A DNA stretch of 64,000 nucleotides from contig NC_135242.1 of assembly GCF_947623445.1 (NCBI RefSeq), positions 2,294,001 to 2,358,000 on the forward strand. The letters are read 5' to 3'. Every line of letters starts with the position of its first letter. The first letter of the stretch is position 1. This document shows positions 1-64,000 of this stretch, one piece after another. Made by a program: the position numbers and the translations under genes. A model generated the notes under the pieces. It had not been told where the DNA came from, did not search any database, and saw only the letters and a program-made list of their open reading frames with translations. Origin of the DNA: Clavelina lepadiformis. Taxonomy: Eukaryota > Chordata > Ascidiacea > Aplousobranchia > Clavelinidae.

Positions 1-592
1 TTTTAGGGCACATTTTTGTTTGTTCAAGTTTGTGTCCAAGTAAATGCCGACAAGGTATTTTCATTATGACGTAGCAATGGGTTCAGTGTTGCCCACTATT
101 GCAATTTCATGTTGGGGAGGGTTTGAAAACGTTGGAGATTAGTAAGAGAGGAAAATAAAAAAACGTTCAAAATCGCTAATCTAGCCTTCCTTCATTTATC
201 ACAATTTCGTTTAGTGAGCACTGTACGAGAAAATCATTGATAATTGCATATTTTAGTCAGCGTTTGCATTGGGTCGTTAAGACATGTTAAATTTTGTACG
301 AATCAGTATTCCGGATGCCTGTTCGAAACAACCTAGTTTCGTAATAATCTTGCCCGATACAACCTGATCATAGCAACCAGATACCACAACAATGAAAGGT
401 CAAGGACTCAGAGGCTCAAGTAAAATTTCAGAAATTTCTTCATTGCAAAGTCCAGTCTGGTAATGAATGGCAACATTACACCTATATTTAAGTTACTGAT
501 GATTATATTCACAGGTCAATTAGAACAACTGGTGTAATATAACTGTTGTAACCTATTGAATAGTAAATATCTGATTTCTACTCCACGTCATA
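1..592. other. 5' flank of the SLC22 gene
   Basis: No coding sequence, RNA gene or repeat recognised. It must contain the promoter of the transporter that starts at 593, but I see no convincing TATA box. Confidence 0.4.
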
Positions 593-3500
593 ATGAATCT
601 GAAAAAACTTTTACGAAGCAATGATTTCGGTTACTATGAAAAAAGACTTTGTTTCCTGCTTTTCTTATCATCTATTCCAAATGCTTTTCCTTTACTTCAA
701 AGTTTGGTCAACAATTATACTCCGCCTTTTAGATGTGATGTGTCATCAATTGTGAATAAAGTAAGCACGGAAATATAAAAGTTTTTCACTTGTAATAAAT
801 ACTAGTAAATAAGCTCTCTATAAAATTACAACACCCAGTTCACGTCGTGTTTTTGGCTTGAACTAAACTGTTTTCTATTTAAAGCTGTTGTTTCCATGCC
901 TTGCTTTAAAGGAAGCAGCAAAAAATGCCGAAACCTTCTCAGATGAGCAATGGAAGGAACATCTCTTGAATCTTACAATTCCTTACGAAGAAAATGAAAC
1001 TGGAAACTTCAAGAGAAGTTCTTGCACAAGATACAACGTGTCGTTGGAATATCTGCAAAATTTGACCAATCACAGTAAGGATTGTCGCGCCTTTTAAAAA
1101 TAACATTATTTCAATATACTCTTGCTGAAAATTTAGGGTCATCTCTCTGGGCTTGCGTAAGTGGATTTTTGTGGGCGTAAGGTTGATTAGTTAGATGGTA
1201 TTTGCGTGGTGTTTTCGTAGCATATTAATCTACCTCCAACTCCTGTAATATGTCATTACTTAGTTTTACTACGTGGTGTGGTTCAATTCAAAACTACTTT
1301 TCTACATTTACCCGAGTTAATACGCCCTCAATCAACCTATTTTAAGGTTATGTACCATCAGAGGACTGGTTTGAGGACCAAACTACTGTGTCCTGCTCAA
1401 AATTTCACTTCGAGGGTGTAGAAACCAGTGTAGTAACAGAGGTAAGCAAGTACCAAGTTGAAAAGCAGAAATTTGGTTCTTCTTTGTGGAAGTTTACTTT
1501 TATTTTTGTAAAATAGTTTTTGTAAATAGTTTGTACATGCTACACTATGGTTCTATACGTTATAGGATGAATTTTACTTAAAAGCTGACAAACTTGGTAA
1601 AAAGATCAAAGCAAACATTCCAAAAATAGTATTAACCATCACATCTTTACAGTTTGGATTAGTTTGCGACCGAGCATGGCTAAGACCATTTTTTGTGTCT
1701 GTTTACATGCTGGGTTTGACGGTAGGAGTGCTGTGTGGGGGCATCGTCTCAGACAGGTATAAAGTTTTAATTGTTTCTTATTAGAATTAAAGTAATTAAG
1801 ACCAGACGTGAAATTATGTTTCATCAAGCGGCACTTCAAAGTTGCCCAGTTCAACTCAAAAATAAGCATTTTTGCGCAGATATGGCCGCAAATTTACATT
1901 TTTGTTGTTCACTGCTCTACAATTCATTGTCGCATTCGCTACCGGTTTCGCCACAACACCAGTTTTCTATGGAACTATGTTATTCTTTAGCGGATGGACC
2001 AATCTCGTGAATTATGGAGCAGCAGTATTGCTTGGTACTGAGATGGTGATTGGTAGTAAATTGCGCACCACTCTAAGTGTTAAGCGATGAAAAAAAGACA
2101 AATTCATCAATAAAAGCATAATGATAAAACCACATTTTCTATGCGATGGCACTGAATATATTTACATGCATCCATTCTGAAACAAATAGGTTCCGAGTTC
2201 GTTGCTTCAGAATATCGATCTTTCGCTTATTTTGTCCTCGGCGCCGGATATGGTGTGGGAATCACGGTGCTTGGACCGATAATGTACTTTGCTCGGAACT
2301 GGCGCTGGTTTATGGTTTTCACGGGGTTGGTTGGAATACCATACATTTCTTACTATTGGTAAGAAATTTTATGTCTTCGCTATATTCGATAAATAAAAAT
2401 AAAACGCAAACATATGAGGTAGGCTATGATGTAAATATAGCCTACACCCAAAATGACGAGGCCAACGGCATCCTGGTCATATGATATGAACAGTGTTTTC
2501 GGAAATGAAGCCGAAGTACCAGGAAAAGGTTGGAAAATAAAAACGCTTGTGTTTAAATCGAATGAGACTTTTGGTAGGTTTCATATAACGCATTGTGAGT
2601 TTGTAAAACATGTTCGAAAATTCATGAATAGTTTGGTTTGGTCAAGTTTAGCCTACATTTCTTGCCCCTTTCGTCACAGGTTGATTGATGAAAGCCCGTT
2701 GTGGTTGGCTGCGAAAGGAAAGGACGAAGAGCTTGAAAGAGTGCTTCGAAAAGTTGCCAGGATCAACAAACAGAAGCAGAAAAGCAAAGAAGAAATCAAA
2801 AAACTTCTTCCATCCGAAAATGATAAAGCCCAGAGCTACTTGAAAGCAGGCCGGGAACTTGTGCTGAATCGCACGATGATGGGACGCCTTCTAGTTGCCG
2901 GATTTTGTTGGTAATTGAGATGTTATGTGAACAATAAACTTAAACAAATTTTTTCTGTATTAAGTTTTGTAGATTAGGTACTTTCTGGTTTCAGCGACAC
3001 AAACTTAACAGAACGCAAGTTTGCTTTATCTACATCATATAGACAAAATATATAGATATCGAAATGTCAAAATATTGGTGTTCAATTCAAGAATAAAATT
3101 TATTTAACAACACTTGAGATGTATTCACTTTAACAGGTCTCATAACTTGTTTTCCAGGTGCACCGTAAGCATATCATATTACGTCATTATTTTAAACGCA
3201 AACAATCTCACTGGAAATCGGTTCGTGAATGTGGCCATAAGCGGCGCCATGGAAATTCTGGCGCTCATTGTATTCCATGTCATCGTTGATTCGTTTGGAC
3301 GAAGGAAGTCTTACATGACAGCAATGACGGGTTGCGCAGTGGGAATTGCTTTCAGCCCATTGGCGGCGACCTGTAATTATGAAAAAAGAAACTCACGTTA
3401 ATATATTGAAGGGAAAGTGTTTCAGGATTTCTAATTTCAAATTTTTGTTTCACAGGGAACGCACACCTAGTCCTTGTCCTCTCCATGTTCTGCAGATTTA

Positions 3501-4138
3501 CGACTGGCCTCGGATTTGCAATCGTCTACGTCTACCACGTGGAATTCTTTCCGACACCTACAAGACAAACGGTGATGGGGATCTGTTCAGCTTGTGCTAG
3601 AATTGGAGGAATTATTTCGCCATATATTTTGCATGCAGGTTTGCTTCTGTAACCTTGCTTTTAGGTTATTTTTTATACAAAACTAGGAATTTAAAGTCGG
3701 ACTTATATTTGGTTGCCCTTACAAAGGAGAGAATGGTGAAACCGTTGCTCCATGTCTCGGAATGGCAGCTGTCATACTTCTCTCGGTCGCATCAAATGTC
3801 TTCTTACCTGAAACACGTGACCAACCGCTGCCACAAAACGTGGAGGACGCTTTGAAGATGAAAGGGTGAGGTTTGCTTTTAGTTTAACGACGAGTGCTGT
3901 TTAAGTTAAAGCAGGAAAATGCTTATAATGTGTTCTGATAAATTGTGCATGTTTTCAGACCTTTAGTAACTTCTCAGTCCTTTACTAACAAACATAACTG
4001 AATGGTATCAACTAGGATTACTAAATGTAATCTTTCAGGTTGCTACCAACTATTCGTTGCAACGGTGGAAAAGAAAAAAGCGATAGACAAAGTGTCTCCT
4101 CATCAATTAATTTGAGTCGGGCCGAGGCAAAACTTTAA
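593..4138 (+). CDS. SLC22-family organic ion transporter, 11 exons
   Basis: A major facilitator transporter of the organic cation/anion/carnitine group, expected in the plasma membrane. Exons: 593-760, 885-1074, 1347-1441, 1653-1756, 1880-2052, 2190-2358, 2680-2910, 3158-3372, 3456-3638, 3727-3865, 4039-4138. All introns are GT-AG, phases agree, and the total is 1767 nt (588 residues plus stop). Seen: an N-terminal helix with YYEKRLCFLLFLSSIPNAF; a long loop in exons 2-3 with cysteines and several N-glycosylation sequons; the MFS signature GGIVSDRYGRKF across the exon 4/5 join; LIDESPLWLAAKGK in exon 7, matching the family ESPRWL motif; the second-half signature VDSFGRRKSYM; and the C-terminal LPETRDQPLP typical of SLC22. 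Length fits the family (about 550-600). The family is secure; the subgroup and substrate cannot be read here. The exact start of exon 10 may shift by 3 bases. Confidence 0.9.
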
Positions 4139-5925
4139 CTCCCTCTCTGTCGATCAAAACTTCTCTGATTTCTCCGCAAGCAGCCTATGTACAATGGCAG
4201 ATAAAGGATGTTGGCTCCATACAGTATTTATTAGCCTACATTAGCATGTGTATCGTTTGTTTGTCTTTCATAGGCCTATACTAGTATACTTGAACCTTAC
4301 GACAGACAGAAAATTAAATTAACATTCACTAAATTTCTTGCAATCTTTAAAGCTATGCTGAGAATGAACTTTAGAATCTCAACTTCATTTTGGACAGAGA
4401 CGATTGCCTACGGACAGGGCAAGGCTCTTCCACTATCAAATATTCCTCTTTAAAAATATTGCGTCTAGATCCAACTTGTGAAATGGCAAAAGAACCGTCC
4501 TACTGAACAGAAGCAAGGGTAGCGGATGAATCGGTCAACAGCATTACAACAATAGCGCCGCTAGGTGTTGAACACGCGCCGCATGGGCGACATTGGTTTA
4601 TTACACGTGCTAGTCGCTTCCAGCAACTACTACCTTAATTTTAACTGAGCACGTTTCAAGCTCTTTCGGCTGTCACTTTTTCCCGTTCATTGGCCCATGC
4701 TAGTAACAGCTGACTTTGATCTTCTCTTCCGCACCGCGCTTTTGACAAAAATAAAATGGTTGAATTATTGCGGGCCCAGCACTTTCCCAATTTCATCATG
4801 ACCATCTCCGAAAACGGATTTGAACCGAGCTTGCGTTGCCATGATTGGTTTAATTTTTAAGTAATTAGTTTCAGATACAAACAGGTTCGTTGTTTATACA
4901 TGGGTTTCATTGCCACGAAAACCGATGTTTTTCAGTGCTTCTTCCATCACAGTTAGCCATTTGAGAAATAAAACTACCAAGTTTTAGTGCGTAGTTTTCT
5001 GTTGGTCAAAGATAAACAATGTTATCCCATTACTTTCACAGCTTTTATCACAATAAGCGTCACATCGCATGTATACAAACGTATAACATTTATCGCATCG
5101 ACCAAAGCTAATGTTGACACGAAGCAGATGAGCTGAACAAAAAAACAAAGTATGTTTTTGAAGTCAGTTTAATAAATATTGAGTACAACCGCTTAATATA
5201 AAGTAAACAGTGAATTCCAATTACATACAAAATTGAAGAACATTTTAGAATGAAGCATTCTAATTGCACCTGAAGAAATCACAAATTAGCAATACCTAAT
5301 TAATTGAAAACTAGGCTATCTTAATACAGTACATCACAAAAATAGCATAATTATAAATACAAAACACACGTTAAATATTAATTTAAGGCCATGGTTTGAG
5401 AGTTACAAAACACAACTAAAGAATTAAAAGCTTTCAGACATCGACATAAACAGGTTAAAGCATGGACCGTAGTACCTTAATAAATTGTAAAAACTATTTA
5501 ATATGAAAATAATCATTTCTACAACTGACAGCTTGAAGGATTATAAAGAAATTATGGAACACAGAAGGTTGAAGACAATACATTGTTTGAAGAACAAAGG
5601 TTTACTGAAGGCGTTGCATAACGTTCTTTTGAAAATACCATTGAAGAGGGAATAAAAGGCATGTCTTTGGTATGATCAAGCACCACGATTATCACAGCTC
5701 ACAATATTGTAAAATAGAAAAATGATAACATGATAGTCACCCTACTATTAACTTGGCCTGGATTAAGAGATAATAAATTATATAAAAATGGCTTTGAAGG
5801 CATTCACCAAAAAAAATTTAAGGCATTTTCCTAAATCTAAATAATTACTGCTGCTAAAATAAATTAACAATATACCGCTAATGATGATTGCAAAGGTAAT
5901 GTGCAATGATAGGCACTTGTACATC
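4139..5925. other. Convergent 3' region between SLC22 and GALE
   Basis: No gene seen. It should hold both 3' UTRs. A plus-strand AATAAA near 4967 could end the SLC22 transcript, and a minus-strand ATTAAA at 5168-5173 could end GALE. The assignments are inference. Confidence 0.4.
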
Positions 5926-7399
5926 TCAATTTTCTTTACAATCAGACACGTAACCGTTGGGATTTTTCTTCTGGAACCTCCACAGATCTTCACACATGTC
6001 ATGCACAGATCGCTCTGTTTTCCAACCTAACTCTTTTAATGCACGTTGTGGGTCACAGTAGAATATGGCTGTGTCACCTGGTCGACGGTTGGCCTCCACA
6101 ATTGGAATTTGAACACCGGATGCTTTTTCAAAAGCACTGACCATTTCAAGAACAGATGTTCCTTTCCCTGAACCCAAGTTGTAAGCCCGAAAGCCAGACT
6201 TAAATGAAGACAGTGCACTCAAAGCCGCAGTGTGACCTTTAGCAACGTCAACCACGTGGACATAATCACGTACACCAGTGCCATCTACTGTTGAAAAGTC
6301 AGTGCCATAAACATTGAGGTGTTTCCTTCTACCAACTGCAACCTAATTTGTAAAAAGTTTCATTATGACAGTTCTCAGCAACAACCAGTACTGATAGTGT
6401 TTACACCTAAGTGTCAATGTAATCGTTTTAATTGGCTTTTTGCAAAAGCTTTGTGATAGAGCTGTTAACACATGCATGTTTATCTCATTGTGACGTTCAT
6501 ATGGTTACGCCAAAAACCTTTTAATTATTTTATATCACAGCCAAGATACTGAAACAGAGACAGTAAAAATACGACAACACATTTAAATATATATATCAAT
6601 GTAAGCGGAAGGTTTTAAGTCAACTGTAAGTCATAACATTTTAAACCAAAGGTTCAAATACCTTGTACGGTGTTATATATATATACGGTATGCTTAACCA
6701 ATCACAATAAGTTACCTGCGCAATATATGGCATCAAGTTATTTGGAATTCCTTTGGGGTCTTCACCTAGTTTACCGGAGTGGTGCGCTCCAACAGGGTTA
6801 AAGTATCGAAGGGACAACACCTTCCAAGCTGGGTCAGCTTGCACTACATCCTTTAAAATCGTTTCAATAAACAGCTTAGTGCTTGCATAGGGGCATGTGC
6901 AGTTACCAACAGGGCTGTCTTCAACCAGGGGCAATTTTTCTTGAGGTGCTTCGGCGTAAACTGTAGCCGAACTGCTGAATATCATATTCTTGACACCATT
7001 TTCCTCCATGGCTTTCACCAAATATAAAGTGCCGGCAACATTATTTCTGTAATACATTAGCGGCAGCCTCTTCGATTCGCCAACTGCCTTAAATCCCGCA
7101 AAGTGAATCACAGCTTCGATTTCAAACTCTTGAAATATCCCATTCAGAATATCTGTGTTCCCATAGTTGCCTTCTCTAAAATAGAGTTTTTCGCTCTGCT
7201 CCGTGGTAACAATTTCTTTAATTCGAACAATAGCTGGAGGAAGGCTCCCTTTAAGTGATGCAGCATTTGACAGGTTATCAACAACAACCACAGCTCGGTT
7301 TTCCTCCAGAAGTTCGACAACCGTGTGACTTCCAATAAACCCGGCACCACCAGTCACTAAGATAGCCCTATGTTTTAAACCGTTCATCTGTTTCTCCAT
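5926..7399 (-). CDS. GALE: UDP-glucose 4-epimerase, 2 coding exons
   Basis: Interconverts UDP-glucose and UDP-galactose (and the N-acetyl forms in animals) with bound NAD, in the Leloir pathway of the cytosol. Exon A 7399-6716 and exon B 6342-5926, joined in phase 0, give 366 residues. The Rossmann motif is AILVTGGAGFIGSHTV at the N-terminus; the catalytic serine region is FSSSATVY and the Tyr/Lys pair is in YASTK. IHFAGFKAVGES, SLRYFNPVGAH, GIPNNLMPYIAQVAVGRRK across the splice, GVRDYVHVVDVAKGH and MCEDLWRFQKKNPNG all match animal GALE. The start at 7399 is preferred over an upstream in-frame ATG at 7426, because a good acceptor at 7416-7417 would remove the latter from mature mRNA. With 7426 the protein would be 375 residues. 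Confidence 0.95.
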
Positions 7400-7415
7400 T
7401 TCTGTCTGGTGCTGG

Positions 7416-7417
7416 CT
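7416..7417 (-). promoter_or_regulatory. Splice acceptor 16 bases before the GALE start
   Basis: On the minus strand a pyrimidine-rich run ending TTTTGCATTTCAG precedes the ATG at 7399. It is either the acceptor of a 5' UTR intron or a spliced-leader addition site. The site is seen; its use is inferred. Confidence 0.45.
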
Positions 7418-8427
7418 GAAATGCAAAATTTTAAGTGATGGTTCATTTACTTTAAACTCAGTGATCGCCTCGAATCGCTCAAACTATGGCTTCAAATACA
7501 AATCCTGTCAGTCAACTGGGACTATAAAAAGGTGTTCACCACCATTCGATCTGCCTTAATGCAAAATGTTTTGGTATGGTGCATAAATGCTGTACGAGTC
7601 TGTAGGGTGCAACATTGCTGTGAAAACTATAACAAAATTTGACTAAATCCAAGCAAATGTTCATTTCACAGATAGATGAAAATCTAGGCCAACACGACCA
7701 ATTTTCTGGAAGTTGGCCATAACTGAAATGACATCCAAATGGAATGACCAAGTGGGGAAAACCTTTCATTTTAGAGGGACAAATCCCTATAAATAAATAT
7801 AGCAAAGTAGTACAAACTTGCTAATTTAAAATTCCCAATTATGCAAAATTTTCAATTTGATAAATGGCAGCTCTCTTATCAACACTAACTAGGCCTACAG
7901 TAATAGGCTAGGCCTAGTGGTTGATTAATATTTACTAGCCAAAATAAGAACATGAAAAGTTTGTAACATTTTATTACAAGCTTTATAATATAGCAAAATG
8001 AAAAAGCAGGATATAGGCCTAGGTTGTCACTCTTGGGTCAACTTTTATTTTTAATTTGTCTACAAAAGCATCAGCTTGCTTGATGAGGTATACTAAGGGA
8101 TGGCAAAACATATATTAACCGCACATCACTGCGCATTTCCATCGCGTCTGAGCATTTTTGCGCTCCGCACTTAACATTTTTGACACATAATTACACTTAG
8201 ACTAACTACCAGTGCAACATATGGCCCGGCATACTCGCGTTGGTTTCAAGTCTCTCTGTGATCTTAGCTTGGCTTCTTCCGCGAAGCCAGACAAGGCCTA
8301 CTGCAAAGTGCAGGTGCCAAGCACTTGAAGTCGAACCCTGTTTTGTACATGGACATCACGTGGTATGATTTCTCATCGCTCAAACCCTCCGAGCAAGTTC
8401 AGATTGATAAGGGATTAGCTTCTAACC
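7418..8427. other. GALE upstream region, no gene recognised
   Basis: Short open frames here have no family resemblance. It includes GALE's upstream sequence and probably its promoter. Several GGCCTA-containing words near 7890-8020 are noted without interpretation. Confidence 0.35.
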
Positions 8428-8969
8428 TTCGTCAAGGATTAGCCCATACGTAAGGGAAAAAGGACAGGACGGATTACCCATTCGCATGGGCTGAAAAGAA
8501 TAATTCCATCTTTTAAAGTAATTGTTAAAAGGCTAATCGTGTTCGAATGAGTAATCCATTTAATGTGAAACTATGGCTGGTCATTGTACGGTGAAGGCTA
8601 CTGCTGTACATTTTTCAGATCTATAGGCTGTTGTGTTGATACGAACTACAGTATAGTACAGTGTGATTACTGGTTAGTTTAGCATATAGCATAGGTTTAA
8701 CTGTGCAAAAGGCATTGGTACTGCAATTACAACGGTTGGAATGGCCTTGCACGAAGTATTAACGGATACTGCGTCATACACTGCTTACAGGCTATCTATA
8801 AGGCTTGTAGGCATTACAATAGCCGTATGCGACAAAATGGATTACTCATTCGAACACGATTAGCCTTACAACAATTACTTTAAAAGATGGAATTATTCCT
8901 TTCAGCCCATTCGAATGGCTAAATCCGTCCATTCCTTTTTCCCTTTCCTATGGGCTAATCCTTGACGAA
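8428..8969. mobile_element. Foldback / long-TIR MITE-like element, 542 bp
   Basis: The left arm 8428-8561 and right arm 8835-8969 are inverted copies about 90% alike over about 135 bases. The ends read TTCGTCAAGGATTAGCCCAT and its complement. The 273-base centre has no open frame of note. I found no convincing target-site duplication, so the superfamily is open. Confidence 0.75.
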
Positions 8970-9307
8970 TGGGCTGGATAAACATGTTTTATTTGCTTTC
9001 GAATTGCCCGAATTTGAAACTGTTCATCATGACCACCAAATAGGCGTTTGGGCGTTGATAATGCCTAGTCCAAAGGCATTACAACGTTGCACCATTGGGT
9101 ATTGTGTAATTGCAAACCTGGCGTTCTAACCACTGGGAAGCCGAGCCAGCCTTGCACCGTTATTCTATGAAACTATTACAATTGTCTTATGATTACTTTT
9201 GTATATTGCACTTCGTTCAAAATTGCGTAATGAAAACGAGGAAGAAGATGGAATTTCATGGAGAGCAAAACGCGACGGACAGGATATAACAGACTATAAT
9301 AAATTGG
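8970..9307. other. 3' flank of FERRY3
   Basis: Probable 3' UTR of FERRY3. A minus-strand AATAAA lies at 8988-8993, just beyond the foldback element, about 315 bases past the stop. Nothing else recognised. Confidence 0.35.
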
Positions 9308-12300
9308 CTATCTTGACAACAATTTCTTTCTAGTTAAATCTCGAGTTGTGGTTGTGCGAAACACTTCTGGGAGATTGCATCGAATCTTGTCAAACACTTC
9401 TTCCGAAACTCCTGGCGGGACAACAAACTGGACCGTCCTTGACACTCCCCCATCCCAAGCGGCCATCTCCATCATAAATCCTGAAAAGATGGCGTTATTG
9501 ACACTCACAGAACTGGCAGCAAATACAGTTTAACGAGTTTTTCGCCACGGCATTGCACGCAAGAGCATCGCCACCGTGTCAATTTGAGCACACGGGCTCA
9601 ACCTGGGAAAAGATTTTACGTTGTGCAAGAAATCTGCGCTTCGTGTTGTAAGTTTCTGTCCAAACCAGCCACTAATTTCTGTTCATGACGGTAAGCCATG
9701 TCGCAGTTCGCATACTTCTGTGTAGGGCCGTGTCAAAAATGTCAGTCACGTTCAATCGCCTGTGTCCAAATTCGTCATTCCAATGTTTCTCGACATCGCC
9801 GTTTGCACTTGTCTCGGGTGTGCACGTCATAATCCGATTTGTCATTAACAATTTGGTATTTTTTCGAGTCCAAATTCAAGGTTTTTTAAAACAATTAAAT
9901 TTCTATACAACTTAGGATTCTACTTCTCATTCCTGAAAGTTTTTCGTGCATTAATTTTGAAAGAATGAAAAGTTGCTATGGTGTAACTCGGGCTACTTCC
10001 ATAGAGCATGGTTCGTGTGAAAGACTAAATGTGTAATGTGTGACGTTAAACACGGAAAAATAAAGAAATTCAAAATCGCAGCATTGCTTGTATGGCGAGG
10101 TTGTAGTAAGGTTGCTATAATTCGTGATCTATTCTCTATAGACCCGACTACGACGGTTGCAATTGTTAACCTGGCTCATATATTGTCGAAATAACAGAAT
10201 TCAGGTTTACGAAATCTCTGACCAGTACGCATGAGGCCGATGAAATAAAATGGCTTCTGCCCAAGGTTATGGATGGTTGTGTGGTGACGCCTTTTTTAAC
10301 TAATTTACTGTATTTGTAACTGTCGTTTCATATGGTTTATCATAAAACCAAAATAAAGCGTTTTTTAATTGCGTAAAAGTAAATGTGTAATTTTTGTATT
10401 GGTCAAATTGCTAACGAGTCTAATTCCTAGGAAACCAACTGGTTTGAGTGAGGTTACTGAGGAGTTGTATTAATTCACCTTTCATGCATTTCATCACTAA
10501 TTCGGCTCTTTTCACGCACCACTGGAACGTTATTTCTTCTGTAAGTTCATGGGTCAGTAGCAATGGTATTGTGATGGTTCTTACGTCACAGCTTGACGCC
10601 ACCTGGAAAGTATTGACATTTTATATCTTTACAATCTAAAGAGTTATGTGTTTCCATGAGGAACACTTGAATTACTTATGTAGAAGTCATTACTTTCAGA
10701 ATCTGTCGCAGACTCATGACAACAGGATGCCTGGATGTTACATTCGTGAGTGAAGCCTTCGTCTGAAGCTTTGCCTCGTCGGCAACCAAGTGGAAAACCA
10801 AGTGGACTTGAGATAAATTGGAATGTTTTGTTATGTAGAAATCGCCGTCTTTTAAACGAAAAGAGGTTTCTTCTTCCGATTTCATTCTACAAAAATTAAA
10901 TTCATATAATTTCAGAATTCTTTTGTTATTGCACAAAAGTTGTTCAGCCTACTCGTCACTGGAATCGAAATTTTCACACTGTTTGGCGTGCTTCTCTATC
11001 TCAGCAAGCTGTTCCTTCAGTGAGTCGAAGTGAAATTCAGTGGAGGAATGACATATGGTTGAAAACTCTGGAAAATAAATCCACCGACAGAAGGTTGAGT
11101 TAAGCTTCACAATAGCATGACTTGCATTGAAAAATTGCACCCATAAGAACCACCGGAACTACCTTTCTGTATACTGCTATTGTAGCCAAGCCTGTTATCT
11201 GTCAGAATGACAAGTGCTGAGAGAGAACTCGAATAAAGTGACATTGCTGTCTGGAATCTTTGTGCCTCCATTTCCCTGTTGGCAAAATACCAAATTTTAG
11301 TTAATTATAAACCATCTGCTTTAGGTCATAGTTAGGGGTCCCTCTAAACGTACAGTGTTCCTGCTTCCATGATGAAAATAAAATACTGTAAATATTGTGA
11401 AAACCTTGAACAATAAGTATTGGATGGCGGCTGATAGTTAGCATGCTGCTTGTCTAACATACCCTTCATCAGAATAATGGCAAAAATTCAATGCGTCAGT
11501 AACAATCAGCCGAATGTTGTGCATCGTCTTAAGCTGGGCACCAAGATTAATGGTGAAACTTTCTTCCATAAGTGTGCCAGTGCTGCCAGTTGTCGAAGAC
11601 ACATTTGGAGATCTTCCAGCTTCTTCGTTGTTGAATAACGTATTTCCATTGCTTGACCTCATAACCGATACGGTCTCATCAATGATTTGCTTCATTTTAT
11701 TACTGAAACAAGTAAAATACGAGAGATACTGACAAATTTGAGATCGTTTTTTTCAAAACAGGACAAATCAGCGAACACCGACCAAAATTCTGCATCAGGA
11801 TCTATGTAAAATTACTTGATAATGTGCTGTGATAAAATTCTACAACTGACTACGTACTAGGCTGGTCCACTATCATCAAGGCGGCCGTTATTTCCTTGCA
11901 TTTCTTTATGCAGGTTTATGACCAATTCACGAAATTTACTCTTTTGATTGTTGGTTACAGTGAGATATTCATTCTTCCAGTGTGACTGCAACCGCTACTT
12001 AGAATATTAAAGGTTAAATGCAGAATAAGAAATGTAAGTGCATTAAACTGGAGGTGGCACCCACATAAAATTACGTAAATTGCATTTCAAAACCAGTAAT
12101 GTTATTTGTCAAATGTTAATTTAAAAAAAACTTAAAAAGTGAAATAAATTTCGCCAAACCTCTGCGTCCTCCAAATGCTTTGATGCGAGTATTGTGACGT
12201 CATCATTTGAATATGCAAACCCAACATGCTCGCACGCTCTTGACATTTCCAGTTGGTGGCGCTCTTGCATTTTAGTTAATGACTGTTCCTTGTTCACTAA

Positions 12301-13249
12301 AATCTGCAAGAAATGAAAAATTCTTCATAAAGAGCCATAAAAGGTTTGAAAATACGACAACCGCGACAAATCAACCAACATGTTATGGTCTTAAACATTT
12401 CCCTATTTAATGAGATTGGTAAAAACAACATGACTCAAGAAAACCTTGGCGAGGTCGGAATGATATTTCTTTTCAAGTTTCAGCAGAATCTGCATGGCAG
12501 GGGAGTGGATGAGGTAGTGGTACGCGAGGGGAAACTCATTTAAATTGCTCGATACTGGCACAGAATACCGCAACCAGGTCTGTAAATTGAGAACGAAAAT
12601 CTGAGCGTATTGAAAGCAGAATGACAATGTCTAAACATGCACGAAAAACGAAACACCTAATATTATTCCGAATTTATTTTAGTCTTACGACCTTTTCATA
12701 TTTTTCAGCTAACGATTTAGCAATGGTCTCGATTAAATTGGGATTTTCTTTTATCATTGCCAGACAATCCGATGATCTTCTGTTCTTTAATTCTGAACAC
12801 TCATCTTTGATAAACTTTGTCAAAGAGGAATTTAATCCTAAAAACAAAATAAAACTAACCCTGGTTATAGACGTAAGCCAAAGTAACTGGTAACAGAAAA
12901 TAAGCATGGCTCTGACATTATTCGCCAAAGTTGCTGCGCTTAAAAACGTTAAACAAAGCATTTACATTTACACTTAAAACAAACATATGCTATGGCCGGA
13001 AGAGATATGTGTATAAAATTCTATTTTAAGATTCCCGTCCACTTCTCATTAACTGAAATTTATTTTCTCACCTGGTCCGACAAAGCACGGAATATTATGG
13101 AAGTTTAATAATCGAGCCGTAAATTCTGGAACTTCGTTTATCTTCATATCAGTCACGTTCACAGGGACGTTCAATGTCCGAGGTTGCTTGTTGCGGCCAG
13201 ATGAAAAAGAAAATTGAAACATACGATCACCGTGATCGACACTATCCAT
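9308..13249 (-). CDS. FERRY3: FERRY complex subunit 3 (C12orf4), 11 exons
   Basis: Homologue of human C12orf4/FERRY3 (DUF2362), a subunit of the FERRY Rab5 effector that links early endosomes to mRNAs. Exons in coding order: 13249-13072, 12837-12689, 12579-12445, 12303-12160, 11985-11858, 11702-11463, 11275-11163, 11067-10980, 10886-10694, 10602-10479, 9480-9308. Phases agree and the sum is 1665 nt, 554 residues, against about 552 in human. Seen: [90 protein letters not shown] and [19 protein letters not shown], in the human order. Less certain are the donor of exon 3 (GTTTTC) and that of exon 8 (GTGTGA), both chosen by phase. Starting at 13249 leaves out a TTG further upstream. UVSSA lies 370 bases upstream on the same strand. 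Confidence 0.93.
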
Positions 13250-13619
13250 GACCGTTATAGTCAATTACCTCTGAAGATAATAATTTAACATGATCACACA
13301 CCATACATGTGTTAAGTCAATGGCATATAACAGTAGTGCATGACAAAATATCGCAAGAAAACATAACACTGGTAGCTGATGTACAATCAAAAAAATTTAA
13401 ACATACTCAACAGTGTTACACTTTATAACATATATATATTATAACTTTCATTAACATATAATTGTCGAACTGTCATATCTAAAAAATATAATATGAATGC
13501 ACATGGTATGGCTTGGCACAGTTTGAAGAAACTGGTAACATGTCTGCATTGTAGACAAACCACTCTTCTAATAATAGTATGAATATACCGGTACTGAAAG
13601 CATGAAAAATTTTGATTAG
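13250..13619 (-). promoter_or_regulatory. UVSSA-FERRY3 gap with a splice acceptor before FERRY3
   Basis: On the minus strand TTATTATCTTCAG is followed after about 20 bases by the FERRY3 ATG, a possible leader trans-splice or 5' UTR intron acceptor. The gap has no clear AATAAA for UVSSA. Co-transcription of the two genes is possible, but 370 bases is long for a tunicate operon spacer. Confidence 0.35.
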
Positions 13620-15611
13620 TCAATGCAAAGCATAATTAAAGTTGTTGCCAAATTTGTCAAAATTTCGCTTCATGTCCAACTGATTCAGTGTTTCATTGAC
13701 TCGTTTTAAACTGGAAGGCTGAAGAACTTTCTTCTGCAATCGACCACGACTCGTATTCTTTACAGTTTTTAAGTTTGTTAAACCGTTTTCCGATTTCTTT
13801 TTGCCTTTCTTCCTCTTCAGAGAAAGATCTATTTTTCCTCCTAGACCAGCGTGAACATCCCTAAGGAAGGATGGATCCTGCCAATCACTGGATGCAGGTC
13901 GATCCATGAAAGATGATGTGCTGGGTTGATCGGATGACACCGGGTTTCCAAGTACATCTCTATCAATAATTTTTCCATGAAAAGGGCACTTATGGCGATC
14001 TTTGCGAGGACACAGCTTGCCATTAGATAATGGAGCACGGCAGCTTTTTATGACAGCTTCAAACGTCCCGGTAAATTCGATAGTTCGCGAAGTTAATGAG
14101 TTTAATGCAGCATCGGAGACTCCACTGTCGCCTTCACTCGCAGAATGTCCGGACCAAAATCTATGCCCAATGTCAAGCTCTTTTGTTGCACCAAGTTTCA
14201 GGTTCTGTCTCAGTTCTTTGAAACGTTCCTTGTCCCAGGTCAGAAGATCGTGACCAAACGGAACAACGGGGGCTTTTTCTTTCAGGGGATCTTTCTTCGG
14301 CGTTCCATTATGAGAAGTTGACTTTTTGGCAGGAAACTCTTTTTTCCGGGGAAGTTGTGATGAAAAATTGTCCTCTTTTTTAGCTCGCTTACGGCTTTCA
14401 GCTTGCTTTGCTAGAGCATATTGGTACGAAGTGGGATCGTTCATGCTATTGTCACTTCTCAGAGGTTTCCAAATGTTCGTATCACTGGATCTTTTTAGTT
14501 TTTCTTTCTTAGCTGCTTTTAAAGATACTTTTGATTTGAAGCGTTTTGTGCTGGATGCTTCTGGGACTTCAATAAAATCATCAAAATCTTCCTCATCACT
14601 CTCACAATCACCGTTTAACTCATTATACTTATCCAGACATTTTTGCATAGTATCTTTCACATCCACGAGTTTCCGCATGGTCTCCGGAGGAGCACCACAT
14701 TTTCCACCTGTAGTCAACCACTCACGAAGACGAGGCAGATGAATACGATTTGCAGATTTAATGCAGTCTTTTATTCGAGCAAATACAGCTTTGTTGTCCG
14801 ACGTCTGTGTTACATTTATAGTAGATATCTCAGCCAGATTAAGTTGTAGAGTATATCCTCGATCCGGCAAACCATATGCTTGACGATCTTGAGTATTATT
14901 TCCAGATTTACCGCTTGACTGAGGACTGTTACTCGCAGCAGAGTTTTCGACAGAAGGAATATCCTCCTCAAGAAAAGTGGGTACAATTAGTTTCAAGCCG
15001 TTATTTATTTCCGCAACACAAGCTTCGACTTCCCATAGGTTGGAGTCAATTTCCTTTACAACCTTATCAAGCTTGGTAGCATTAACAATTTGCTGTTGGT
15101 TTAACCGAAATTGTTGAGCATAAGTTTGATTGATGTTTTGCAACTGATCGAAGTTTATTTTTTTCACATGTTTTAGATAGTCAAAGCCACGCTTAAGTTT
15201 CCGATATGCGATTCCATATTTATCATTCCAGCCACGAATTGTGGTGAGTGCTTCTAATTTCAATTTGTCCGCTGTGATTTTTGGGGGAGGAAGAGGATTA
15301 TCAAAATCTGTTTCCACAGTTAAGTCCATAAATGTTTGGAAACTGTCCAACAGCATCGTCCGAAACAAATGAGACCTTGAGAACAGTTCACTCGCAATTT
15401 GAAAAGCCGAAAAACGAATTTCACTGTGGTCTTTTTCTAAATGTGTCAGCAAAAGATGAAAAACGTGCTCAACACATTTGTTATTTTTCTTGCAGTGGGA
15501 CTTGATTTTTTTTATTGTAGGTTTAGCCAAAGATGATTCTCCGCTTGTTACAAGTTTTTCGATCAAGGCTTCTAACTCTTGAGCCAACGATAATTCCAAT
15601 TGTTCCCCCAT
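13620..15611 (-). CDS. UVSSA: UV-stimulated scaffold protein A, intronless
   Basis: Transcription-coupled repair factor that brings TFIIH (and USP7) to stalled RNA polymerase II. One open frame of 663 residues from the ATG at 15611, close to the human length (709). The N-terminal 150 or so residues form the VHS/ENTH-like helical domain. Near residue 340-350 the acidic stretch EEDFDDFIEVPE matches the human segment DFVEVPE, which binds the TFIIH p62 PH domain. GHDLLTWDKERFKELRQNLK precedes the UVSSA-type zinc finger near residue 524, CRAPLSNGKLCPRKDRHKCP followed by FHGK, with three Cys and a His as ligands. The C-terminus is lysine-rich and likely nuclear-targeting. The intronless structure is unlike vertebrate UVSSA and the intron-rich neighbours, which suggests intron loss or an old retrocopy that became the working gene. 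Confidence 0.94.
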   Translation of the reverse strand: MGEQLELSLAQELEALIEKLVTSGESSLAKPTIKKIKSHCKKNNKCVEHVFHLLLTHLEKDHSEIRFSAFQIASELFSRSHLFRTMLLDSFQTFMDLTVETDFDNPLPPPKITADKLKLEALTTIRGWNDKYGIAYRKLKRGFDYLKHVKKINFDQLQNINQTYAQQFRLNQQQIVNATKLDKVVKEIDSNLWEVEACVAEINNGLKLIVPTFLEEDIPSVENSAASNSPQSSGKSGNNTQDRQAYGLPDRGYTLQLNLAEISTINVTQTSDNKAVFARIKDCIKSANRIHLPRLREWLTTGGKCGAPPETMRKLVDVKDTMQKCLDKYNELNGDCESDEEDFDDFIEVPEASSTKRFKSKVSLKAAKKEKLKRSSDTNIWKPLRSDNSMNDPTSYQYALAKQAESRKRAKKEDNFSSQLPRKKEFPAKKSTSHNGTPKKDPLKEKAPVVPFGHDLLTWDKERFKELRQNLKLGATKELDIGHRFWSGHSASEGDSGVSDAALNSLTSRTIEFTGTFEAVIKSCRAPLSNGKLCPRKDRHKCPFHGKIIDRDVLGNPVSSDQPSTSSFMDRPASSDWQDPSFLRDVHAGLGGKIDLSLKRKKGKKKSENGLTNLKTVKNTSRGRLQKKVLQPSSLKRVNETLNQLDMKRNFDKFGNNFNYALH

Positions 15612-15759
15612 CAATTGAATGTGAATAGGAACAAATCACAAAAATCATAAGTCGTCAGTATCAAGATTTCTGTGTGAACTACTTTACCCCTAATGATAAA
15701 CAGAAACAATATTACCAACCGAAATGTGAAAAAACAGTGTTGTTGTTCCAACTTTAACA

Positions 15760-15860
15760 ACAAAATATACTGTTTGTGTGTTTATTACAAATCGGAGTGA
15801 ATGTGAAAACGTTTGAGCATGCAGGTGACACACTTTCCACGACTGCATGTTTGTAACTTT
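15760..15860. repeat. Dispersed repeat family R1, short fragment
   Basis: Shares the words TTTGTGTGTTTATTA, then ACACACTTTCCACGAC, in the same order and spacing as copies near 16.05-16.30, 45.96-46.22 and 47.5-47.7 kb. Family unknown. Confidence 0.4.
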
Positions 15861-15912
15861 TTTTCATTGTTGATAGTACATCTGTAGAGTTTTGTCATTA
15901 CATTGGTTCGTT

Positions 15913-16030
15913 GGGTATAGTATACAAGTGCACAACCACTGGATGCATTTGTGTGCTAAACCTCATCTACTCAAATTGTGACTTCATCTGTATCTTTGCA
16001 CTTGTAGATTAGACTATTATGATTAGACCC
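15913..16030. mobile_element. Palindromic MITE, copy a
   Basis: Starts GGGTATAGTATACAAGTGCA and ends with the near complement TTGCACTTGTAGATTAGACC plus C. It is flanked by GTTCGTT on both sides, a likely 7-8 base target duplication. Related to the copy at 16395-16496. Confidence 0.65.
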
Positions 16031-16049
16031 AGTTCGTTATGCTAGCCTT

Positions 16050-16300
16050 TCTCACACAGCCTAACTGGAAAGTATATATGGCAGTTTTTGACGAGAAATG
16101 GTTCATGCAAATGCACAAAATTAGGTGTCACGGCATACAGTGAAGCCACTATTCCTTGTTTATTTAAATTGACGTTCAAACAATCAGCTTTTCTATGTTT
16201 ATTTTTTATAAATCGGCGTGACGACAAAATCGTCCGGAGTGCATATCAACGAAGCTCGTACGTGCAGCTGCCAAACTTTCCACAAATGGCCGCAAGTAAC
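16050..16300. repeat. Dispersed repeat family R1, long copy
   Basis: About 250 bases that align end to end with 45.96-46.22 kb: AACTGGAAAGTAT, a middle with TTGTTTATTTA, TATAAATC.(G/A)C(G/A)TGACG, and ACTTTC.AC near the end. No open frame or tRNA-like head. Class unknown. Confidence 0.5.
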
Positions 16301-16394
16301 TGAGCGGAAAAGCACACTATCAGACTAATGCATTTCGTACCGAGGCTAAATCCCTGAATTCTTTGAGTTCCATAACAAACACCAGACAAAGTTC

Positions 16395-16496
16395 GGGTCT
16401 AGTATACAAGTGCACAACCACAGGATGCCTTTGTCTACTAGACCCTAGCTACTAAAATTGCGACGTCATCTGGTTGCGCACTTGCATAGTAGACCC
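16395..16496. mobile_element. Palindromic MITE, copy b
   Basis: About 102 bases, nearly all inverted repeat: GGGTCTAGTATACAAGTGCA at the left pairs with TGCGCACTTGCATAGTAGAC plus CC at the right. Second copy of the element at 15913-16030. Confidence 0.7.
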
Positions 16497-17482
16497 TGTT
16501 CGTTCTAAGTTAGACAATACTGCCTTCGTACTCTACGCGGTAATACACATAAATATAACATCATTATCCGAATTCGAGAGCATTTCCCACTAGCTGTAGT
16601 CAACCTGCAACCAATCTGCGTTGGCTAGTAAACATGCATACGACTACCAACATACTGAGCTACTTTCTAGGCCCAAGGGCTTCCAGGCTATCGCTACCTG
16701 AGTTCTTATTCTCGTGTAACCTCAGTCGTAAAATTGCAACATGGGAAGCAATTTGCGTTCACGACTAATAACCAGCAGGCAAGCCACATTATGAGTAAGT
16801 TGGTTTCAGACAGAGATCTCTGGCAAGTGTATTTTGTGTTTGCGCCTGCTCTTTCGCTGGGTTAAGTTTTACAAAGATAAAATTCGCTCGCGAAGAATGT
16901 CGATATTCTTCTGCCTAATAATAATCGGCGCAAGATCTTCTGCTTTGTCACATTTTTGTCGTATTTGTGAAAAAAACGAACGAATGCCGAAAAAATTATG
17001 CAAGTAGTGGAACAGGCAGCTTGCTTTTGTTACGAAAGCGACTGTAACTATATTAGTGAATACAAACAGTAGTTAAGAAAAATGCTGTAGGATTTGTCCT
17101 TGCATTAAATAGTAATTTATGTGAATTTTGATGAATTAGTAAAGTAGCCTAATTGACGAGTTCCTAAGACCCTATACACATTGACCTTGTACACTTTGGC
17201 GAGGAACAGACGTTTATTTTATTTTCGATTCATACTTAGTAAAAATACACAGTAGGCTAACTTACGTGACATATCCAACATAACTGGAACGTTATTGGGC
17301 AAATACGATAACGCCTTTAATTTCTGTAAATAGTTTTTTTATGTTCAAACAACACGAGACGTTGCTCTTTTATTATATTTCTATCAGTGCTTGCATTCAT
17401 GGCCTAAGATGGTTATTAACTAGATCGCGCACAATGTTACCACATCGAATGTTTTGTAAAGATATGAACAACTACAGAAGTA

Positions 17483-17605
17483 CCGTATTTGTTGCGTTGC
17501 GTTCTATCGCCCGGTGCGCCTTATGTATGAACAAAAAACTAATCAAAGCAATTTATTGACAGTGCGCCTTATAATCGGGTGCGCTTTATGGTCCGTAAAA
17601 TACGG
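17483..17605. mobile_element. Short TA-target MITE, 123 bp
   Basis: Inverted ends CCGTATTT and AAATACGG, flanked by TA on each side, with GTGCGCCTTATAATC-type internal words. The matching sites downstream of the other gene copies read through without it, keeping one TA, so it inserted after the arms separated. Probably Tc1/mariner-mobilised. Confidence 0.7.
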
Positions 17606-17971
17606 TATGCAAGTAAATTGACTTAGCATTAAAAAATATTGCAATTAAACCCTATTGAAAAGCAATTTAATTTTAGCATAAATTTACTGCCAGGATTATA
17701 CGTTAATGTACTGTACAAGCTTTTCACGACTTTGTAGTATTTTTATATGACATCTCATGTAAAATATATCTTCAAGATGCTTAGATATTCCCAATTTGCT
17801 TCGGTTGCATTTCTACTCTGATTTACAATAACACGCAGCTTAAAACATATAAAGATGCAGCCTAGATTTTTATTTACATTTTAACAAAGCAAAAAGGTAA
17901 ACACGCATTCATATTCTGGTACATATAGGCCTGGTTCATATATTTTCAAAATGCTGGTCGTAGGTGCACAA

Positions 17972-18934
17972 TTATGCTTTTGTTTCAAAGATTTGTCTGG
18001 GCCGTTCAACAGGTCTTCGGACGCTTGATAGACATTGAGAAGACGAAACCTGCGTAAATCAACAAAAGTAAAGTTTAGTAAACAAAATATTTGTTATTTT
18101 ATTGCTAAATAAGCTTACATACAAACGTAATAATGTTATCATATAGATTAGTCTGGAATAGTATCACAATTTTCATCCTCAGACAAAGGAAAGATTTTGC
18201 ACGACTTAAACTCTGCGATGATTCCTCGTCACTCGAGCCCAGGTCACCGAGCTTATTTTTGTTCAAGTTCCGATTGTCACAAACTTTTTTTATTTGTTTT
18301 CTTGTTGTTGTACAGCATTGACCGAACTTGGAACTGTTCACCAAAATCACTGAACAGAAGCAAGTGTCGTTCATACATTGCTCCAAGGAATTACAAAGGT
18401 AGCGCAACTGGGAATCAAATTTGGCAGGCGTAGGCCCAATTACGAGCCGGGTAGGCTACGCTAAACACTCCACCACCAAGCCGATTATTTCAGCAAAATA
18501 AATTAAGTACTTTGGAAACGAAATAAACGTACCGGGACAGGAAAAGCCGATGATTGGAAGGTGAATGGATTAGGCAATTTCAGGCAATAACATCTCCATG
18601 TGCAGATTCTGATTATCCTGTAGGTGTAATGAGGTCTCCAAAAATAAACTAAAAATGTTAAAATAAAAAAATGTCTTTATAATTTTTAACTTCTCAACAG
18701 CCTATATCGAAGTGCATACACAGCACATGGACAAGAAGAAATAAAACGACAAATAAATTTCATAACTTGCCAACAGTTGTTTTTTGTAACTTGTAAATAT
18801 AATGTTCAAATCAACAAACTAGACTCACTTCGATGACCGACTTGAGGAATAAAAATGGGTCTTTCTTCTTGACATTCAGCTGAATATGCCAGGAAGCAAA
18901 TCACCAACAACGAGAATAAAAATCTTCCATTCAT
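17972..18934 (-). CDS. Secreted Arg/Cys-rich peptide, copy 1
   Basis: I do not recognise this gene. Coding exons 18934-18829, 18648-18533 and 18049-17972 (phases 1 and 0) give 99 residues. A signal peptide MNGRFLFSLLVICFLAYSA leads to a short linker ending PQVGHR, which is 1 residue shorter than in the other copies. Exon 2 gives a strongly basic, aromatic segment with no acidic residue, containing RIIRICTWRCYCLKL, and exon 3 adds one more Cys and several Arg (SSVRRPVERPRQ). A net positive charge and even-looking cysteine spacing suggest an antimicrobial peptide precursor; this is inference from composition only. This copy has WRPHYTYR where copies 2 and 4 have WRRHYTYR. A minus-strand TATA box and a noncoding first exon lie upstream. 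An AATAAA follows the stop in all copies. Confidence 0.7.
18153..18483 (-). mobile_element. tRNA-derived SINE (family S1) in intron of copy 1
   Basis: Reads on minus from a tRNA-like head (GGTGGTGGAGTGTTTAGCGT, A-box position) through a weak B box to a tail ending GATACTATTCCAG. It is about 85 bases longer than in the sister copies because of an internal indel. It sits in the second coding intron, in the sense direction of the gene. Confidence 0.65.
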
Positions 18935-19178
18935 GATTCCAACTTTTCTTTTAAGAGGAAACGAACCTAAAAAATCAAATTTTAAATTAACCCTTCTTGT
19001 TAAAAATAAATATTTTTCCATAAAGAACCATATCTATACAAATTAACTGCTTGTAATAGAATTAGAAATTTTGCAAAACTTACCTTATAAAAAACTTTTG
19101 AAAGTTTTCTTAAATATCAAGCTGTAATGCCAATTTCTATTAGAAAATGACTGCATTCAACGAGAATACGGCTCGTCT

Positions 19179-19185
19179 TTTTATA
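19179..19185 (-). promoter_or_regulatory. TATA box of peptide copy 1
   Basis: TATAAAA on the minus strand, preceded by ATTGGTCC (inverted CCAAT). Downstream, near 19.10 kb, a noncoding exon ends at a GTAAGT donor whose acceptor TTTTTTAG lies 36 bases or so before the ATG. The same layout is kept at copies 2 and 3. Confidence 0.65.
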
Positions 19186-19199
19186 GAGGACCAATCGCT

Positions 19200-21560
19200 C
19201 AATTTTTAAATCGTGAAAAAATATGCTCAAACTTTTTTCTTTAATCGCTTTCAAATCTACTTTGTCGATCAACATTTGATAATGAATATTTATCCGTCAG
19301 CTTAAACCACACAAATGTAGGGGATTTAGAAATATGTGTGTCAATGACAGTGAACGACGCAAGATTCCGAATGAGAGCTTAATTTTGCGCATGCATAAAA
19401 GATCATTCACTGAATTATTGCTGCAATATCGAGTGATGGTAAATAATAATAATCACAAACTTATTTTGGAGACTTCAGTGAGACAAGTGCTATAAATTAT
19501 TTGGCAGAAGTACTTCTCAAAGCCATTTGATGTCGTCACAGTACATTTTGGCAGCTATTTATCAAGACAAGTTTACAAATAAAGTTACAATAACTTATTA
19601 GGCTTTTGTTTAAATTCTCTAAAAAACACCGTTCGCTTGATAAATAATTTGACGCTAATTTTGGACGTAATTTGCATTTTTTCTAAAGCTGCTCACGTTT
19701 AAAAGGTCATCTCTTGCCAACACTCACAATACCACAACAAACATTTCGTTGATGAGGTTTTTTGAGCATATTTTACGCATATGTCTTCCCATAACAAGGC
19801 AAGTGGAAACCACGGTAACTCCCTGAAAAAATCATGTTGAGCTGTTTGAGGAGAAGCAAACCTCAGGAATGGTTTAACAGCACGCTCAAAATTTCCCAGT
19901 TTGACCCAAAACACTTTGCTGCTCCGCTAAATAAATCCAATGTAATTGAGCAGAATTTCCAAAAAATCTTTCTTAAAACGCCACCAGTCAATGTATTTAT
20001 AAACCAATGTTCAAACAAGTTTTGTGGTGTTATGCGTTTTAATAGGACATCATGTCGACAATTTTAAATCATAGAATTCTTTATAGGTTTACTAATCTTG
20101 ACTTACTTTTCATCCAGGAAAGCTTTGGTATAAACCGGCTTTAAATCTTTTGACGATTTGCGTCGTTATAATGCAAAACACACGGATAACATATAATATA
20201 CCTGGCAAATGCACACATAATAATAACACACAATAACAACTATAGTTCATGTCGGCTACGTTATACAGTAATTGTATGGCTACTTCTAAAGCAAGCATTA
20301 TTGCTTGGGATTTACAGATCCGCGATTAGGTAAGAGTCCTTGGTTAAGAAAATATTCAAACAAGGAACTTAACATGGCGCATATGACATAAAACATTTAT
20401 CAAAAAATTTGCATTTTTTTCAAAACAGCTCACGTTTAAAATTCCTTTTATACCAACAACAAAAAATTTCACAACAAAAATGCCGTTTTCGGAAATTATT
20501 TTGCATTCATTTCTGCCAATATCTCATTAGCATAAGGTAAATGCGGGAATTATCCAGAAAATTCAACTGTGTTGTTTGTGGAAAAAGTTAAAATAAAAAT
20601 TTGCGCGCAGTTCGTGTACGCTCATAACCATAATGCCTCGGGCATAACTTGTAATTTTTGCGGGAAAAAACATATTTTAACGAGCAATTCTTTCCGTCAT
20701 ACAATTTTTACCGGGATATACGTGATCAAAGTAGGCCTAATTGTCTATAGTTAAAAATTGATACATTTTGCACGTACAGTCTTCTACAATCTAAACCATG
20801 CCGTCAATGGTAATATAGAGATTAAAGAACCATTCAGAGAAAATAGTTAATAAAAACAACAGCACGGAAAATGGCGAAATAATCATGCATGAAAATGTAT
20901 TCGACACAAACTGTTGCAAAGTTCACAGTTTTCCGTGTGGTAAAGTAAGCAAAGACTGTAATAAACTTCTACACATAATCAGGAATTCTATGATTTCTAA
21001 ATGTTAATGAATGCTTGTATAGCTGCCGTAATAAAGTTGTTGAAATTAAGCTTATTTAAAATTAAGAAACGTCGTTATAAGACGCTTAAGGAAATAAAAA
21101 TCAAGCATTTATGAGCATTGACAGGTGAAAGGTTTTGTTGCAATTCTGCTCATTTGCATTGGTTTTATTTAGCAAAACAGCAAAGAGTTTTAGCTAAAAC
21201 TGGGAAATTTTAAGCGTGCTGTTAAATCATTCCTGGGGTTTGCTTCTCCTTAAACAGCTCAACATAATTTGTTCAGGGAATTACCGTGGTTTCCACTTGT
21301 ATTGTTCTACGAACGACATATGCGTAAAATATGCACAAAGAACCTTAATTATCAACGACATGTTTGTTGTGATATTGTGCGTGTTGGCATGAGATGATCT
21401 TTTAAACGTGAGCAGCTTTAGAAAATATGCAAATTACGTCCAAATTTAGTGCCAAAAAATTTAGCAAGCAAACGATGTTTTTTAGGGAATTTGAACAAAA
21501 GCTTAATAACTTATCGCAAAGAAAAAAATTTAAGTATATTTTTTCACGATTTAAAAATTG
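19200..21560. other. Shared upstream spacer between divergent copies 1 and 2
   Basis: Copies 1 and 2 point away from each other across this spacer. Its outer parts are inverted repeats; the centre (20.4-21.1 kb) recurs directly at 24.95-25.69 kb, and partly inverted at 28.64-29.0 kb. No supported gene. A 61-codon open frame at 20569-20754 is discussed under rejections. Confidence 0.5.
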
Positions 21561-21574
21561 AGAGACTGGTCCTC

Positions 21575-21581
21575 TATAAAA
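21575..21581 (+). promoter_or_regulatory. TATA box of peptide copy 2
   Basis: TATAAAA with the first transcribed exon expected from about 21.60 kb to its donor at 21675|GTAAGT. The intron ends at 21792 and the next exon carries the ATG at 21825. Confidence 0.65.
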
Positions 21582-21824
21582 GACGAGTCGTATTCTCGTT
21601 GTATGCAGTCATTTTCGAATAGAAATTGGCATTACAACTTGATATTTAAGAAAACTTTGGAAAATTTTTTAAAAGGTAAGTTTTGCAAAATTTCTAATTC
21701 TTTTACTAGCAATTAGCTTATGTAGATATGGTTCTTTAAGAAAAGAAATTTATTTTTAACAAAAAAGGTTAATTTAAAGTTTGATTTTTTAGGTTCGTTT
21801 CCTCTTAAAAGAAAAGTTAGAATC

Positions 21825-22681
21825 ATGAATGGAAGATTTTTATTCTCGTTGTTGGTGATTTGCTTCCTGGCATATTCAGCTGAATGTCAAGAGCTAAGAC
21901 CCATTTCCCTTGGTCCCATCGTCGGTCATCGAAGTGAGTGTAGTTTGTTGATTTGATCATTATTCAAAAATTACAAAGAACAAGTTAAGATGTTTATTTG
22001 TCTTTGTATTTCTTCTTGTCTATGTGTTGTGTATGCACTTTGATATAGGCTGTTGAGAAGTTAAAAATTTTTAATACTTTTTCATTTTAACATTTTTAGT
22101 TTATTTTTGGAGACGTCATTACACCTACAGAATAATCAGAATCTGCACATGGAGATGCTATTGCCTGAAATTGCCTAATCCATTCACCTTCCAATCATCG
22201 GCTTTTCCTGTCCCGGTACGTTTATGTCGTTTCCAAAGTACTTTATTTTGCTGAATTATTCGGCTTGGTGGTAGAGTGGTTAGCGTAGCCTAACCCGGCT
22301 CGTAATTAGGCGTACGACTACCAAATTTGATTCCCAGTTGCGCTACCTTTGAAAAGCCTTAGTTCAATGTACGAACGATGCTTGCTTCTGTTCAGTGATT
22401 TTGGTGAATAGTTCCAAGTTCGGTCAAGGAAAAGGAATCATCGCAGAGTTTTAATCGAGCAGAATTTTTCCTTTGTCTAAGGATGAAAACTGTGATACTA
22501 TACCAGATTAATCTATATAATAACACTATTGCGTTTGTATATATTTAGCAATAAAATAACAAATATTTTGTTTACTAAACTTTACTTTTGTTGATTTACG
22601 CAGGTTTCGTCTTCTCAATGTCTATCAAGCGTCCGAAGACCTGTTGAACGGCCCAGACAAATCTTTGAAACAAAAGCATAA
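21825..22681 (+). CDS. Secreted Arg/Cys-rich peptide, copy 2
   Basis: Coding exons 21825-21933, 22100-22215 and 22604-22681, all GT-AG, total 303 nt, 100 residues. The signal peptide is identical to copy 1, then CQELRPISLGPIVGHR, then the basic exon-2 segment (YFWRRHYTYR, RICTWRCYCLKL) and the same exon 3 ending RQIFETKA. Cleavage after AYSA would leave a mature peptide of about 80 residues with five Cys (one at position 2, three in C-x3-C-x-C, one near the C-terminus). Its promoter, noncoding exon and polyadenylation signal AATAAA (22779-22784) are all present, so this copy looks fully expressible. Function unknown; host-defence peptide is the leading guess. Confidence 0.72.
22261..22505 (+). 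mobile_element. tRNA-derived SINE S1 in intron of copy 2
   Basis: Head GGCTTGGTGGTAGAGTGGTT has an A-box-like word; AATTTGATTCCC is a decayed B box about 60 bases on. The tail includes TTCAGTGATTTTGGTGAA and ends near GATACTATACCAG. Confidence 0.7.
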
Positions 22682-22784
22682 TTGTGCACCTACGACCAGC
22701 ATTTTGAAAATATATGAGCCAGGCCTATATGTACCAGAATATGAATGTGTATTCACCTTTTTGCTTTGTTAAAATGTAAATAAA

Positions 22785-23150
22785 AATCTAGGCTGCATCT
22801 TTATATGTTTTAAGCTGAGTGTTATAAGCCATTGTAAATCATAGTAGGACTATAACTGAAGCAAATTGGAAATAACTAAACAAGTTGTAAACAGTTTTCA
22901 CGTATAATGTCATATGAAACACTTTCACGTAAATTGTGGTGAAAAGCTTGTACATTAATGTGCAATTCTAGCAAAAGCGAGTCGATTTTATGCTAAAAAC
23001 GACGTCTTATGTGTAGCTTTTATAATAACAAGACGGTTTAATTGCAGTTTGTTTTACGGCTGAGGCAATTAACTTGTACACTACTGTAGTTGTTCATACA
23101 TTTACGAAGCATTTCATGTCGTAAGTCGTAACATTGTACACGATCTAGCT
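22785..23150. other. 3' flank of copy 2
   Basis: No gene. Repeated almost unchanged downstream of copy 3 (27.36-27.72 kb) and in a diverged form downstream of copy 4. Confidence 0.4.
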
Positions 23151-23346
23151 CAGCGGTTCTTAACCTTTTTCATCTGTTTCCCATTTACGCCAACTACCGA
23201 ACCCAAATTTCCCCGCTTTGGGCGATTGGGCAGTGGCTACACTGCAAAATGCATGTTATACAGTAAGCTGTAGCGTGTATGTTAATTTACATCAAAACTT
23301 TTTTCGTGAGTTTGATTTTAGGGTACAAAACATATATAGGTTAATT
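23151..23346 (+). mobile_element. hAT-type MITE, right end lost (unit 1)
   Basis: Begins CAGCGGTTCTTAACC after ATCTAGCT. It matches the complete copy at 30377-30638, but is broken off at the junction with the next tandem unit. Confidence 0.65.
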
Positions 23347-23359
23347 AAATAAAATAGAA

Positions 23360-23439
23360 ATGGGCCTTGGCTGTTGACATTCAGCTGAATATGCCAGGAA
23401 GCAAATCACCAACAACGAGAGTAAGAATCTTCCATTTAT
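23360..23439 (-). pseudogene. Peptide-gene exon 1 fragment, unit 2
   Basis: Reads like the signal-peptide exon on minus but stops after the first few mature residues, at the tandem-unit junction. The start codon position no longer reads ATG, and exons 2 and 3 are absent. Upstream sequence lacks the TATA box and noncoding exon. A dead by-product of the duplication. Confidence 0.75.
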
Positions 23440-23479
23440 GATTCTAACTTTTTCTTTTAAGAGGAAACGAACCTAAAAA

Positions 23480-26130
23480 ATCAAACCTTAAATTAATCCT
23501 TTTTGTTAAAAATAAATTATTTTTTAGAGAACCATATCTACATAAGTTAATTGTTAATAATAACATAAGTTAATAGTAACAACAAACTTATTTTGAGAAC
23601 TTTAGTGAGACAAGTGCTATAAATTATTTGACATAAATGCTTCTTAAAGCCATTTGATATCGTTAGAGTACATTTTGGCAGCTGTTTATCAAAATAAGTT
23701 TAAAAGTGAGGTTACAATAACGTATTAAACTTTTGTTCAAATTCTGGATAAAACACTGTTTTGCTGTAAAAATTTTTGGCGCTGAATTTGGACGTAATTT
23801 GCATATTTTCTAAAGCTGCTCACGTTTAAAAGGTCATCTCATGCCAACACGCACAATATCACAACAAACTTGTCGTTGATAATAATTAAGGTTCTTTGTG
23901 CATATTTTACGCATGTGTCGTTCGTATGACAAGGCAAGTGGAAACCACGGTAACTCCCTGAACAAATCATGTTGAGCTGTTTGAGGAGAAGCAAACCTCA
24001 GGAATGGTTTAACAGCACGCTTAAAATTTCCCAGTTTTAGCAAAAACACTTCGCTGCACTGCTAAATAAATCCAATGCAAATGAGCAGAATTTCAACAAA
24101 ATCTTTCTTAAACCGCCACCAGTCAATGTCTTTATAAACCAATGTTCAAAAACTTTTTGTGGCGTTATGCGTTTTAACAGGACATCATGTCGACAATTTT
24201 AAATCATAAAATCCTTTATTCTCTGGCGAGGTTTACCAGTCTTTACTTACTTTTCATCCAGGAAAGCTTTGGTATAAAACGGCTTTAAATTTTTTACATT
24301 TTGCGTCCTTATAACGCAAAACAATTAACGGATAACATATAATATACCTAGAAATTGCACGAATAATAATAACACACAATAACACAATAGTTCATGTCGG
24401 CTACGTTATACAGTAATTGTACGGCTACTTCTAAGGCAAGCATTGTTGCTTGGGATATACAGATACGCGATTAGGTAAGAGTGCTTGGTTAAGAAAATAT
24501 TCAAACAAGGAACTTAACATGGCGCATATGACATAAAACATTTTTTGATGAGATTAATGATGTCAATTGCTGGTTAGTGATGAACTAAAATCAAGCATTA
24601 AAACTAGAACCTGAGTCGGTTTCTCTGTTAAGTTGAGCAAACTCTTAATTCACAAGTAAGTTCAAGGTTCAAGAGTAAGTTGGTTGTAAACGTCATAAAA
24701 TTACTACATTTTCTGCGATTCTTTTAAAGAAAATTACAAGACCGGAACCTCTTTTAAAACAAATTTTTCAAACCTATACATACCAGAATATGTTTGGTTT
24801 AAGAAATCTTTAGCGAGGCGATTAGCCTTCAATAGGTTTTTAGCGAAAGTTGTTAATTATGTTGTTGCACAATAAGCTGATAGGCTACAGGTCTGTTGAA
24901 AATTTTATAACAATGCCTTATTCTTGTATCAAATATTTTTGATTTGGAATTGGCAAAAAATTTGCATTTTCTTCAAAACAGCTCACGCTTAAAATTCCGT
25001 TTTTACCAACAACAAAAAATCTCACAACTAAAATGCCGTTTTCGGAAATTATTTTGCATTCATTTCTGCCAATATCTCATTAGCATAAGGTAAATGCGGA
25101 AATTATCCAGAAAATTCAACTGTGTTGTTCGTGGGAAAAGTTAAAATAAAAATTCGTACGCAGTTCGTGTACGCTCATAACCATAATGCCTCGGGCATAA
25201 CTTGTAATTTTTGCGGGAAAAAACGTGTTTTAACGAGCAATTCTTTCCGTCATACAATTTTTACCGGGATATACGTGATCAAAGTAGGCCTAATTGTCTA
25301 TAGTTAAAAATTGATACATTTTGCACGTACAGTCTTCTACAATCTAAACCATGCCGTCAATGGTAATATAGAGATTAAAGAACCATTCAGAGAAAATAGT
25401 TAATAAAAACAACAGCACGGAAAATGGCGAAATAATCATGCATGAAAATGTATTCGACACAAACTGTTGAAAAGTTCACAGTTTTCCATGTTGTAAAGTA
25501 AGCAAAGAGTCAAAGACTGTAATAAACTTCTACACATAATCAGGAATTCTATGATTTGTAAATGTTAATGAATGCTTGTATAGCTGCCGTAATAAAGTTG
25601 TTGAAATTAAGCTTATTTAAAATTAAGAAACGTCGTTATAAGACGCATAAGGAAATAATAATCAAACATTTATAAGCTTTGACAGGTGAAAGGTTTTGTT
25701 GCATTTCTACTCATTTGCATTGGATTTATTCAGCAAAACAGCGACGAGTTTTAGCTAAAACTGGGAAATTTTGAGCGTGTTGTTAAACCATTCCTGAGGT
25801 TTGCTTCTCCTCAAACAGCTCAACATGATTTGTTCAGGGAGTTACCGTGGTTTCCACTTGTATGGTTCTACGAACGAGATATGCGTAAAATATGCTCAGG
25901 GAACCTTAATTATCAACGACATGTTTGTTGTGATATTGTGCGCGTTGACATGAGATGATCTTTTAAACGTGAGCAGCTTTAAAAAATATGCAAATTACGT
26001 CCAAATTCAGCGCCAAAAAATTTTACAGAAAAACAGTGTTTTTTAGAGAATTTGAACAAAAGCTTAATAACTTATCGCAAAGAAAAAATTTGAGCATATT
26101 TTTTCACAATTTAAAAATTGAGCGATTGGT
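23480..26130. other. Upstream spacer of copy 3 (tandem unit 2)
   Basis: No gene supported. It repeats the 19.3-21.56 kb spacer in the same orientation, with an extra segment of about 400 bases near 24.55-24.95 kb that unit 1 lacks (insertion here or deletion there). Confidence 0.5.
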
Positions 26131-26134
26131 CCTC

Positions 26135-26141
26135 TATAAAA
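26135..26141 (+). promoter_or_regulatory. TATA box of peptide copy 3
   Basis: TATAAAA preceded by GCGATTGGTCCTC, as in copy 1. The donor of the noncoding exon (AAAAG|GTAAGT, near 26.24 kb) is kept. Confidence 0.65.
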
Positions 26142-26387
26142 AAACGAGCCGTATTCTCATTGTATGCAGTCATTTTCTAATAGAAATTGGCATTACAACT
26201 TGATATTTAAGAAAACTTTGGAAAGTTTTTTAAAAGGTAAGTTTTGCAAAATTTCTAATTCTTTTACTAGCAATTAGCTTATGTAGATATTGTTCCTTAA
26301 AGAAAAACAAAATTATTTTTAACAAAAAAGTTTAATTTAAGGTTTCATTTTTTAGGTTCGTTTCCTCTTAAAAGAAAAGTTAGAATC

Positions 26388-27252
26388 ATGAATGGAAGAT
26401 TTTTATTCTCGTTGTTGGTGATTTGCTTCCTGGCATATTCAGCTGAATGTCAAGAGCTAAGACCCATTTCCATTGGTCCCATCGTCGGTCATCGAAGTGA
26501 GTGTAGTTTGTTGATTTGATCATTATTCAAAAGCTACAAAAGACAAGTTAAGGTGTTTATTTGTCTTTGTATTCATTCTTGCCTATGTGTTGTGTATGCC
26601 TTTGGTATAGGTTGTTGAAATGAAGTTAAAAATTATAAAGACTTTTGTTTATTTTAACATTTTTAGTTTATTTTTGGAGACCTCATTACACCTACAGGAT
26701 AATCAGAATCTGCACATGGAGATGCTATTGCCTGAAATTGCCTAATCCATTCACCTTCCAATCATCGGCTTTTCCTGTCCCGGTACGTTTATGTCGTTTC
26801 CAAAGTACTTAATTTATTTTGCTGAAATAATCGGCTTGGTGGTAGAGTGGTTAGCGTAGCCTAACCCGGCTCGTAATTAGGCGTACGACTACCAAATTTG
26901 ATTCCCAGTTGCGCTACCTTTGAAAAGCCTTAGTTCAATGTACGAACGATGCTTGCTTCTGTTCAGTGATTTTGGTGAATAGTTCCAAGTTCGGTCAAGG
27001 AAAAGGAATCATCGCAGAGTTTTAATCGAGCAGAATTTTTCCTTTGTCTAAGGATGAAAACTGTGATACTATACCAGATTAATCTATATAATAACACTAT
27101 TGCGTTTGTATATATTTAGCAATAAAATAACAAATATTTTGTTTACTAAACTTTACTTTTGTTGATTTACGCAGGTTTCGTCTTCTCAATGTCTATCAAG
27201 CGTCCGAAGACCTGTTGAACGGCCCAGACAAATCTTTGAAACAAAAGCATAA
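26388..27252 (+). CDS. Secreted Arg/Cys-rich peptide, copy 3
   Basis: Coding exons 26388-26496, 26667-26782 and 27175-27252 total 303 nt, 100 residues. Same signal peptide; linker CQELRPISIGPIVGHR; exon 2 has WRPHYTYR like copy 1, though the gene is otherwise closest to copy 2. That mosaic pattern points to gene conversion between copies. Exon 3 is identical at protein level. TATA box, noncoding first exon and AATAAA are present, so it should be expressible. Confidence 0.72.
26832..27075 (+). mobile_element. tRNA-derived SINE S1 in intron of copy 3
   Basis: Nearly identical to the insertion in copy 2 and at the same intron position, hence inherited by duplication rather than inserted afresh. 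Confidence 0.7.
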
Positions 27253-27722
27253 TTGTGCACCTACGACCAGCATTTTGAAAATATATGAGCCAGGCCTATA
27301 TGTACCAGAATATGAATGCGTGTTTACCTTTTTGCTTTGTTAAAATGTAAATAAAAATCTAGGCTGCATCTTTATATGTTTTAAGCTGAGTGTTATAAGC
27401 CATTGTAAATCATAGTAGGACTATAACTGAAGCAAATTGGAAATAACTAAACAAGTTGTAAACAGTTTTCACGTATGATGTCATATAAAAACACTTTCAC
27501 GTAAATTGTGGTGAAAAGCTTGTACATTAATGTGCAATTCTAGCAAAAGCGAGTCGATTTTATGCTAAAAGCGACGTCTTATGTGTAGCTTTTATAATAA
27601 CAAGACGGTTTAATTGCAGTTTGTTTTACGGCTGAGGCAATTAACTTGTACACTACTGTAGTTGTTCATACATTTACGAAGCATTTCATGTCGTAAGTCG
27701 TAACATTGTACACGATCTAGCT

Positions 27723-27920
27723 CAGCGGCTCTTAACCTTTTTCATCTGTTTCCCATTTACGCCAACTACCGAACCCAAATTTCCCCGCTTTGGGCGATTG
27801 GGCAGTGGCTACACTGCAAAATGCATGTTATACAGTAAGCTGTAGCGTGTATGTTAATTTACATCAAACATTTTTTCGTGAGTTTGATTTTAGGGTACAA
27901 AACATATATGGGTTAATCAA
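27723..27920 (+). mobile_element. hAT-type MITE, right end lost (unit 2)
   Basis: Same truncated element and same break point as at 23151-23346, so the truncation came before this tandem duplication. Confidence 0.65.
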
Positions 27921-27931
27921 ATAAAATAGAA

Positions 27932-28011
27932 ATGGGCCTTGGCTGTTGACATTCAGCTGAATATGCCAGGAAGCAAATCACCAACAACGAGAATAAGAAT
28001 CTTCCATTCAT
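27932..28011 (-). pseudogene. Peptide-gene exon 1 fragment, unit 3
   Basis: Signal-peptide exon fragment with its ATG still present on minus, ending after the first mature residues at the unit junction. No exon 2 or 3 and no promoter, so no full product is possible. Confidence 0.75.
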
Positions 28012-28059
28012 GATTCTAACTTTTTCTTTTAAGAGGAAACGAACCTAAAAAATCAAACC

Positions 28060-29030
28060 TTAAATTAATCCTTTTTGTTAAAAATAAATTATTTTTTAGA
28101 GAACCATATCTACATAAGTTAATTGTTAATAATAACATAAGTTAATAATAACAACAAATTTATTTTGAGAACTTTAGTGAGACAAGTGCTATAAATTATT
28201 TGACATAAATGCTTCTTAAAGCCATTTGATGTCGTTAGAGTACATTTTGGCAGCTGTTTATCAAAATAAGTTTAAAAGTGAGGTTACAATAACGTATTAA
28301 ACTTTTGTTCAAATTCTGTATAAAACACTGTTTTTCTGTAAAAATTTTTGGCGCTGAATTTGGACGTAATTTGCATATTTTCTAAAGCTGCTCACGTTTA
28401 AAAGATCATCTCATGCCAACACCCACAATATCACAACAAACTTGTCGTTGATAATTAAGGTTCTTTGTGCATATTTTACGCATATCTCGTTTGTAGAACA
28501 ATACAAGTGGAAACCACGGTAACTCCCTGAAAAAATCATGTTGAGCTGTTTGAGGAGAAGCAAACCCAGGAATGGTTTAACAGCACGCTCAAAATTTCCC
28601 AGTTTTAGCTAAAACTCGTCGCTGTTTTGCTGAATAAATCCAATGCAAATGAGTAGAAATGCAACAAAACCTTTCACCTGTCAAAGCTTATAAATGTTTG
28701 ATTATTATTTCCTTATGCGTCTTATAACGACGTTTCTTAATTTTAAATAAGCTTAATTTCAACAACTTTATTACGGCAGCTATACAAGCATTCATTAACA
28801 TTTAGAAATCATAGAATTCCTGAAGTTTATTACAGTCTTTGACTCTTTGCTTACTTTACAACATGAAAAACTGTGAACTTTGCAACAGTTTGTGTCGAAT
28901 ACATTTTCATGCATGATTATTTCGCCATTTTCCGTGCTGTTGTTTTTATTAACTATTTTCTCTGAATGGTTCTTTAATCTCTATATTACCATTAGGTATA
29001 TTAACCTCTATATTAACCAAAAAGGTTAAT
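28060..29030. other. Truncated third spacer and junction with copy 4
   Basis: 28.1-28.64 kb matches the unit spacer; 28.64-29.0 kb is an inverted copy of about 25.37-25.74 kb; near 29,005 it jumps straight into the intron just before the ATG exon of copy 4. The normal TATA box and noncoding exon are missing. Confidence 0.6.
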
Positions 29031-29082
29031 TTAAAGTTTGATTTTTTAGGTTCGTTTCCTCTTAAAAGGAAAAGTTAGAATC

Positions 29083-29938
29083 ATGAATGGAAGATTTTTA
29101 TTCTCGTTGTTGGTGATTTGCTTCCTGGCATATTCAGCTGAATGTCAAGGGGAAAGGCCCATTTCCCTTGGTCCCATCGTCGGTCATCAATGTGAGTGTA
29201 GTTTGTTGATTTGATCATTATTCAAAAATTACAAAGAACAAGTTAAGATGTTTATTTGTCTTTGTATTCATTCTTGCCTATGTGTTGTGTATGCACTTTG
29301 ATATAGGCTGTTGAGAAGTTAAAAATTTTTAATACTTTTTCATTTTAACATTTTTAGTTTATTTTTGGAGACGTCATTACACCTACAGAATAATCAGAAT
29401 CTGCACATGGAGATGTTATTGCCTGAAATTGCCTAATCCATTCACCTTCCAATCATCGGCTTTTCCTACCCCGGTACGTTTATTTCGTTTCCAAATTACT
29501 TTATTTTGTTGAAGTATTCGGCTCGGTGGTGGAATGGTTAGCGTAGCCTACTCGGCTCGTAATTGGGCGTACGACTATCAAATTTGATTCTCAGTTGCGC
29601 TACCTTTGAAAAGCCTTAGTTCAATGTACGAACGATGCTTGCTTCTGTTCAGTGATTTTGGTGAACAGTTCCAAGTTCGTTCAAGAAAAAAGAATCATCG
29701 CAGAGTTTTAATCGAGCAGATTTTTTCCTTTGTCTAAGGATGAAAACTGTGATACTATACCAGATTAATCTATATAATAACACTATTGCGTTTGTATATA
29801 TTTAGCAATAAAATAACAAATATTTTGTTTACTAAACTTTACTTTTGTTGATTTACGCAGGTTTCATCTTCTCAATGTCTATCAAGCGTCCGAAGACCTG
29901 TTGAACGGCCCAGACAAATCTTTGAAACAAAAGCATAA
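29083..29938 (+). CDS. Secreted Arg/Cys-rich peptide, copy 4 (promoter lost)
   Basis: Coding exons 29083-29191, 29358-29473 and 29861-29938 total 303 nt, 100 residues, frame intact. It differs from copies 2 and 3 in CQGERPISLGPIVGHQ, Phe for Ile at the first exon join, and PTP for PVP at the end of exon 2. It is the inverted counterpart of copy 1 at the array's outer edge. The usual TATA box and first exon are absent, and the acceptor before the ATG exon now has no matching donor. Expression would need a new promoter or a trans-spliced leader. The coding region nevertheless shows no decay. Confidence 0.62.
29519..29763 (+). mobile_element. tRNA-derived SINE S1 in intron of copy 4
   Basis: Same site as in the other copies, somewhat diverged (GGCTCGGTGGTGGAATGGTT head), consistent with copies 1 and 4 being the older arms. 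Confidence 0.68.
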
Positions 29939-30376
29939 TTGTGCACCTACGACCAGCATTTTGAAAATATATGAGCCAGGCCTATATGTACCAGAATATG
30001 AATGCGTGTTTACCTTTTTGCTTTGTTAAAATGTAAATAAAAATCCAGGCTGCATCTCTGTTTGTTATAAAATATTGTAAACCATAGTATAGGACTAGGC
30101 TATACCTGAAGCAAATTGGAAATATCTAAGCAAATTGTAGATAGCCTTTGCGTATGATGTCATATCAAACACTTTCGGGCAAATTATCGTAAAAAGCTCG
30201 TACATTAATGTACAATTCTAGCAAAAGCGAGTCGATTTCATGCTAAAAGCGACGTCTTATGAGTAGCTTTTATAGTAATAAGACAGTTTAGTTGCAGTTT
30301 CTTTTATGGATAAGGCCATTAACTTGTACATTATTGTAGCATCCCATGTCGTAAGTCGTGAAATTGGGGTCGATCT

Positions 30377-30638
30377 CAGCGGTTCTTAACCGTTTTCATC
30401 TGTTTCCCCATTTATGCCAACTACCAAACCGAAATTTTTCTCCATGAAGCGATTGGGCAGTGGCAACACTGCAAAATGCATATTATACATTAAGCTGTAA
30501 CGTGTATGTTAATTTACATCAAAACGTTTTTCCTGCGTTTGATTTTAGGGTACAAAACATATATAGGTTAATTATTTCTCACCTGAACTTGCAAAATTTT
30601 GAATTGGTAGTAAAATTCCCACAGGTGAAGAACCGCTG
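30377..30638. mobile_element. hAT-type MITE, complete, 262 bp
   Basis: Ends CAGCGGTTCTTAACC and, complemented, CAGCGGTTCTTCACC. Comparing copies, the left flank ATCTAGCT and right flank ATCCAGTT fit a decayed 8-base duplication. The matching place in the left arm (near 17.43 kb, AACTAGATCG) has no insertion. Confidence 0.75.
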
Positions 30639-31108
30639 ATCCAGTTTAAAACAATATTAGGCTATAGATATGTAAGCACTGATACAAATATAATAAAAGA
30701 ACAACGTCTCTTGCTGTTTGAACATAAGAAGCAATTTTCAGAAATAAAAGGTTTTATCGTATTTGCCCGATAACTTTCCAGTTATGTTGGATATGTCACG
30801 TAAGTTACTGTATATTTTCACTAAGTATGGGTCGAAACGAAAATAAACGTCTGTTCATCGCCAAAGTTGCCGCAATTTCTCTCAATGCATAGGGTCGTAG
30901 AGTAGCTTAGAAAACTTGAACTCGTCAATTACTTTACTAATTCATCAAAAAACATGTATACTACTTTTTAATGCAAGGACAAATCCTACAGCGTTTTTCT
31001 TAGCTACTGTTTTTATTCACTAATATAGTTACAGTCGTTCTCGTAACAAAAGCAAGCTGCCTGTTCCAATACTTGCATAATTTTTCGCCATTCGTTCTTT
31101 TTTTTTCT

Positions 31109-32119
31109 AACCAACGGAAACGGTTTCGAATGGCTTCCATATAATAAGTTAGTAGAAAATGTTTGTACGAAACTGAAATCCGCAAAAAATTTTCTGAATT
31201 TTGTATAAAGTTGTATTTTGTCTATCTGCTGTGCACTCGATTGTTCCCGTAACAATTAGTTCAGGTCACTCATTGCTCCAGAAATACTAACCATAACAAA
31301 TTCCAACCTTTGTGAAGCAAGAGGTTTGTTAAGGGGAATCCCCGTTTACGATAACTGAAAGATCTGAAACTTTTCAATACTTGTATTTCAAATTTTGAGG
31401 ATTATTATTGAGTCGAACAAAACTAAGATCATAAAAATTATATTCTAGACGTGTAAAAAGTAATTTTGTTTTTCACATTGATAATTAATTGCAGATTTTA
31501 AAAGCACAGTCCTAGAATCCAACTCTAAAATCTGTACACATCTCATCATATATTTGATTTCTGTTTATTAAAGCCACACAGTGAAGCGCCCACTAGGGGT
31601 GAAGAAACCAAGCGATGGAAGACACACCAAGCAAAGTTGATTGAAATTTTAAAACAAGAACGGAAACACTGTCGGAGTAGAATTGAAAAAAAAACACGGG
31701 CAAAGCGTCAGAGTTTCCAAATTTCGGAAATTAAGTTCGATTTATATAAAAAAAAATTCGCTTCGTCAACTCTATCAATCAACGCGTCACCTGTTACCTC
31801 ATAAAACAAAAGCAGCAACAGTTGAACATACTTTCCACAGCGTGGCATCACAGACAAGTAGGGATACGCCACGCCGCGACAAAGTGGCGCGTAATGTCGT
31901 TAACCACAGTTATGCTTCATACGACAATGTAAAGGCACTAATGATGTCATCACATGATCTCATCAAACAAAAGAAAATAACAAACATCTGGATATAGATA
32001 TGGAAAAATCACGCGACTAAAGGCGCTGACGTTACGCAAGTGACGTAATAATCACCCCATCGAGCCATTCGAGCAACGCGAAAGCAAAAAGGCCGTTGGC
32101 GGTAAGAACGTGCAGAAGA
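31109..32119 (-). other. 3' UTR region of ARHGAP39
   Basis: Beyond the palindrome edge. A minus-strand AATAAA at 31564-31569 is about 550 bases past the ARHGAP39 stop and is the likely polyadenylation signal. A plus-strand open frame here (31683-31997) is not believed. Confidence 0.4.
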
Positions 32120-45537
<13,418 letters not shown>

Positions 45538-45734
45538 TAGGGATGTCCAATCTTTTATTATAGTGGGCCGCATTGTCACTTGAAATAATTCAATGGGCCG
45601 CAGAAACTATTAATTTTCAATAAAAATTGATGAAATTAACTACTTTAACAATATCAGTCATCAAAGTATTCGGAGTGAAAATGACTAGCGGGCCGCAGAA
45701 AAATCTCAGGCGGGCAGCAGGTTGGACATCCCTG
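45538..45734. mobile_element. hAT-type MITE, 197 bp, with exact target duplication
   Basis: Flanked on both sides by ATTTAAGT (45530-45537 and 45735-45742). Ends TAGGGATGTCCAATC and, complemented, CAGGGATGTCCAACC. Inside are paired GGGCCGCAG words. No open frame. Eight-base duplications and this end sequence are typical of nonautonomous hAT elements. Confidence 0.85.
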
Positions 45735-45959
45735 ATTTAAGTCATATACTTAAATTAAATTGCAACTATTCAACCAGTTACATAAGAATGAAACTGAAGA
45801 AAAGTAAAACCAGATATATTTTCAACTGAAGAAAATTTATCAGTAAACTTAATAGTTTTACAAAATTTTCACCTGGTAAATCAATATAAAATAAAACAAA
45901 ACAGCACCTGCTTTGAAATACTTATGTGTACCCAAAATTGTTTAAAACCAATGTCCCAC

Positions 45960-46215
45960 TAACCCAACTGGAAAGTATAGCAGGTTTCGACAAAAAAGTG
46001 TACGTGCAAAACGTCGAATTTTGCTGTAATGACATGCAAGGAAGCCTCAAGTTCTTGTTTATTTATTATACAATGGCATTTACACAAACCGTTTTTTTGG
46101 TTAAGTATTATAAATCAACATGACGATAAAAACATTTTGTTGTTCACATTGATGAATCTCATGTGTGCAGGTAGCACACTTTCTACGATTTTTGCACGCA
46201 TGACTTCTCATATAA
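45960..46215. repeat. Dispersed repeat family R1, long copy
   Basis: Aligns along its length with 16.05-16.30 kb. Unclassified. Confidence 0.5.
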
Positions 46216-47489
46216 AATTCCATACTTCCCAGTCACCTTAAGTCACTGGGCACTAACTGCCAGTTAAAGTTACCAACACATTGCACAAACAAGTTTACAT
46301 AACAATCATTAAGTATACTGGCTAACCGGCACAAACTTATACCAGAGCAAGATTGCAAGCTGCCACCAGTCAGCCGGTATAGGCCTATATCTGTGTATAG
46401 GTTGGTAGGTTTAATTTTAAAGGCAACTTACCGGTCAGCGGTCATTATGCTGTTGTGTGATTTTTGTCGTCTATAAACGTCTTCTGTTTGGTAAGTGGCG
46501 ATCATATTACGATTAATATCATGCACATGGCAGTTCCAAGTGGTGCGTAATCTTTAATTTTTCCAAATTTGAACAGAAATTCAAAATATGTACGTTGACT
46601 GCTTCCACGCTGTAAACTACCTCTTAACTTCTCACCTTCATTCACACGTTTAGTGACGAACTTTGCGATCCGCCAATGGCAACAACATAGAAATCAAATA
46701 TTTCTCAATTGCAATCATGGTAAGTTTTGTGCCAAGATGCGCTAGGTAATTTTCGCAATTGCTGTGATTTTATTCAGATGTTTTATGAGAAGAATACTTT
46801 ATGTCAGAATTTTTTTGGTTTTAACAAATTTTTTAAATTATAAGCAACATATTTCTAAAAGGCCAATCGTCTTAGTTTTTTGATCGGTTTAAAAAAGAAA
46901 GCCTATTTGTGTAAAATGAGATCCTAGAAGGCACTTTTTTGTTTGAAAGTCGATGCAAGAGGGGAATTCTATCTTATGGTCACAGCTTATAAACAACAAG
47001 TTTTAAAGTGAAATGCAGCGTTCAAAAGTAGAGCACAGGCGTCATCATAGCGCAAGTGCAAGCCATATTTTGAAGAATTTTCAGCGAACTGGTAAGCTAG
47101 TTCTTTGTTTTATCTTGAAATCTGCCCTAATTTAAGTCCAGAAAAACGTGCCGTCCAGGCAGAAGCTGGAAATTGCTGAATTACCGGTACGGTACAGCCG
47201 TATGTCATTTTTGATGAGAACTCTTTTCAGCTTTTAGCCAAGCATGAGGAAAGACACATTTTGACATAACGGCGTGCACCCAAGCCATAAATCTTTGGTT
47301 ATTATCTTTCATGGCGTTTAATTTGCCATGTTTCAGTGTTTGTTATAAATCTGCTTAAACGTAGTAGCCTACGTCTTTCTTTCTGTACGTGTTAAAGTTA
47401 AGGGTTCAGACTGGAAAGCAGGTTTTGGTATGGCAGTTACCTGGTTGTGAACAAGAAATCTGGAAATAATGCAGACACAATTTTTGGCG

Positions 47490-47680
47490 TGAAGGCATGT
47501 CCTTGACCATTATAGTCTGTGTATTTACTATAAATTGGCGTTCAAATAGACAGTTTGCTCTTGTTTGTTTATTATAACTAAACATGAGCGTGTAAAAGTC
47601 AGATGTGCACGTGGACCAGTTGTCTGCATATTTCGTGCCTATGCCACACTTTCCACAATGGTGTGCCGCCAGTATTTTGA
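47490..47680. repeat. Dispersed repeat family R1, partial copy
   Basis: Shares TTGTTTGTTTATTATA, the CATGA-CG word and CACACTTTCCACAATGG with the other R1 copies. Confidence 0.4.
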
Positions 47681-47773
47681 ATGATCAAACTGGAACTATG
47701 TTAACTTGCAAACCTTCAAATTGGTTAAAATAAGTTACTTTTTGTTCCCGTATGTTTAGAGAGTTCAGATTCG

Positions 47774-48812
47774 ATGCTTCTGCGGGGCGCTGGGACTTCC
47801 CCAGAGAATTTCCATGCAGCAGGGGGAAGAAGAAGACCAGGATCTGATTCGGATATTCTCGAAGCGAAATCATCTGGAGCTTCTCTTCAACATCAGGTTA
47901 GGAAACATATTCACTTGTGAATTATAATCTGTTTGCTTTGTGAAGTGTGATTGATTCTGGGTTGGCTATTAGTTTAATAAAAAAATCATTTTGTGCAACA
48001 TTTTGAAGGATTCATTAATGCTGGCTTACCACCAACGACCTTCTGTTATTGCCGGCCACAGTGCAAGTAAGTATAATAACAAGATCTCATTGAACTGCAT
48101 GCAATTGCATTATGAATAATTTTCAAAAATCTTGATTTTTCAAAGTCTGGTTTATGTTGAATTTTTGAATGTTGTTGAAGTATTAAAATTTTGGATAACT
48201 TAGATCTTTATGTATACATAGACACAGCTGCTAATGTTCCAGTTCGGCAGACAAAGCCAGTCTACGTGTGGACACAAACGGAGGTTTGCAAATGGCTTAA
48301 GAGGCACATACCCCAGACCCAAGCCCATTATGCCGATCTTTTTGCTCACCATGACATAACTGGTATGTCGTACAGTTTGTGTAGTTCAAATATAAACTGT
48401 TGCTGATCTTTTCGTGTGTGCAGTAAGCAATTGTTTGTGTGTATTGCACTTTATGCTTTATTTAGGCGTTGAATGTTATTAAAAGGCCGATATTTGTATT
48501 TATTTATTTGTTTTTAGGCAAAACACTGTTGATGTTAAACGACACAAAACTCATGAGAATGGGGGTATCAGACTCTGGTCATAGACATAACATACAGAAT
48601 GAAATACTAAAGCTCCAAATGAAAAACTACATGCAGTGTTTTAAAGGATTGCAATCAGGTGAGCCAGTTATCGGTTGCAGCAAGAACTCTACTATACCTG
48701 TGGTGATAAGTTATCGTAGTACTTAACAGATGCTTTACAACTTACTTTTACAAGCATTATCTTCTATAAGCAACCTTGTCTAATTTCAGCTGGAATGTTT
48801 GACATTCAGTGA
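47774..48812 (+). CDS. SAM-domain protein of the SAMD10/SAMD12 group, 5 exons
   Basis: Exons 47774-47896, 48009-48066, 48204-48362, 48518-48658, 48790-48812 (504 nt, 167 residues; human relatives about 200). The SAM domain spans the last exons: KPVYVWTQTEVCKWLKRHIP, LFAHHDITGKTLLMLNDTKL with the splice at ITG, and MRMGVSDSGHRHNIQNEILK, followed by a short tail ending GMFDIQ. The preceding 60 or so residues are glycine- and serine-rich with RRRPGSDSD. SAMD10/12 are small adaptor-like proteins of little-known role; SAM domains usually oligomerise. The start is the weakest point: ATG 47774 is 14 bases inside its exon, whose frame is open back to the acceptor, so an upstream coding exon ending in phase 1 could extend it. 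Confidence 0.82.
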
Positions 48813-49410
48813 AGAAGGAATGATTGATTGTTGGAGCTCAGGTTTTGCAGAAATATACTTCTGAAGACAACATGTGACACCTCTTCTAATTGCAAACAAA
48901 CCTGCTTCAATGACAGCAGAGTTTAATTTTAAACTTAACGTTGTGCAGTTTTAATATAATAATAATAATAATTTTTTATTGTAACGACATGCTGTAAACA
49001 TATCAACTATCAAGGTGCTGTTTCAAAGCTTAGATTATTGTTAAGTTGGTTGAGATGAACGTGTCACAGTCTAACTAGACTCTAGATAGAGAGTCATCTG
49101 CGTTTGATTTTTATATCTCTTATGATTGGTAAAGAATTTGTTATTACTGCCAACATTTGGTTTTTCATTTTTGTGATTTCCTTTATTCAAAAGCTCTGGG
49201 TGTTATGCTTTCTACCTGTTGTTATTGTTTCTGTTTTTTTACCCATCATAGCTTGTTATTCATATCAATTTTATTTTTCTGTTATGCATGCATCAGTTGT
49301 TGAATTTATATGACCTGTATCTCGTAGATGTTCTTGTATTGTCCGAGATAACCATTAATCTCTTGTTATATATGTGACTTTGTATTTTTTACTGTGATTG
49401 TTTTGCAGGG
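48813..49410 (+). other. Gap before AIRIM with acceptor at its end
   Basis: About 600 bases with the 3' UTR of the SAM gene. It ends in TGATTGTTTTGCAG at 49408, two bases before the AIRIM ATG: a likely leader trans-splice site. Confidence 0.45.
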
Positions 49411-50019
49411 ATGGATGCAAATAGGAAATTTATTCAAAAATCTTTTGATACCTTAAGTAGAGAGTCTTTGATCTGGGACCAAACATGCCGGGAGTGCCAG
49501 ATTTATATTTCATCCCTTTCAAACTTGGAAGAACAAATAAATTGCTGTGGTCGATCGCAATTATGTGACACTCAGTTGTACAGACACTTTCCAAACGTCA
49601 AGGATGCCCTGGTTTTAAAATTAGTTGAAAATTGCAACTCCCTGATTGAAAAAATTAAAAACAAGATTTTAATTTTACGTCAATGTAATAAGAAGATAAA
49701 GAAGTCTGCGAATGATGCGATGGCATCAATTAAAATGCTGCCTTTAGCCGATGTATGTGAAGCAACTGAACTTGAACCTGCTCTCAGTGACATTGTTGCA
49801 TGGATTATGAATGTTGCTCAGTCGAGTAACACTCAATTGGCTGAGAAAGAGACACTGCTGGAAAGTTTCGATTTGAATGCGTTGCAGATTTCAGAGAAGG
49901 GGGAGTTTAAGATGAACCAATTCGAAAATTTTAAAAAACTCTGGATAACTCATTGCAAGCTTGTACCTATCTGTGATGAGATGAGCTCCTATTTGTGTTT
50001 TTTCCTTCATAAAAAATGA
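49411..50019 (+). CDS. AIRIM: AFG2-interacting ribosome maturation factor, intronless
   Basis: Homologue of human C1orf109/AIRIM, a partner of the AFG2 ATPases (SPATA5, SPATA5L1) and CINP in releasing the maturation factor RSL24D1 from pre-60S ribosomes. One exon, 202 residues (human 203). Aligned features: a helical N-terminus, then IYISSLSNLEEQI (human LLSSLSNLAEQL), HFPNVKDALVLKLVENC, a long helix with KIKNKILILRQC, a weakly conserved middle with VAWIMNVAQ, and a C-terminal ITHCKLVPICDEMSSYLCFF. Conservation is modest but runs the full length. The ATG lies 2 bases after a strong acceptor, and the next gene's acceptor is 65 bases past the stop, so the two were probably transcribed together. 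Confidence 0.8.
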   Translation: MDANRKFIQKSFDTLSRESLIWDQTCRECQIYISSLSNLEEQINCCGRSQLCDTQLYRHFPNVKDALVLKLVENCNSLIEKIKNKILILRQCNKKIKKSANDAMASIKMLPLADVCEATELEPALSDIVAWIMNVAQSSNTQLAEKETLLESFDLNALQISEKGEFKMNQFENFKKLWITHCKLVPICDEMSSYLCFFLHKK

Positions 50020-50084
50020 TTGCTTTTATGTAAGATTAGAGATACCTGTATCGAATTCAATCAAATTATTTACTTGTTTTGCAG
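50020..50084 (+). promoter_or_regulatory. Operon-type spacer with trans-splice acceptor
   Basis: Only 65 bases separate the AIRIM stop from the acceptor ACTTGTTTTGCAG at 50084. There is no AATAAA and no room for a promoter in the spacer. Confidence 0.6.
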
Positions 50085-50096
50085 AACGATAGGAAA

Positions 50097-50537
50097 ATGA
50101 GTGATAAAAAGGGAGCTGTACCATCACGTAAACGAATCTCGAAAGTTCTGCAAGAAGAATATTGGGACTGCAGTGTGTGTACTTACACCAACTCGCCGGA
50201 GGCTTTTAAATGTTCCATGTGCGATGTGAGGAAGGGTACGTCAACGCGAAAGCCGAGACTAAGTCAGCACATCGTTGCACAGCAGGAAGGGAGACTAGTT
50301 GCCCAAACTCCCCAACTCTCTCCGCAGGGTTTAAGCCCAAAAGAAGAAATGCAGACGACGAAAACGAGATCAGAGTCTGAATCCAGAGTGGGACGACCAA
50401 GACTGAAAGGAATCGATCGTAGCACACCTGTCACTATGGCTGTCACTGTAAACGATGTGACAGTTGTATTTACAGAATTTAAAACCAAGTATAATCCGGA
50501 AAATGAGGAATCCAGGAATAAAACAAAGCATGATTGA
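50097..50537 (+). CDS. RYBP: RING1 and YY1 binding protein (RYBP/YAF2), intronless
   Basis: Subunit of noncanonical Polycomb repressive complex 1: it binds RING1B and ubiquitinated H2A. 146 residues in one exon. The N-terminal RanBP2/NZF zinc finger reads WDCSVCTYTNSPEAFKCSMC, with four Cys, followed by DVRKGTSTRKPR, nearly the human sequence. The middle is serine-rich and shorter than in RYBP (228) and near YAF2 (180). The C-terminal RING1B/CBX-binding part reads GRPRLKGIDRSTPVTMAVTV then VTVVFTEFK, against human VTVIITDFK. RYBP and YAF2 are vertebrate duplicates, so this is their single pro-orthologue. Confidence 0.93.
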   Translation: MSDKKGAVPSRKRISKVLQEEYWDCSVCTYTNSPEAFKCSMCDVRKGTSTRKPRLSQHIVAQQEGRLVAQTPQLSPQGLSPKEEMQTTKTRSESESRVGRPRLKGIDRSTPVTMAVTVNDVTVVFTEFKTKYNPENEESRNKTKHD

Positions 50538-52783
50538 GGTCTTAAAAATGTCATTTTTACTGTGATTGTAATTTGTTGATTAGAATTATTTCTAAAATCT
50601 TATTCCATCTTCGAAAAAGTGAATTTAAATTTCACATATGTAGAATTATACACTGCCTACTGTTTCAAAATTTTTTAAACAAATTCAGGATTTATCTATA
50701 AGTTGTTTGTACTGAAATGTGCCATCAAATTAACGATGCAGTTTTTTCTTTGTATCTTTTATTCATTACCTGTGTTTTATGTGAAAATTGCAAATGAAGA
50801 GATGAACTTTGCAGATTTACCAGAGATACCGTATTTTTTTCTATATAGTACAGTTAAAGCACGTGAAGTATTTTCAATTGTTGCAAACAAACAATTGAAT
50901 GAATTATCCGTAAACCTGTATTTCTACTGTACACGTGTTTTGCGTTATTTACTTAAATCTATGTCCCACCAACTCGGTTTGTGCGCCAGACTCGTAAGTC
51001 ATTGTTTGTCTTGATGTTTATTATGCGGGATAATGTTTGCATATTTCTAACATACCTATTTTTTCTTGTATATGCATTGTGTGCGCCTTGATAGCAGGAG
51101 GTTTTAATACATTTTTGATCTCAAATAGAACGCAGATGCAATCCTGATTACGAAAAACTTGTCAGATAAAGGTCTTGAGCCTGGAAAGAGTTTTCTTCAC
51201 CCAACAAAGTAGTTGTCAAGTCGCCAGCCGTCTACAGTGCGCGGTTTTATTTAATCCTGCTTTGAACCTTCAAGCGTAAAAACGTAGTAATGTTACCGAG
51301 CGGAAAGTGCTTGTAAGCAATGGAATCATTTTTGTGTTTTCGCTACGCTGAGTGTCATGGCTTTATGTAGGATGGTGCCAATAAAGGGCAGGATGAACAT
51401 AGCTTAGAAAACGTCGACTGAATCGAATGCCTGAAAAGTGAATATGGGAAATCCCCTACCATGGAATGTCGAAACAAAAATTGCCTTTGTCTTCATTTGT
51501 TTGGGCAATGTGGCAAAGCACAACATCCACCCATTAAGTACAATTTTACAAATAATTTTTTTAAAGTATGCTCTACGTGCGGTATGTAAACAATAACCGG
51601 AATCAATTTTGCTACAAATGTTCCACCAGAGTTTTGTGATTTTATTGCTCGAAGGCCATGTTTTTTGATTGAAATGATTCTTTGCTAAGGAAAAACATTC
51701 TCTTTATGTCAAATAAACACAAAATTGCTAAAACATATTGAAATTCAGCAATAAACAGTTCCCTATTGCAAAATTCCTTCAAGATTCAAGATTGCATCAT
51801 TTTCTGCAAGACATTGCAGCAACGTTGGCCATACTTACCAAATGTTAAATAGTTTTTAATTCACATATTATGTAAGCCAATAAATAAACCTGGTAATTGA
51901 ATTTTTGTATAAAAATAAAAACTGTTTAAACAATATTCGTTTAACCTAGGTTATATCTAGAAAGATATTTTACAGATCAGGAAATAACTTTTGTAAGTTT
52001 TTCAATATTGAATTACAAAGGTGTGTGGCGAATGGATTATCTGAAATAGAAATGCCTGATTTCTCGCATATTTATGGTGATTCTGCCGGTCTGAACCTGT
52101 TTACTAAACTGCCAGAAGGAGGTTGGCTTGAGTTTGAGTGTGATGTACCGATATATAATAATAGGTTATTCTACACGTGCTGGTGGCATGCATACTTGTA
52201 CAGTGGTGCCGACGTGTCTATATGCAAGGTTGTGTCTGTGGTATAGTATCGTGATGTTTATAGTATGTCTGAGAAAACCAAATCTCGACGGAGATCCCTC
52301 AACGAGTAACGACTTAGCTTTTATTTAAAGTGTATTATCATATGATGGATAGGCCTAGGCTACAGTACAGTATTGCTAGTAACAGCTAAAGGTGAGCCTA
52401 GTACTGGAAGTCAAGCATCGGGAAGTGAGAAGTTAAAACTGTCAGATCTTTTGCACACCCACGGTTTTGTTGAAGAGGCCAAAAAGTGCAATTGGGATTT
52501 TCTTACTTAGACATAGCCTGGCATAGATGTGTTTAAAAACAATTTCCATGCTCTTTGATAATACTGAGCCAGTTTATTTCTTTAAATATCACGAACTTCG
52601 AAAAGCATTTTAACAATGTTTGTATTTCAGCTTTTTTCAAGTGTTTGGTGTGGTTGTGTGAACTGGATTTAATGAAGAACTGCGAATAATTTCTAAAGTT
52701 TAGCCTACTATGCATTGACCTGAAGTGTTCTTATTTACACTTAAAAACTAGTTCATGTCATTTATGAATCCGTTGGCAATAAG
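50538..52783. other. RYBP 3' region and AKT1S1 upstream region
   Basis: No exon supported. AATAAA signals near 51.71, 51.75 and 51.88 kb could end RYBP. A 73-codon plus-strand frame at 52025-52246 has no recognised relative. Confidence 0.4.
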
Positions 52784-55042
52784 ATGATCAACTCACAAAA
52801 AGAAGCTTGGAACTTGTTGAAACTGGCGGTGGATAAATACTCCCAAGCCACTGGATCTGAGGTGAATTGTACTCAGTGAATTATAAGACAAATATGCTAC
52901 TTTTTTATTTGCATGAGGTTTTGTGCTGGACATATAGTTTACTGTGAGACTGCAGAGTAAAAGCATGTAAAATATGTGCATGTGCAAGTGGCTGCATATC
53001 ATGAAAAATTATAACTTTGCTGTTCTACAGGTCGCGGTTGCAACAACTTTCTTTCCTGACTATGATGAGAGTCACAATTATTTATTCAACAATGACACAA
53101 AACCAGTAAGAATATCTTTCATTTCTTCAATCATTTTCATTTTTGTTAATTATACTTTTGAATACTGTTCATTTAAATGTAATCCATTACCGATCTATTT
53201 ATCTAGAAATCAGCGGTATATGGACATGGCCATCTCATGCATCGAATAAAGAAGGGTCTTGAATCTGATGCTAGCAACGATTCAGCAGAATGGCACAGCG
53301 TTGAGAAAAAGAATATTTTTGGTGGCAACGGATCGATGGAATCTAGAGTTCCAGCCACCAGACAAACCTCCCTTACGAATGATCCAACGGCCAGGTAATC
53401 ATCAGGTGTCTACGTTAATAATGACACACATGATTACAGGGCAATAATGATATGATGTCTTATTTATTGCAGGTCATTATCTTCAAGTTTTCGAACGTTA
53501 AAACTTGATGGTCACCCTTCCCAACTACATTCAGGATCATCCGGCTCAATGTGTAGCGCTCCTCGAAAACCTGACTCGAATCTGGAACGTGATCCTGGCA
53601 AAGGTGAAAGTTTTTCCACCTTCTCACCAAGCTCGTATTGTAGAATGTGAATCAAACATTTTCTAAGAACTCCTTTTTAGTTTGTCTCTTCACTGCTATC
53701 TCTATTTGCAGTTCATCACAATCAGCCGAGAAGTGGAAAAATGAAAAAAACAAAACGGAAGAAGCCGCCAAAACTGTCTGGTGATTTTGAGCTTGACGAT
53801 AATCGTGAGTTGAATCCAAGCTTTGGTTCACAAACGCAAAACTTCAATTTTCGCCATTGTTTATATCCTTCAAAAACAATGAATTCTGCATGTCAAAAAA
53901 CGTGTTTATGTGATGTTGATTGTTTCCAGTTATGTTTGGTGAGGAGGAGCACAGTCCTTCATGTGATGAAGACGACTTGTCGGACGATTCCGAAGAAAGT
54001 GAGGAAGGCATGCCTGGCAATCTTCCTCCACGACGCAAGTTCAACGTACGCCAACATTATCCCGGCGGGTACAGCAATGACCAGTTTGCAACATCTTTAC
54101 CTGTTAACATCCTTGCTTGGGGTAAGATCAATGCTTCTTGTAAGCTGTATGTCGGTGAGGCTTAAAAGTATACCTTGATATTTCTAAGTTTATTTAAATG
54201 CAAGTGCTTGCATCCCAGTTGCATTGCAAAAGAATTGATGTACGTACACTGCTGGCACACTACACACAAAATGGACTTTCTTATAAATAGGAACTGAATT
54301 TCATGGTTGTGAATCATGGAAGAGAATGATTCAAAAATTTTTTGCCAAATCCTCATTCTCTATTTACAAAAACAAACCTCAAATTGCTTGTGCATAGACT
54401 GCACTTTCTTTTGCAAAAGCAAAGTTAAACGCATAATAATAGTTTGTTGTGGGCACACACAACCCAAATCCAGGTGAAACATTTATCACCTGCATCAGAT
54501 GCAAGTACAGTATTTCCCACCAGCCAGTCTGCATATTGTTAATGTAGTTTTGTTTTCTTTACATGTATTTCACCAAGGCGGCCAGAACGAAGGCGGGATG
54601 CATTTCCGAGAGAACCAAGGCCCTCACCCTCCGGCTTTCAACACTCAAACAGCCACGAACAGCGGCCCGAAGATAATCAAGGCAGAAAATGTAAGATAAA
54701 CTTTCATCAACAACACTGTTCTATGGAAGTTTCGAAGTCGAGTACTGTAATGCGAGTTTGCAATAAATGGAGATCAATTCTTACGCTTTGTCTAGTGCTT
54801 GTCTTTAGACTAGTGCCGTCGCTAACATCGAACTTCCACAAAACTTTCATTAAATAACAGATTTCCTTGTTAGATCCAGCAGGTAATTGGTCAATTCTTC
54901 ATTTTAACAGACACCTCAACTCGACACAATGATGGCTTCGATGCAGGCATTAGCCAGAAGTGTCACTGACGACACGGCCTTAATTTTCGGCGACCGCCCG
55001 CGACCAAGAGTGAAACTGGAGCAACGACAAAATTTTAACTGA
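52784..55042 (+). CDS. AKT1S1: Proline-rich Akt substrate PRAS40 homologue, 8 exons
   Basis: mTORC1 component and substrate that restrains mTORC1 through RAPTOR; Lobe in flies. Exons 52784-52861, 53031-53105, 53207-53394, 53473-53603, 53712-53804, 53930-54121, 54578-54690, 54911-55042; 1002 nt, 333 residues (human 256). Aligned ends: MINSQKEAWNLLKLAVDKYS with human EELWEAVVGAAERFRARTG; FATSLPVNILAWGG with human YAKSLPVSVPVWGF; and LDTMMASMQALARSVTDDTA then FGDRPRPRV with human LDRIAASMRAL ... VFGDLPRPRL. The acidic stretch in exon 6 starting MFGEEE may stand for the TOS motif (human FVMDE), but is not a clear match. The human mTOR site Ser183 aligns with Asn (SLPVN) and the Akt site Thr246 (RPRLNT) aligns with RPRVKL, so neither is present. 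Exon 5 has a basic cluster KKTKRKKPP. Confidence 0.88.
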
Positions 55043-55352
55043 CAACAACGCCCTAATCGACCCCTTTCTGCTTTTCCTTGATACTGTATGACTTTGGTGT
55101 GCCTCATAGATCCTGTTCATGCTTTTCTCCTTAATGCAAACTGTCAGTGAGAGGTTAAGTGTTTCGTTTAAAGTTGTGGCCTTTGTTAAATGACTTGTTG
55201 TTCGTCTCGTGTTATCATGATAAGCACTGAGACAGAATTAACGCTAAAGTTCAATCCTGATTAACACTGCCGGAATGGTTCACGCTTCATGATTTATTGC
55301 AATTTAATTCCATCGAGTAATTTGTAATTTCTTCATCTGCTTTTCAACACAG

Positions 55353-55415
55353 CTCGGGTTGATGAGACCTAAGATGTCGGCTGTAGTGATATGCATGCAC
55401 TATCCTAATGACAAG
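55353..55415 (+). other. Exon-like segment of unknown gene
   Basis: A 63-base open segment between a good acceptor (TTTTCAACACAG) and a strong donor (AAG|GTAAGA), phase 0 at both ends, reading LGLMRPKMSAVVICMHYPND then K. No partner exon was found; it may be chance or part of an alternative AKT1S1 transcript. Confidence 0.2.
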
Positions 55416-56264
55416 GTAAGAGGTGTCTACTGCCTGCCGAGGCGATTGCATTTTGAAACTTCTTCCGCATGTTGGTGCTTTCGCGTTCATGTTTGTTTTT
55501 GTGCATTTTCAAGGGTAAATTCTTTCGTTTTACTGCTCATAACCGTTAACTGTGGTCACATTACTACCAGCTGGATGGTGCGGATACTTAGTCCGCGCTC
55601 CATCTACTGTTGTGGTCTTTACAGCTATTACTGTCGCCGTTTAAGGTATTCGCACCTTCGTTCATAGTCTACTAAATCCATTCATGATTTTATGGACTTT
55701 GGAACGATGGCTAGGTGGCGCCCTTGAGCTTATTTTTTGAAGTTAAACTTTTATATTACAAATCACCGTCATTGGTGCATGAGCGTGTAGTAATCTTGTC
55801 TGCTGTGACGTAAAAATTACATTGGATATTTATTGAGTGCCAAATTAATTTTATGGTCACTAAACCTAGTAAATCATAGTGTTTTTGTTTCTTATCGCGT
55901 ATTGCTCAATGAAAGTATGATCATGCTTTAATCTGGTGTAACACGTTCAAACCATTTCAGATATTTTAATCTGTTTTCGAGGCGAGGTTCCAAGTAAGGT
56001 TACTCAATAACCGATTGAGTAAGGTAGGAAGTTAAAACCACACAGACAGCACAGGCGTGTCACGTGGCAACTCAACCGATTTGACAAATATGCTTGGAAG
56101 AAAATTCATGCGGTCAACTCAGGTTTTATGTAAGAGTGAATTACTGGAGTTTAACTTCTGTTTAGTTGATCGACACTGATCGGTGTAAGCATGTTTTAGT
56201 GGACTACCTCAAGTCATAGCAGTAGGGGACTTCAGTAACTTAGTTTAGTGTTGTCCATTATGGT

Positions 56265-56540
56265 GTGATATCACAATTTCATCCTCGGGCTGAAGAAAGT
56301 TTTTTCACAGCTTAAACCGCTCACGTCCCGTCTACCGAGCAATTGTCCTTCGTCCTTTCAATGAATACAAATTTTTTATGTTTGAATTTTTTTGACTCAT
56401 TTTCATTAACTCATTTTCTGAATTCGAAACTCTTCACCAAAATCACTGAACAAAAGCAAGCATAGTTCGTACATTGCTCGAATTCGTTAGAACGGTACCG
56501 CAACAGGGAATCGAACCCGACAGGTTAACCATTTCGCTGA
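56265..56540 (-). mobile_element. tRNA-derived SINE S1, solitary copy
   Basis: On minus: head CTCAGCGAAATGGTTAACCT, an intact B box GGGTTCGATTCCC, then TTCAGTGATTTTGGTGAAGA and a tail ending GTGATATCACACC. Same family as in the peptide-gene introns, which shows S1 is a mobile repeat and not part of that gene. Confidence 0.7.
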
Positions 56541-57969
56541 GTAAGATAAGAGTTTTTAGCAGATAAAACAGAACTCTTGTTGTTCATATTCTTTTTTGCA
56601 ACAAAAGTATTTCGTGTAGCCAGTAGCTCACATCTTATTTAACTCAGTGGATGGCTTAAACGGTTCATTTATTTAATGACTTTTGTTTTTGCAAAAATAG
56701 TTAAAATGATTTTTTGCGAGCTACAGTGATCTTACGCGTCATTATGACAAACACTAAAACAAATTTTGTGATAAAGTTTATTCCTAATTAATATCGCAGG
56801 AATAATTCTTCCTTCAGAAAGGTCTACAAGTCAGCTTCACCATATGTTCACGCCTCACGGTAACATGTTCTGTCGCATTTTTTGTGTATTTTAACAGTTT
56901 TTATGACGTTTCTGAGATCAATTGTAAATTAGATTATCAATAAACGTGTATGCACTGTGCTTCAGAGTCGCAATTACTCAAGTCACTTTTTGCAAGGATT
57001 ATTCTGTGAAAATGCATGACTCGATTCAGTTGTCATTGACCAAATTTCAGCACTTAAATGAAAAAATTTTTTCTTTTTACTTTAAAGTTTAAGTTAAACA
57101 CATCAAAATGTAACTTAACACAAAGTTTTTGTTCTTAAACCGCGCATGAGGCAAAAACGAAGCAAATTTGTAAAATTTCTTGTTGACACAAAATTTTTGT
57201 TTTACACATTAAATGATATTGATTTGACTTGACTTGCGACTCGAGTTTGGTGACTTGGTTACGACTCTACAAGACGTTTATGTTATTCATTAACTGTGAG
57301 AATCAATTGTTTGTCTGTTTTTAATTGTTTATAATTTATGCGTTTATCTTACTCCAAAATATATTAAAACGGAAAAGACTCACAGTCAATAAATGGGAAA
57401 AAAATGGCAAAGTCCGGGGGGTTTAAAACGTACAAAATGTTTATTATGTAAAAGCAACGGCCGACAAACTCAATTTTCGAGCAAAATTGCAATAAACTAA
57501 AAACTGGACACCTCGATTGTAACAACGTATTTCTCTAAAACACAGAAGAGTCGTGTTCAGAAAAATGAGAACTAAAAATAAGAAAAAAAGATAACATAAA
57601 ATGTGTAGGTAGCACAAAAGGAAAGCAGACTAAATGTTACTTTTTGCTATGTATTGCTGGATTCATTTTATCTTATGTTGAAGATCATTTGAGGTAGAGG
57701 AAACAGGGGCGAAGTTTAAAATAAAATGATCATCTAATTTCAAAATTGTTTTGTAGTAAGTTGTATTTCGTGAAGTTTTTGTCAGCACTTCTGACACATT
57801 GCATAACTTGTATGACGAAAACCACACCAGTAGGCCTACTAAATTATGTGAATTAATATGCTCACAGATAAAAAAGAAATTTCCTACAGAAAACATTCAC
57901 AAATTACTTTTTTAATTTGCACAATTATTTGCGGCTATTTGCTCATCTCTGCAATTTTGATGAACAAAC

Positions 57970-58180
57970 GCTTATGCGCTAATAAACTTATTCATCAACT
58001 CATCTTTTGCCACAACTCCATCAACTTTATTCAAGATTTCTAGGCCCTGCTGAAAATATTCAAGAGCGTCTGGCAATCATTCAAGACATTCTCCAATATT
58101 GTAGCAAATAACTGAAGCGTCTTTGACAGCGCCAATATGACCAATTAATACTTGCCTCCTTTTCAAAAAGCGTTTCAAGT
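57970..58180 (-). pseudogene. TPR-gene C-terminal fragment
   Basis: Matches the last part of the TPR gene at 61.58-61.76 kb on the same strand (CTTGTTGAAAATATTCAAGA versus CCTGCTGAAAATATTCAAGA on plus) but is interrupted and lacks the rest of the gene. A relic of local duplication. Confidence 0.65.
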
Positions 58181-58639
58181 AACACTTCGTATAGCACACC
58201 GGTTTTAATGCTTTTCATTCTATTGTAGCTTACAAGAAGTTATCTGTAAGCTTTAAAGAAAAGTTTTCTTGGTTATGATATATTTTATTACGAGGTTATC
58301 GTTTATCTAGCTGAAAAACGTTTCCTCCTCGGGCGTGTCTGAAACTTGTTCACGTTTGTGAAAAGAGGACTCCGTAAATATTTTTCAGCCAACACATCTC
58401 GTTAATATCATATCATACTTAATTTCCAACTTTTATTTTAGACAGCAGTTAATAAATTACAACGTAAGCTTGTGGCAAGTAAGTACTTCGTAAAGTCCGC
58501 TGATTTTTGACGTTTGAAAATTTGTATAAATGCAATTTACAGGCATTTGCTTCCTCGCATCTTCCTTTACGTATAATGCAGACTTTATTCCAAAACGGTG
58601 CACTGTGTGACTTGCCTCCCACTTAACCGAACACCATCT

Positions 58640-59010
58640 TCAGTCTTGGAAAAATCCTATCTGCCATCGCCGAGCAGCTCGCCGACCACTTTGAAATACT
58701 TTTGCCCTGGCTACACCGCCACTGTCACAGCATCCCGACAATAAAGTCAAGTGCGACTTGTGACTAACACTGGAACACGCGGTGGCGAAAAAGTTGTCTT
58801 AGATTTCGTTATTTCATCGACGACGTCAATTTTCGTCCCTGCCACAGATGGTTTGGGTTCGGTTAATCCCCCAGCGTAAAACAACATTAGACGATTCCGC
58901 TCAACTTCTCACGAATGGGGAGTGACACACCACGTGTAGCACGAAGAATCAAACCGTATACTTTATCCACTGCTGTACGTCATCAAATAGCCAACAAACC
59001 GATGAAGATA
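58640..59010 (+). mobile_element. Possible Ty3/gypsy-type LTR element fossil (integrase part)
   Basis: One stretch reads SHEWGVTHHV preceded by FRST, close to the conserved integrase segment of gypsy-like pol proteins. The surrounding sequence is badly broken, with many interruptions, and no long terminal repeats were found. Old and inactive if real; the call rests on a short match. Confidence 0.3.
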
Positions 59011-59421
59011 ACCGCCTTTGGTGGATGAGGGATTTCCAATTTTCGTCGCATTCATACAAGTTGTATCTGCAATGATCTATTTATTCTATACAGACAGCGC
59101 CTTATTTGTCATTATCCAAAGGTGCTAGATAATCGCATGTTACTAACCGTAAAGTGTGCAAAGATCATACATTATTATTATACATGCTAGATTTGTGCTT
59201 TACTTTTTAGCCTTCATATATTTTACTTTGTTTTGTAATAACATCAAAGTATGAACCTTTCATAAAAAGTATACGCCCTCAAGATTTGTCCTTATTTCTA
59301 TGGCAACCTATTTTCGATACCTTCATTGTACCATTTTGTATCAAAGAGATACCAAAGTTAAGAACATTGTCTCGTTTTTTTTTCTTTTTTGTTATTATCA
59401 TTTGAATCAATTTGAATCGCA

Positions 59422-59860
59422 TTGAACTGTCTAGACTCTAGAGGAAGGCTTCTCCGGCAACATCAAAACGACTCCATCACAGCCAAGTACCACGCCCACA
59501 TTGGAACTTGCTATGCACAGTTAAAATGTCATGAACAACCCTTGCAACACTTTGGCTCCGCTTTGAAATTCCAAAGCAAGAAAATATCTGCTAAAAGCAC
59601 CATGAGCAACAAAGCTCGTAAGTCTTCAGGAGACGGAAAGGCAAAACGAAGCTAGAGAAAAAATTAAAACTGACAATAAAATTTTTTTCAAATGAACAGA
59701 AAGACAAAAATGTCGCCAGTGCACTGTTGCATGTCCTAGCAAGACTGAAAACATACATTAAAGCGAAAGATAATTTCCAGAAAGCTTGATGCACAGACAA
59801 GAAACGTATTTCAGTCAATCCAGGGTTAGACAAGGATATTTCCAATTGCTTGTATGTGGT
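59422..59860 (+). pseudogene. Broken TPR-protein fragment on plus strand
   Basis: Reads KYHAHIGTCYAQLKCHEQPL then FGSALKFQSK, and further on VASALLHVLARLKTYIKAKD, in TPR-like spacing but with stops and frame changes and no start or end. Probably a second relic of the family represented at 61.5-64.0 kb, in inverted orientation. Confidence 0.55.
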
Positions 59861-60286
59861 TGGCGTAAGCTCTAACTTACACGTGGCTTTTCTTCTTACA
59901 TAGGGAAGTGCTCATTTCATTTCACTACCTAAAACAACCAAGCAGTCAAAATGGACCGTTGTTTCAAAAAACTGTTTTTATTTATTGTGTACAATACGTT
60001 ATACAGCGTTTCGCGTGCGTTGCTTTTAATTCAAAACCTGCGGGAAAATTTATGCGTTTGCTACGCTTACTAAGTTATAGAATTTGTTGATCTATTTTCA
60101 AGATATGTAAATGTTTTAGAAATACTTTGATGTTACAATCATCCATCACCACTTTTATTGCATTGTGGTGTATTAGTTCACACAATTATGAGCACTTTAC
60201 ATTAGTAACTTTAGAAGCAATATGTGTTCCACAGCATACTTTCGTGCACACGACGCCCTCATAAGGTGATTTGTTTCTCTATTTTT
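59861..60286. other. No gene seen
   Basis: Short open frames only; nothing recognised. Confidence 0.3.
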
Positions 60287-60690
60287 CTACTTTGCATTGA
60301 CGGCGTTTCCGTGCTTGGTTTTCGTTTGGCTGATGGAAGTCTTGACATGCTGCATTGCCCAATCATTGATAAGCTCTAGGAGAAATTGCCGACGAGAAAG
60401 TTTGTAGGACTTAGTCACCTCTTGATAAACTATGTAAGCGTTGATTCACGATAAATCAAGGACATTTCGTACGTGTGATAGCTTGACATTTGTTCAAGGA
60501 GATCAACTCCTACCTTGCATTAAGGACCTCTCTTCGTTGTTTTCTTATGGTACCAATAATGGTAGTTACCAGGCCCTTGCAAGTTGAAGTCCTATAAAAC
60601 ATTCAAGTTCTTCCAGTGTTACGGTAAACCAGCAATGGTCTTTTGGCCGTGAATTTCTGTGTACTTTCGTATGAGATATAACATAGGTTC
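60287..60690 (-). mobile_element. piggyBac-type transposase remnant
   Basis: On minus, in scattered frames: NEPMLYLIRKYTEIHG and TLEELECFIGLQLARAW, then GVDLLEQMSSYHTYEMS (family GVDLLDQM..Y), then NAYIVYQE and LSRRQFLLELINDWA ending at a stop at 60287. The segments are in the order of the DDE_Tnp_1_7 domain, but most of the catalytic middle is deleted and the frame is broken, so it cannot be active. No terminal repeats located. Confidence 0.65.
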
Positions 60691-60781
60691 ATTTATAATT
60701 CTATAACTTACACAATCTGTTATAGATTTTTCTGCTTGAATTGCGTATGATGTGCGCCCACATTTCTGTCTAAATACGTTT

Positions 60782-61069
60782 TCAGCAGCTGCTCTTCCTC
60801 TTCAGTAACATTTGTTCATTAAACTCCCTCATGAGCAGACGGAACCCTATACTAACGCTATCATCCACAGTATCTGATGGCGAAGAAGTTCGGTCAATTG
60901 CTTCTTCATCCGCGTCTGCATCGTCAGAGTCACTGGGGTATTTCACTTGTAGTTGATCTACAAATTTGTTGTTGTTCTTCAGCCATAGATTCATCTTCAG
61001 CACATGCTTGAAGTAAACGTAGGGCTTTATCTGTTCCAAAACGTCTTTTTTTCCGAACGGAAGCGCCAT
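60782..61069 (-). CDS. Unrecognised 95-residue acidic open frame
   Basis: Starts at a fair Kozak ATG (GGGAAATGGCG). It reads MALPFGKKDVLEQIKPYVYF, a second basic part with LWLKNNNKFVDQL, then a strongly acidic stretch PSDSDDADADEEAIDRTSSP. The open frame ends in a basic run; in another frame VTEEEEQLLKTYLDRN continues, suggesting a frameshift. It may be the N-terminal part of the piggyBac relic that follows, or a captured exon. No function assigned. Confidence 0.3.
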   Translation of the reverse strand: MALPFGKKDVLEQIKPYVYFKHVLKMNLWLKNNNKFVDQLQVKYPSDSDDADADEEAIDRTSSPSDTVDDSVSIGFRLLMREFNEQMLLKRKSSC

Positions 61070-61502
61070 TTCCCGGCAAAGTAGAAAAAGATAAAGTTAA
61101 CCTTCAGAGTACCAAACTATTTCCTATTTTTTTATTTTACAATAAAAATAGCTGACAGAAGCAAATTCCACGGAGAGAGAGTACAAAATGCAACAGCGGT
61201 CAAAAATGAAAGCTTGGTATTTTCCTAACGACAAACAACAAATGTTACGGAAAAAATTATCAAACATATCACAAAGAAAACATATCCAAGAAATATAGCA
61301 GCGAGACACGTATCTCTACACATATCTAAGTCGAAAAAAAAGATGGAATGGTGACCCCCTTTTTCAAAACACTGGCTTTGCATGAAAATTGTGCCTGCAA
61401 TTCAAGACAGGTCCTGAAAAACGCTTTTTCGTGAACCAGATTGTAGATAAGTTACAATATGATTCTTTAGTACGAGGTTGCAACCTTTTCTGTTATTGCT
61501 TT
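61070..61502. other. 3' flank of the TPR gene
   Basis: A minus-strand AATAAA at 61131-61136, about 370 bases past the TPR stop, is the likely polyadenylation signal. Nothing else seen. Confidence 0.35.
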
Positions 61503-64000
61503 TTAGGTCTTACCACAAATGCTTATCGATAATGGTGAGTCGGTGTTAAGTTTTGATCGGCAAAAACTTATGGCTGAAGTAATTTTCTTCACCAATTCAT
61601 CTTCCAGCATAGCAGCATCAACTTCCTTGCACATCTCCAAACCTTGTTGAAAATATTCAAGAGCTTCTGTAAATCGTTCAAGGTATAGCAGACATTCTCC
61701 TACATTGCCACTTATTATACAAGTATCTTTATCTACTCCGACTAGCTCTTTCCTCATTTTCAACGCCGACGTAAAATGATGCAGTGCTTCTTCATACTGA
61801 TCACCCTTGAACAAACTGCAAGCGATTTGATGCAGCGATGCAATAAAGTTTTTTTGATCAACTTTGTCAAAGTTTTTTGTCCGTGAGATGTTTAAAGCTT
61901 GCCTGAAGTACTTTCCTGCCTCGTTTATTCTTCCCATGCTTTGTAAACAACTTCCTATGCTATGGTAAATATTTGCAACGTAAGCACTGTCCTCTTGTTG
62001 CAACTTTTTTCTCGTTTCGAACGAAGATTGAAAATATTGCAGAGCTTCTTCATGTCGAAGATGACGAACCAAATAAGCACCACAGTTATAGAGCAACAAT
62101 GCAGTTTCGCCATTTGCCTTTCTATCAGATAAATTATAAGTCAAAATCTCTTCATAGACTCTCTCCGACTCTGCAGTACGGTCGGCTAAATTTAAGCACT
62201 CAGCTTTGTTGTAAAGTAAAGAAATGAGGTCTTCGTTATCTGAGCTTTGTGTTTTTGCATGTATTGCGAGATCAAAATACTGTATTGCTTCCGCTAAACG
62301 ACCCAAACATGCCAGACACATTCCCACAAAACGATGGGTATTTGCTACGTCACCATCTAAAGTAGCATCTAATGAAATTTCAGTTTTGATTCGCAAAGCT
62401 TTGAGCAAATTTTCTAAAGCGTCTTCATATTTCTCTAAATCATAAAAAGATGATCCAACATTGTAAAAAGCGGCAGCAAGCGCCGCATCCCTAGTCTGGT
62501 GTTTGGAAATCTGCTTTATTATTTTTAAATGCAACAGACCATTGTTTAAAGCTTTTTCAAACTCATACAAGCCAGTAAAGCACAAACTGATTTCATAGAG
62601 GCTATTTGCCACGTCCTTATCTTTGCTTTTATCCAGTGATGCTAAGTTCCGTATTTGCAGGCTTTTTTCACAAACCTCCAAAGCCTCTTCAAACCTTTGC
62701 ATATTTCTCAAGCACCTTCCAATATTGTCATAGATTGCAGCAATATTTTTATCCTTTGCGGTAACCTGCGATAGAGCTGTTTTTATCCTTATAGCCAGTT
62801 GATAATGATTCAATGCTTCCTCCATTCTGTTAAGATTTTCCAAGCAGATTCCGATTTCGTTGTGAATACTTCCAACATCATCTGTTGAAGTTTGTTCAGG
62901 TAACAATAATTTCAAAATTTCCAGTCCGTTCTTAAGTTGATTCAAAGCTTCTACCCATCTCTTTGCTTGATGCAGTGAACTTCCAAAACGCCAATGGAGT
63001 AAAGCAGTCGGTTTATCATCACTTGATATCCACTTTCTTATAGAGAGGGCAGACTTATAACATTCCATGGCATCATCATGTCTTTGGAGATTATCCAAGC
63101 AGACTCCTTTCCTTTCAAAGCAACCAGCGTGGTAAAAATCTTCCATCTGAACTGCAAGAACATTTTCACGAATGGTAAGTTCTTTTTCAAATAGTTGTTT
63201 TTCTCCTGTAGGATCTCCCATTGATTTTAAACAAGGAGCCATGTTGCTATATATATCTGCGACTAATTCGTCTCTGGTTTCGTCTTGAGAAATTTGTTTT
63301 TGCGTATTAAGTGAGATTTCGTATTGGCTCAAAGCTCTTTTGAATTTTTGTTTATTAAAATATGCAAGTCCAATTGCTTGATGAAACCTGGATAAATATC
63401 TCATAGCTAATGCATTGGGTGCCATTTCCCGCTGGAGGCGTAAACCTTCTCTGAGTGCAACTATTGCTTCGTCACTTTGATGCTGTGCGTTACATAAATG
63501 ACCAATGGTGTGGTAGAGAACAACCAAATCTTGCTTTTTACCTGCGTACTCCAGTGAGGTAATGAGATTAAATGATTCTTTTACTTTCAGTAAAGATTGC
63601 TCATAGTTACCTAAACCATTCAACACAACTCCACGACCATTCAAACATATTGCCATATCCCTTGCACTCTTTTCACATCCTGGAAGTTTTCGTCTCAACT
63701 GTATTTCTTGTTCATTTAAAAACAATGCTTCTTTATACTTCTCCATTCTCACTAAACAAATACACATTATTTTCAAAGTATCAGCAAGATCTTTCAAAGG
63801 AATGTCTCTCTCAAAACATAACTCAGGTATTTCATCATGTTTTATGCTGTCCAAATGGTTCTGAATTCGCGAGTAACTCTCTCCAAAACAAGTCAAGGTA
63901 CTTTTGCAAGAATGATTGTGTTGGGCCCCCGTTGAGTTGTTGTTGGCTCTGGCATTCTTTATGAAAAACTTTCCAGACCTGATGGCATTTTTATATCGTC
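61503..64000 (-). CDS. Large TPR-repeat protein, 5' end outside window
   Basis: One uninterrupted frame of about 832 codons, still open at the right edge, so its start lies beyond the window. Almost all of it is tetratricopeptide repeats with 40-50 residue spacing, of the kinesin-light-chain/NPHP3 (TPR_10/12) type, about sixteen in number. Clear examples are GLAYFNKQKFKRALSQYEIS, GICLENLNRMEEALNHYQLA, GRCLRNMQRFEEALEVCEKS and GECLLYLERFTEALEYFQQG. Such arrays bind partner proteins; in invertebrates they often follow signalling or NACHT/death-type domains, but none is visible here. The visible N-terminal part (SGKFFIKNARANNNSTGAQH) is not recognised. The absence of introns over 2.5 kb and two broken relatives nearby suggest a duplicating, possibly lineage-expanded family. 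Confidence 0.85.
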   Translation of the reverse strand, partial: RYKNAIRSGKFFIKNARANNNSTGAQHNHSCKSTLTCFGESYSRIQNHLDSIKHDEIPELCFERDIPLKDLADTLKIMCICLVRMEKYKEALFLNEQEIQLRRKLPGCEKSARDMAICLNGRGVVLNGLGNYEQSLLKVKESFNLITSLEYAGKKQDLVVLYHTIGHLCNAQHQSDEAIVALREGLRLQREMAPNALAMRYLSRFHQAIGLAYFNKQKFKRALSQYEISLNTQKQISQDETRDELVADIYSNMAPCLKSMGDPTGEKQLFEKELTIRENVLAVQMEDFYHAGCFERKGVCLDNLQRHDDAMECYKSALSIRKWISSDDKPTALLHWRFGSSLHQAKRWVEALNQLKNGLEILKLLLPEQTSTDDVGSIHNEIGICLENLNRMEEALNHYQLAIRIKTALSQVTAKDKNIAAIYDNIGRCLRNMQRFEEALEVCEKSLQIRNLASLDKSKDKDVANSLYEISLCFTGLYEFEKALNNGLLHLKIIKQISKHQTRDAALAAAFYNVGSSFYDLEKYEDALENLLKALRIKTEISLDATLDGDVANTHRFVGMCLACLGRLAEAIQYFDLAIHAKTQSSDNEDLISLLYNKAECLNLADRTAESERVYEEILTYNLSDRKANGETALLLYNCGAYLVRHLRHEEALQYFQSSFETRKKLQQEDSAYVANIYHSIGSCLQSMGRINEAGKYFRQALNISRTKNFDKVDQKNFIASLHQIACSLFKGDQYEEALHHFTSALKMRKELVGVDKDTCIISGNVGECLLYLERFTEALEYFQQGLEMCKEVDAAMLEDELVKKITSAISFCRSKLNTDSPLSISICGKT

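Follow-up and report, generated by a model that had tools for sequence, protein, structure and literature searches.

Four copies of a gene with three coding exons lie on chromosome 3 of the sea squirt Clavelina lepadiformis, within the 64,000-nucleotide stretch of DNA analysed here (the window), and a preliminary description proposed that they encode an undescribed secreted peptide whose role would be inducible host defence. Are these copies real genes, do they have known relatives and what could their products do? The data support a genuine family of cationic peptides that contain cysteine and are under selection. That its members, peptides A to G, represent a new host-defence-like family, a role deduced rather than observed, has in our view an even chance of being correct.

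Gene models and organization of the locus

Models of the four genes were rebuilt from the sequence. Gene A (17972..18934) lies on the minus strand, has coding exons at 18934-18829, 18648-18533 and 18049-17972 and encodes 99 residues. The three others lie on the plus strand and encode 100 residues each: gene B (21825..22681; coding exons 21825-21933, 22100-22215 and 22604-22681), gene C (26388..27252; 26388-26496, 26667-26782 and 27175-27252) and gene D (29083..29938; 29083-29191, 29358-29473 and 29861-29938). The frame is open from ATG to TAA in all four, both coding introns are GT/AG with phases 1 and 0, and exon 2 encodes no aspartate or glutamate in any of them. The three-coding-exon structure, the intact frames and coding splice sites and the core devoid of acidic residues, all initially proposed, are thus borne out for A to D.

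The term intact must, however, be restricted to the coding parts, because D lacks the TATA box and the 5' untranslated exon of A, B and C. Indeed, the motif scan identified TATA-type elements 251 bases before the ATG of A (19179..19185, minus strand), 250 bases before that of B (21575..21581, plus strand) and 253 bases before that of C (26135..26141, plus strand). A leader intron of B was predicted from the sequence and alignment at 21676..21792 (plus strand; GGTAAGT donor, TTTTTTAG acceptor), and the alignment suggests a similar one in A and C. The same scan found neither a TATA element nor a leader exon at this place in D, whose homology to B begins only at 29013. The TATA promoter attributed to the whole cluster therefore holds for A, B and C but not for D.

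This promoter and the amplification had been read as the sign of an inducible defence gene. Neither suffices alone, and one of the four genes is devoid of that promoter. The argument for an inducible promoter was rejected because a strict NF-kappa-B site is absent from the 1.7 kb upstream of each of the seven genes of the family (see below), only G showing a loose match. GATA, C/EBP, ETS and E-box-like motifs also occur upstream, as raw matches counted without a chance baseline.

The locus had also been described as a palindrome. Its outer inverted arms (16970..17426 and 30638..31105, 82% alike) do match the proposed bounds, but it combines this inverted pair with tandem 3.7 kb copies (20401..24107 and 24954..28675, 96% alike) and is not one simple palindrome. 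The chromosome 3 genes would have multiplied through inverted and tandem duplication, which may have led to a higher gene dose. Two truncated copies of exon 1, each in an open frame of the minus strand, are found at 23344..23472 (profile E 3e-17) and 27916..28044 (profile E 3e-19). A profile match at 9508-9597 of the minus strand (E 0.028) has no adjoining exon 1 or exon 3 match and was taken as chance among 6216 frames. ARAGORN detected no tRNA gene in the window.

A seven-gene family under constraint

The genome of C. lepadiformis carries seven related genes encoding short cationic secreted peptides: A, B, C and D on chromosome 3, and the diverged relatives E, F and G, which are located within 22.4 kb of each other on chromosome 4. 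E, F and G are newly found here and, as far as can be judged from sequence, bring the size of the family to seven genes. Coding regions are open in all seven, with two coding introns of identical phases. As the diverged relatives on chromosome 4 keep both the intron phases and the protein pattern, chance open frames can be rejected, and A to D are confirmed, at the level of sequence, as real genes.

All seven proteins share the same architecture: a hydrophobic leader and a rapidly changing linker precede a conserved core, basic and aromatic in character, and the tail behind it carries one further conserved cysteine. The leader, assigned by eye as secretory, is followed by 72-79 residues, and the net charge of the mature part ranges from +4 to +10. 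This part displays eleven invariant columns, including Y38, W40, Y46, W54, R55, C56, C58 and C81, and the core pattern Y-x-W-x5-Y-x7-WRC-x-C is invariant across the seven proteins. The core itself covers about 25 residues with a charge of +4 to +7. Exon 2 is acid-free in six of the seven members and encodes 10-12 aromatics among 37-38 residues. Each protein has three or four cysteines, six having four and G lacking one of the core cysteines; three are grouped as C-x3-C-x-C, the fourth lying 23 residues further in B. The net charge of exon 3 is +3 in A to D and F, -2 in E and 0 in G, so that no consistent anionic C-terminal region is found across the seven proteins. The conservation of part of the C-terminal tail across the family counts against a simple lytic peptide, which would have no need of it.

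The comparison of silent and replacement differences among copies, initially suggested as a check, found exon 2 to be constrained, with a dN/dS of 0.09 versus 0.88 in the linker between B and E (dS being near saturation) and of 0.13 versus 0.81 between D and E. These values indicate purifying selection on the protein sequence encoded by exon 2. Among the chromosome 3 copies, whose identity is confounded by gene conversion, exons 2 and 3 differ less than introns: 3/194 versus 54/553 positions between A and B, 1/194 versus 55/558 between A and C, and 5/194 versus 64/553 between A and D (Fisher p < 1e-4 in each case). Exon 1 was left out of this test; its differences are close to the intron level (9/106 for A-B, 9/106 for A-C and 11/106 for A-D).

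Could these genes be non-functional copies decaying after duplication? The loss of the promoter region in D, the persistence of the two truncated copies of exon 1 and the five replacement changes for one silent change in the linker between B and D would be expected from decay, whereas seven open coding regions with conserved phases and the strong constraint seen in the divergence between the two loci are not. Decay is thus a very improbable explanation of the family, and it would fit D at most.

Relationships with known peptides

The core had been presented as unlike known tunicate peptides, and this stands for the sets compared. Proteins B and E, the two of the seven that were queried, match no Pfam-A family at E up to 10, and no relative was found among PDB sequences (one chance match per search, E 1.9 and 1.6). 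Of 21 distinct cationic segments published for Ciona, none matched significantly, the best alignment reaching E 0.94 over 18 residues, and a 34-residue fragment of turgencin A gave no match at E up to 10. A prokaryotic origin was rejected, since none of the 28 prokaryotic stretches fitting one of two short peptide patterns, to which the scan was limited, is a relative. Two genome contig matches were also discarded: C9 (E 0.007, 34% identity) shows internal stops and no visible family exons in the matching stretch, and C8 (E 4.8) was attributed to chance. Core strings of 7-8 letters were not found in the searched literature; shorter ones gave matches that are unrelated by title.

The linear cationic helical peptides of Ciona (Ci-MAM, Ci-PAP, KH.C1.640, KH.S921.1 and others), as described in PMC7387483, resemble the Clavelina family in being secreted precursors of 50-100 residues with a basic, often Trp/Arg-rich active part, encoded by multigene families within which the signal peptide is conserved. 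However, peptides of this kind are expected to have no cysteine in the secreted part, whereas all seven Clavelina proteins have three or four, and 17 of 22 Ciona candidates carry an anionic C-terminal region (PMC7387483) that is not consistently present here. The genome-wide Ciona screen reported in that article removed cysteine-bearing candidates. Turgencins A and B from Synoicum turgens, presented in PMC7460354 as the first antimicrobial peptides rich in cysteine from ascidians, are likewise ascidian, cationic and cysteine-bearing (PMC7024374), but display six cysteines in about 36 residues, an amidated C-terminus and CXMAC and KKXGG motifs, neither of which occurs in the seven Clavelina proteins. 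Clavanins and styelins from Styela clava are also cationic, aromatic-rich tunicate peptides; these are helical and have 23 and 32 residues, respectively, according to PMC7460354, whereas the Clavelina peptides are longer after the predicted leader and bear cysteines. Beta-hairpin peptides such as tachyplesins, arenicins and capitellacin (PMC10608444) are short, Arg- and aromatic-rich and mostly have four cysteines, but they span only 17-22 residues, whereas in Clavelina three cysteines form the C-x3-C-x-C cluster and the fourth is 23 residues away in B. A 38-residue model built without alignment places a helix at 2-22 (mean pLDDT 67.7, pTM 0.31), which is too weak to decide the beta-hairpin question.

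Possible functions

Physicochemical properties were compared with those of seven published Ciona peptides, using values from PMC7387483, after the calculation had reproduced all seven published triples. The core charge overlaps that of the Ciona peptides (+4 to +12, n=7), and the helical moment of the six distinct cores (0.108-0.256) falls inside the Ciona range (0.118-0.380) for five of them. Core hydrophobicity (0.69-0.87) lies above that of all seven Ciona peptides (-0.03 to 0.62). The whole-core helix and strand moments did not exceed those of shuffled sequences for any of the four cores tested, and the argument of an amphipathic helix or strand was dropped. A host-defence role would fit the charge and size of the tested Ciona peptides (PMC7387483), with about even odds.

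In such a role, the leader would be cleaved before Gln or His, the cysteines (four in six of the seven proteins) would pair into two disulfides, and blood cells or a barrier epithelium would release the peptide, whose Arg/Lys, Trp and Tyr residues would let it bind the anionic surfaces and membranes of microbes. Conserved core and tail would then form one folded, disulfide-bearing, aromatic and cationic host-defence effector instead of a helix freed from an anionic pro-region, and the peptides would constitute an undescribed sea squirt family of the cysteine-bearing class discarded by design in the Ciona screen; we hold this more specific proposal tentatively, at somewhat below an even chance.

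The invariance, from core to tail, of specific residues beyond mere composition, the low dN/dS of exon 2 and a hydrophobicity exceeding that of the tested Ciona peptides would also suit a secreted peptide acting as a ligand, as an enzyme inhibitor or in the manner of a toxin, with core and tail folded together by two disulfides and directed at a single protein target. Nevertheless, local multiplication, the high charge (+4 to +10) and a nearly acid-free exon 2 would be unusual for a ligand, and the searches of Pfam and PDB sequences gave no homologue among known ligands or inhibitors; this alternative seems rather unlikely.

Cross-linked matrix proteins usually have internal repeats. A structural or tunic cross-linking peptide, with tyrosines converted to DOPA and cysteines linked into the matrix, would account for the abundance of aromatic and basic residues in exon 2, but the Clavelina proteins consist of one short unit without internal repeats and conserve a Trp-Arg-Cys pattern instead of free Tyr positions, which makes such a role improbable, even more so than that of a ligand or inhibitor.

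Cysteine-bearing cationic peptides of sea squirts appear poorly sampled, judging from PMC7387483 and PMC7460354. The family supplies exact gene models, a clear conserved pattern and natural variants with which to test the contributions of core, cysteines and gene dose, namely cores of differing charge (+4 to +7), one member lacking a cysteine and one copy lacking the usual promoter.

Gene models and extent of the family

The searched genome (209 Mb, 95 contigs) contains the window at G000:C3:2294001-2358000, most likely on chromosome 3 of Clavelina lepadiformis. Ordinary genes surround the cluster (UVSSA, an NAD-dependent epimerase, a transporter fragment, a C1orf109-like gene and a RYBP/YAF2 gene). 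UVSSA, which encodes a DNA-repair factor, adjoins it on the left as a single open frame of 671 residues (13623-15635, minus strand). The preliminary description had proposed four intact genes with three coding exons and a peptide core devoid of acidic residues, and both proposals hold for the coding parts. The models of A (minus strand) and of B, C and D (plus strand), rebuilt by script, all start with an ATG, end with a TAA and stay open in between, with two GT/AG coding introns of phases 1 and 0; their products have 99 (A) or 100 residues (B, C and D), and exon 2 encodes no acidic residue in any of them. Protein B comprises a leader MNGRFLFSLLVICFLAYSAEC, whose secretory nature was assessed by eye, a linker QELRPISLGPIVGHR, a core IYFWRRHYTYRIIRICTWRCYCLKL and the remainder.

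Comparison of protein B with the whole genome gave 17 matches: 14 in the cluster, two corresponding to exons of one gene of chromosome 4 (C4) and one on C9, which contains stops. With the protein of the chromosome 4 gene, E, as query, 16 matches were obtained (10 in the chromosome 3 cluster and six on C4), revealing two further members, F and G. An F-like query gave six matches and the G core three, the sole match off both loci being on C8 (E 4.8). The exons of E (C4:20933748-20933844, 20934096-20934211 and 20934316-20934393, plus strand), F (C4:20955441-20955525, 20955685-20955797 and 20956039-20956122, plus strand) and G (C4:20939267-20939180, 20939017-20938902 and 20938628-20938542, minus strand) show phases 1 and 0 and a terminal stop in all three genes; the donors after exon 1 of F and G are weak (GTTTGT, GTTCGT), making these two junctions the least certain. 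Exon profiles searched against six-frame translations of the window and of 70 kb of C4 recovered the seven genes and two exon 1 fragments; beyond those, no match fell below E 0.028 in these two regions, and very diverged members elsewhere could escape such profiles. A short frame resembling the core motif (9508-9597, minus strand, profile E 0.028) was rejected, having no family exons beside it.

Within the mature part, the seven proteins share eleven invariant columns (P26, Y38, W40, Y46, W54, R55, C56, C58, F65, C81 and P92), the alignment places of P26, F65 and P92 being gap-dependent. After the inferred leader cut (before Gln/His), six of the seven proteins carry four cysteines and G three, with net charges of +8 (A), +10 (B), +9 (C), +9 (D), +7 (E), +10 (F) and +4 (G). 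In a midpoint-rooted tree of these seven rows, with two of four inner branches starred and a long branch to G, F pairs with G and E groups with A-D.

Selection and copy history

Judging from the proteins, the conserved columns and dN/dS, this gene family is almost certainly real and selected. Between B and E, dN/dS is 0.16 for the leader, 0.88 for the linker and 0.09 for exon 2 (38 columns); since synonymous change between the loci approaches saturation, such ratios are rough. For the tail, dS is saturated (pN 0.50, pS 0.81). Between F and G, dN/dS is 0.29 for the whole protein. Exon 2 pS exceeds pN in 9/9 pairs examined by region, by a small gap resting on 3-4 changes for A-D and B-D. Exons 2 and 3 are less diverged than introns between A and B, C or D (Fisher p 5.6e-5, 8.0e-7 and 7.2e-5, respectively), a low divergence of which gene conversion could be a partial cause; exon 1, outside this test, differs about as the introns do (9, 9 and 11 of 106). 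The B-D linker displays five replacement changes for one silent change, which agrees with a relaxed D and is too few for proof.

The duplication layout, drawn from a self-comparison of 16000-32000, includes two outer arms in inverted orientation (16970-17426 and 30638-31105, 82%), A and B as an inverted pair (18318-19242 and 21518-22427, 89%) and a 3.7 kb unit duplicated in direct orientation (20401-24107, carrying B, and 24954-28675, carrying C, 96%). D is a shorter copy in the same layout, and two truncated exon 1 copies are left on the minus strand. Of 165 aligned intron 1 sites, 14 distinguish B from C, against 2 of 388 in intron 2, and B and D are separated by 3 differences over 166 intron 1 sites; this patchy identity suggests gene conversion among the copies.

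A dispersed repeat lies in intron 2 of A (18142-18425, minus strand) and in the corresponding parts of intron 2 of B, C and D. Among the matches listed, at least 36 of 44 are outside the cluster, with 69-79% identity (40 of 925 candidates scored). A nearby stretch that we take to be tRNA-like, with a presumed box A-like TGGTAGAGTGG in B, suggests that the repeat is a SINE. About 95 bases kept in intron 2 of A are missing from B, C and D.

Homology and possible function

Proteins B and E retrieved no Pfam family at E up to 10, protein B and the seven-row profile each had a single PDB sequence match, attributable to chance, and bacterial and archaeal genomes yielded no confirmed relative. Against a turgencin fragment and 21 distinct Ciona cationic segments (from 22 candidates in PMC7387483, two being identical), the best E was 0.94. 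The core strings had no match in the papers searched, and shorter strings matched four papers, unrelated by title.

The hydrophobicity and moment scale reproduced 7/7 published Ciona triples. On this scale, the six distinct cores (C sharing that of A) show hydrophobicities of 0.69-0.87 and moments of 0.108-0.256, with charges of +4 to +7; charge and moment are like those of the Ciona antimicrobial peptides, whereas hydrophobicity is above all of theirs. Whole-core moments did not exceed those of shuffles (four sequences), and a model of the B exon 2 peptide (38 residues, no alignment) gave a helix at 2-22 with a confidence too low for use (mean pLDDT 67.7, pTM 0.31). Based on sequence, host defence would be the best single reading of the family, with roughly even chances of being correct; a specific secreted ligand or inhibitor seems unlikely, and a structural role more unlikely still.

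No strict kappa-B site was found within 1.7 kb of the seven genes, the single loose match being in G. According to passages of PMC7387483 and PMC9966394, kappa-B sites are predicted before LPS-inducible Ciona genes, two Ciona antimicrobial genes lack them, one non-inducible gene has several, and botryllin of Botryllus is constitutive. The missing sites thus argue against induction, which the preliminary description had proposed, and not against defence.

Promoters and gene ends

In the aligned upstream regions, every gene except D has a TATA-type element together with a leader exon and its intron, whose splice sites were read in the sequence of these genes (the donor of E being uncertain). The TATA promoter attributed earlier to the whole cluster is present in A, B and C, at -250 to -253 from the ATG, but both element and leader exon are gone from D, where the closest TATA matches lie 394 and 764 bases before the ATG. 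Similarity between D and B starts at 29013, a place inside the leader intron of B, and 28289-28993, directly upstream of D, corresponds in inverted orientation to part of a region more distant from B, as seen in the self-comparison. D lost its TATA box and leader exon through a breakpoint at 28993-29013, and its linker also carries replacements absent from B. D may be silent or driven by another promoter. This missing promoter, the seven-gene scope and the evidence of selection are the main additions to the preliminary description.

The motif TGTAAATAAA lies 3' of the stop in all four cluster genes (17869-17878, minus strand, for A; 22775-22784, 27346-27355 and 30032-30041, plus strand) and was also read in E, F and G. 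The motif may combine a UGUA element with the poly-A signal. The window holds five copies for 0.92 expected, a count reached in 1 of 100 shuffles.
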